NCBI GenBank assembly: GCA_021129515.1
Contig: JAJOLD010000001.1
Location: 1 to 46,505, forward strand
Length of the DNA stretch: 46,505 bases
DNA from: Minisyncoccota bacterium
GTDB lineage: Bacteria; Patescibacteriota; Minisyncoccia; Phycocordibacterales; UBA918
Direction: 5' to 3'
Shown: piece by piece, positions 1 to 46,505 of the stretch
Numbering within the stretch: the first letter of the stretch is position 1
How the letters are laid out: each line of letters begins with the position of its first letter
Notes under the pieces: generated by a model
The model's input: only the letters and a program-made list of their open reading frames with translations
Told to the model about the DNA's origin: nothing
Databases searched by the model: none
Position numbers and translations under genes: made by a program

Positions 1-491
1 AAAACATGCTTGCTGTGGTTGTAGAAGCTATGAAGGAGATGTGGGAGGTTGTGACTGGCAACCAAGAAAAGATTGAGACCCTTGAAGGTCGTATAGAGGC
101 ACTGGAAGCCGCACTCGATGTTGAACCTCCTGAGTCAGACGACCAGGAAGACAATGAAGAAAGCGAAGAGGAGACTAATTCAGAAACCGAAACAGATGAT
201 GGTGGGGAAGAAAATACTGCAACAACTCCTGACGAAGTAGTGAACGAAGAAGAAAGTGCCGGCTCTGACGTATCAGAAGAAGATTCAGAGCAAGAAACTG
301 AAGACACTGAATCTGAGACTATTGAAGAAAATGAAGAAGATGCCGCAGAGGAAGAGTCTGAAGCAGATGAGGCGGAATCAGAAGCTGAAGAAATCGAGGA
401 GGAAGTAATTGCGGATGATTCTGAAGAGATTGAAGAAGGCGCAATAGAATCTGACGATGTTGAAACTGAAGAAGGGGAGTCAGAAGAGTAA
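1..491 (+). CDS. C-terminal part of an acidic protein, 5' end outside the window
   Basis: The reading frame is open at the window edge, so the ATG at 6 is probably internal. The visible part starts with a short helical stretch (VVVEAMKEMWEVVTGNQ) and a heptad-like coiled coil (IETLEGRIEALEAAL). About 120 residues follow that are almost only Glu, Asp, Ser and Thr, with no hydrophobic segment. The start resembles the end of tail-fibre-like proteins with C-terminal intramolecular chaperones (peptidase S74 type) that are common in Patescibacteria, but the diagnostic domain would lie upstream and is not visible. The acidic tail suggests an extracellular or cation-binding end. A perfect palindrome starts 14 nt after the stop. 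The existence of the gene is fairly sure; the family is a guess. Confidence 0.6.
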   Translation, partial: NMLAVVVEAMKEMWEVVTGNQEKIETLEGRIEALEAALDVEPPESDDQEDNEESEEETNSETETDDGGEENTATTPDEVVNEEESAGSDVSEEDSEQETEDTESETIEENEEDAAEEESEADEAESEAEEIEEEVIADDSEEIEEGAIESDDVETEEGESEE

Positions 492-505
492 AAATATATA
501 GGTCA

Positions 506-538
506 CCAAGTGTCCTAGGGGACCCCTAGGACACTTGG
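506..538. repeat. Perfect palindrome at left side of the transposase gene
   Basis: Two 16-nt arms (506-521 and 523-538) pair perfectly around a single A at 522. The inner part, TGTCCTAGGGG and its complement, is the same as in the palindrome at 1206-1246 on the other side of the transposase gene, while the outer part differs (CCAAG here, CCTAA there). The paired outer bases have changed together, so the hairpin itself seems to be kept. It is probably the transposase recognition element (REP-like) and may also act as a hairpin at the 3' end of the upstream transcript. There is no clear U-tract. Confidence 0.85.
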
Positions 539-565
539 AAAATTTAATACTCTGCAAGAAAAAAT

Positions 566-1222
566 ATGCAGCGTAGTATTACATTTGAACCAGGTGAGTT
601 TTATCACATTTATAATAGAGGCATAGATAAGCGTAAGATATTTTTTAGTGCGGGCGACTGGACACATTTTCAAAGATTGATGTGGGTACGAAACATAGAA
701 AATGTACACGTAAGAGCAGATAGATTAAAAAGCTTCGATGAAAAACTAAATGCATCAAAATCTACATATGTAGATATTTGTGCATATGCACTCATGGATA
801 ACCACTTTCATTTTTTGCTCAAGGAAAAGAAAGAGGGAGGTATAAGTAAGTTTATGGGTAAATTACTTACTTCATACTCGATGTATATGAATAAGAAATA
901 TGACCGAAGCGGTCCGCTTATGTGTAGGTCATTCAGGGCAAAACATATAGACACAGATGAATATTTACGATGGGTTCTTACCTATATACATCTTAATCCA
1001 GTAGGGAAATTGGAGTCAGATTTTGAAAAAGCAGGGATTAAACATGAAAAGGAGGCAATTAAATTTTTGTATGAATATAAGTTTACAAGCTATGCCGATT
1101 ATTGTATTGAGGAGAGAGACGCCAGTATGATACTGAACCAATCAGTATTACCGATAGAAACCGACTTGATGTGTGATATGGAATACTTGTTCACGACACT
1201 AAAAAACAACCTAATGTCCTAG
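566..1222 (+). CDS. REP-associated / IS200-like Y1 transposase (RAYT)
   Basis: This is a 218-aa HUH endonuclease of the Y1 transposase family (Transposase_17/IS200-like, RAYT branch), which nicks and rejoins single-stranded hairpin DNA. The N-terminal YHIYNRGIDKR is typical of this branch. The HUH metal site is His80-Phe-His82 in DNHFHFLL. The catalytic tyrosine is probably Tyr104 in LTSYSMYMNKKY, followed by the family motifs GPLMCRSF and YIHLNP. Length is normal for RAYTs. The gene lies between two palindromes with a common core, and its stop codon (1220-1222) lies inside the right palindrome, so gene and hairpins look like one unit. No second transposon gene, such as tnpB, is present. Gene content and AT-richness differ from the housekeeping genes next to it, which fits a mobile origin. 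Whether it still moves cannot be told. Confidence 0.9.
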   Translation: MQRSITFEPGEFYHIYNRGIDKRKIFFSAGDWTHFQRLMWVRNIENVHVRADRLKSFDEKLNASKSTYVDICAYALMDNHFHFLLKEKKEGGISKFMGKLLTSYSMYMNKKYDRSGPLMCRSFRAKHIDTDEYLRWVLTYIHLNPVGKLESDFEKAGIKHEKEAIKFLYEYKFTSYADYCIEERDASMILNQSVLPIETDLMCDMEYLFTTLKNNLMS

Positions 1223-1246
1223 GGGTCCCCTAGGACATTAGGTTGT
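1206..1246. repeat. Perfect palindrome at right side of the transposase gene
   Basis: Two 20-nt arms (1206-1225 and 1227-1246) pair perfectly around a single T at 1226. The core matches the palindrome at 506-538. The transposase stop codon TAG lies in the left arm, and the recR stop on the other strand begins 2 nt after the right arm. The hairpin therefore sits between two convergent genes and could end transcription from both sides, besides being a transposase target. Confidence 0.85.
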
Positions 1247-1248
1247 AG

Positions 1249-1869
1249 TTAGGTTTGGGTGCGGTTTTTGAGTGCGTTTTTGATGGTTTCAGGGTCGGCG
1301 TATTCGAGTTCGGAGCCGGTTGAGAGTCCTCGTCCGAGTATGGCAATGGTGAGATTGTGCTCAGTAATGATGTTTTTGAGAAGTGCTTCTACGTATCGTC
1401 CAGTATTTTCACCATCTGGATTTACTGAAAAGCCAAGAATGAGTTCTGAAAGCCCTTCTGAGACACGCTGTGTTACCAAGTGTTTAAGTGCATCTCCGCG
1501 TACCTTGCTTGTACTCTCTTCATTCAGGAGTGGTACGGTGCCTCCAAGTATGAAATAGAAACCATTGTATACACCGCCGCGTTCAATGGCTTGCATATCG
1601 GTATCGTGTTCCACAATCATGAGCTTGCTATGGTCACGCGTGGTGTCGCTGCACATGCGGCAGCGGAAGCGGTCACCTTGTGCGGTAAAAAAACAATGAC
1701 ACATTTCACATTCAACAATGCTTGTGTGGATATGTTCTATGAGTTTTGCAAGTTCTTGCGTTTGGTTTGGGTTTTCTGAAAGGAGGTGATATGCAAAACG
1801 CTTTGCCTGCCGAGCACCGATGCCTGGGAAGCGTTCGAAGTGAATGATAAGTTTTTCAAGGGTGGTCAT
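1249..1869 (-). CDS. recR: Recombination protein RecR
   Basis: This is a 206-aa protein of normal RecR length. RecR works with RecO and RecF to load RecA onto single-stranded DNA gaps. The N-terminal helix-hairpin-helix is visible in ERFPGIGARQAKRFAYHLL. A C4 zinc finger follows (CEMC and CRMC, residues about 54-73), then a Toprim domain starting at LMIVEHDTDMQAIERGG, with a late ILGRGLSTGSELEYAD motif. The ATG at 1869 starts directly before the conserved TTLEKLI. It lies 56 nt downstream of dnaB on the same strand, with a palindrome in between, so the two could be co-transcribed. It converges with the transposase gene. Confidence 0.96.
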   Translation of the reverse strand: MTTLEKLIIHFERFPGIGARQAKRFAYHLLSENPNQTQELAKLIEHIHTSIVECEMCHCFFTAQGDRFRCRMCSDTTRDHSKLMIVEHDTDMQAIERGGVYNGFYFILGGTVPLLNEESTSKVRGDALKHLVTQRVSEGLSELILGFSVNPDGENTGRYVEALLKNIITEHNLTIAILGRGLSTGSELEYADPETIKNALKNRTQT

Positions 1870-1900
1870 AGGGTAGTGAGTAGAGAGTAGTCCATCGGGT

Positions 1901-1925
1901 ACTTAATTAGTCGGACTAATTAAGT
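1901..1925. repeat. Intercistronic palindrome, copy 1 (after dnaB)
   Basis: Two 12-nt arms (1901-1912 and 1914-1925; left arm ACTTAATTAGTC) pair perfectly around one G at 1913. The palindrome begins immediately after the dnaB stop codon (minus strand) and lies between dnaB and recR. The central 23 nt recur exactly at 3473-3495 at the end of cysS. There is no T-run, so it is more like a REP-type hairpin than a classical terminator. Confidence 0.85.
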
Positions 1926-3344
1926 TTAGAAGTCGTCATCTTTGCTTGCTGCAAATGCTGCGTCCATACCGGTATGGTTTTTGTCGAGGTCGACGAAACG
2001 GACGTGCTTTTCATCGAAGTAGAGTTCGGTCATGCCGACAGCACCATTTCGGTGCTTTTCTACCAAAATTTCTGCAATATTTGGACGTTCTGCCTCTTGA
2101 TCCTTGTTCATTTTGTCTTCTCGGTGAATGAACATGACCACGTCAGCATCCTGCTCGATAGAACCTGAATCACGAAGGTCTGAAAGGCGTGGCTTACCAC
2201 CACGTTGCTCAACGGCACGCGAGAGCTGTGAGAGGGCAAGGATTGGTACATCAAGCTCGCGGGCAAGAATCTTCAGGGAGCGAGAAATCTCGGTAATTTG
2301 TTGCACCATGGAGTCGCTGGCTTTGGTTGCCGTAGGATTCATGAGTTGGAGGTAGTCGACGACGAGGAAATCAAGACCATGTTCGTTTTTAAGTCGTCGT
2401 GCAGAAGAGCGCATTTTAAGAATATTTGCACCTGGCTGGTCATCGATAAAGATGGATGCGTCAGAGAGCTTGCCCATTGCACCTTGTACTGCTTCATATT
2501 CCTCATCGCTTCTAAGGTTTCCGGTGCGAAGCTTCCAAGCATCAACACCTGCTTCTGCGGCGAGCATTCTATCGACAAGCTGTTGATCACTCATTTCGAG
2601 TGAGAAGAATCCAACGCTAGCCCCATGTCTGAGAGAGGCATTGCGGACTATGTCGAGGGCAAAGGTTGTTTTTCCCATACTGGGACGCGCGGCAAGGATA
2701 ATGAGGTCTGATTTTTGGAAGCCAGCAAGGAGGTCGTCGAGTCCATGAAACCCACTCTGTACACCACGTATTTCATGGTCGGTAGAGTTGAGCATTTCAA
2801 ACCGCTCCCACGCTTCGGTTAATGAGCTTCCGATAGGGGTGAATTTTTGTGCGGTGGGCGCGTTGGTGACGTGATAAATCTTTTTCTCTGCAACGTCCAT
2901 TGCTTCTTCTACGTTTTCAGGATCTGAATAGCCGAGTTCTGCAATTTCATCGGCTGCATAGATGAGTCCACGAAGTGTTGATTTATGTTGTACGAGTTCA
3001 GCATAATATGCCGCGTTACTTGCCGCCGGGACGGTTTCAACGAGCTCAGTGATATAACTTGCACCACCAACGCGATCAAGAAGATCACGTTTTTTGAGCT
3101 TGGTGGTAATAGAGAGTATGTCGATGGGGTCACCCTTGGTGTGGGTATCGAGAATGGCACGATAGATTTCGCGATGACCATCGGTGTAGAAGGATTCGGG
3201 GTAGACGGAGACAGAAACATCGTGCATTGCCTCAGGCTTGAGGATGATTGCACCAAGGAGTGCTCGTTCAGCATCAATGTTGTGTGGTGGCGTGCGCATA
3301 GCCTTGTGCATCACCGGAGATTTTGCTGCAGTCGTGGTAGTCAT
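1926..3344 (-). CDS. dnaB: Replicative DNA helicase DnaB
   Basis: A 472-aa hexameric helicase that unwinds DNA at the replication fork and binds primase. The N-terminal domain begins with PPHNIDAERALLGAI (about residue 19). The RecA-like C-terminal domain has Walker A AARPSMGKTTFALDI, the FFSLEMS segment, Walker B FLVVDYLQLM, and the late motifs LSQLSRAVEQRGGKPRLSDLRDSGSIEQDAD. Length and motif order are standard, and no intein is present. A plausible promoter lies upstream (TACAAT on the minus strand at 3359-3354). The 3' end is followed at once by a palindrome and then recR. The gene is complete with no sign of decay. Confidence 0.97.
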   Translation of the reverse strand: MTTTTAAKSPVMHKAMRTPPHNIDAERALLGAIILKPEAMHDVSVSVYPESFYTDGHREIYRAILDTHTKGDPIDILSITTKLKKRDLLDRVGGASYITELVETVPAASNAAYYAELVQHKSTLRGLIYAADEIAELGYSDPENVEEAMDVAEKKIYHVTNAPTAQKFTPIGSSLTEAWERFEMLNSTDHEIRGVQSGFHGLDDLLAGFQKSDLIILAARPSMGKTTFALDIVRNASLRHGASVGFFSLEMSDQQLVDRMLAAEAGVDAWKLRTGNLRSDEEYEAVQGAMGKLSDASIFIDDQPGANILKMRSSARRLKNEHGLDFLVVDYLQLMNPTATKASDSMVQQITEISRSLKILARELDVPILALSQLSRAVEQRGGKPRLSDLRDSGSIEQDADVVMFIHREDKMNKDQEAERPNIAEILVEKHRNGAVGMTELYFDEKHVRFVDLDKNHTGMDAAFAASKDDDF

Positions 3345-3353
3345 GTATGGGCT

Positions 3354-3382
3354 ATTGTATCACGCAAATGAGTTGTGATGAA
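3354..3382 (-). promoter_or_regulatory. Possible promoter of dnaB
   Basis: On the minus strand a -10 box TACAAT (3359-3354) lies 17 nt from a weak -35 TTCATC (3382-3377), and the start codon follows about 10 nt after the -10. This would give a very short leader. Only the -10 is convincing. Confidence 0.4.
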
Positions 3383-3472
3383 TTGTGCTAAAAAATGGCT
3401 TATTTCGGTTGAGTATCCACTGGATATCCTCGGTGTGTGATGTGTGTGCTCATGAATATAATGCCGCAACAG

Positions 3473-3495
3473 CTTAATTAGTCGGACTAATTAAG
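3473..3495. repeat. Intercistronic palindrome, copy 2 (overlapping the end of cysS)
   Basis: Two 11-nt arms (3473-3483 and 3485-3495; left arm CTTAATTAGTC) pair perfectly around one G. The sequence is identical to the central 23 nt of 1901-1925. On the minus strand the TAA stop codon of cysS (3493-3491) lies inside the palindrome, so the repeat supplies the stop. It separates cysS from dnaB. Confidence 0.85.
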
Positions 3496-4939
3496 TTTTG
3501 GAGATTTTTTGTCCTTGGGGTGTGTCTTCGACGGTATATCCTTTGAGGTTGAGCGCTTCTCGGAGGGTATCGGCTTCTTCCCAGTTGCGGGCAAGTCGTG
3601 CTGCTTCTCGTTGTGTGAGGAGTGTCTGAATTGCTTCAGGAATGTCAGTGTCTTCGAGGACGCCGAGCTCTCGGATGACGGTATCGGGTGTATCATTGAG
3701 GCCAAGGGCGAGTACGGAATCAATCTCTTTGAGTGTTGCTACTTTTGCACCGGGTGTGAGTGATTTGTCTTTGACAATTTCCCACATAATCGCAATTGCT
3801 TGTGGTGTATTGAGGTCGTCGTTTATGGCATGGTGAAATCGGGTGCGGTATGCCTCGTCGACAGCGCCAGCTTCATTTTTGAATTCTTCAAATATGTATC
3901 GCTTGAGTCTATAGAGTGCTTGTTTTGCACCGTCAAGTGCGTCGAAGGTGAAGTTTGCCGGTGACCGGTAGTGACTTTGGAGCAAGAAATACCGGTAACT
4001 CTCTGGACTATAACCTCTATCTGTGAGGTTTTTGAGGGTGATGCCATTTCCTAGTGATTTTGAGATTTTTTGTTCATCAATACTGATGTGCGCGTTGTGC
4101 AGCCAGTATTGTACGTATGTTTTACCGGTAATGGCTTCTGCTTGTGCTATTTCGCCATTGTGATGGGTGTGTTTGAGGTCTTCACCACCTGTATGAATGT
4201 CAATTTGTTTACCAAGTGTGGCAAATGCCATAGCAGTACACTCGATGTGCCAACCAGGGAAGCCTTTGCCCCAATCACTTTCCCAGCCAAGGAGTCCTTT
4301 TTTCCAAAGGGCAAAGTCGGCAGGATGCTTTTTCTCAGGATTGACTTCGACACGAGCACCTTCTTTTATTTTTGCGATATCGACATTGCCAATCTGTCCA
4401 TAGGTGGGGAATTTTGTAACGTCAAAATAGACGCCATCGCTAATTTCGTAAGCGTAGCCTTTTTCGACAAGGGTTTTGATGAGCTCGATTTGCTCCCCAA
4501 CATATTCGCTTGCTGGTGCATAGGTGGTTGGTGGTGTGTTGCGAAATGCTCGCGTGTCTTCTTTGAATGACGTGATATAGATTTCAGCAAGCTCGCGCAT
4601 CGCGGTAAGGGTTACTGGTTTGCCTTCACGGTGAAGTGCACGCATCATTTTATCCTCACCAGCATCACCATCATCTGAAAGGTGTCCAAAATCGGTGAAA
4701 TTGATGGTGTGCTTCACGGTATAGCCGTTGTAGGTGAGTGTTGCTTTAACGATATCTGCCAATAAGAATGCACGGAGATTACCGATATGGATATGGTCAT
4801 AGACGGTTGGTCCACATGAATACATAGTTGCAACACCGGGTTTCAGTGATGTGAATTGCAGTTTCTCACCAGTGAGTGAGTCTGAGAAATATATTGGTTG
4901 GGCTGCGGTTTCTTCTTTTTTCTTTAATATGCCAAACAT
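3491..4939 (-). CDS. cysS: Cysteinyl-tRNA synthetase
   Basis: A 482-aa class I aminoacyl-tRNA synthetase that charges tRNA-Cys. The catalytic core has the zinc-ligand motif YSCGPTVYDHIHIGN (containing the HIGH-type signature), GWHIECTAMA, HTGGEDLKHTHHNGEIAQ, and the KMSKS loop as KISKSLGNG. A C-terminal helical DALR/anticodon region ends in REALNLKGYTVEDTPQG. Length is normal. The ATG at 4939 precedes a short lysine-rich stretch (FGILKKKEE) and then the conserved YFSDSLTGE. Its stop codon is part of the repeated palindrome. It runs in the same direction as dnaB and recR, and may be the first gene of that run. Confidence 0.97.
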   Translation of the reverse strand: MFGILKKKEETAAQPIYFSDSLTGEKLQFTSLKPGVATMYSCGPTVYDHIHIGNLRAFLLADIVKATLTYNGYTVKHTINFTDFGHLSDDGDAGEDKMMRALHREGKPVTLTAMRELAEIYITSFKEDTRAFRNTPPTTYAPASEYVGEQIELIKTLVEKGYAYEISDGVYFDVTKFPTYGQIGNVDIAKIKEGARVEVNPEKKHPADFALWKKGLLGWESDWGKGFPGWHIECTAMAFATLGKQIDIHTGGEDLKHTHHNGEIAQAEAITGKTYVQYWLHNAHISIDEQKISKSLGNGITLKNLTDRGYSPESYRYFLLQSHYRSPANFTFDALDGAKQALYRLKRYIFEEFKNEAGAVDEAYRTRFHHAINDDLNTPQAIAIMWEIVKDKSLTPGAKVATLKEIDSVLALGLNDTPDTVIRELGVLEDTDIPEAIQTLLTQREAARLARNWEEADTLREALNLKGYTVEDTPQGQKISKT

Positions 4940-5080
4940 GGTTTAGGTAGCGTAGTTACGAATCAATAGTGGGGAATGCGGTTGTGGCATGGGTATATAT
5001 GCCACACGCTTAGTGGCAGCAGGGGATATGCGGTGTATGTGCAAATATATGCATATGCAGTTAATGTGTGTAGTGTATCA

Positions 5081-5117
5081 AAAAGCCGCGGGAACGCATA
5101 GCGTTCCCGCGGCTTTT
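5081..5117. terminator. Bidirectional intrinsic terminator after corA
   Basis: Perfect 17-bp arms (5081-5097 and 5101-5117) enclose a 3-nt ATA loop. The stem is GC-rich (GCCGCGGGAACGC) with A-run and T-run flanks, so it can work in both directions. It lies 15 nt downstream of the corA stop and upstream of cysS on the minus strand. The interval 4940-5080 shows no gene. Confidence 0.9.
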
Positions 5118-5132
5118 GTCTGCATGTCTTAT

Positions 5133-6071
5133 TTATAGCCACTTTTTAAACTTAAAGAATCCAAAGAATGTAAAGGCAACCACGGTCATTGCACCAAGGA
5201 TAATCCAGAAGTCTCCATCGGCACCAATGATGGGTGTTGCTTTTGTATTCATGCCGAACATAGAAGAGAAGAGGGTGAGCGGGAAGGTGACAAACGCAAG
5301 AATAGTAAATATCTTCATAATTTCATTCTGTTTGGTGGTTAGGAGGGCAGAATTGGTTTCTTTGAAGTTGTGGAGTGTTTCAAAGAGTGCCATAGTGCGG
5401 CGAATGAGGTGATAGTAGTGCATGTGCACGTCTTGTATTTGGGCGCCGTAACTCTTTTTAAAGACATGCTCAAATAATGGTTTTGCATCCCGAAACACAT
5501 CATCATGGGCTTTGAGTGTTTGTTTGAAGTTGATGAGCTTGCGGTTCATTTCAGAAATATGGAACACCATCTCGCGCTCATTGCCGTCAAAAATCTCGGT
5601 TTCGATGTCGGTCAATCGGGTCTGGATATAATCGAGTTTTGCTGCAGTGGATGCATAGAGTGCGCCGATGAGTGAAAAAAAGAGATCTGCACCGTTGAGG
5701 CGTTTTTTGTTTTTTTTGAGGGCACTTTCGATTTCAAATGCGCTTCTGAATTTGTCGATAGCCTCCATATCTTCATAGCGTATGGTGATGAGGGTGTGTT
5801 GAGAGATGACAAATTTGATTTCGTGTGGATGACGCATGTCGGTGCGACGCACAATCGGGAAGTCCATGGTCATTTTAATGAAACCATCAACCTCTGAAGC
5901 GGTACTGCGCGGTACAGGAGTGACAAAGTCGTTGGCAAGTGTTGGAGGTAGGTTGTAGGTGTCAATAAGCTCACGCACCTCTTCATTGGTGGGTGATTTT
6001 ACATCAACCCAGGTAGTTTTACCTTGAATGTGTGTTTCAATCATACGTTGTAATTTTTGATATTTTACCAT
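5133..6071 (-). CDS. corA: CorA-family Mg2+/divalent cation channel
   Basis: CorA proteins form homopentameric membrane channels that let Mg2+ or Co2+ into the cell. From the preferred start (MVKYQKLQRM, 6071) the protein is about 312 aa. An N-terminal cytoplasmic alpha/beta domain (TTWVDVKSPTNEEV) is followed by long helices (KLDYIQTRLTDIETEIF), then TM1, which ends in the signature FGMN, and TM2 (WIILGAMTVVAFTFFGFF), with a basic tail FKFKKWL. A longer frame reaches 6158, but its start would overlap the divergent protease gene, so 6071 or 6044 (MIETH) is preferred. The gene is divergent from ctpA and ends in a strong hairpin. Confidence 0.92.
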   Translation of the reverse strand: MVKYQKLQRMIETHIQGKTTWVDVKSPTNEEVRELIDTYNLPPTLANDFVTPVPRSTASEVDGFIKMTMDFPIVRRTDMRHPHEIKFVISQHTLITIRYEDMEAIDKFRSAFEIESALKKNKKRLNGADLFFSLIGALYASTAAKLDYIQTRLTDIETEIFDGNEREMVFHISEMNRKLINFKQTLKAHDDVFRDAKPLFEHVFKKSYGAQIQDVHMHYYHLIRRTMALFETLHNFKETNSALLTTKQNEIMKIFTILAFVTFPLTLFSSMFGMNTKATPIIGADGDFWIILGAMTVVAFTFFGFFKFKKWL

Positions 6072-6075
6072 GTTG

Positions 6076-6106
6076 TTGTACGTCAAAAAGTTATTTTTTG
6101 TATAAA
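6076..6106 (+). promoter_or_regulatory. Likely promoter of the ctpA-type gene
   Basis: A -10 box TATAAA (6101-6106) follows TTGTAC (6076-6081) at a rather long 19-nt spacing. The start codon at 6126 lies about 20 nt downstream. The region between divergent corA and ctpA is so short that their promoters must overlap. Confidence 0.45.
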
Positions 6107-6125
6107 TAGTGATGAATGTGCGATA

Positions 6126-7433
6126 ATGCAACCATCTATGCATACAACCCACACACAAACACCAGAGACCGGTGATACAAACGCGGAAGCACCGTCAACA
6201 ACACCTACAGAACAACGTGCTGCGCGGTGGTCACTGCTTGGTGTTGGACTTGCTGTGCTCTTTGCCTCAGCAACGTTTTTCTCAGGATTTCATATGGGGT
6301 CAGGTGCGCGACTGGAGGCGAGTATTGGTTCGTGGTTTGTGGGCGCGCATGCAGAAGAATCTTCATCAGAATTGGGTGAATTTTGGAATGTGTGGCAGTT
6401 GTTGGAGGATAAATTTGTCTCAGCAACTACTTCAGACGCACTCACCCATGAGGAAAAGATATGGGGTGCAATCGGCGGATTGGTAGATTCGTATGGTGAT
6501 CCATATACCGTGTATTTGCCACCTGAGGATGCAGAAATGTTTGATGAAGATATCTCAGGAAACTTTAGTGGTGTGGGTATGGAGGTTGGTATTCGTGATG
6601 ATGTACTGACGGTTATTGCGCCACTTCCTGATACACCTGCCGAACAGGCAGGACTCCATGCTGGTGATCGGATTGTGAAGATTGATGACACTACTACAGA
6701 CGGTATGAGTATTGATGCAGCGGTGCGACTTATTCGTGGTGCGCGTGGTACGGATGTGGTCCTCACCATTTATCGAAAAGGAGATGCTGAATTTACAGAA
6801 ATTACCGTCACTCGTGACACTATTACTATCCCAACGATTAAGACAGAAACACGAGAGGGGGTATTTATTATCTCGCTCTATAGTTTTAATGCGCTTGCTG
6901 ACAGTGAGATGCAGCGTGCGCTTCGCGATTTTGTACGGAGCGATGCAACCAAGCTCGTGCTTGATGTGCGCGGTAATCCGGGCGGATTTTTGCAGAGCGC
7001 GGTGTCCATTGCGAGTTATTTCTTGTCAACGGGTACGGTAGTGGTGCGCGAGAGCTTTGGTGAAGGACTTCGCGAAGATGTCTATCGCAGCAATGGTCGT
7101 GTATTGGGTTCATTTGCGCCTGAAGCAATGGTGGTCTTGATTGATGGTGGGTCTGCGTCTGCATCTGAGATTCTTGCGGGTGCACTCAGTGAACATGGTG
7201 TTGCGACACTTATTGGCGCACAAACCTTTGGTAAAGGGTCAGTGCAAGAATTGGTAGAGTTGAAGGATGGTTCGTCACTTAAAGTGACAGTAGCGCGGTG
7301 GCTGACCCCTGAGGGTGTTTCTATTTCAGAAGCGGGATTGACCCCAGACATCGAGGTGGAGCGAACTCCTGATGATCGTATGAACGACATCGACCCACAG
7401 CTTGATGAAGCTATTAATTTCCTCAACCGATAG
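6126..7433 (+). CDS. ctpA: Carboxy-terminal processing protease (S41, CtpA-type)
   Basis: A membrane-anchored serine protease that trims or degrades exported proteins. From the start at 6126 (MQPSMHTTHTQ; 6138 is the alternative) it has 435 aa. The order is: a short cytoplasmic part, a TM/signal anchor (SLLGVGLAVLFASATFF), an N-terminal helical region with GGLVDSYGDPYTVYLPPEDA, a PDZ domain (FSGVGMEVGIRDDVLTVIAPLPDTPAEQAGLHAGDRI begins it), and the S41 domain with LDVRGNPGGFL, the serine in GSASASEILAG and the general-base lysine in TFGKGSVQEL. All key residues are present and the length is typical. It may process the many exported proteins encoded downstream, but this is only inference. Confidence 0.95.
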   Translation: MQPSMHTTHTQTPETGDTNAEAPSTTPTEQRAARWSLLGVGLAVLFASATFFSGFHMGSGARLEASIGSWFVGAHAEESSSELGEFWNVWQLLEDKFVSATTSDALTHEEKIWGAIGGLVDSYGDPYTVYLPPEDAEMFDEDISGNFSGVGMEVGIRDDVLTVIAPLPDTPAEQAGLHAGDRIVKIDDTTTDGMSIDAAVRLIRGARGTDVVLTIYRKGDAEFTEITVTRDTITIPTIKTETREGVFIISLYSFNALADSEMQRALRDFVRSDATKLVLDVRGNPGGFLQSAVSIASYFLSTGTVVVRESFGEGLREDVYRSNGRVLGSFAPEAMVVLIDGGSASASEILAGALSEHGVATLIGAQTFGKGSVQELVELKDGSSLKVTVARWLTPEGVSISEAGLTPDIEVERTPDDRMNDIDPQLDEAINFLNR

Positions 7434-7476
7434 TCTGGTAATGGATGTGCGCAGTACAATGCTTCTGCGCTGCATG

Positions 7477-7505
7477 TTGGACTCTAGCTCGTTCTTTGGT
7501 ATGAT
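7477..7505 (+). promoter_or_regulatory. Promoter of the rplI-cyclophilin operon
   Basis: The -35 TTGGAC (7477-7482) and the -10 TATGAT (7500-7505) are separated by exactly 17 nt, a good sigma-70 match. A small GC hairpin (GCGCAG 7449-7454 with CTGCGC 7465-7470) lies just upstream and may end the ctpA transcript. Confidence 0.7.
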
Positions 7506-7538
7506 ATCGCGAACTGAAGCGTTAATTTAATTGAAACT

Positions 7539-7979
7539 ATGAAAGTAATTCTGTTACAAAATGTGGCCCGTATTGGTCAAAAATTTGAAGTAAAGGATGT
7601 GCCTGATGGGCATGCGCTCAATTTTTTGATTCCACGGAAGCTGGCCGAACCAGCAACCGCACACAGTCTTCGCCGTCTCCAAAAAAAGGCTGATAAAACT
7701 GCTGCTGATACCGCAACTGCGGATGCTGCCTTTACGGCGTTGCTTGAAACGCTTGGTGGGGAGTCGGTATCACTTGCGGTCGAGGCAAACGAACAAGGAC
7801 ACCTATTTAAGGGTATTAAGGCAGAGGATATTGCTGCACATATGGCGACCTTGGGACATGCGGTAGCTGCAACTGCGATTGTGCTTGATACACCAATTAA
7901 AGAGGTGGGTGCGCATGACATTACATTGACACACGGAGCGCATACGGGAGTCTTTACCCTTACGGTAACTAAGAAATAA
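7539..7979 (+). CDS. rplI: Ribosomal protein bL9
   Basis: A 146-aa protein of normal L9 length that binds 23S rRNA near the L1 stalk. The N-terminal domain is clear: MKVILLQNVARIGQKFEVKD and the GHALNFLIPRKLAEPAT segment. A Lys/Ala-rich linker helix follows (about residues 44-75), then a C-terminal domain ending in HTGVFTLTVTKK. A good promoter lies upstream, with no clear Shine-Dalgarno site. The next gene starts 2 nt after the stop, so the two form an operon. As far as I recall, some CPR lineages lack bL9, so its presence is taxonomically informative. Confidence 0.95.
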   Translation: MKVILLQNVARIGQKFEVKDVPDGHALNFLIPRKLAEPATAHSLRRLQKKADKTAADTATADAAFTALLETLGGESVSLAVEANEQGHLFKGIKAEDIAAHMATLGHAVAATAIVLDTPIKEVGAHDITLTHGAHTGVFTLTVTKK

Positions 7980-7981
7980 GT

Positions 7982-8680
7982 ATGGCAAGTAACACACAGG
8001 TGGTAATGGTAATTGTAGTCTCTGCTGTATTGATTGGACTCTTGGGCTGGTGGATTGATTTTCGTGCACAGCCAGCAGAAGTGGTCCTTGAAGGACATGA
8101 GATGCTTGATGGACCATTGGTCCCTGAAGAATTAGAAATTGCTAACCCTGTAATAACAAACGATATGAACCGTATTGCAACGATGCATACCAACAAAGGC
8201 GACATTGTATTAGAACTTTTTGAAGATATGATGCCAATCACAACTGGTAACTTTATTACACTTGCTGAAGATGGATTCTACAATAACACCAAATTTCACC
8301 GTGTGATTGATGGTTTCATGATTCAAGGTGGTGATCCTAACTCAAAGGGTGACGACACACGCATCTACGGGCAGGGTGGACCTGGATTTACCATTCAAGA
8401 TGAATTTGTGGCTGGTGAGCATCTCTCTAATATGCGCGGTACTATTGCCATGGCAAACACGGGACAGCCAAACTCAGGTGGTAGTCAGTTTTTCATCAAC
8501 ACCGTAGACAATATTGCGCTCGACTTTGACAAGGAGCCGCTCTCCTCAAAGCATCCGGTTTTTGGAAAGGTGATTGAAGGACTTGATGTCGTGGATGCTA
8601 TTTCAGGTGTTGCAACTGCACAGGCTGATGTGCCGGTAGAGCCGGTGGTTATCGAGTCAGTCACGATTGCGGCGCAGTAA
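7982..8680 (+). CDS. Membrane-anchored cyclophilin-type peptidyl-prolyl isomerase
   Basis: A 232-aa protein that catalyses cis-trans isomerisation of prolyl bonds, probably outside the membrane on exported proteins. An N-terminal TM anchor (VVMVIVVSAVLIGLLGWWI, residues about 8-26) is followed by a linker and a full cyclophilin domain from MHTNKGDIVLELFEDMMPIT. The active-site stretch FHRVIDGFMIQGGDP carries the catalytic Arg, and MANTGQPNSGGSQFFIN and HPVFGKVIEGLDVVD complete the fold. It is translationally coupled to rplI (start 2 nt after its stop). The stop codon is already part of the left arm of a long hairpin. Confidence 0.93.
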   Translation: MASNTQVVMVIVVSAVLIGLLGWWIDFRAQPAEVVLEGHEMLDGPLVPEELEIANPVITNDMNRIATMHTNKGDIVLELFEDMMPITTGNFITLAEDGFYNNTKFHRVIDGFMIQGGDPNSKGDDTRIYGQGGPGFTIQDEFVAGEHLSNMRGTIAMANTGQPNSGGSQFFINTVDNIALDFDKEPLSSKHPVFGKVIEGLDVVDAISGVATAQADVPVEPVVIESVTIAAQ

Positions 8681-8805
8681 TTTCTTCCAAAAATGAGTGC
8701 ATATGTACTAGCTGGAGATATTTTAGCGACTCAGACCTATATGTCATAGGGCGCTGAAGCAAAAATATTGAAGCTGGTGCAGATGTGCCATTTTTGGAAG
8801 AAATT
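8679..8805 (+). other. Long nested hairpin in the 3' untranslated region (possible ncRNA or MITE-like element)
   Basis: The outer stem is a perfect 17-bp pairing of 8679-8695 (AATTTCTTCCAAAAATG) with 8789-8805. Inside are further nested pairings: 8718-8724 with 8762-8768 (ATATTTT/AAAATAT), 8725-8728 with 8752-8755 (AGCG/CGCT), and a terminal hairpin 8736-8740 with 8746-8750 (CCTAT/ATAGG). The whole 127-nt region therefore folds into one long arm. It begins in the stop codon of the cyclophilin gene and precedes a terminator, so it would be the 3' end of that mRNA. The function is unknown. Confidence 0.7.
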
Positions 8806-8850
8806 TTTCCAGGAGATTGAGAGTATATAGAATGAGTATTGAGTATGGAA

Positions 8851-8890
8851 TATACGAAAAACCGCCGGCATGCCGGCGGTTTTTCGTATA
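8851..8890. terminator. 40-bp perfect palindrome, bidirectional terminator
   Basis: Two 20-nt arms meet without a spacer (8851-8870 and 8871-8890). The GC core ACCGCCGGCA is flanked by an A-run and a T-run. It lies between the rplI-cyclophilin operon and the convergent rpmA and can serve both. Confidence 0.92.
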
Positions 8891-8901
8891 CGTGTACTCG
8901 G

Positions 8902-9186
8902 CTACTCAGTAGCTGGTACTACGTCTGCGACCTTCTTGGTACGCATACGCCCGTCAAATCGGAGTTTACGCATGGTGCGGAAGAGTACTTTTCCTGGCAT
9001 GAGTGCAAAGAGAGTATGGTCTTTACCAGCTTTGACGTTTTTTCCGGGTTCAATTTTTGTACCGCGCTGTCGTACGAGAATTTCACCCGCCTGCACAGCC
9101 TGTCCGTCTGCGCGCTTCACACCCAGATATTGTGGATTTGAATCGCTTAGGTTTTTTGCTGAACCACCAGCTTTTTTATGTGACAT
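8902..9186 (-). CDS. rpmA: Ribosomal protein bL27
   Basis: A 94-aa protein of the large subunit near the peptidyl-transferase centre. It shows the family start [19 protein letters not shown], then [28 protein letters not shown] and the end VADVVPATE. It lacks the cleavable N-terminal extension found in some Firmicutes. The usual partner rplU (L21) is not adjacent. The gene is divergent from the zinc-domain protein gene and its promoter must lie in 9187-9280. Confidence 0.96.
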
Positions 9187-9271
9187 GGTTGATTATCTAA
9201 TGCATTACGTACGTGCGTTTGCGGGCACGATTGTCTGTACGTGTATCTCAGATACTGCGTACACACTCATG

Positions 9272-9277
9272 TATAAT
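9272..9277 (+). promoter_or_regulatory. -10 box of the zinc-domain protein gene
   Basis: A perfect TATAAT lies 7 nt before the GTG at 9285, which would give an almost leaderless transcript. No good -35 is visible. The short distance supports the GTG rather than the upstream ATG at 9213 as start only if the transcript is leaderless. Confidence 0.45.
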
Positions 9278-9284
9278 TAACCGG

Positions 9285-9683
9285 GTGAGTATACAAGAGA
9301 AGTATAGGAATAGCAAGTCTCGAGCTGCTGAATCGCACAGTATCATACCGTATCTGCGTACCTACTGGCGTGAAGAACACTATATTGCCGTACTCTTGGT
9401 GTTCGTGGCATTGGTGTCGTTTGCCTTGGGACAATATTCGGTGCGAGGAATACCAATAGTTACTGAACATACCGCACATCATGCGCAGCGCATTCAGATT
9501 GCATCAAGTACTACAGATACGACACCGGTACACTATGTCGCATCAAAAAAGGGCACCAAATACCATTTACCGTGGTGTACAGGTGCTGATCGCATACATG
9601 ATGCTAATAAGGTGTTTTTTGCCTCTCAAGAAGCAGCGATAGCAGCTGGTTATACTCCTGCAGGTAACTGCAAGGGTATATAA
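9285..9683 (+). CDS. Membrane protein with C-terminal Ada-like metal-binding domain
   Basis: From the GTG at 9285 the protein has about 132 aa; a longer frame starts at 9213. A basic N-terminus is followed by one TM helix (YIAVLLVFVALVSFALG, about residues 33-49), a Ser/Thr/His-rich linker, and a final ~50-residue domain. That domain, with ASKKGTKYHLPWC, the IHDANKVFFAS segment and AAGYTPAGNCKG, resembles the zinc-binding domain of Ada. Only two cysteines are seen, so His may complete the site. No methyltransferase part is present, so it is not an Ada repair protein. Similar small proteins are common in Patescibacteria; their role is unknown. Confidence 0.8.
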   Translation: MSIQEKYRNSKSRAAESHSIIPYLRTYWREEHYIAVLLVFVALVSFALGQYSVRGIPIVTEHTAHHAQRIQIASSTTDTTPVHYVASKKGTKYHLPWCTGADRIHDANKVFFASQEAAIAAGYTPAGNCKGI

Positions 9684-9742
9684 GCCTGATATGCACATAC
9701 TGCAATGCCTTTCTATACCACGTGTACTGATTCGATGTCACT

Positions 9743-10989
9743 ATGCATACCATTGGACTGCTCGACTGTAATAATTTTTTTGTATCGTGTGAACGACTCT
9801 TTCGCCCTGATTTGTTGCATCGCCCTGTAGTGGTGCTTTCTTCAAATGACGGGTGTGTGATTGCGCGCTCTAATGAGGCAAAAGCGCTCGGTATACCCAT
9901 GGGTATACCGTACTTTCACGTGAAAGATATATGCGCCACAGAAAAAATAGTGGTGTTTTCATCGAATGGTGCCTTATATCGTGATATTTCACGGCGTGTC
10001 ATGCATATTGTGGCTGCACTTGGTACTCAATACGAGGTGTATTCTATTGATGAAGCATTTTTTACGGTCCCTACAGATGTCTGCACAAAGACGCTGGTAC
10101 GACGTATTCGGGATACGGTATGGACAGCGGTTGGTGTGCCTGTATCGATTGGTATTGCCTCAACAAAAACAATTGCTAAATACGCTAACACCATGGCAAA
10201 AAACGCTGATGATATCGGGGTTCTTGATGATGCGGCGTGGTATGTTGCGATGTCGAGTTGTTCATGTGGCGCACTCTGGGGGGGTGGTGGACGTACCGCA
10301 GCAACGTTGCGTACACATGGCATACATACCGCTGCTGATATACAGCAACGGGGTATTGGTACCATGCGCGTTGTGCTCGGCATCATCGGTGAGCGGCTAT
10401 ATTTAGAGCTTACAGGATCAGTAGTGGACCCTGTGGGTGCACCACATGAGGATATTGAGCAGCAAAGCGTTACTAGCTCACGCTCCTTTGCCCAAGTAAC
10501 CACAAAGCGGTCTGAGCTCCGGAGTGCCGTTGGGTATCACACGGTACGGCTCGCGGAGAAAATGCGTGCGCGGGGGAAGGTTGCAGGGAAGGTTTTGGTG
10601 CGTATCACCCCAGGCAGGCATGATCGGGAATACGACGCAGTCTATGCTGCTTCAGCACTCATGGCATATGCAACAAACGATACACGCAACTTACTCAAAA
10701 CAGCGCTCGCGTTATGTGCAGAAGTGTACACACCAGGGGTGCGTTATAAAAAGCGGGTTTCACCTTAGGCGAGGTGACAGTGTCGGAGCAAACGCCATCG
10801 TTGTTTGCACATACCCACGAAACGCAATCGTCACTCGATGATGTACTCGATAGTATCAACCGCGCACATGGCGCGGGCACCGTACGCCCTGGTGTGGTGC
10901 ATGCGCAGGGTATTGCAACACGGCGTCAGTATCGGTCACCTGCATATGCAACGCAGTGGAGCGATATCTGTACGGTAAAAGCCATATAA
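9743..10989 (+). pseudogene. umuC: UmuC-type Y-family DNA polymerase, frameshifted near the C-terminus
   Basis: UmuC is the catalytic subunit of translesion polymerase V. Frame 1 (9743-10768) gives 341 aa with the palm motifs GLLDCNNFFVSCERLF and VYSIDEAFF (catalytic Asp and Glu), the steric-gate region, and IGIASTKTIAKYAN, then YKKRVSP and a stop. The rest of UmuC continues in another frame: AGFTLGEVTVSEQTPSLF and a DUF4113-like end with RSPAYATQWSDICTVKA, to 10989. One extra base, or a -1 slip, at the AAAAAG run (10748-10753) joins them as YKKAGF, the family sequence, giving about 415 aa. The gene is thus either mutated, misassembled or recoded. No umuD or lexA gene is in the window. Confidence 0.85.
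10747..10777 (+). other. Possible -1 frameshift site in umuC
   Basis: In frame 1 the codons TAT AAA AAG contain the heptamer T AAA AAG (10747-10753). A -1 slip there restores the C-terminal UmuC frame. Six nt downstream a 6-bp hairpin can form (TCACCT 10760-10765 with AGGTGA 10772-10777), and its loop holds the frame 1 stop codon TAG. The arrangement resembles known bacterial slip sites, but the first base (T) is not the ideal A. Confidence 0.35.
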
Positions 10990-11117
10990 CAGACACGTCT
11001 TTTATGACCGTAATGTGTCTGTAATACATACCATGTTCCATCCCCATACTATCGACATAAGTTATCAACACAAGGTCAAAGACATGGTTGTATAGGTCAC
11101 GTATACTGTAGTCAGGT

Positions 11118-11218
11118 CGATTGAGGTATATAAGTCAACCGATAGGTTATGAGTAAAACGGCTGTACATTTTTTGTACGATTCATAACATACCTCTCCAT
11201 TGACTTTCTTCGATTGAG
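11118..11218 (+). other. Structured intergenic element with possible pseudoknot
   Basis: The interval 10990-11278 has no gene. Within it, GAGGTAT (11123-11129) pairs with ATACCTC (11189-11195), GTTATGA (11146-11152) with TCATAAC (11182-11188), and GTACA (11164-11168) with TGTAC (11174-11178) over a T5 loop. AAGTCAA (11132-11138) can also pair with TTGACTT (11200-11206), which crosses the first stem and would form a pseudoknot. The 8-mer CGATTGAG occurs on both sides (11118-11125 and 11211-11218). It could be a leader structure of the broken gene downstream, a separate RNA or a small mobile element relic. Confidence 0.55.
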
Positions 11219-11263
11219 ACGTATCTCGGCGAGGTCACCCAGATACAACAGTTATTTATTATT

Positions 11264-11269
11264 TATAAT
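11264..11269 (+). promoter_or_regulatory. -10 box before the broken surface-protein gene
   Basis: A perfect TATAAT in an AT-rich tract lies 9 nt before the ATG at 11279. No clear -35 is seen. The promoter looks intact although the gene is not. Confidence 0.45.
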
Positions 11270-11278
11270 ATAAAGTAC

Positions 11279-12407
11279 ATGTACGCTTTACATCTGCAAG
11301 CGTCTATGTACCGAGGGATCGCGACTCTCGTTGCACTAGCGCTTGTATATGGGCTGTAGGAACCCACATGTTCACTCAGAAAGTTGAGGCTGCGAACCTT
11401 ACCAGCATGAGTGACCTTCTTACAGACTCAGCACCCGGTGAGGATTCAGTTCACACGGTACCTTCACCACCCCTAATGGAATGTTAATCGGCGCAGATTT
11501 TGATGTTCAATTCCCAGTAGGATTTGATCTCACTGCACTCGCCATCGGTGATATATCGATGACCGTAGGAGGTGGCGCAGCAACACTTGCTGCAACCGCT
11601 GCTGCCGGCACATGGGGTGTTTCTATCGCAGGTCAAGACGTTACCTTTGAAACACCAACTGATGGGGGAGTCGCATCTTCAACAGAGCTTGTTATTACAA
11701 TCGGGCAAGAGGGAGGTAACATGATTACCAATCCAACTGCCACTACTTCGTATGAAATTACCGTCTCTGGAAGCATGCAGGATTCAGGACAGACACGAGT
11801 GGCAATTATTGACAACGTGCTCGTGACTGCGAACATTAACACAATACTGACGTTTACTATTAGTGGAACGTCCACTGGCGCAACAGTGAATGGTAGTGCG
11901 ACCACTACGTTTGCTGATTCGACCAGTACGGCACTGCCATTTGGGACGCTCAGTTCGGGAGTCTCCAAAACACTGGCACAAGACTTAACAGTTGCAACCA
12001 ACGCCATTAATGGCTATGTGGTAACTGTTGAGCAAGATAGTCAGCTGCAATCATCTACTGGTGCAGATATCGACGGATTCGCCGATGGTGCATGGGATAC
12101 TGATCCAGTAGCATGGACTGCTCCGTCAAATAGTATTACGGACGAAGACACATGGGGTCACTGAGGTCTCACCTCAACTGACGGTACTGCCAACCGGGGC
12201 GGTGGATCAAATGAATTTGGTTCAGACGAATGGGTTGCTGCAAGTACCACACCTATTAATGTGATGTACCATGACGGTCCTGCAGATGGTGTTACTGAAG
12301 ACATCGGACGCGCAACGGTTGGATATCAAATCCAAATTACTGCACTCCAGGAAGCGGGTGACGACTACAACACTACGCTTACATATATTGCAACACCTAC
12401 TTTCTAG
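11279..12407 (+). pseudogene. Broken secreted surface-protein gene
   Basis: A start region (ATG 11279, or 11306) encodes a hydrophobic signal (GIATLVALALVYG). The frame then changes twice, near 11353 and near 11459, each time as if one base were missing. Joined, the product reads VGTHMFTQKVEAANLTSMSDL, ..EDSVHTV and TFTTPNGMLIGADFDVQFPVG. It then runs to an in-frame TGA at 12162-12164 (after DTWGH), continuing as GLTSTDGTANRGGG up to ALQEAGDDYNTTLTYIATPTF and TAG. With two bases restored the length is exactly 377 codons. The end resembles the C-terminal beta-strands of other exported proteins in this window. The signal peptide and Thr/Ser/Gly-rich beta composition indicate a former cell-surface protein of unknown family. 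Confidence 0.75.
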
Positions 12408-12426
12408 AAAAGTGTCCGTTGCATAC

Positions 12427-12456
12427 ACAAAAAACTCCCCTCGGGGAGTTTTTTGT
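12427..12456 (+). terminator. Intrinsic terminator after the broken surface-protein gene
   Basis: CTCCCC (12435-12440) pairs with GGGGAG (12443-12448), extended by A6 and T6 flanks to about 14 bp. It follows the pseudogene stop by 20 nt and is symmetrical, so it may work in both directions. Confidence 0.88.
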
Positions 12457-12512
12457 TCATACACATGTTGCGTATAAATATCGTTGCTATACATGCTATG
12501 CTTATAGGTACA

Positions 12513-14624
12513 ATGCAGAAATCATTCATTGCTACTGCGGTATGTGTATTGAGTATTTTTTTTGTACACCCCACACAGACAGATGCAGCAACACGATGTA
12601 GCCAGTATACCGGTTCGTCAAATACACCTCGTACCACACTTGGTGCACCGTATGATTTGTTTGATACAGCAAAGACATTGCTGTTTACCGCGGACTGTAC
12701 TGATGATACGCTCAGTATTACTCTAGGAAATACAAAACGGAATCACCTAATGTACAGTATTGTATATGCTGAGTTTGAAGCTGGTCAATATACACCACTC
12801 AAGCTGACTACAACAAATAACCGTATTAGCTCAACCGATTGGTTGCTCATCAACACGGTGCAGGGAGATATTGCGATTCCCCAAAGTGCGCAAGGGAAGA
12901 CTATTAATATCTATGCCTACATGTGCCAAGTGCGCGTAGGTGCAGAAGGAAAAAGCTTGAAATGTGGCTGCAATGAAAATAATCGTGATACGTGTGTGAA
13001 TCAGCATGGTACGCATCTTGGTACTTGGAATCATCAACGAGTAACATTACCAAGTTCGAGTGGTACTCGTGAAGGTGGTGAGAACTATGGTGTTGATACA
13101 CTTGGGCCTGATGTTGTAGAAGATGCGTGGCGACCACCGTATGATGTTGACAATATTATCAAGCCAGTAGACCCTGTACCATATTTAGAAAAGTTTGATT
13201 TACCAAGCTGTAACAGTAGCGACGCATTCATTATTGATAGCAATAGTGATTGGGGACAAATCAATAGCTCACAATATCGAGTGTTCTGTGTAAAGCCAGG
13301 AGATTATCGTGGTGTTGGAAGAATCACCCTCACTGCTGATGGTTCATCATCTAAGCCACGGGTTATCCGATTACTTAATAGCAATGTAACAACCGACAGG
13401 CATATTGTGAATATTGGTGCCGGTGATCTTGCCCGGGTGAAAAGCTTCTACTTTAAAAATGCTGATCACTGGATTATTGACCGTATGTTTATTTCGTATG
13501 GCGAAGCACCACCTGTGCAGTTCCATGGTTCATCGAATAACATTATCAACGGTATGCGGTTGGAAAATGAACATAGTGGTGTGCTGTTTCATCATGGTTC
13601 ACACTATAATATGTTCCAAAACGGATATGTGTATCGACGTGGCGTAGGGGAGAATGTGTGTTTCCACTGGCCAAGCTGGTTTGGTCCTAATGGTATGAGT
13701 CCTGTAATTGCAAAACACAATGCGGTGGTTAATAACGAAATACGTGACTGCGGCGATGGGTTTCAGCCACAGACACATGGAGTTCGAAATGGAAAAGATT
13801 TGAAAGAAGAGTTTGATGGTACAAAAATCATTGCCAATGATATATATCTCACCTCAGACAAGTATGCCGATTGTAGTACGGGACGTCGTACGCCATCGGG
13901 TAAGTGTGCTTGTGCTGAAAATGCAGTTGATATTAAAGTTGGTGGATCTGCGGCACATCCAATGATAGTCAAAGGAAATACCATGTGGGGATGGCGACAG
14001 GCGGTCAAGACGTGCGATGGAAAAGCAACTTCACATAGCGATTGGGGAAATGCTATGCATGCCCACCAAGTCGCCAAAGACATTATTGTGGAGGACAACA
14101 TTATGTTTGATTCTGATAGAGGGTACAGTAGTGTACGACATGCAAAGAATGTTGTGGTACGTAATAATCTCTTCTATAACATTAAAGATTATCCAGTATT
14201 GGTGTATCACGATACAACCAACTGTTCGAGCTTCCGCGGTTTTGGTAATACATCGAGTTGTGTGCTCAATAACTTCACTATTACCAACAATGTCATTCAT
14301 GGAGGAAGAAATTGGTTCTCTGGAGGAACGATTGGCCCAACCAATTCCCGGTTGAGTTGTAATGTGGTGCTCGATGCTGGTGGTGCTGTGGGAAAAAAGA
14401 ATGGCAGCACGCAGGTGTCTCAAAATTCATTTTATGACGCAAGTGCAGGTACGTATGGGGGGTCTGGAGATGTGCGCAAAAGCGGGGTAAGTGCTGCACG
14501 GCATGATGATGTGTGTGTCACGACACGATTCTTCTCAAATCCAACCAAAAAGTGTTTCAACGATGTAAAACCAACTGGGCAAAGTCCACATGCATGTACG
14601 GGAGTAGGGCTTACTAATTGGTAG
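12513..14624 (+). CDS. Secreted Cys-rich right-handed beta-helix protein
   Basis: From MQKSFIATAVCVL (12513; a longer frame begins at 12453) the product has 703 aa with a signal peptide ending near TDA. Residues about 20-200 form a beta-rich N-terminal domain. The central part (about 230-620) shows repeated short strands typical of a right-handed parallel beta-helix: HWIIDRMFISYGEAPPVQFH, NNIINGMRLENEHSGVLFHH, NAVVNNEIRDCGDGF, DIIVEDNIMFDSDRG, NVVVRNNLFYNIKDYPVLVY and NFTITNNVIHGG. This fold is used by pectate lyase-like enzymes and adhesins. More than 15 cysteines suggest disulfides outside the cell. No lyase catalytic pattern can be assigned. It stands between two decayed genes but is itself intact. 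A polysaccharide-active or adhesive role is inference. Confidence 0.8.
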   Translation: MQKSFIATAVCVLSIFFVHPTQTDAATRCSQYTGSSNTPRTTLGAPYDLFDTAKTLLFTADCTDDTLSITLGNTKRNHLMYSIVYAEFEAGQYTPLKLTTTNNRISSTDWLLINTVQGDIAIPQSAQGKTINIYAYMCQVRVGAEGKSLKCGCNENNRDTCVNQHGTHLGTWNHQRVTLPSSSGTREGGENYGVDTLGPDVVEDAWRPPYDVDNIIKPVDPVPYLEKFDLPSCNSSDAFIIDSNSDWGQINSSQYRVFCVKPGDYRGVGRITLTADGSSSKPRVIRLLNSNVTTDRHIVNIGAGDLARVKSFYFKNADHWIIDRMFISYGEAPPVQFHGSSNNIINGMRLENEHSGVLFHHGSHYNMFQNGYVYRRGVGENVCFHWPSWFGPNGMSPVIAKHNAVVNNEIRDCGDGFQPQTHGVRNGKDLKEEFDGTKIIANDIYLTSDKYADCSTGRRTPSGKCACAENAVDIKVGGSAAHPMIVKGNTMWGWRQAVKTCDGKATSHSDWGNAMHAHQVAKDIIVEDNIMFDSDRGYSSVRHAKNVVVRNNLFYNIKDYPVLVYHDTTNCSSFRGFGNTSSCVLNNFTITNNVIHGGRNWFSGGTIGPTNSRLSCNVVLDAGGAVGKKNGSTQVSQNSFYDASAGTYGGSGDVRKSGVSAARHDDVCVTTRFFSNPTKKCFNDVKPTGQSPHACTGVGLTNW

Positions 14625-14706
14625 TGCTGTAGTAACTGTGTATGGTATGTGCAGTGTATAGTGAACCTGCAATGGGGTGCAGTTTCTGTGGTGTGTGTGC
14701 TCTGTC

Positions 14707-14712
14707 TATAAT
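14707..14712 (+). promoter_or_regulatory. -10 box in the gap before the DUF916-like gene
   Basis: TATAAT lies 70 nt upstream of the ATG at 14782. A small inverted repeat (TTGAA/TTCAA, about 14763-14778) lies just before the start codon. Confidence 0.35.
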
Positions 14713-14781
14713 TTCTTTATGTATAGTGTTTTTCTAGAGATTCATACATTGGAGTGGTATTATTGAACGAAGTTTCAACGT

Positions 14782-15848
14782 ATGCACTATATTCACATAG
14801 CTGCATTTTTAGTATGGGTGCTTATTTCATTTTTTGATACGGCGTCTATTGCACATGCGCAAGGGGGTGCTGCAGGCATCACCCTTGTACCTGCGGTGCT
14901 TGAAACTGCGGCAAATCCTGGAGATACACTCACTGAAACACTCATCATCACCAATCATAACGATGAGGAAAAAGAATTTTTTCTTGTAACAAAGGACATT
15001 ACTGGTGTTGAAGCTGGTGGTGTCCCTATGTTTGCTGAGGAAGGTGCCGAGGTGACTGGATTTGAAATGACAGAATGGATTGCTTTAGACCGCACCTCGG
15101 TAGTGATTCCTGCAGGTGGGGAAGTGCAGATTCCGTTAGTGGTTACGGTGCCTAATGATGCGTCGCCAGGAAGTCACTTCGGTGGTGTATTTGCCTCGGT
15201 TGCCGCACCAAGGTTACGAGAAATTGGTGCGGGTGTTGGTTATGAGGTGGCTAGTATTATTAGTATCCGTATCAATGGAGATGTTATTGATAAGGCGCGC
15301 ATTCGTTCATTTTCCACAAGTAAGCTGATTTATGGTGAAAAGAATGTTGCATTTGAAGCAATGGTTGAGAATCAGGGAAACATTATGATTCGACCACGTG
15401 GTCCGGTCACAATTACAGGTATGTTTGGGAAGCCAGTGACATTTGTAGTGAACGATACCCTTCCGGGGTATTCCCAGGGGCACAACGTCCAATAACCTTT
15501 TCTTGGGAGGAAAAAGGTATTGGTTTTGGAAAATATGACGCAGTACTTGCGCTCGTCTATGATGGGCAAGGTGGGCAAAAAACAATTGATGCGCGTGTGT
15601 CGTTTTGGATTCTGCCGTCAAATATTGTAGTACCGATTCTTGCTGCGCTCTTTGTGCTGTTCTTGGCAGGATACATCTTTGCAAAACTCTATGTCCGACA
15701 AGCAGTTGCACGAGCAACTGGTGGCAGACGAGCTCGAAATGTCCGCACTCGACGGCGGAGAGGTGTATCAAAATTTGCATTTGTTATGGTGTCACTTTTT
15801 GCCGCTGCAGTGGTGTTCTTGATTGTGCTCTTACTGCTTACAGTATAG
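14782..15848 (+). pseudogene. Frameshifted DUF916-like membrane protein
   Basis: The first frame (14782-15495) gives a signal peptide (ending AHAQ), then Ig-like beta domains starting GITLVPAVLETAANPGDTLTE and passing PNDASPGSHFGGVFASVAA. It stops soon after NDTLPGYSQ. The missing end is in another frame: VFPGAQRPITFSWEEKGIGFG, ALVYDGQGGQ and FWILPSN, then a TM helix (VVPILAALFVLFLAGYIFA) and, after an Arg-rich stretch, a second hydrophobic segment up to 15848. One missing G in the GGGG run at 15465-15468 explains the break, and restoring it gives 355 aa. The layout resembles DUF916/WxL-interacting proteins and the intact gene at 44429. It is either a recent mutation or a sequence error. Confidence 0.78.
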
Positions 15849-15885
15849 CGTGGACGTGCTACTATGATGGGATACGAAATTGCAT

Positions 15886-16302
15886 ATGAAACAACATTCT
15901 ATGTATCACAAAATACTACGAGTAAGTGCGGTGGTGCTTGCAGTTGTGCTGCTTTTTGATGGTGGATTCGTAGCCCCAATGACCAAACAGCTATCTGAGA
16001 ACACCTCGCAGTATTTAGCGCAAAGTGTGGGGTTGTTTGCGTCGGTAGAGCAAACAGAATTAAATACCTATACCGCACAACTGACCGCAAAAGAACGTGA
16101 GCTTGCAGCACGTGAAGCGGCGCTTGTGGAGCGAGAAATTGCAAACCGCGATTTTGCAACCCCTGAACAACCTGATTATTCAATTTATATCCTTAGTGCC
16201 ATACTCTTTATTCTGACAGTACTTATTGTCTTGAATTATGCACTCGATTGGACTCGTGCTGCACGTCCACGGATGGCTGTGGCTGGAGCTGTGCAGAAGT
16301 AG
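15886..16302 (+). CDS. Small two-TM protein with coiled coil
   Basis: From MKQHSMYHKILRV the protein has 138 aa. It has an N-terminal signal or TM helix (VSAVVLAVVLLFDGGFV), a short loop, a charged heptad coiled coil (LTAKERELAAREAALVEREI, about residues 65-85) and a second TM helix (IYILSAILFILTVLIVLNYAL, about 100-120) with a short basic tail. The family is not recognised. Both ends probably lie inside the cell and the coiled coil outside, which would suit a spacer or an oligomer at the envelope. It follows the frameshifted DUF916-like gene closely and may belong to the same transcript. Confidence 0.7.
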   Translation: MKQHSMYHKILRVSAVVLAVVLLFDGGFVAPMTKQLSENTSQYLAQSVGLFASVEQTELNTYTAQLTAKERELAAREAALVEREIANRDFATPEQPDYSIYILSAILFILTVLIVLNYALDWTRAARPRMAVAGAVQK

Positions 16303-16338
16303 CGCTACGAGTAAGTCGTTTCAGCGTATAATGCATAC

Positions 16339-17166
16339 ATGAGACGAGTACTTGGAGGGCTCAGATGGCTTTTGGTGACGATGGGTATTGTCCTACTTAC
16401 GAGTATTACTATTGACGCAACCACCTCACATACCATTAGTCAATCAGCATTGGGCATTTTGGCTCGCACTGTCACGCAAACAACATGTCCTACCGGTATG
16501 GTAGAACATACCACTGCAGACCGTCGTTTTTGTATTGACGTATATGAAGTATCACCGAGCTGAGCCTGTCCGTTTGAGACGATAGCAAGTATTGAAGATA
16601 CTCGTGCAAATATCGATGAGCCAGATTGTATGCCTGTATCAATACACAACGTATCACCATGGGTATATGTCACCACACACCAGGCACGGGCACTGTGTGC
16701 TCGTGCAGGGAAGCGACTGCCGACACATGAGGATTGGTACACCGCTGCGCTCGGGGTGAGTGATGTTGCGTCTGACCCTGTGTGCAATGTTGCAGGACAA
16801 GCTGTGGCAGACACTGGTGCGCATGCGTAGTGTGTATCGGGGAGTGGTATCTATGACAGTATCGGAAATGTATGGGAGTGGATTGATGCATCGGTAACCG
16901 ATGGCAGGTACGGTGCGTCGACGCTGCCTGAAAGTGGCTATGTGCATGGCGTGGATCAGTATGGTGTTGCACTCCTCACTGGTGACACGGGTCATTCCGA
17001 TTATCATCATGATTATGTGTGGACACAGCCTGATGGTACATACAGTATGATGCGTGGTGGTTTTTATGGTAGTGGTACCGATGCTGGTTTGTATAGTATT
17101 CAGGCTGCTGTGGTGTCAGAGTTCTCGGGTGTGGCAGTCGGGTTTCGGTGTGTAAAAGATATCTAG
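16339..17166 (+). pseudogene. SUMF1/formylglycine-generating-enzyme-like protein, broken by two in-frame stops
   Basis: One continuous frame of 276 codons is interrupted by TGA (16561-16563) and TAG (16828-16830). Read through, it parallels the intact neighbour at 17186: a signal anchor, CPTGMVEHTT..RFCIDVYE, then VSPWVYVTTHQARALCARAGKRLP, GIYDSIGNVWEW and the end MMRGGFYGSGTDAG..VGFRCVKDI. At both stop positions the intact copy has alanine. Both stops keep the frame, so this is point-mutation decay and not an indel. A short translated product from 16339 (74 aa) would be only the signal and the domain start. Confidence 0.85.
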
Positions 17167-17185
17167 TTGTGTATGCAGTAGGACC

Positions 17186-17989
17186 ATGAAAGCAATTAAA
17201 ATAACACTTATTATACTCTGTTCGGGCATTGTGACTGCGCTTGGTATTGATGCTGCGGATACCCTAAAAGGTGCAGAAGGCACCCTCCTTTCACAGGTCA
17301 TCCGCACCAGTGAGACTGGGTGCCCTGCGGGGATGGTGTCTGTTGCGCATGTTGTGGGTGTCCGGTGTGTTGATGTGTATGAGGCAGGTGCGAGTGCTGA
17401 CTGTCCCGTACAACATCCAGCAAATACGTTTGATACGGTTTCGAATCTAAACGATGCTTCGTGTCAGGTAGTGTCAGAGGTATCGGTCGTGCCGTGGCGG
17501 TTTATTACTCGCGATCAGGCGATGCAGATGTGTGCTCGTGCAGGGAAGCGGTTGCCTACAAGTAGTGAGTGGTACCAGCTGAGTTTAGATATGGTTGATG
17601 GAGAACAGCAGTGTAATACGAATACCTCACAAGTGCTCCCAGCAGGAGATACCACGGCCTGTGTATCTTCGCATGGCATATTTGATATGGTTGGGAATGT
17701 ATGGGAATGGGTAGGTGATGATGTGATTGATGGTGTGCACAATGGTCGTGCTCTACCACCTTCTGGATATGTGACCCAAGTTGATGCGGGCGGTATTGCG
17801 GTATATACCGCAGATACGCCATCGGAGGTATTTGGTTCAGATTTCTTCTGGTCAAATGATGTTGGTGCCTTCGGCATGATACGCGGCGGGTACTATGATA
17901 GTGATACTGATGCCGGTATATATACCGTGCATGCAGATACACCACCAAACTTTGCTGGTGCTGCTATTGGTTTTCGATGTGTTAAGTGA
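17186..17989 (+). CDS. Secreted SUMF1-fold (FGE-sulfatase/C-type lectin-like) protein
   Basis: A 267-aa protein with an N-terminal signal anchor (ITLIILCSGIVTALGIDAA) and then a SUMF1/FGE-sulfatase domain. The motifs are VPWRFITRDQAMQMCARAG followed by KRLPTSSEWYQL, GIFDMVGNVWEWVGDD, and a C-terminal MIRGGYYDSDTDAG..AIGFRCVK. True formylglycine-generating enzymes use a specific Cys pair near the C-terminus that I cannot identify here, so this is more probably a binding or structural use of the fold. The same fold is used by the variable proteins of diversity-generating retroelements, but no reverse transcriptase or template repeat is in the window. Its decayed paralogue lies 19 nt upstream. 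Confidence 0.85.
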   Translation: MKAIKITLIILCSGIVTALGIDAADTLKGAEGTLLSQVIRTSETGCPAGMVSVAHVVGVRCVDVYEAGASADCPVQHPANTFDTVSNLNDASCQVVSEVSVVPWRFITRDQAMQMCARAGKRLPTSSEWYQLSLDMVDGEQQCNTNTSQVLPAGDTTACVSSHGIFDMVGNVWEWVGDDVIDGVHNGRALPPSGYVTQVDAGGIAVYTADTPSEVFGSDFFWSNDVGAFGMIRGGYYDSDTDAGIYTVHADTPPNFAGAAIGFRCVK

Positions 17990-18020
17990 CCAAACGAGCG
18001 TACGCGACTATTGGGAACCT

Positions 18021-18210
18021 AGTTCCCGATTTGCGGTATTCATAGCAAATCGCTGGAACTCGAAGTCTGAAGTATTGCTAAAGACGATGGTCTTGCGTTA
18101 GTTCTGGATTTTGCCCTTACCTAGGCAAAATCCCTAGAACTCGCGGTCGGCATTATCGCTACAGGTGATGGTACTATGTTAGCTCCCGATTTGCGGTTTT
18201 CTTACAGAAA
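18021..18210 (+). repeat. Tandem array of ~80-nt structured units
   Basis: The gene-free interval 17990-18317 contains two full units (18021-18099 and 18100-18180) and the start of a third (18181 on). Units 1 and 2 each open with a two-part hairpin: AGTTCC/GGAACT plus GATTTGC/GCAAATC in unit 1, and AGTTCT/AGAACT plus GATTTTGCC/GGCAAAATC in unit 2, with the same 1-nt and 3-nt bulges. The changes are compensated on both arms. The spacer that follows (41 nt by my alignment) is about two-thirds identical between units. Unit 3 keeps the left arm (AGCTCCCGATTTGCGG) but loses its partner. No reading frame explains it. Confidence 0.75.
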
Positions 18211-18317
18211 CTGTCTATATACTGGGGTTTTGAGGCTGGTTCTAAGGTTTCCATATACATAACATGGGAACAGCCGAAAAAACCTGTCGATTGGCTACGG
18301 TACAATACAGATATACC

Positions 18318-20126
18318 ATGGTACATACGTGGGGTCGTATATGTATGCAGTTTATAGGTGCGGTGCTGAGTATCGTCGTGCTTTTTTGTATTGTTGCTCA
18401 TGTTGCTGGTGCTGCGGATATCAGGAACTATAGTGATACGCTGACTGACTCTGCACCAAGTGAATACTCAAACCATACGCTCAGATTTATTACCAAAGTA
18501 CCTATTCCGACCGGTGGCTATATTCGCTTCAGGCCGAGCCCTGGAGACTTTACCATTCCTACTACTAATTTTGGACTACGCAATGTTGCGCTCTATGTTG
18601 GTGATGTTCTGCGCAACACGGGTACTACCACGAGCACTTCTACCGACGGGGTAAGTATTACAACCGGCACCAATGGTGCAATTGAAATCACACTCAACAC
18701 ACTCACTGGTATTGCAGCGGATGCTGAGATTCTGCTACGTATTGGCTCGTCTACCGTACATGCCACCTCAAGTGATTTAGGTATCTTGAATCCGTCCTCA
18801 ATTGGTACCTATCCAATACATATTGAAACGGGTGGTGGCACTACCAGTGAAAGTGTTCGAGCCTTGGTGGCAATTGTGCATAACGTACAAGTGCCAAATG
18901 TCGATACTACTGAAACGGTACCGCCGCATCGGTTTAATGGTGCGCCATCGGGTGAGCTCTCGGGTACGTCACTCATTGTGCAGGTGTCACTGGAGACAGA
19001 TGAATTTGCGTTGTGTCGCTATTCGACGGCATCCGGCACACCATATTTTTCAATGACCAATCAATTTACAACTAATTTTGTCACGGTACACACCTTTGAC
19101 CTGGAGGTCGCTACGAGTACTGCATACGATTTATACGTTCGTTGTATTGATGACGAAGGAAACTTTAATACCGATGATTACCTCATTAGCTTCTCTATCC
19201 CTGAATATCCTGAGGGTGAACCAGGTACTGAAGGTGACAGTGATGGTGATGGGGATGCAGATCCAGGTGACGGCTCACCAGATGGCGATACCGACAGTGA
19301 TGACTCAGACACCGGTGACGGCAGTGGCTCCTCAGGTGGCGGCGGCGGGGGTGGAGATGATGGTGGAGGCTTTGAGGGTACCGAAAAGCCATACCAAAGT
19401 GGCGATGGGCGCGTCATTATAAACGGGTATGCATTCCCTGATAGCGATGTCACCATACTTGTTGATGGGACGGTTATTGAAACAGATGATGCTGATGGTA
19501 CGGGTAAGTTCTCAGTCACGGTTGATGAGATTGCACGCGGTGTCTATACCTTTGGTGTCTATGCAGCCGATGCAAATGGCATAAAATCCTCAACATTTTC
19601 AACGACCTTTAGTGTAACGGGATCACGAGGATCAACACTTTCTAATGTAAACGTCATGCCGTCAGTGCAGGTGACACCTGACCCTGTGGACCCTGGTGCA
19701 ACAGTGCAATTTTCTGGATACGCAATTCCGAACGCAACCATCACTATTGAAAATCAAAGCGACAAGTCGAGTGTCACCCTGAAAACATTTACCACAACTT
19801 CTGATGGAGATGGTGCTTGGTCATATGACGCGAGTACTGCAGGATTTCAGACCGGTACCTACAAAGTACGTGCAAAAGCAAAACAAGAGAGTGGTGTCTC
19901 AACCGATTATGCTGATTGGACGTTCTATGGAGTCGGGGAAGAAGCAGATACACCACGTGCTTCTGACTTGAACCGTGACGGCTCGGTTAACCTCATTGAC
20001 TTCTCTATCTTGCTCTTCTGGTGGGGTACCGATGGTGGGGAGTCTAATCCACCTGCTGATATCAATGCTGACGGGAGGGTTTCTTTGACGGACTTCTCCA
20101 TTATGATCTTTAATTGGACGGGCTGA
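18318..20126 (+). CDS. Secreted Ig-like protein with C-terminal dockerin
   Basis: From MVHTWGRICM (18318) the protein has 602 aa; a longer frame starts at 18264. A signal peptide (IGAVLSIVVLFCIVAHVAGAA) leads into a beta-rich domain with Thr/Ser. An Asp/Gly/Ser linker follows (about residues 299-350, with runs such as DSDGDGDADPGDG) that probably binds Ca2+. Two Ig-like domains come next (about 358-434 and 447-540). The last ~55 residues are a type I dockerin with two EF-hand loops, DLNRDGSVNLID and DINADGRVSLTD. Dockerins bind cohesin domains in a Ca2+-dependent way, and a cohesin gene lies 0.65 kb downstream. A paralogue with the same C-terminal half is at 45369. A TACAAT (18301-18306) may be its -10 box. 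Confidence 0.88.
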   Translation: MVHTWGRICMQFIGAVLSIVVLFCIVAHVAGAADIRNYSDTLTDSAPSEYSNHTLRFITKVPIPTGGYIRFRPSPGDFTIPTTNFGLRNVALYVGDVLRNTGTTTSTSTDGVSITTGTNGAIEITLNTLTGIAADAEILLRIGSSTVHATSSDLGILNPSSIGTYPIHIETGGGTTSESVRALVAIVHNVQVPNVDTTETVPPHRFNGAPSGELSGTSLIVQVSLETDEFALCRYSTASGTPYFSMTNQFTTNFVTVHTFDLEVATSTAYDLYVRCIDDEGNFNTDDYLISFSIPEYPEGEPGTEGDSDGDGDADPGDGSPDGDTDSDDSDTGDGSGSSGGGGGGGDDGGGFEGTEKPYQSGDGRVIINGYAFPDSDVTILVDGTVIETDDADGTGKFSVTVDEIARGVYTFGVYAADANGIKSSTFSTTFSVTGSRGSTLSNVNVMPSVQVTPDPVDPGATVQFSGYAIPNATITIENQSDKSSVTLKTFTTTSDGDGAWSYDASTAGFQTGTYKVRAKAKQESGVSTDYADWTFYGVGEEADTPRASDLNRDGSVNLIDFSILLFWWGTDGGESNPPADINADGRVSLTDFSIMIFNWTG

Positions 20127-20287
20127 TATAAAAATTAAATAGCAAAAATAAAAAATAAAAATTACATTGCAAAAATCAAAAATAGTGGCCAGTGACTGCT
20201 TTTTGTGGTTGCTTTGTCCATGTTGATTTTACCTTTCTGTGTATAAATCGACATAATGACGACGCGGTTACAGTAAGATATTGGTAT

Positions 20288-20758
20288 ATGTCTTTTTTAC
20301 AAAGACTCAAAGGGAGGGGTGCGCGCGCGGGACAACGACTGCAATCGAGTGAAGAAGAAAGTGCCGTCGATACCATTGCACAACTCGAGGTCGATGTGTT
20401 CCAAACTACTGACCTGATTGTTGTGTATGCGCACGCTGCAGGAGCTGATCTGTCTGATATTCATGTGTCTATCGAAGGCGACGCAGACATTGTGTTAATC
20501 GAAGGTAAACGATTGCGTCCTGAGTATTTAGCGTTCCCTAAGAAGAAACCTGATGGTGCCTACTTTACTGAAGAGTGTGTCTGGGGTGAATTTTACCGAC
20601 GTATTATTTTGCCGGAAAGTGTTGATATTACGCAGGCAGAAGCAAAGGTGAAAAATGGTGTCTTAGTGCTTGTACTGCCACTCTTGAAACCCGAGGTAAA
20701 AGAAAAAGTGAATCTTCGGGTCAAAAAGGCGAAAAGCAAGCGATCAAGAAAGAAATAA
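20288..20758 (+). CDS. Small heat shock protein (Hsp20/alpha-crystallin)
   Basis: From MSFLQRLKGRG (20288; the frame is open from 20192) the protein has 156 aa. It has a short basic N-terminus, then an alpha-crystallin domain (about residues 35-135) from LEVDVFQTTDLIVVYAHAAG through ISIEGDADIVLIEGKR-like strands to GEFYRRIILPESVDITQAEA and KNGVLVLVLPLLK, and a very basic C-terminal tail. Hsp20 proteins hold unfolding proteins in the cytoplasm. It lies 14 nt upstream of the cohesin gene in the same direction, so the two are probably co-transcribed. The gap before it (20127-20287) is AT-rich and shows no gene. Confidence 0.88.
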   Translation: MSFLQRLKGRGARAGQRLQSSEEESAVDTIAQLEVDVFQTTDLIVVYAHAAGADLSDIHVSIEGDADIVLIEGKRLRPEYLAFPKKKPDGAYFTEECVWGEFYRRIILPESVDITQAEAKVKNGVLVLVLPLLKPEVKEKVNLRVKKAKSKRSRKK

Positions 20759-20772
20759 TAGTAGGAGTTTGT

Positions 20773-22302
20773 ATGCAGGTTCTTTTACAACGTAAAAAAC
20801 AAAATATATATGCCATTGTCTGTATACTCTGTGTAGCACTTCTCTTTCTCTGTGCCACACATACGGCATTTGCAGCGCAATTGCTGGTTTCACCAACAAG
20901 TGGTGCCTACTCAAATGGTCAGACATTTACCGCAACGATACAAGTGGATCCGCAAGGGAAGAGCGTTAATGTGGTGGAAGCACAACTTGCCTTTGATGCA
21001 GCGCGACTGTCGGTCGTGAATGTTAGCAAAACAGGTTCAGTCTTTTCTCTATGGACCACAGAACCAACATTTTCAAACAGTGCGGGAACCATTGATTTTG
21101 GTGGTGGTAGCCCAACACCATTTAATACTCGATCAACCATAGCAACGGTGACCTTTAGAGTCGTTGCGCCAGGAGATGCAACCGTGTCAGTGAGCAGTGC
21201 TTCTGCATTGGCGGCTGATGGACTGGGTACCGATGTCTATGCTGGTAGCGTTGACGCAACCTACGCAGTGAGCGAAACGACAACTCCAGAGCCTGAAGTA
21301 CCAGTTGCATCAACACCAGAACCAGCACCCGCAGCAGAAGAGCCGTCAGATGCAGCAATCACCTTTGGCGATCCACCACGTGCACCAGAAGCTGGCTCTT
21401 CGGTATTCCTTGATCCTGAATTATGGTATGCAACGAAAGTAGGTGCCTTTGTGTGGGAATTGCCATTTGATGTTGATGCATTGCGTCTTGATATTGCTAC
21501 TTCTTCAGATGCTGAGCCAACGACCGAGTATGATCCACCGATTGAGGACTTTACGACCAGCGATGCAGTATTGCGTGATGGGGAACAGTATCTCATCATG
21601 CAGTTCAAGAACCAGGTCGGTTGGGGTGCTGTATTGCATCGTAAATTGCGTATTGACACCATGCCTCCGGAGGCATTCGCTATCAGTGTTCGTGCTGGAA
21701 ATTCACCAACCGCATTCCCACTCCTTACCTTTGAAGCAAACGATGTCACGTCAGGTATAGAGCGATATGAAATGACCATCGCCGACAGTGAGGCAATAGA
21801 AATTACACCTGATGAAGCAAAGCTTGGGTACCTCTTAGGAGAATTGAAGGATGGTACCTATACGGTGCGCGTCACTGCGTATGACTATGCAGGGAATAGT
21901 ACTGAGTCATCGGTACCCGTACTCATTACGGCAGGATGGTTGCCACCACTTGAAACAGTTGAAGAGCGATCAGTCTGGGAATTCTTTAGTGGTAAGAACT
22001 TGGTCATCATCATTTTGCTCGGTATCATTCTATTCTTGCTTATACACATGATGCTTGAACGCAAGCGGCATACACGCAAAGAAGAGAAGTTGCGTAAAGA
22101 GACAAAAGAAATTCAAGACCAGATGGAAAAGATATTCTCAGCATTGCGTGATGAAATCTACGAACAAATCAATACCATCACTAAGCGTCCTCGATTATCT
22201 AAGAAGGAAAAGGAAGCAGTCGAGGGACTCCATCAGGCACTTGAAGTATCGGAAACCTTGATTGAAAAAGAGATTGGAGATGTAAAAGAAATATTGAAGT
22301 AA
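20773..22302 (+). CDS. Membrane-anchored cohesin-domain protein with cytoplasmic coiled coil
   Basis: A 509-aa protein with a good ribosome site (AGGAG 6 nt before ATG). Residues 1-34 are a signal peptide (end FAA|QLLVSP). Residues about 35-170 match a cohesin fold: SGAYSNGQTFTATIQVD, VNVVEAQLAFDAARLSVVNV, GTIDFGGGSPTPF and ATVTFRVVAPGDATVSVS. A Pro/Glu linker (171-205) and about 200 residues of Ig-like domains follow (the second ends DGTYTVRVTAYDYAGNS). A TM helix comes next (NLVIIILLGIILFLLIHMML, about 409-428), then about 80 charged coiled-coil residues in the cytoplasm. Cohesins bind dockerins, and two dockerin proteins are encoded nearby. It could be a single-site surface anchor, in contrast to multi-cohesin scaffoldins. 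The domain call is from motif pattern only. Confidence 0.85.
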   Translation: MQVLLQRKKQNIYAIVCILCVALLFLCATHTAFAAQLLVSPTSGAYSNGQTFTATIQVDPQGKSVNVVEAQLAFDAARLSVVNVSKTGSVFSLWTTEPTFSNSAGTIDFGGGSPTPFNTRSTIATVTFRVVAPGDATVSVSSASALAADGLGTDVYAGSVDATYAVSETTTPEPEVPVASTPEPAPAAEEPSDAAITFGDPPRAPEAGSSVFLDPELWYATKVGAFVWELPFDVDALRLDIATSSDAEPTTEYDPPIEDFTTSDAVLRDGEQYLIMQFKNQVGWGAVLHRKLRIDTMPPEAFAISVRAGNSPTAFPLLTFEANDVTSGIERYEMTIADSEAIEITPDEAKLGYLLGELKDGTYTVRVTAYDYAGNSTESSVPVLITAGWLPPLETVEERSVWEFFSGKNLVIIILLGIILFLLIHMMLERKRHTRKEEKLRKETKEIQDQMEKIFSALRDEIYEQINTITKRPRLSKKEKEAVEGLHQALEVSETLIEKEIGDVKEILK

Positions 22303-22325
22303 TTGAGAGGCTCCCAATCCACACC

Positions 22326-22360
22326 ATAGCGCGCCAAACCTACGTTTGGTGCGCTATAAT
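22326..22360 (+). promoter_or_regulatory. Hairpin overlapping the -10 box before the giant gene
   Basis: ATAGCGC (22326-22332), a G-U pair, and CCAAAC (22334-22339) pair with GTTTGG (22344-22349) and GCGCTAT (22351-22357) around a CTAC loop, giving 14 bp. There is no T-run. The right arm runs into TATAAT (22355-22360), a perfect -10 box 50 nt before the ATG at 22411. The hairpin may end the cohesin transcript and at the same time be part of the giant gene promoter. Confidence 0.6.
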
Positions 22361-22410
22361 TACAATTGGCGGACATTCTATCCGGATGTTTCCGTCTAAT
22401 TGTTAGTGTG

Positions 22411-25400
22411 ATGAGATTTTTCTCAAAAACAACAAGAAAAAACAACATAATACCCTTATTTACAGCGCTATATGGTACTGCGTCGGCTTTTCGTAGTGGA
22501 CGACGCAAGATATTTGCAATCTATGGGCTCTGCATGTTGTGTGGACTTGGTATGTTTGCACATGCACAACTCGGACAATCAACCGTGACCACCATTGAAA
22601 CCGTGCATGTATTCCCAGAACAGGTCACTGCAGTTGGTTGGAAAAATGTTGAGTCAGTAGTGGTGCAAAACCTGGATGAGTTTGCGTTGTATCAAGAGTT
22701 CAATAAGATTAATTCCTCCTACCCTGATTCTGATTTCTTTAAAAAAGAGATTGCCACACAAGAAAAGAATCCTGACACTGAGTCTGAATCGGCAGAAACG
22801 CCTGAGCCTGTAGCAGTACCGCAAGACATAGAAGTCGAAAAAGAAACGGAACAATCAGAGGTGGCAGCATCTACCTCTGAAGCACCTGCAGTGGTGTCCG
22901 ATGATACAGAAGTGCAAGCAACCACTACTACTGAGCAGGTTGCGGAACCAGTGGCAGCGGGTACAACAGATGCTGTTTCTGATACGGATGCAGAAGACAC
23001 AGATACTGCTGAGACACCTGCTGCAGACGATACTGCGCCTGTGGCTGATACTGATGCTCTAGAGGTTGCGGAGGACGAAGAACCTGAAGCTGAAACTGAA
23101 ACACCTGCTGCATCAGATGAGCAGGATACAGTTGATGCTCCAGTTGCCTATACACCAGTGCCGTTTACCTCTGTATTTGCAGCGCTCATTGACCCAATGC
23201 CATTTGTATCGACTGCAACAACGGTGCCATTTATTGATATAAGCCAGGAGTCTGTCGCATACATTGAAGCAGATGCGGAGGTGGTTGAAGACGTTGTGTT
23301 AGTCGATAGTACTGTCGAGACGGAGGTGCCTGTGGATGCGTCTGAAGACACTCCTGATACTTCGGTAGGGACGGTTCCTATGGCAACCACTACTTCGTCT
23401 GAAGCAGATACAATACCTACTGTTACTACAGAGACACCGCATGAGGAGGTTGTAGCAACATCAACCATACCTACTGCATCCGAACCATCAGAGGCGGCAA
23501 CCACAACGGAATCTGTTGTGGCAGATGTAGACACACCGCATGCAACAACGACTACTGCCACAGCAACTCCAGTGCATGGTTCCGTTGCAGAAGAGGTGTA
23601 TGCATCGACTACTGTGAGTTGTGATGGTGCATGTGCCTTTTCAAGTATTACGCTCTCAGGTTTTGGATTGCCAATTTTTGATGAAGAGCGTGCATTACGT
23701 GGCGCACAGCTTCGCATGTCGTTTGCAGCACAACGAAAAGAAACGAGAGATGTTATACAAAATATGCATGTGCGGTATTCATTTGATGATGGTGCTACAT
23801 GGATTCCTGGTGGTGATGTGTTCATCCAAGAGGATGCATCAAACAGTCTCAATGGTGGCTACTTCTTGTTTGCATTGCCACAGATTGCGGATCCTGCATT
23901 GCTTGATAACCTCACTGTTGAACTAGTGTACCGAGATAACCCAGCAGTGCTGACCGGGCTGTTTGTAGATGCGGTGTGGTTGGAAGTGTTTACGGTGAGT
24001 GAAACTGTTGATCCGCTCCTCTCAGTGCAGGAGCTATTGAAAGATAATGGATTTGATGCACAGCCTTTGTCAGGAGATGTATTGGTACTTGATGATGGCA
24101 CTGCGTTGCAGTTTGATACCACGGATGAAAATGAAGATGAAACACTCATTATTAAATCGAACGATTTGATATATGAGGGATTGACCAAAACAACCACATA
24201 TTTCAATGTTACCAATACGAGTAACACTAAAGACACCTTTACCCTACAAACATACTTCCCAGAAGATGTTGGTACGGTACTCGCGCTCGAAGAGTGGAAC
24301 CAAAACAAAGAAAAGGAAATTGTCGTTCCAGAATATCGACCGTATATCTATCACTGTGAAGCTGGTTGGGAGCGATCTGATGGTTCCGTCGAGAGTACTC
24401 TCGAAGATCTCTCGCGTGCACTTATTGAAGCGGTTGCGGAGACTGAAGCTGACACTGCCACCAGCACTCCGGCGTCAGATGCCGCTACGACTACTGAAGC
24501 AATAGATGTAGCGGAGTCCCTAACTGCAGCAACGACAACCGATGATGCACCAGTGCCTGCACCGTTAGATACTGACGCTGATGACATCGATGTACCGCAC
24601 TCTGCAACAACGGAGATTGAAGCACCTGTCCCAGACGCGGTGCCGTTATTGCAAGCAAATCTCTCATTAGTATCGAGCGCTACAACCACGGACGATGCTA
24701 CAGCTACAATGGACGAGGCACATCCTGCTGATGAGGAAATACCGGCATATGTCTGTCGCAACACCACCATTGTTCGACAGTGTGATGTGATTGAAGGAGA
24801 CAATACCACCTGTCGTGTCAACAATATGAAGGTTGCGACACACGAAGTGACTCGATATTACGGTGGCTGGGAAGAGTCTGCAATTACAGCGGGTGCCGTA
24901 GAAAAAGATACGGGCGTGCTGCATAAGGTGAAACAATTCTTTGGCTTTGCGGCGCGCACTAAAGCAGTGCCTGATGTATTTGAAGCGCGCTCATACTCAG
25001 AAACCACCTACACCATCGAACCTGGAGAAACAAAATACTTTAAGATGGATATCGAGTTCCCGCCACTTTCACGCGGTGAGTTCTGGGTAGAGGCAATTGG
25101 TGCACGTGAATACGGACTCCTTGACCCATTCTGGTCGAGTGAATGGAAGTATCGTTTGCCAGTGATGCTTGATAATACACTGGGTAGTGACACGCTGACT
25201 GACCATCAGGTGCGCTTTACCATTCCAAGTACGGCAACTGATTTTTGGAGCAATGTAAATGCCGATGGAAGTGATGTGCGTTTTGTACAAGAGGTTCCTG
25301 GTACGTCAGATGATACCTGGTATGACACATCATGGAATACCCGTATGGCGATTACGGTGCAAGCATCTGAAGTGGATGCGACCTTAAATAATTTCCCCGT

Positions 25401-28400
25401 GTATGTAGACCTTGCCACACTGGGTGCTGAGTTCTTTGATGCTGTGCGGAGTGATGGCGGTGATATTCGTGTCACGGCAGCTGATGGTGTCACTGAAGTG
25501 CCATATGAACTGGTCGCTATTGATACAAGTGCAGAAACTGGTGAGTTGCACTTCCAGGCATCGTCGATAGCAAGCAGTGTTGATACCGTGTTCTACATCT
25601 ATTATGACAATGAGGGTGCACTTGGATATGCGCGCACTGATACCTATGGAAGTGAGCAGGTCTGGGATAGTAATTATCTCGGTGTCTACCACTTAGTAGA
25701 AACAAGTGCTGGGGTTGCTGGTGAATTTAAGGACAGTACCAGTAATGCGCATGATGGTGTCGGAGAAAATACGCTGCCAACACCCACAACTGGCTTCATG
25801 GGTGTGGGGCAAAATATGCAGTCGGGTCATATTGACTTGGGTGCTGCATCGCGATGGACGGATATTGGTACAAACGATGAATTCAACCTGTCTGCATGGA
25901 TTAATCTTGATAATTCTTCTAGTGATTATGCGATTGTGTCACAGTGGAGTGGTGGTGGCGCAGGTGTGTTGCTCTGGGCTGATGCTGGAGGATCGGGAGA
26001 TGGATTCTGTCTCTATGGTGGCAATTATGCACCGTCTGATTGTCAGGATCAAAATGATCAATCACCTGGAACGTGGCAGCATATTGTTGCACGCTATGAC
26101 AGCATTGATTGGTCGCTGTATATCGATGGTGCCATTAGTGGGTCTGGTGCAGTATCGCAAAGCTTAACGCAGCAGCCGGTTGGTTTTTCTATCGGTTCAG
26201 TACAAGCGGATGATAATACCCACGCCTTTGATGGACGAATGGATGAGATTCGTATTTCAAGTATTGATAGGGGAGAAAACTGGCTTGAATCAGAGTATAC
26301 CAACCAAAGTGCCCCAACAACATTTTATGCTACTTCGACTCCAGATGAGCTCGTGACCACACAGTATAGTGAGCTCGATTTCTGGATCCAGCACTTTAGC
26401 ACCACCACCAACGAAGCGGACGTCTGGGTGCAGGTAGACACGCTTGCTGCGGGCGCCTCGACTACTATCTATCTCTACTATGGTAATGAAGACGCAACCA
26501 TGGGCAGCGATGCCTTTAGTCCGTTTACCTATGACACGCTTACGCCAACATATTATGTGCTTGATGATATTGCCACCGGACCAATTCAAGTCTACAGCTA
26601 TATTGATAATAACCAGGTGCGTATTGATGATGGTACCCCGGTGTCGCTTGATGCGGGTGAAATGACTTCCTTTAGTACCTATAGTGGTTCTTCAACGATT
26701 AGCGCACTTGGTCCTATCGCTGCCACTATTGATGCTGCAGCAGCAGACTCTATTACCCCGGTTGCGTTTGCCTCAACTACACAGGCAGGACCAACTAATC
26801 GTAATACCTCACAATGGTTTGTGTTGTCACCATTTGCGAGCAGCTCGGTGCAAACCTATATTGCAAATAGTGGTACGCCAGATGAGAACTTTAGTGTGGC
26901 AACTGGTACGGTTGTGACTTCAAATACCGATGCAGGAGGGGGTCAGTCCGTGATTTTGGAATCATCGGACCCAATATTGGTGTACCACCGTGAATCAGGA
27001 AGTCGCGATAGTTTTGTGCTCTATCCACCAACTACTGATGATCTCTATGGTATTGATTCAAACAGTGTGTATGTCACGGCACTTGCAGATGATCCAGATC
27101 CAACGGTGTACTGTTCAAGTGGCTCAAGTGCTACGGTCACTGGTGTTACGCGGGGAGAACGACAAAACGTTAGTACCTGTGTGGCAGCGGGAGAGGGTGT
27201 CGGTGATGCGGTTCGGTTTACTGGTGCGAGCACGCCGTTTGCGGCTATTCAGCAGGCTGACTCTGATGGTAGTGAGTCAACGACATTCTGGCCTGAGTAT
27301 GAGTTTGGTACAACATACTATATCCCTACCGACATGGCGTATGCGGCGATTGTGTGTGCACCGCGGTATGGCACGACCACCCTTGAAATACAGCCAAATG
27401 GTGGTGGGTCTGCATTAGAATCTGCAACCTGTGTGCCTGGTGCAAACATACCAGGTAAAGCGTACTTTGATAATGGACGGGGGGGTGACACCTTGGCATA
27501 TGCAGCAGGGCATATGATAGTGTCGACCAATGACGTCCCGTTCTATGTCATCTATGAGGATGATGAGGAAGACAATGATGAAACCAATATTCTGACCAAT
27601 GTCCAGGGTCGTAAATTTACAAAGACACCTATCACGGCTGCATTTGGAGCACAAGAGATAATTATTGACGCTGAGTATACCCAACATTCATTTGGGTGGT
27701 ATGAAAACACTGATGCAGAAACCGTTACTGATGCGTGGTCACTTGGTGAAGGTGCCTATGCGACCGAAGGCGTGCATATTACCGGGCAAGGCGCGGTGAA
27801 CGATGATGATGTGTTGCGACTCCGTATCAATGCATTGGCGAGTGCGGCAACAGGCACGGCAACATCATCAGCATTTAAGCTGCAATATGCGGTGTCTGAT
27901 ACCTGTGCCGTGAGTAGTACGTCGTGGCATGATGTCGGTGCAATCGGTAGTACTACCGCACACTTTACCGGGTACGATAATGCTTCAGTGTCTGATGGTG
28001 CCACACTTGCTTCTACGACACTGGCATCAAGTACGGTCTTTGCAACCTATGAAGAAGAAAACCTATCAAGTCGTAACCCGGTAGATATTAATCCAGGTGC
28101 GTATGCAGAATGGGACTGGGTCATACAAAGCGCCAATGCATCGGTAAATACAAACTACTGTTTCCGGATGGTGCGCGAAGGTGGACAGCCGTTGGTTAGC
28201 TACACAACGTATCCAGAACTCTATACTGCGGGACCACCACTTCAGGCAACGACATTGGTCTACTTTGATAATGAACATACCGCAGACCTTGATTCGGTAC
28301 TCGATTTCACTGCAGTAGATGCTGCGGGTGATGATATTAATTACCAGGTGCAGATTGATACAGACCCTTCATTCGGTAGTCCTGTTGTCGACAGAAACTC

Positions 28401-31400
28401 GCTCACCAACTTCTTAGAATTTGAGAATATCAATACACCGTCTGACAAGGCACCATTTACCAGTGGTAACCGTATTCGGTTTACTTCACCAACAACGCTG
28501 ACAGCGAGCACTACGTATTGGTGGCGGGTGCGTGGTCGTGATCCTGATGGTTCTAATACCTATGGGACGTGGTCAGTACCAAGCAGTTTCACTACCAATG
28601 GCGCTATCGTGGTCAGTGAGTGGCATCAGACTACTGGACATCAATTTGATACGGACACCTTGGTCAATCTTGCAACGAGTACGGGTGCGGTGTCACTCAC
28701 GAGTAGTCCGGCGGTGCTTACCACATCAGCTATTGATTTTGACGATGCAACCGTGGGTAATGCATGGGGTGCGGTCACGTGGAGTGATACTGAAACGTCA
28801 GGGACGATTCTCTATCAGATAGAGTATTATGACGGTACCTCATGGGCGTTGGTGCCTGATAGTGCACTTGCAAACAACAGTATTGGTAATGGTACCGCAC
28901 CGCTCAATATCTTAGGACTTGATACAGATACCTACAATCAAATCCGTATCGTTGCAACGCTCACCGGCGCCACACTCTCAATTGAAGACCTCACCGTACA
29001 ATGGGGGCAGCGAGTGAACACACCGACACTGCTTGACCCGTTTGATAACGAAAAAATTGCAGACACCACACCTGAATTCACCTTTACTACCACCGATCCG
29101 CAACTCGATGATTTGGTCTACGAGGTGTCCTATAGTACCGACTATATATTTGTAAGTAGTACTACTGTCAACTCGAGTACCACACCGGCAGATTTTGCAA
29201 ATGTCTCGACACCGCTTGATACTAATCCGTACAATTCGGGTGATACCATTCGCTACACCATACCGGGTGGGGCAGCCCTCACTAACGGTGAAACTTACTG
29301 GTGGCGGGTGCGTGCAAAAGACCCAGCCGGAGGAGATGCCTGGTCACCATGGTCTGATGCTGATGCGCTTACCGTTGATACCTCGGTGACGGTCTCGACC
29401 TGGTTCCAAACGACCCAAGCACAGTTTGCACAAGGGGAACTTGATGGATTGGTTGCGTCGACCTCGGGCTCAGTGGGACTTAACACAGAAATTGGAGAAT
29501 ACGGAAAAGTAATTGTTGATGCAGAAGATTGGACAACGGTGAACACAACAGGCTCGTACAACACACCAGTGGTGGTAGCGTCACTCCGATATGCACCACA
29601 AGGTGAAACACAACGTGCCGTGCGTGTCCGTAACAAAACTGAAACCTCATTTGAAATAAAAGCAGATGATCCAAATGGTGTGTTGACGGGTACAACAACC
29701 GTTGATTATTTGGTGATGGAAGCGGGTGATTGGACCATGGCTGATGGTGCCGGCGGTACACGCGTTATTGCAGGTACGTTTAGTGAGGTGAGCGATGTGC
29801 AGGGAGGTGGCAGTTATGCAGGAAGTGGATATGGTGAAGATGTTGCCTTTTCTCCACCATTTGCAAGTGCGCCAGCAATTGTTGCAACCGTCTCAACTGA
29901 AAATGATGCGTCCTGGGTGGTCGCGCACCTCAACGACGGCAATACACGCTCAAACCCACCAGATGCAAGTAACATGGGTATATATCTTGGAAGGAGTGCC
30001 TTAAGTGCGGTGCATGATCCTGAAGATGTTGATTATATTGCGATAGAAAGTGGACACGGTACCAATAACGGTGGTGAATTTGATGCTGACGTAGGTTCAG
30101 ATTCACACAATGAGCCACCGGTCACTGCAGAGGCATATAACACCGCATTTAGCGTTGCGCCTGAAGTAATCATTGTGATGCAGGCGGCAGAACAAGACGG
30201 TAATGGTGCATGGTTCTCAGTGTATGAAGATACAGCACCAACTGCTGCAAACTATTATCCTGTAAGCGATGAAGCAGGAGACCGAAACCATACCCCTGAA
30301 CCGGTGTTTGCGATTTCATTTGAAAATGCATCGGGAGTACTGGTGCGTGAAGCATCATCGGGCGGTGGTTTGTCAGGTACAATCTATAGTGAACCTATCT
30401 ACTTTAGTGATGGTGCTGGTCCAAAGTTTGAGGAGTTCCTTTGGAGTGATAGCACGCCAGGTACGAGTACTATCCGGTATCAGCTTGAGTATCTTGCGGG
30501 TGGGTCTACCTGGACGCTCATTCCTGATACCGATTTAGCTGGAAACAGTGTGGGTACTACTACTGCACCAGTTGACTTGACGGGGCTTGATGTGGTGACA
30601 TATGACACCATTCGTATTGTTGGTACATTGGCGTGTGCAAATGGTACTTGTCCTGAGTTACACGACTGGACCATTGCATGGTCTGAAGGGGTGACTGTGT
30701 CAGGTACTGCACAGGAATATGACCGAGCCACGGCAGTGACTTCAGGGACGGTGCGGATTGCGGTAAACGGTGTGTTGAGTGCTAATACCGGCACTATTGC
30801 AGGTGGCACCTGGAGTATCAACAACATCACTGCATTTGCAGGCGATGTAATTACCGTGTTTGTCGATGGAGCCGCTGAAGCACAAGAAGCAGTGAATGTC
30901 TTTGTATATGACGGCATCGGTGACATGACGGGCGTCGCACTCTATGAGCAGCATCTCGCACTTGATGCAGATGAAACAGCGACCACAACGCTTGCACATC
31001 TCAGTACATACGATAATAGCGTGTCTGGTGATGAAGACATCTTCTTTGATGTCGACGGGTTAGGCGATTTGACGCTCTGTACTGCTGGTGCGTGTAGTCG
31101 GATTAATCTGTACATTGGTGCGGGCAATAGTTTTGTGCCCGCAACATCAACGGCTGAAACACTCCGTGTACACGACTATGTCAACGATGGATTTGTTGCA
31201 CTTGATGGTAATACGCTTGAGGTAAGTGGATCGTGGGAAAATAATGCCAATACGCAGATTGATACATCGACCGTTATATTTACTGCATCCTCGACGGTTG
31301 AGACACTTGCTGATGTGTCAGGTACACTTTCTTTCAATAACCTCACTTTTGGTAATGCGGCAAGTACAGCACAGTGGCAATCAGCGTATCCGTATAGTAT

Positions 31401-34400
31401 TGCCGGTGATTTGTCAGTGCAGTATGGAACATTGGATAGAGCGTCGTCGACGATAACGGTGTCGGGTGATATTACGACGGGTGCAGCAGGTATCTGGTCT
31501 GGTGTAGCAACGACCACCTTTGCAGGAACAGCACCGGCGCAATGGACCGATGCAACTACGCTTGGACAGGATATTGGACATGTGGTTATTGATGGACCAG
31601 CGCTGACCGTTGCTGCACAGAGTAATGTACGTGCGTCATCGATCATCATTGGTGCTGATGACACCTTTGATGCTGGTGGTACCTATACCATTGCCGTGCT
31701 GGGCGATGTTACTAATAACAACATATTTACCCCACGCACGAGTACCTTGGCATTGGTTGGTGCGTCATCGGTGGTGACTATGAACAATTCGTCACTCTAC
31801 ACCGTGCATGCGTCTGCAACTATGAGTGTTGCATTTACTGATACCAATATCGTCGTGTTGGATAATTTCCAAATTGCGACAGGTACGGTGACCTTGCCAA
31901 CGGGTACCACAACCATTGGTGGCTCCTTTAGTAACATCGGAGGTAATTTTGCACACAATAATGGTGCGGTGGACATGGTTAGTACCGGTGCTGAAACGAT
32001 TGCGCAACAAGGTACCAATTTCTTAAATGCATTCTACAATCTGTCATTTACGGGTTCTGGTAGCTGGTCATTTGTCGATACTGCAGCAACAACCACAAAC
32101 GATTTTATTATTACCGATGGTGCGGTGACGCTCCCAAGCAGTCAGCTTACGGTTGGTGGTGCATATCGTACTGAGGGTTCTGGTTCATTTGCGCACAATA
32201 CTGGTGAGGTCGTGCTCTTGGTCACTGCAAGTGATGCGGTGACGACAAACGGTTCTGCCTTTGAGGATGTCCGTATCCGTAACGCGGCAAGTGGTGCCTG
32301 GTATGACTTTGACTGGACAAGTCGAAAAGCAATTACTATTGATGCAAGTGTGATTGACGCAACACTGACCAATTTCCCAGTCTATGTTGATTTAGCGGAC
32401 TTGGGTTCTGATTTCTTCACTGAGGTCAATGCAGACGGTGGCGATATTCGTATCACACAAAGCGATGGGGTCACTGAGGTTGCGCGCGAAGTGGTGGCTA
32501 TTAATACCGGTGCTGAAACAGGAGAATTGCACTTCAATGCAACCAGTATTGCAAGTACGACCGATACCACCTTCTATATCTACTATGGAAATAGCGGAGC
32601 GTCGGAACCTGCAGCAAGTGCAACCTACGGGAGCGAGAATACCTGGAATAGCAATTATGAAGCGGTGTATCACTTGAGTGAATCCGGATCGACGTATAGT
32701 GATAGTACCAGTAATGGGCACGATGGTACGGGTGAAGGTACCAATCCAACCGTAACCACTGGGGTGCTCGGTGATGGGCAAGATATTGCCAGTGGGCGCA
32801 TTGACCTCGGTAATGGCATGAATACGGATCTTATTTCCGCAGGTGCGTATGTAGTATCTGTGTGGGTGAATCTCGACACCTCAGCAAGTGACCAGTCACC
32901 TGTCTCACAATATACTGCTGCAGGAGATTTTCTCTTCTGGGCTGATGCAGGCGGAGGTGGGACGGGATTCTGTCATTACAACGGTACGTATATGCCAAGT
33001 GACTGTGTGGATTTGAATAATCAAAATGTAAGTACCTGGCAATATCTTGTTGCTCGACACGATGGAAGTGTTGGTTCGGTGTATGTCGATGGACAGATTA
33101 CAGGCGTGGGTGATACATCGTCAACGTTTGCCGTTGATGCAGGTGTGCGGTTTTCTATCGGTACCCAAAATGGTGACAGTACCGCCCGGCAGTTCAATGG
33201 ACAAGTCGATGAAGTGCGTATTGTATCAAGCGCACTCTCTGCGGAATGGATTGCCGCAGAGTACCAAAACCAAGCAACCACCACTGATTTCTATACGATT
33301 GCTGCTTCAGAAGATGTCTTTGCGCGCACCTTTACTGAGGCTGCCGCTACGGTGCTCGGTGACATCACTATTGAAAGTGGTGAGGTGGTATTTCCATCAG
33401 GAGTACTCTCAGTAGGTGGGTCGTTTGATAACGATGGTACGTTTGCTGCAAATAACGGTACCGTGCTCTTTAACTCAGCTGCAGGGAGTGAAACTATTGC
33501 TGCGGGTGTGTCTTCGTTTGCGACCGTGCAGTTTAACCATGCCGCAGGCGACTTTACAATTACAGAGCATGCCACAGCAACTGATGCACTTGCACTGGTA
33601 GATGCTGCATCCTTTACGGTCAATAGTGGTTTAGTACTTGCATCACAAGGTGCCTTTACCAATACCGTGGGCGGTGCAAGTACGACTTGGACGGGTACAA
33701 CGCTCAAACTCTCAAGTGGTGGGGATGTTCCTATAAATACTACTGCTGACGCCGGTGACACCTATGCAACCCTGCTAACGACAGGTGATACCAGCGTTTC
33801 TATGTGGAATTCAGCTGCAGGTACGTACACCACCATGGATACTGCATCTATTTATTCACAAGATCATGCGGGTGTTGATGGTGATCTCTATATCTTTGGA
33901 ACATACACACGAGACAGTGGTACAGAATACTGGAGTTATGCGACTGATTTTGACGGTACCGACCTCGGCACCACATCACCGCGTGCCGTCTCCGTACATG
34001 TAGAAAACGGCGCGTCGGTAACTATTGCAACATCTTCGTTCGAAATGCGCGGTGTTGCAGGGGCATCAACTACGGTCGATGCACAAAGCGGCAGCTTTGC
34101 TATTACTGCAGCACATGCAACGGTCACGGCAGAATACTTTACGATGACCGGTACTGATGCAGACGGACTTGCCTTGACGAGTTCAACAACCGTCACTACC
34201 TTTGATCGCTTTATGTTCACCATCGGTGCTGGGGTGTCTGCAGTCACGGTAGATGCGTCCACTATTGATACGAATCCTGCTGCACAGTTCTTTGAAACAG
34301 GATTTGTCAGTGGTGGTGGGTCTGCCAACGTAACGCTCAGTGGTAGCCCCACTTCATTCTGGTGGTTCCGCGATGGTGCGGGTGACCGATACGGAGAAGC

Positions 34401-37400
34401 CTTTGATAACGCTGATGGTAATCCTGGTGCATTACGCTGGGATGATAGTAATTACACTATCGATATTTCGGGTACCGTGTATGCCGATGATGGTACCACT
34501 ACACTCGGTGGTCCAACCTGTGACGGTGTCACCAATGTCGTGCGTGTGGTTGTTGATGGTGGTACCTATACCGATAGTGTGCCGTGTAGTGATGCCAGCG
34601 GAGCATACACATTGAGTAATGTTGCGTATGTGGGTGATGCTGATTTGGTAGTGTATCTCGATACAAATGGTGGTGTGCTCGGCAGTGTCTATACAAAGAC
34701 ACCAACGGGGAATATTACCGACCTCAATATATATGCACATCGTGTCATGACTCGACACGAAGATACTGCTGCAATGACTATTGCCGATATGGTGCATTAT
34801 GATGAAGACGATGATAGCGACCTGCGTGTGTCTACCGCGACGGGCTCACCAGATACAGTGATTGTACGTGCTGACACTGAGCTTATCATTGCATCAAGTA
34901 CCACGTTTGCACCGAGTGGTACCGTTACGGTGGAATCGGGAGGTAGTGGTATGGCATATGATGGCTCATTCCATATCGATGACAACGCGACCTTTACTGC
35001 TAGTGGTACAGAAACACATCGTGTTGGTGGTAGTTTCTTCCGTGATACTGGCTCGAGTTTTGATGCAGCATCGACCACATTTATCTTTACTGCCACAACC
35101 AGTGGTAAGGCAATTACCAGTGTGGTGAGCGGTGATACAGCATTCCATGCAGTGCAGTTTACTGGCGTTGGGGGAGCCTGGAATCTGAATACCGATATTG
35201 CATTGACTGCAGACCTGACACTTGCCACCGGTACGCTTACAGGAACTGGCAATATTACGCTTACGCAAGGCGCATTTACTGGTGACGGTTCGCTGTCACT
35301 TGGTGGCGGTACGGTGAGTATTGCGGAGGGGAGTGTGCTTGGTGGGGTCAATCCATGGACATTCCACAACATAACGCTTGGTACCGGCACCACATACGGC
35401 ACGACAACCAGAGCATCGCTCGCGACGACGACGGTCGGTGGCGTGCTCACCGTTACTGCAGGGCATGTGCTCGACATGGGTGGTTCGCACTGGGAGCTTG
35501 CTGGCGCAGGAACGCCATTGGTGCTGACGGGAACACTTGATACAGCAACCAGTACAGTACGGTACAGTGCATCTGCGGCAACCAATATTGTGAGTGGTGC
35601 GTATTACAACCTCCTTTTGAGTGCAAGTGGTAATGCACCAACATATACGGCAATCGGTCCTGGTATTACCGTTGGTAATGCGCTCACGATAGGTGGTGCA
35701 ACTACAACCAATGTGACCTTTACCACCAACGATACCGCTCTCGATGTTGCAGGGGATATGACCATTGCAACAACAGGTGTCTTTGTGGCAAGTGACAGTG
35801 GCAGCTTCACCCTTGCGGGGAGTTATGATAATAACGGCACCTTTACCGCAGGTGATGGTACGGTCACCTTTGATGGTGTCGGGAGTGCAACGGTTGCTGC
35901 GGGAAGTTCGGCATTTGCGACGGTGCTACTCACCGGTACCGGTGACTATACGTTTAGTGAATATGCATCAGCAACGGAAGCATTCAGTATCGGAAGTTCG
36001 GTGGGGTCGTTTACACTTGCAAGTGGGGAAACCTTGGCGGTTGGCGGCACCTTTACCAACGCACTTGGTGGCGCATCAACAACATGGAGTGGTTCAACGC
36101 TTGAGCTTGCGGGCGGCAGTAATTACGCAATCAATGCAAAAACTATCGCAGATCGGTACAACACGTTGGTCGTAGCGGACGGAACACAAATTCGCATGTG
36201 GAATAGTAGTGCAACTACTACCATGGTACTTGATACGAGTTCACTCTATTCAATGGATCATGCCGGTGTGGATGGTGCGGTGTATGTATATGGTACCTAC
36301 ACTAAAACGGCTGGTACTGATTATTGGAGTTATGCAACTGACTTTGATGGTACCGATTTGTCTGGTGGTGATGAGCGAGCCGCATCGGTGTACTTTGCTG
36401 AGTATAGTACTACCACATATACCGGTGGTGGATTACAGGTGCTTGGTACGGCATCGGCAACCACGACCCTCCAAAAACAACCACCACTTGCATCTGGGGT
36501 GACCATTGTTGATGGCTTTACTTCGGGCACCACTAAAACCATTTCAGCAGGCATTAATCGACTATTGGTGGTTGGTATTTTTGCTGAAGATAGTGCAACA
36601 AATGCAGATATAGACACCGTCACGTATGGGGGAGAAACAATGACTGAAATACATGATGAGCAAATCACCACCGTCTTTACCAATGCAGTATGGGTTGGGT
36701 ATCTCGATGAAACAGGGATGAGTGCTGCTATTGGAAATACCATTAGCCCAACATGGGTTGGCGGTACACCTGACTCTTCCGTGCTCTATAGTTCGGTGGT
36801 GCTCGGGCATGTTGATCAGGTTAACCCAATTTCTGGCTGGAGTGCAGATAGTGCGGCAAGTGTTGCAACACTGCAGGCGACGTCATCACTCTCTGTGGCA
36901 GATGGGGACCGCACGCTCTATTTCACGGGTGTTGGTTCGGGTGGGGTAACGCATACCCCTTCCAGCGGCTATACCGAAGGTACTGAGGAAGACGATACCA
37001 GTGCCGTTGCAGCAACTGCCCACCGCGCAATTACGGGAAGTGGTACAGAGTACCCAACCGCAACATGGTCGAGTGCTGTCAATCATGTGGTAATGCTTTC
37101 ACTCAATGTCCGTTTTGCAACACCACTGGCGAGTACCTACGGGTTGCGTATTGGTGGTACGGCATCAACCACATGGTCCTACTATAGTATTCGCGAAATT
37201 GATGCAGATGGGCTTACCTTTAGTGGTACACCAAACGTCACCTCATTGTCATATGGTGATTTCCTTGTCGCACATGATGGTGGTTCAGCGCTCACTATTG
37301 GAGGTACGGTGATTAATGAAAATCCAGCAAAGAACTTTGTTGCAAACACCTTTGCAACGTCGAGCACCTTCGCGACTGCATACAATGTCACTGCAACGGG

Positions 37401-40400
37401 TACGGCAATCAGCTCATGGCGCTTTGTGAGCCATGTCGGTGATCTTGCGGGTGAATCATATGATAATGATCTGGGCGGTGACCCTGGGTACGTGGTGTGG
37501 GATGATAGTGCGGCTAATATTACGATTTCAGGAAACGTCTACAGCGATGAAGGAAGTACTGTGTCTTCAGTGTGTGATGGTGCAACCAACAACATTACAC
37601 TGCGGGTTGCTGGCTTAACCAGTTACACTACAAGCTGTAATGCAACCACAGGCTTCTATCAAATTACGGGTGTTGCCTATGGTCCAACCGATACCCTCAC
37701 ACTCTACATTGACAACGAGCCGGAAAACGCGGCAAACGTGACGGTAGCCCCGGTATCATCAATTGGTGATATGCATTTGTATGAAAATCGTGTCATTGTG
37801 CGTCATGAAAATACTGACCCGCTCACCATCGCAGATATGTCTGTATGGGATGATAGTGATGATGGTGATATTCCATTCACTGCGGTCGATGGTGGTACCG
37901 ATACCCTGACCCTCCCTGCAGATTACAAACTCATTGTATGGAATAACAAAACCTTTGCACCAGCAGGTAATATAACGCTCGCAGGCGGTGGCGCAGGTGC
38001 CGCGTATGATGGTACGCTCGCACTCTTTGCAGATGCACAATTTGCCGCAGCAGATGGAGAAAATCATTCCATTGGAGGCAGTATGGTGATGGATGCCGAT
38101 GCAGTATTTGATGCACAGGAATCAACAATGACCTTTACCACCACAGCTGCAGCGCGCACTATTGATACCAATGAGCAGCCATTCTATAAACTCACCTTTA
38201 ACGGCACTGGTTCATGGTCCATTGCAAATACCGATCTGGCAGTCGATAGTGATTTGAGTATTACGCAAGGTACGCTCACACTTCCAAGCGGTACCACAAC
38301 CATCTCAGGGTCTATGAATGCGGGTGGTGGTTCATTTGCACATAATAATGGTGTGGTGGTCTTTGATTCAGCAGGTACCGGAGAAGTGCTGTTGACTGGC
38401 GGATCCGCATTTAATGAACTTATATTCACGGGTGATGGTTCATGGAATATGAATGATACACATGCCACCGCAACTGACCGCGTGCGTATTGCCAATGGAG
38501 CTGTTCGATTCCCATCAGGTTCTATGGCAATTGGTGCAGATTTGACCGTACATGCTACAGGAACTCTGATGCACAACAATGGTGCTGTGTGGCTCACCTC
38601 AACTGCACCGACTACAACCGTGACACTCACTGGGTCCGATTTGTACACACTGGTTGCAAACGGTGATAGCGAGCTCGTGTTTGCCGATACTAACGTGGCA
38701 TTGCAAGGTGACTTGACCTTGCTCCAAGGCACCACAACGGCAGCGACCGGTACACTCTCTATTGGTGGCTCATTCCAAAATGATGCATCGTTTAGTCATG
38801 CTTCAGGAACACTTTACTTCAACTCAGGCGACACTGGAGAAACGGTGTCAGTTGGTGGTGATGCACTACACAACGTGCTCTTTGCATCAGCGGGCGGTGG
38901 TTGGACTATGGTGACGAGTGCAACCACAACGGGTAATTTCTCACTCACCAATGCAACGGGGTATGTACAAACATCAGGTACCACACTCACGGTTGCCGGT
39001 GTATTTACCAACACAGTGGGTGGTGCTGCAACTACCTGGACTAATACCACCCTTCGACTCACCTCTGGTACCGACTATGCAATCAATACCAAGGCAGCAG
39101 GAGGGGATAGTTACGCAACCATAGCACTTGCGGATGAGATGGATGTGCGTTCATGGAATTCAAGCTACACCACGGTCACGCTCGCGACATCATCACTCTA
39201 TTCTCAGGACCATGCATCGGTTGATGGTGACCTCTATATCTATGGTGACTTCACACTTGCAACAGGAACCGCATACTGGAGTTATGCAACGGACTTTGAC
39301 GGTACGGTGCTGACTGGTGGTAGTCGCCGCGCGGTTGATGTGTTTATAGCATCAGGATCAACCGTCAGTGTTGATGGCGGCTCGCTCTATATGGTCGGTG
39401 ACGCAACAGCAACCACTACCGTGCAGGGCGTGAGTGGCTATACCTATCCATTTAGCGTTGCGAGCGGTCTCTTTGATGCACAATATTATGCATTTAGAAA
39501 TCTCAATGCATCAGGACTCCATTTTGCAGATACACCAACCATTAATGCACTCTCATATGGAGATTTTGTCTTGGATGTTTCAGGCGGCTCTTTGATTACT
39601 CTCAGCTCAACCACCTTAAATGCAAACGCCTCAATGGTTATTCCGGGTGTACGCTTTGCAACCACATCGGCAATTTCTGGTGTTAACGTTACGCTCTTGG
39701 GTACTACCACTAATGCATGGCAATTCATTGGACACAGCGGCAATATCAGTGGTGAGGCATATGACAGTGACGATGGTACTAATTGTGGTTCAATTCGATG
39801 GGACGATAGCTCATGTTTGCTCACGCAGCAGACTGGGTATCGATGGCGTACTGACGATGGCGGGTTGGGCGTGCCTGATGATGAATGGCTTGATACCGAC
39901 TGGAGTAAGCGTCGGCAAATTCGAGTACGTAATGATGATGCAACGACCTATACCAATATGCCAGTACGTGTAGAAGTATCTTATGACAGCGACATGCAGA
40001 CTGACTTTGAAGATGTACGCTTCACCGATGCAGCAGGAACGACCGAACTCTCATATTGGGTTGAGCGATATACCGCAAGCACCGATGCAACTGTGTGGGT
40101 ATTGGCACCGTCATTGGCAGCATCAGACATTACCACTATCTATATGTACTATGGGAATGCACTAGCAACCTCATCGGCTTCTGGCACCGCAGTCTTTAAT
40201 GCATTTGATGATTTTGAAGATAATGATATTGCTGAATATAGCGGTGATACAACCCTCTTCCAAACCGATACCACCTTCAACTATAACGGGAACTTTGGTC
40301 TTGAAGCGTCAGACACCAACGAAAAAACAGATAATGGACTCTATGATACAACCGATGTTGCAGGGCAGGGTGAGATTATTCGCTACCTCCAATATATCGA

Positions 40401-42081
40401 TACCAGTGCTGGTTCAGGTGATGAAACCTGTACGTACTTTGGTGTACAAGGCATGGGGAGTAACTACGGTATCTGTCTTGCACTCTTTGGTATTGACCGT
40501 ATGGCATTGGTTGAAGATGTCGAGTTTAACGATAGTAGCGGTACGGTGCTTGCGAGTACCACTGTCAGTTTTGTGACAGGATGGCACGAAGTAGAAATTG
40601 ACTGGCAAACCAGTGGCACTATGGATGTCACCCTTTCACGTAGTGGAAGTGTCGTTGCAACAACATCTGCAACCGATAGCACCTATACATCAGGTGGTAT
40701 TGGATTTGGATTCTGGTTCCAGAATGGTGGTTGGGATAGTTATACCTCTCGACCGCGCATGCAGACCGCACCAACTGTGTGGATTGGTGATGAATCAGTA
40801 GCAGGTGGTGCGTCTTGGGCTGCCGCACAAGATACCGAGGTGACCACACTGTCTATTGGTGATACCGCACGCGTACGATTCTTAATTGAAAATACTGGTC
40901 TTGATATTACCAATCAAAACTTTGAAATCGAGTATGCTGCGAAAGGAACTGCACCAAGTTGTGAAGCAGTGGCTGGCAACACCTATACGGCAGTACCAAC
41001 ACAAGCGTCATGTGGTGCAAATGCTATCTGTATGAGTACGTCAACGCATGTGGTAAATCTTGCTGCAACCGCTGATTTGCTCACGGGTGCAGCGGGTGAC
41101 TTCACAGCAGGTCAATTTGTAGAGGACGCCTCAACACAAACGAGCAATCTCGATGTCCTGACCGATGAATTTACCGAACTTGAGTACGCACTCACTCCAA
41201 CAAGCAATGCCATTGATTCAAGCTACTGTTTCCGAGTGACCAATGCGGGTACCGATTTGGATGCATACATTAGTGTTGCGGGTATGGTGCTCCGCTTTGA
41301 CCCCGTTATTACTGCACTCAGCTTGAATAATGGAGACGATATTGTATTAAGTCCCGGTGCGACCACCACCGTTTACGCAACGGGTACCGTCACTGACCTC
41401 AACGGTTTTGCCGATTTGGATGTTGCCACAGCAACGATATACAGAAGTGGGGTGGGAGAGACCTGTACTGAAGATGCTAATGATTGTTATCGAGCGGGCA
41501 ATGCATCTTGTACTTTGAATAGTTGTGGCGGTACTGCTTGTGCATTGGAATGTTCGGTTGATATGTACTACTTTGCTGACCCAACCGATATTGGTACCTA
41601 TGCCGGTGAAACCTGGCGGGCATTTGCTGAAATTGCCGACGTATCAGGCAGTACCGCAACCGCAACCGCACCATCTATTGATTTGTTGACCCTGCGCGCA
41701 ATTACGGTTGACGATAGTATTGCATACGGTGCTCTTGCGCCATCAAGTGATACCGGTGCCGTCAATGCGTCAACAACTGTTGAAAATATTGGTAATGATA
41801 ATATTGATATTAGTATTTCTGGTACAAACTTAACGGATGGTGCGACCTCAGAAATTCCAGTGTCTGAACAACGCTTTGCAACCTCGACCTTCACCTATGC
41901 GTCGTGTGTGATTTGTTCCACGCTCAGTACCACCTCGTCCAGCTATGAAGTTGACCTGTGGAAACCAACCACGACAACACCAGGAGTCACTGATGAAATC
42001 TACTGGGGTATTAACATTCCATTTGGTGTTGCCGGTACCGCACATTCCGGAGAAAACACATTCTCCGCAATCGCGGATTAG
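22411..42081 (+). CDS. Giant secreted modular surface protein (about 6,557 residues)
   Basis: One uninterrupted frame of 19.7 kb; the ATG at 22411 (MRFFSKTTRK) is preferred over TTG at 22366. A signal peptide (KIFAIYGLCMLCGLGMFAHA) is followed by Thr/Ala/Glu/Asp-rich low-complexity stretches (about residues 113-403 and 677-777). Next come DUF2341 modules (near 907, 971-1060, 3297 and 5823; e.g. SWNTRMAITV, DFDWTSRKAITI), two of them followed by a LamG/ConA-like domain (about 1100-1300 and 3410-3630). FN3-like domains carry YWWRVRGRDPDG and YWWRVRAKDPAGGD (about 1940-2330). A long beta-repeat region (about 3630-5810) has three copies of a large module. The C-terminal ~400 residues have Cys pairs and end YWGINIPFGVAG. 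No TM helix or LPXTG sorting motif is seen at the C-terminus, so it is secreted or held by partners. The codon usage resembles its neighbours. It is probably an adhesin or surface-layer fibre; binding targets are unknown. Confidence 0.93.
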   Translation: MRFFSKTTRKNNIIPLFTALYGTASAFRSGRRKIFAIYGLCMLCGLGMFAHAQLGQSTVTTIETVHVFPEQVTAVGWKNVESVVVQNLDEFALYQEFNKINSSYPDSDFFKKEIATQEKNPDTESESAETPEPVAVPQDIEVEKETEQSEVAASTSEAPAVVSDDTEVQATTTTEQVAEPVAAGTTDAVSDTDAEDTDTAETPAADDTAPVADTDALEVAEDEEPEAETETPAASDEQDTVDAPVAYTPVPFTSVFAALIDPMPFVSTATTVPFIDISQESVAYIEADAEVVEDVVLVDSTVETEVPVDASEDTPDTSVGTVPMATTTSSEADTIPTVTTETPHEEVVATSTIPTASEPSEAATTTESVVADVDTPHATTTTATATPVHGSVAEEVYASTTVSCDGACAFSSITLSGFGLPIFDEERALRGAQLRMSFAAQRKETRDVIQNMHVRYSFDDGATWIPGGDVFIQEDASNSLNGGYFLFALPQIADPALLDNLTVELVYRDNPAVLTGLFVDAVWLEVFTVSETVDPLLSVQELLKDNGFDAQPLSGDVLVLDDGTALQFDTTDENEDETLIIKSNDLIYEGLTKTTTYFNVTNTSNTKDTFTLQTYFPEDVGTVLALEEWNQNKEKEIVVPEYRPYIYHCEAGWERSDGSVESTLEDLSRALIEAVAETEADTATSTPASDAATTTEAIDVAESLTAATTTDDAPVPAPLDTDADDIDVPHSATTEIEAPVPDAVPLLQANLSLVSSATTTDDATATMDEAHPADEEIPAYVCRNTTIVRQCDVIEGDNTTCRVNNMKVATHEVTRYYGGWEESAITAGAVEKDTGVLHKVKQFFGFAARTKAVPDVFEARSYSETTYTIEPGETKYFKMDIEFPPLSRGEFWVEAIGAREYGLLDPFWSSEWKYRLPVMLDNTLGSDTLTDHQVRFTIPSTATDFWSNVNADGSDVRFVQEVPGTSDDTWYDTSWNTRMAITVQASEVDATLNNFPVYVDLATLGAEFFDAVRSDGGDIRVTAADGVTEVPYELVAIDTSAETGELHFQASSIASSVDTVFYIYYDNEGALGYARTDTYGSEQVWDSNYLGVYHLVETSAGVAGEFKDSTSNAHDGVGENTLPTPTTGFMGVGQNMQSGHIDLGAASRWTDIGTNDEFNLSAWINLDNSSSDYAIVSQWSGGGAGVLLWADAGGSGDGFCLYGGNYAPSDCQDQNDQSPGTWQHIVARYDSIDWSLYIDGAISGSGAVSQSLTQQPVGFSIGSVQADDNTHAFDGRMDEIRISSIDRGENWLESEYTNQSAPTTFYATSTPDELVTTQYSELDFWIQHFSTTTNEADVWVQVDTLAAGASTTIYLYYGNEDATMGSDAFSPFTYDTLTPTYYVLDDIATGPIQVYSYIDNNQVRIDDGTPVSLDAGEMTSFSTYSGSSTISALGPIAATIDAAAADSITPVAFASTTQAGPTNRNTSQWFVLSPFASSSVQTYIANSGTPDENFSVATGTVVTSNTDAGGGQSVILESSDPILVYHRESGSRDSFVLYPPTTDDLYGIDSNSVYVTALADDPDPTVYCSSGSSATVTGVTRGERQNVSTCVAAGEGVGDAVRFTGASTPFAAIQQADSDGSESTTFWPEYEFGTTYYIPTDMAYAAIVCAPRYGTTTLEIQPNGGGSALESATCVPGANIPGKAYFDNGRGGDTLAYAAGHMIVSTNDVPFYVIYEDDEEDNDETNILTNVQGRKFTKTPITAAFGAQEIIIDAEYTQHSFGWYENTDAETVTDAWSLGEGAYATEGVHITGQGAVNDDDVLRLRINALASAATGTATSSAFKLQYAVSDTCAVSSTSWHDVGAIGSTTAHFTGYDNASVSDGATLASTTLASSTVFATYEEENLSSRNPVDINPGAYAEWDWVIQSANASVNTNYCFRMVREGGQPLVSYTTYPELYTAGPPLQATTLVYFDNEHTADLDSVLDFTAVDAAGDDINYQVQIDTDPSFGSPVVDRNSLTNFLEFENINTPSDKAPFTSGNRIRFTSPTTLTASTTYWWRVRGRDPDGSNTYGTWSVPSSFTTNGAIVVSEWHQTTGHQFDTDTLVNLATSTGAVSLTSSPAVLTTSAIDFDDATVGNAWGAVTWSDTETSGTILYQIEYYDGTSWALVPDSALANNSIGNGTAPLNILGLDTDTYNQIRIVATLTGATLSIEDLTVQWGQRVNTPTLLDPFDNEKIADTTPEFTFTTTDPQLDDLVYEVSYSTDYIFVSSTTVNSSTTPADFANVSTPLDTNPYNSGDTIRYTIPGGAALTNGETYWWRVRAKDPAGGDAWSPWSDADALTVDTSVTVSTWFQTTQAQFAQGELDGLVASTSGSVGLNTEIGEYGKVIVDAEDWTTVNTTGSYNTPVVVASLRYAPQGETQRAVRVRNKTETSFEIKADDPNGVLTGTTTVDYLVMEAGDWTMADGAGGTRVIAGTFSEVSDVQGGGSYAGSGYGEDVAFSPPFASAPAIVATVSTENDASWVVAHLNDGNTRSNPPDASNMGIYLGRSALSAVHDPEDVDYIAIESGHGTNNGGEFDADVGSDSHNEPPVTAEAYNTAFSVAPEVIIVMQAAEQDGNGAWFSVYEDTAPTAANYYPVSDEAGDRNHTPEPVFAISFENASGVLVREASSGGGLSGTIYSEPIYFSDGAGPKFEEFLWSDSTPGTSTIRYQLEYLAGGSTWTLIPDTDLAGNSVGTTTAPVDLTGLDVVTYDTIRIVGTLACANGTCPELHDWTIAWSEGVTVSGTAQEYDRATAVTSGTVRIAVNGVLSANTGTIAGGTWSINNITAFAGDVITVFVDGAAEAQEAVNVFVYDGIGDMTGVALYEQHLALDADETATTTLAHLSTYDNSVSGDEDIFFDVDGLGDLTLCTAGACSRINLYIGAGNSFVPATSTAETLRVHDYVNDGFVALDGNTLEVSGSWENNANTQIDTSTVIFTASSTVETLADVSGTLSFNNLTFGNAASTAQWQSAYPYSIAGDLSVQYGTLDRASSTITVSGDITTGAAGIWSGVATTTFAGTAPAQWTDATTLGQDIGHVVIDGPALTVAAQSNVRASSIIIGADDTFDAGGTYTIAVLGDVTNNNIFTPRTSTLALVGASSVVTMNNSSLYTVHASATMSVAFTDTNIVVLDNFQIATGTVTLPTGTTTIGGSFSNIGGNFAHNNGAVDMVSTGAETIAQQGTNFLNAFYNLSFTGSGSWSFVDTAATTTNDFIITDGAVTLPSSQLTVGGAYRTEGSGSFAHNTGEVVLLVTASDAVTTNGSAFEDVRIRNAASGAWYDFDWTSRKAITIDASVIDATLTNFPVYVDLADLGSDFFTEVNADGGDIRITQSDGVTEVAREVVAINTGAETGELHFNATSIASTTDTTFYIYYGNSGASEPAASATYGSENTWNSNYEAVYHLSESGSTYSDSTSNGHDGTGEGTNPTVTTGVLGDGQDIASGRIDLGNGMNTDLISAGAYVVSVWVNLDTSASDQSPVSQYTAAGDFLFWADAGGGGTGFCHYNGTYMPSDCVDLNNQNVSTWQYLVARHDGSVGSVYVDGQITGVGDTSSTFAVDAGVRFSIGTQNGDSTARQFNGQVDEVRIVSSALSAEWIAAEYQNQATTTDFYTIAASEDVFARTFTEAAATVLGDITIESGEVVFPSGVLSVGGSFDNDGTFAANNGTVLFNSAAGSETIAAGVSSFATVQFNHAAGDFTITEHATATDALALVDAASFTVNSGLVLASQGAFTNTVGGASTTWTGTTLKLSSGGDVPINTTADAGDTYATLLTTGDTSVSMWNSAAGTYTTMDTASIYSQDHAGVDGDLYIFGTYTRDSGTEYWSYATDFDGTDLGTTSPRAVSVHVENGASVTIATSSFEMRGVAGASTTVDAQSGSFAITAAHATVTAEYFTMTGTDADGLALTSSTTVTTFDRFMFTIGAGVSAVTVDASTIDTNPAAQFFETGFVSGGGSANVTLSGSPTSFWWFRDGAGDRYGEAFDNADGNPGALRWDDSNYTIDISGTVYADDGTTTLGGPTCDGVTNVVRVVVDGGTYTDSVPCSDASGAYTLSNVAYVGDADLVVYLDTNGGVLGSVYTKTPTGNITDLNIYAHRVMTRHEDTAAMTIADMVHYDEDDDSDLRVSTATGSPDTVIVRADTELIIASSTTFAPSGTVTVESGGSGMAYDGSFHIDDNATFTASGTETHRVGGSFFRDTGSSFDAASTTFIFTATTSGKAITSVVSGDTAFHAVQFTGVGGAWNLNTDIALTADLTLATGTLTGTGNITLTQGAFTGDGSLSLGGGTVSIAEGSVLGGVNPWTFHNITLGTGTTYGTTTRASLATTTVGGVLTVTAGHVLDMGGSHWELAGAGTPLVLTGTLDTATSTVRYSASAATNIVSGAYYNLLLSASGNAPTYTAIGPGITVGNALTIGGATTTNVTFTTNDTALDVAGDMTIATTGVFVASDSGSFTLAGSYDNNGTFTAGDGTVTFDGVGSATVAAGSSAFATVLLTGTGDYTFSEYASATEAFSIGSSVGSFTLASGETLAVGGTFTNALGGASTTWSGSTLELAGGSNYAINAKTIADRYNTLVVADGTQIRMWNSSATTTMVLDTSSLYSMDHAGVDGAVYVYGTYTKTAGTDYWSYATDFDGTDLSGGDERAASVYFAEYSTTTYTGGGLQVLGTASATTTLQKQPPLASGVTIVDGFTSGTTKTISAGINRLLVVGIFAEDSATNADIDTVTYGGETMTEIHDEQITTVFTNAVWVGYLDETGMSAAIGNTISPTWVGGTPDSSVLYSSVVLGHVDQVNPISGWSADSAASVATLQATSSLSVADGDRTLYFTGVGSGGVTHTPSSGYTEGTEEDDTSAVAATAHRAITGSGTEYPTATWSSAVNHVVMLSLNVRFATPLASTYGLRIGGTASTTWSYYSIREIDADGLTFSGTPNVTSLSYGDFLVAHDGGSALTIGGTVINENPAKNFVANTFATSSTFATAYNVTATGTAISSWRFVSHVGDLAGESYDNDLGGDPGYVVWDDSAANITISGNVYSDEGSTVSSVCDGATNNITLRVAGLTSYTTSCNATTGFYQITGVAYGPTDTLTLYIDNEPENAANVTVAPVSSIGDMHLYENRVIVRHENTDPLTIADMSVWDDSDDGDIPFTAVDGGTDTLTLPADYKLIVWNNKTFAPAGNITLAGGGAGAAYDGTLALFADAQFAAADGENHSIGGSMVMDADAVFDAQESTMTFTTTAAARTIDTNEQPFYKLTFNGTGSWSIANTDLAVDSDLSITQGTLTLPSGTTTISGSMNAGGGSFAHNNGVVVFDSAGTGEVLLTGGSAFNELIFTGDGSWNMNDTHATATDRVRIANGAVRFPSGSMAIGADLTVHATGTLMHNNGAVWLTSTAPTTTVTLTGSDLYTLVANGDSELVFADTNVALQGDLTLLQGTTTAATGTLSIGGSFQNDASFSHASGTLYFNSGDTGETVSVGGDALHNVLFASAGGGWTMVTSATTTGNFSLTNATGYVQTSGTTLTVAGVFTNTVGGAATTWTNTTLRLTSGTDYAINTKAAGGDSYATIALADEMDVRSWNSSYTTVTLATSSLYSQDHASVDGDLYIYGDFTLATGTAYWSYATDFDGTVLTGGSRRAVDVFIASGSTVSVDGGSLYMVGDATATTTVQGVSGYTYPFSVASGLFDAQYYAFRNLNASGLHFADTPTINALSYGDFVLDVSGGSLITLSSTTLNANASMVIPGVRFATTSAISGVNVTLLGTTTNAWQFIGHSGNISGEAYDSDDGTNCGSIRWDDSSCLLTQQTGYRWRTDDGGLGVPDDEWLDTDWSKRRQIRVRNDDATTYTNMPVRVEVSYDSDMQTDFEDVRFTDAAGTTELSYWVERYTASTDATVWVLAPSLAASDITTIYMYYGNALATSSASGTAVFNAFDDFEDNDIAEYSGDTTLFQTDTTFNYNGNFGLEASDTNEKTDNGLYDTTDVAGQGEIIRYLQYIDTSAGSGDETCTYFGVQGMGSNYGICLALFGIDRMALVEDVEFNDSSGTVLASTTVSFVTGWHEVEIDWQTSGTMDVTLSRSGSVVATTSATDSTYTSGGIGFGFWFQNGGWDSYTSRPRMQTAPTVWIGDESVAGGASWAAAQDTEVTTLSIGDTARVRFLIENTGLDITNQNFEIEYAAKGTAPSCEAVAGNTYTAVPTQASCGANAICMSTSTHVVNLAATADLLTGAAGDFTAGQFVEDASTQTSNLDVLTDEFTELEYALTPTSNAIDSSYCFRVTNAGTDLDAYISVAGMVLRFDPVITALSLNNGDDIVLSPGATTTVYATGTVTDLNGFADLDVATATIYRSGVGETCTEDANDCYRAGNASCTLNSCGGTACALECSVDMYYFADPTDIGTYAGETWRAFAEIADVSGSTATATAPSIDLLTLRAITVDDSIAYGALAPSSDTGAVNASTTVENIGNDNIDISISGTNLTDGATSEIPVSEQRFATSTFTYASCVICSTLSTTSSSYEVDLWKPTTTTPGVTDEIYWGINIPFGVAGTAHSGENTFSAIAD
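33350..39850 (+). repeat. Three large tandem modules inside the giant gene
   Basis: The marker YWSYATDFDGT is coded at 33928, 36322 and 39273, each preceded by SQDHA/SMDHA..VDG and followed by a parallel series of strands. Copies 1 and 2 share further segments (CDG.TN, RHE.T..TIADM, FAP.G...GG.G.AYDG, GGS). The distance 2-3 exceeds 1-2 by 557 nt, which fits an extra domain inserted in copy 2 (about 36490-37120). A weaker relative of the module starts at about 30690 (SGTAQEYDRA...LDADETATTTLAHL). Copies differ at the DNA level, so the duplications are old. Confidence 0.7.
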
Positions 42082-42160
42082 GTACGTGTTTATAAGACTA
42101 TCAGTGCAATACCTTACATGATGCTACACTTATGTATATACGGTATGAGACGTTGGTTTT

Positions 42161-42394
42161 TTGGGTGGACTTTCGGGGATAGTTATGGGGGTAACCTTTG
42201 GAATAACTGTGAATATTCTGCTGAATGTCGTTGCGGGGCAGTTTGGCGGTCAGGCAGTTAATCTGTTTTCGTTTCCATTGCAATTCCTCTTATTTATTAC
42301 CATTTTCTCAGCAGCAGTGGGGTATTTAACCGGTATTTTCCCAGCACGACGCGCATCACAATTGAACCCCTCGGATGCGATTCGGTATGAATAA
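42161..42394 (+). pseudogene. C-terminal relic of an FtsX/MacB-type ABC permease
   Basis: The 77-residue frame (TTG at 42161) reads LGGLSGIVMGVTFGITVNILL, then a second TM segment (FPLQFLLFITIFSAAVGYLTGIF) and the closing motif PARRASQLNPSDAIRYE. This is the conserved end of MacB/LolC/FtsX-like permeases, which are normally about 400 aa. Upstream in the same frame there is a stop codon (TGA near 42143) and then the end of the giant gene, so only the last TM pair is left. The fragment probably stayed behind after a rearrangement that placed the surface genes here. Confidence 0.75.
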
Positions 42395-42469
42395 GGTTCT
42401 GTGCATAACTCTCGTACAGAATTGTCAACAGTTCGATACAATAGTGGGTAAGTATATATTAATCATTGT

Positions 42470-44308
42470 ATGTCATATAACACAGATTATTTACGTACGG
42501 CGGGTAAAATAACTGTGTACACAACACTTGTAGGTGTATTGGTATTCGTGGCGGTGTTTATCTTTAACCTTGGTGCGAAAGAAATTCATGTCGTCGATGC
42601 GCAAAGCTCTGCAACAACAACGGTAACGGTGCTCAACATTGCTCCGGCATGGACCATAGACGCACAGGAAGAAATTGGTTCTTCCACAACCACGCCAACC
42701 AACGCTGGTGATGAAATTGCATGGGCTGCTGTAGGTACTGACTCTAATGCAGAACCATACTATTTGCTCGTGTGTAGCGACAATGCCACACCAACGGCAA
42801 ACTCTGGTGCTGCACCAGAGTGTGACCCTAGTGCAACGCAGTGGGCAGTGTCCACCTCAACGGTGAGTGGTACTCAAGCACGTGCCGCAACGACAACCCA
42901 AGATAGTTGGGCTGAAGTAAATACCTGGTATGCATGGATTTGTGACGACAACGCGGTCAGTCCACGATGTAATGGTACGACCACACAGGGTACGGGTACC
43001 ACCTCATCACCATTTGAGGTGAATCACCGTCCGTCATTTACACTCTATTCTGACGACTCTCCTGCAGATCCTGGCTCAGTAGTGACATTTACGGCAACCT
43101 CATCAGACACTGATGTTTCAGGTATACAGGACTCCGTACGGTTGTTTGTGTGTGCAACTGCTGGGTTTGACACGGTAACCGATGACTGTACGGGCGATAC
43201 ACTTGCCAGCACGACGTTACCTGGCTCCACCAGTGGTGTCGCAACCGCAAGCTATACCGTTGTTATTCCAACACAAGACGCCGACTTTAACGCGTACGGA
43301 TATATTATCGATAGCCACGGATTTGAAGCATCAGGTGGCGCACAGGGTACTGATGCAACCCTTACCGTCAACAATGTAGCGCCAACGGTAGACAGCTCTT
43401 CTATTAGTGTCAACGGGGGAACCGATATGGCACTTACCGTGGAGGCTGGGGAAACCACCGGATTCACGCTCTCATTTACCTCAAGCGACAACAATAGTTG
43501 TGATGCAGTTGGAGGAGGCGCTGCTGATGAAATTACTGATTATCAGTTGTCACTCTATCGTTCTGGAGTGAGCTCAACCACCTGTACACCAACAGGCACC
43601 TATAATGCAAACAATTGTTATCCAAGTGCTGTAGCGACAACGACATGGGACCTTGCATGTACCGCATCGACTACCTCATGTACGGGTGCAACTGATGCAA
43701 CTATGGATTGGAACTGTACATTCCCACTTTGGTACATTACTGACCCAACCGACGGAACAGCAACCTCAACGCAATACAATACTGAAAACTGGCTCGCGCA
43801 GGTACAAGCAATTGACGACGACTCTGCAACAGGAACACTCTCAGAAACTGATACTGGTGTTGAAGTAAACAGCTTCCTAGCATTTGCACTCAATACACTT
43901 TCTATTCCGTATGGTTCACTTGAACCAGGGCAACAAAACGACCCACTGGTTGCTACAACCACTATTACGGCAACTGGTAATGTCGGACTTGATAAAGATG
44001 TGGAAGGTGAGTCGATGTGTACCACCTACACCTCAGCAACTGAGTGTCCAAACTCTGCAAGTTCCACTATTCCAGCATCAGAACAACGATTTAGTACTAC
44101 GTCATCAACCTACGCTGCAGCGACTGCACTATCCTCAACAACACCGCAAGAAGTTGAAATAAACGTACCAAAATCAACCGCAACCTCCTCAACCGCAACT
44201 GCAGATGCATACTGGGGTATTCGAATTCCCGTATCCATCACCCATGCAGGTGACTACACCGGTGAAAACACCTTTACGGCAAAGGTCGGTGAGTCTGTAG
44301 ACTGGTAG
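42470..44308 (+). CDS. Secreted beta-rich protein sharing the giant protein's C-terminal region
   Basis: A 612-aa protein with an N-terminal signal anchor (ITVYTTLVGVLVFVAVFIFNLG, about residues 13-34), then beta-rich domains with paired cysteines (YYLLVCSDN, WYAWICDDNA, SVRLFVCATAGFD). The last ~250 residues parallel the giant protein: YRSGVSSTTCT, NNCYPSA, WYITDPTDGT, a central IPYGSLEPG (giant: IAYGALAPS), IPASEQRFSTT (giant: IPVSEQRFATS) and the end YWGIRIP..GDYTGENTFTAKV (giant: YWGINIP..HSGENTFSAIA). The C-terminal region is thus a shared domain. The order of signal anchor, beta domains and this end suggests a smaller version of the same surface component. No known enzyme motif is seen. 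Confidence 0.85.
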   Translation: MSYNTDYLRTAGKITVYTTLVGVLVFVAVFIFNLGAKEIHVVDAQSSATTTVTVLNIAPAWTIDAQEEIGSSTTTPTNAGDEIAWAAVGTDSNAEPYYLLVCSDNATPTANSGAAPECDPSATQWAVSTSTVSGTQARAATTTQDSWAEVNTWYAWICDDNAVSPRCNGTTTQGTGTTSSPFEVNHRPSFTLYSDDSPADPGSVVTFTATSSDTDVSGIQDSVRLFVCATAGFDTVTDDCTGDTLASTTLPGSTSGVATASYTVVIPTQDADFNAYGYIIDSHGFEASGGAQGTDATLTVNNVAPTVDSSSISVNGGTDMALTVEAGETTGFTLSFTSSDNNSCDAVGGGAADEITDYQLSLYRSGVSSTTCTPTGTYNANNCYPSAVATTTWDLACTASTTSCTGATDATMDWNCTFPLWYITDPTDGTATSTQYNTENWLAQVQAIDDDSATGTLSETDTGVEVNSFLAFALNTLSIPYGSLEPGQQNDPLVATTTITATGNVGLDKDVEGESMCTTYTSATECPNSASSTIPASEQRFSTTSSTYAAATALSSTTPQEVEINVPKSTATSSTATADAYWGIRIPVSITHAGDYTGENTFTAKVGESVDW

Positions 44309-44334
44309 CGCACACTGAAAAGTGTCACACAACA

Positions 44335-44371
44335 CAAGAACCACTGTTATGCAGCAGTGGTTCTTGCTTTT
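44335..44371 (+). terminator. Intrinsic terminator after the 42470 gene
   Basis: CAAGAACCACTG (44335-44346) pairs perfectly with CAGTGGTTCTTG (44355-44366) over an 8-nt loop, followed by CTTTT. It lies 27 nt after the stop codon. Confidence 0.88.
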
Positions 44372-44428
44372 GCGGCTTAGGTATTTGATAATTAGGAAGT
44401 GTGCGCGTCATGCACCAGCTTTTTTTGA

Positions 44429-45367
44429 ATGATGAAAACCATTCGCTCATTCTTTTATATATGCTTGCTCTTTGTGTTATGCGCCCGTGGTGTTGATGCC
44501 GGCTTTGGTATTACGCCGCCGTATCTGACAAACACAAGTCTGACTCGTAACTCTGTGTATGAACAGACTATTCTTTTGGTGCGTAGTAACCCGGTTGATG
44601 ATTTGAAGGCAACCATTACACTCGATGTTCCTGGTGTTAATGAATGGTTTGAAATTGTGGAGGGGCAAGAATTTCTCTTGCCAAAAGGCGAGCAAAAAGT
44701 GCCTATGACGGTGCGAGTGACCGTGCCTGGTGACGCTGACTATAAAAAATACACCGGTGATATCCGTATCAAAACAGGTGCCCCAGATGACCAAGTAACC
44801 TCGGGTGCGGTGAGTATTTCTTTGGGTGCACAAGTCGACGTTGATATTACCGTTATAGATAAAGTTATTAAAGATTTTAAAATTAGAAAGATTGGTATCT
44901 CCGATTTAAATGAAGGGCACGCCGTGGGATGGCTCTACTTCCCAGGAAAGATTCGATTTGAGATGAAGCTCGAAAACCTCGGTAACGTACCCGTTGCGCC
45001 TTCAGAGGTTGTATTCAGAATGTATGACTCTTCGGGAACGGTCCTCATTGAGGAAACAAAAAATAAAGGTCGTATTGCTGAGGTAGATCCATTTGAAATT
45101 GATACTGTATATGCAGAAATACCAACTAAACTACCAGCAGGAAATTATCTCGCCCGGTTTGAAATTAAAAATGAGGATGACATAAAACGAGAAGGGGAAT
45201 TGAGTGTGAGTATCTTGCCCTATGGTACATTGCAAACAGCAGGATTTGGATTCACGGGTCTTTCGTTACCACACAAATTATCAGTCATCCTGCCAGTACT
45301 CTTCTTGCTCGTACTCATTGCACTCTTTAGTGTACGGGTAGCCTCTGGGCGTAAGCGACGGCGTTGA
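44429..45367 (+). CDS. DUF916-like membrane-anchored Ig-fold protein
   Basis: A 312-aa protein: a signal peptide (SFFYICLLFVLCARGVDA, cleaved before GFGITPP), two Ig-like beta domains (about residues 25-125 and 150-270; motifs LPKGEQKVPMTVRVTVPGD and ENLGNVPVAPSEVVFRMYD), a C-terminal TM helix (LSVILPVLFLLVLIALFSV, about 284-302) and a basic tail SGRKRRR. The layout resembles WxL-interacting DUF916 proteins and the frameshifted gene at 14782, which suggests a paralogue. The next gene, a dockerin protein, starts 1 nt after its stop, so they form an operon. It may serve as a membrane partner for a secreted surface protein; this is inference. Confidence 0.8.
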   Translation: MMKTIRSFFYICLLFVLCARGVDAGFGITPPYLTNTSLTRNSVYEQTILLVRSNPVDDLKATITLDVPGVNEWFEIVEGQEFLLPKGEQKVPMTVRVTVPGDADYKKYTGDIRIKTGAPDDQVTSGAVSISLGAQVDVDITVIDKVIKDFKIRKIGISDLNEGHAVGWLYFPGKIRFEMKLENLGNVPVAPSEVVFRMYDSSGTVLIEETKNKGRIAEVDPFEIDTVYAEIPTKLPAGNYLARFEIKNEDDIKREGELSVSILPYGTLQTAGFGFTGLSLPHKLSVILPVLFLLVLIALFSVRVASGRKRRR

Positions 45368-45368
45368 T

Positions 45369-46490
45369 ATGCAGGCATATACACAGCATTATGTCGGCTA
45401 CCTTATGCTCGTATGCGCTTTCTTTGTTGGTGCATATGAAGCGCATGCACAGGTGTCTATGGCGACCACAACACTGACTGTTAGTATTTGTGGTGACTTT
45501 ATTGTAAACGAAAATGAAGACTGTGATGTCGCTGACCCCTTAGACCAGTACAGTACAACGATTGCTGGACGCACCTGTACGGCTGCTTGTCAGTGGGCGC
45601 CGTATTGTGGTGACGCCATCCTACAAACTATTTATGGCGAGGAGTGTGATGATGGTAACAATATTGATGGTGATTTCTGTGCTGCTGATTGTACTGAGGA
45701 GGATGTTGATTCTGGTGGTGGGTCATCTGGGGGCGGTGGAAGTTCTTCGTCTGGTGGGTCAAACACGGAGCTTGGTGATACGGAAGTGGTAGTTGAAGGA
45801 AAGGCATACCCACAGAGTACCGTGCGTGTCCTTATCGATGGTGTGCAAGATGGTACGGTACGTGCAAATTCACAAGGAGAGTTTTTGTACACCACCGATA
45901 CTGAGCCAGGTACTACTTCGTTTAGCTTTTGGGCAAACGATAGCGAAGGTACTCGGTCGTCAACATTCAATACCACCTTTGATGTGACGCAAGGTGCGGT
46001 GACGAATGTAAATGGTATTTTGATTCCACCAACCCTGCGGGTGAGTGAAACAGAAATTGACCCCGGTGATCAGGTGACCTTGTCGGGACAATCAATCCCT
46101 AATGCAACTATTGAGATATCTATTGATGATGATGCTGATGTGTTTTCCGTCACCACTGATAGTTCGGGTAATTGGTCCTTTGGTTTAAATACCGCGCAAC
46201 TATCCATTGGCACGCACACAATAAAAGTGCGGTTTGTAGAGGGATCAAGTACATTAAAAACAGAAAGTAGTTATGGAACCACCGTGTCATTGTTCGTGGG
46301 GGTAGAAGGACAACCTGCTAATAATTCAGACCTTAACCGAGATGGTTCGGTGAATCTTGTGGACTTTTCTATTTTGGTATTTTGGTGGGGAACAAATGGA
46401 GGAAATTCAAATCCACCTGCTGATATTAATCAAAACGGCAATGTAGGACTCGAAGATTTTTCTATTTTGCTGTTTAATTGGACGGGCTAG
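45369..46490 (+). CDS. Secreted protein with Cys-rich repeat, Ig-like domains and dockerin
   Basis: A 373-aa protein with a signal peptide (LMLVCAFFVGAYEAHA). Residues about 37-111 are a Cys-rich DUF4215-like repeat pair (CGDFIVNENEDCD and CGDAILQTIYGEECDDGNN, ending FCAADC). A Gly/Ser linker (about 114-134) and two Ig-like domains (137-214 and 219-312, with the second starting IDPGDQVTLSGQSIPNATIEI) follow. A type I dockerin ends the protein, with EF-hand loops DLNRDGSVNLVD and DINQNGNVGLED. From the first Ig-like domain on it is a paralogue of the 18318 protein. It is complete: the stop (TAG) lies 15 nt before the window edge. It is translationally coupled to the DUF916-like gene and should bind a cohesin such as that of the 20773 protein. 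Confidence 0.88.
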   Translation: MQAYTQHYVGYLMLVCAFFVGAYEAHAQVSMATTTLTVSICGDFIVNENEDCDVADPLDQYSTTIAGRTCTAACQWAPYCGDAILQTIYGEECDDGNNIDGDFCAADCTEEDVDSGGGSSGGGGSSSSGGSNTELGDTEVVVEGKAYPQSTVRVLIDGVQDGTVRANSQGEFLYTTDTEPGTTSFSFWANDSEGTRSSTFNTTFDVTQGAVTNVNGILIPPTLRVSETEIDPGDQVTLSGQSIPNATIEISIDDDADVFSVTTDSSGNWSFGLNTAQLSIGTHTIKVRFVEGSSTLKTESSYGTTVSLFVGVEGQPANNSDLNRDGSVNLVDFSILVFWWGTNGGNSNPPADINQNGNVGLEDFSILLFNWTG

Positions 46491-46505
46491 TAGAAAAAGT
46501 AAAAA

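Follow-up and report, generated by a model that had tools for sequence, protein, structure and literature searches.

The window, the whole 46,505-nt stretch of DNA analysed here, carries a short array of hairpin-forming repeats between a gene for an FGE-sulfatase-domain protein (17186-17989; Pfam, 2.1e-12) and a gene for a secreted dockerin-type protein (18264-20126). The first-pass annotation had described two tandem units with two-part hairpins in what it took for a gene-free gap. Both units are real copies of a repeat, but the element starts further left, at 17984, within the final codons of the FGE-sulfatase gene, and a second, 5′ hairpin had been overlooked; the observation itself is confirmed, and the units are part of something larger. 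Copy 1 (17984-18060; this and all other features of the array are given on the forward strand) is a full-length element of ~77 nt, matched at 17984-18059 with 67.2 bits by R2, a covariance model of the full element (77 positions, 25 pairs), and at 18004-18062 by R1, a covariance model built from seven copies in the same genome. Its 5′ hairpin (17984-18020), AAGT-GA-CC-AA ... TT-GG-GA-ACCT around the mini-hairpin GCGTACGC, carries tandem G·A pairs and corresponds to helix 1, which covaries in alignment A4. The ORF list, the sequence and the junction table agree that the upstream FGE-sulfatase gene stops at the TGA at 17987-17989, which lies within copy 1.

The 3′ hairpins in the window consist of a 6-bp outer stem, a CT bulge, an inner stem of 8-10 bp and a loop of 8-10 nt. 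In copy 1 (3′ hairpin 18021-18060), the outer arms AGTTCC (18021-18026) and GGAACT (18055-18060) enclose the inner arms CGATTTGC (18027-18034) and GCAAATCG (18045-18052). Copy 2 (18083-18141) has a divergent 5′ half and an intact 3′ hairpin (18100-18141), and was matched by R2 at 18083-18140 (43.6 bits) and by R1 at 18084-18143 (E 1.3e-14); its outer arms are AGTTCT (18100-18105) and AGAACT (18136-18141), and its inner arms GGATTTTGCC (18106-18115) and GGCAAAATCC (18124-18133). The paired base changes reported between the two units are present as described, and the bulges are indeed of equal size, two nucleotides (CT) in each, but they are confined to the 3′ side (18053-18054 and 18134-18135). 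The fold places a Watson–Crick variant of the 5′ hairpin, GC-TA-AAGAC-GATG-GTCTT-GC, at 18077-18096 in copy 2. The third unit is truncated, as had been noted: only the left arm, TAGCTCCCGATTTGC, is kept at 18180-18194, with 88% identity over 25 nt to 18020-18044, and this remnant was not matched by the covariance models. The array is bounded by the end of an unrelated dispersed inverted-repeat element (18224-18246, GGGGTTTTGAGGCTGGTTCTAAG), which has matches of 96% and 91% at C10:14414 and C1:281372 of the same genome. This second dispersed element is MITE-like, with inverted ends CTTAGAACCAGTCTCAAAAC / GTTTTGAGACTGGTTCTAAG, and is ~118 nt long at locus L008.

Twenty-four copies were aligned without reference to structure. 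Their consensus reads AAATGA-NN-AAA-N-GA-GC-GTA-GC-GA-Y-TATT-NN-GA-ATTTA, followed by the 3′ hairpin, in which the 2-nt CT bulge on the 3′ side is conserved. In the 5′ half, AAAT pairs with ATTT, NN with NN, AA with TT, and GC with GC in the mini-stem, and the paired blocks are separated by tandem G·A appositions. The NN/NN block occurs as GC/GC, AT/AT, AC/GT, AG/CT and CC/GG, and the mini-stem also as GT/AC, AC/GT and AT/AT; the mini-hairpin is mostly GCGTAGC and at times GCGAAGC, with a loop of GNA/GNRA type. In some copies Watson–Crick pairs replace the G·A appositions (GCCC-AAA-GGGC at L030; TAGATAA/TTATCTA in the copy after dnaN in genome G029). Across the alignment, 97.6% of cells pair (560 Watson–Crick, 21 G-U and 14 mismatched among 595), with changes on both sides in 18 of the 25 pairs; paired cells fall to 29-47% in slid controls, no shuffle attains the real score, and the covariation score is 0.515 compared with at most 0.078 in slid controls. 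For helix 1 (the 5′ hairpin, alignment A4), 98.4% of cells are paired and five pairs show double changes. Both hairpins covary strongly, and the folded shape is kept while the letters change in pairs, which supports the earlier proposal of selection on structure. The outcome that the first-pass annotation had named as refuting it, a lack of further genomic copies together with a lack of covariation, did not occur.

Minihairpins of sequence GCGAAGC are known to be extraordinarily stable as DNA. Together with the G·A tandems and the scarcity of G-U pairs, they lead us to lean towards single-stranded DNA, rather than RNA, as the selected form. Standard DNA parameters, which model tandem G·A pairs poorly, predict a weak 5′ hairpin. 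In three copies (L085 6054-6156, L100 5342-5439 and L094 11661-11814) the 5′ mini-hairpin is seemingly expanded by tens of nucleotides into a longer internal stem, such that this position seems to tolerate insertions. The two 3′ hairpins of the window fold as DNA with z = -5.8 and -8.0 (0 of 200 shuffles as good), and for the region as a whole z is -3.5 when folded as DNA and -2.5 when folded as RNA. A switch, in which the right arm of one unit would pair with the left arm of the next, had also been proposed. The within-unit stems (-17.2 and -20.6 kcal/mol) are stronger than the cross-pairing (-12.5 kcal/mol), and most copies elsewhere are solitary, so that pairing between neighbours cannot be a general function; we rejected a riboswitch or inter-unit switch on these grounds.

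What the reading as tandem units had overlooked is dispersal: the element lies near many unrelated genes, in both orientations, and an insertion present in one genome can be missing from a close relative. Further copies in the same genome first came to light in a DNA search, and with R1 this genome holds at least 11 copies at E < 1e-11; a weaker match adds one more, giving about a dozen in total. The covariance-model search of other genomes that the first-pass annotation had recommended found many more: R1 gave matches in 22 of 59 relatives, all in one Patescibacteria family, with up to 24 copies per genome among the matches listed, and R2 found the element in 32 of 49 family genomes, the other 17 giving no match. 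In a phylum-wide sample of 380 genomes, where 12 candidates were scored per genome and weak relatives could be missed, matches occurred only in the genome of the window and in one other family member, and in none of the 378 genomes outside the family. The named carriers are Patescibacteria MAGs, with labels including Paceibacterota, Nomurabacteria and ‘Candidatus Elulimicrobium’. Rfam 15 gave no match at gathering score and none up to E 1 over the array in the window; at permissive E-values only chance matches fell on the element. No match was found in viral contigs by an exact-pattern scan, nor in phages and plasmids by distant blastn. Copies occur singly, in tandem or as inverted pairs, in either orientation. 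In genome G014 (L041, L085 and L087), clusters reach five copies, with inverted pairs that overlap in BIME/REPIN fashion and near-identical longer repeats in common between contigs. Within-genome similarity of copies (0.730) is barely above that between genomes (0.702; p about 0.001), indicating that most copies are old.

To describe the insertion context, neighbouring genes were called with a simple coding model around 141 good copies, five of which overlap a called ORF. The relation to upstream and downstream genes was sense/sense for 57, antisense/sense for 22, sense/antisense for 19 and antisense/antisense for 19. On the left, ~40% of the upstream genes in sense orientation (34 of 86) terminate in the opening 6 nt of the element, while at the right end a single sense downstream gene of 84 abuts it; divergent upstream genes start within 4 nt of the element in 9 of 46 cases, and a T-run, often that of an apparent terminator, precedes 18 copies. 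Left junctions are precise, whether at a stop codon, a terminator T-run or a start codon. On the 5′ side, the context favours about ANRTT, with C nearly absent, and the 3′ tail is variable, with no clear tetranucleotide. No clear target-site duplication was seen, the right end being undefined; a possible ATCTAT repeat at L110 was not reproduced elsewhere. Between co-directional genes, the sense orientation is in excess (57 versus 19, p = 1.5e-5), and this drops to 23:12 (p = 0.09) once abutting copies and those after T-runs are removed, so that target choice explains most of the excess. In 12 copies, including the one at the FGE-sulfatase gene, the upstream gene ends at the element's own TGA or TAA; TAA takes the place of the internal TGA in 6 of these 12 copies compared with 7 of the 124 others (p = 1.5e-4).

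The genes next to the copies are unrelated to one another, and no recurrent non-housekeeping gene was seen among them. Several sites recur in several species (aspS, xth, dnaN, rplJ-rplL and glyS), and at secF and rpmG the orientation differs at one and the same gene. Two further observations concern such sites. Upstream of aspS in the genome of the window (contig C1; L003 1373-1630), where several relatives also carry the element, a copy lies inside a weak match to the T-box leader (E 0.0067; 21.7 bits, where Rfam requires 93), and GGGTGGCACCGCG is present. Beside the dnaN array, near position 1390 of L002 (contig C8), lies the palindrome CATTCTGAAACAAGTTCAGAATGACA, which looks like a dispersed hairpin.

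Comparison between relatives shows insertion/absence polymorphism. For the closest genome pair by dnaN (G031 and G034, 82.5% identical), five insertions of G034 were tested and all five were element-free at the matching places in G031, where the corresponding flanks were found in every case (in one, the left flank only); a weak match in this comparison (L221:2655) is located elsewhere, not at the tested sites. The absences in G031 could reflect loss instead of non-insertion. Directly after the dnaN stop codon, the element is present in 5 of 30 genomes read and in G059, and on a dnaN tree these genomes fall on four separate branches (G000; G025; G027 with G029; G033 with G059), whereas in most relatives only a few nucleotides separate dnaN from the next gene. 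Whether by repeated gain at this one target or by repeated loss, the element is dynamic. At truB, the copy common to G010 and G023 shows 96% identity and a single compensated change in the stem, despite a dnaN identity of 72%, which suggests that copies can also be kept under constraint.

The best-known makers of patterns of this kind are HUH Y1 enzymes, those of IS200/IS605 and the RAYTs (PMC6006769, PMC8266576). In the genome of the window, three Y1 genes are related to REP-associated transposases, all under the NCBIfam cut-off (window 566-1222, L010; C1:113364, L011; C3:54373, L009). Each appears to have a distinct short perfect palindrome on both sides (e.g. GGGGTCGGACCCC, CCTAGGGGACCCCTAGG and GGGGTCAGCC), and in relatives this layout recurs around the RAYT-like genes with other palindromes. 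Y1/RAYT genes are frequent in the relatives, and some are decayed. Within 1.5 kb of 32 Y1 loci, the search found no element except two chance-level matches (best E 0.14); the better one, L009:1383, lies 16 nt before a RAYT of the genome of the window and was treated as chance. Nor did any of these 32 loci present an autonomous parent IS, with a Y1 tnpA between such ends. By HMM, a RAYT is absent from seven of eight element-bearing genomes checked, these seven having 2 to 15 copies, and the eighth (G015) has a 99-aa RAYT fragment; none is present in the element-rich genomes G014 and G025, each ~99% complete, or in G034. We therefore rejected RAYT as a resident enzyme: given its absence from seven carriers and the lack of adjacency, the element does not at present depend on a RAYT encoded in the same genome. 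The analysis turned up no gene that would mobilise it; the mover may have been a transient RAYT, a different ssDNA recombinase or a source now extinct.

The element is REP-like but not REP by definition. A REP has a GTAG or GTGG tetranucleotide 0-2 nt 5′ of its hairpin (PMC6006769). In the consensus, GAATTTA precedes the 3′ hairpin, and GTAG occurs in the element solely inside the 5′ mini-hairpin, where it varies to GTAA, GAAG and AAAG. The conserved 2-nt CT falls within the 1-3 nt of a long-REP stem bulge, and there are many intergenic copies, as singlets and BIME-like clusters; a RAYT flanked by the same repeat, as in a REPtron, was not found, and carriers do not regularly hold a RAYT. The likeness to REP, BIME and REPIN sequences lies in short, intergenic, dispersed hairpins with a stem bulge that occur as singlets, tandem arrays and inverted pairs in both orientations. 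The element differs in its length of ~77 nt, its two hairpins with tandem G·A in the first, the lack of a GTAG guide at the hairpin, the lack of a linked RAYT (none being needed in the same genome) and its junction at stop codons and terminators.

Other known systems resemble it in part. PATEs and MITEs derived from IS200/IS605 likewise have two subterminal hairpins on one strand, an AT-rich target 5′ and no obvious duplication, but the element has no clear cleavage tetranucleotide at its right end and its hairpins are a few nucleotides apart. Integron attC sites have in common with it a structure conserved over sequence, extrahelical bases, presumably recognition as folded ssDNA, and a location near gene ends; the element, however, lacks R and L boxes in the right polarity and cassette arrays, and its neighbours are fixed housekeeping genes. 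On inspection, the boxes RYYYAAC ... GTTRRRY are absent from the consensus, and GTT ... AAC in copy 2 has the opposite polarity, so attC was rejected. TIGR arrays (TIGR-Tas), which occur in parasitic bacteria (PMC12045711), also consist of tandem stem-loop units; they were rejected on architecture, the element being mostly in single dispersed copies, with no dual spacers and no recurrent non-housekeeping neighbour. A diversity-generating retroelement (DGR), suggested by the FGE-sulfatase/C-type-lectin-like gene upstream, was set aside; the repeat also lies near dnaN, glyS, secD/secF and obgE. ERIC, BOX, RUP and Correia are likewise dispersed intergenic repeats with secondary structure. They are dsDNA-type repeats of other phyla, and we know of no sequence relation between them and the element.

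The most likely reading is a lineage-specific, REP-like dispersed element with a new two-hairpin architecture, probably mobile: a family of short non-coding sequences of one Patescibacteria family that are mobile or recently were, to which we give a probability of about two in three. Each ~77-nt copy comprises two hairpins on one strand, the 5′ one with tandem sheared-type G·A pairs and the 3′ one with the CT bulge, and mobility would be the cause of the pattern. The element would be, or recently have been, non-autonomous, its folded ssDNA recognised in trans by an HUH-type (TnpA/RAYT-like) or other ssDNA recombinase; insertion would occur on the 3′ side of a target resembling ANRTT, and small arrays like that in the window would result from tandem and inverted duplication on the spot. 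Host genes have taken over the element's TGA as a stop codon. A more specific version, in which two-hairpin mobile DNA with tandem G·A targets stop codons and terminators, is moved by a non-RAYT ssDNA recombinase and supplies host stop codons, is tentative.

A cis-acting structured RNA in neighbouring transcripts (a leader or 3′ UTR element, an attenuator or a protein-binding site) would also account for the strong covariation, the 57:19 sense excess and the recurrent positions at aspS and the other sites, and tandem G·A pairs and GNRA/GNA loops are RNA motifs as well. We consider it improbable: the neighbour genes are unrelated, orientations are opposite at secF and rpmG, close relatives have empty sites, Rfam gave no match, and the element does not hold a consistent sense position upstream of orthologous genes. 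RNA families also usually tolerate more G-U pairs than the 21 of 595 seen here. Somewhat less probable still is that the copies form a true REP/BIME family which a cognate RAYT (TnpA_REP) of these genomes moves; the intergenic, bulged hairpins in singlets, tandem and inverted pairs and the common, partly decayed Y1/RAYT genes would suit it, but the consensus lacks GTAG/GTGG 0-2 nt 5′ of the 3′ hairpin, the RAYTs here are apparently flanked by different short palindromes of their own, no element lies beside any RAYT, and G014, G025 and G034 do without one. The retention of structure over large divergence, as in the truB copies of G010 and G023, could instead mark a DNA site for a host protein, kept for chromosome organisation, DNA uptake or recombination and not selfish; copy numbers from 0 to 24 among species of one genus, and family genomes with no match, make this quite unlikely. 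A single duplication could yield two tandem copies, yet a chance hairpin pair or a local tandem duplication without wider meaning is hardly credible given copies at E down to 1e-18 in the same genome, presence in 32 family genomes and covariation beyond every control.

Proteobacteria are well known to carry dispersed elements of REP type; no paper on REP sequences in Patescibacteria turned up in the open-access literature searched, and the ~77-nt element is apparently previously undescribed. Small genomes that are usually deemed stripped down contain as many as two dozen copies of this structured element, which has been gained or lost between related species. Since many carriers have no RAYT in the same genome, what moves such elements is directly testable, and the covariation of two helices with tandem G·A pairs is a precise folding hypothesis. 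The covariance model can be used to annotate these intergenic regions, preventing their misreading as riboswitches or small RNAs. Elsewhere in the window, a 6571-codon open frame (22366-42081) encodes a giant, probably secreted protein near dockerin- and Ig-domain proteins, and a 47-nt repeat with 81% identity (16694-16740 and 17529-17575) suggests two tandem FGE-sulfatase-like genes or gene remnants.
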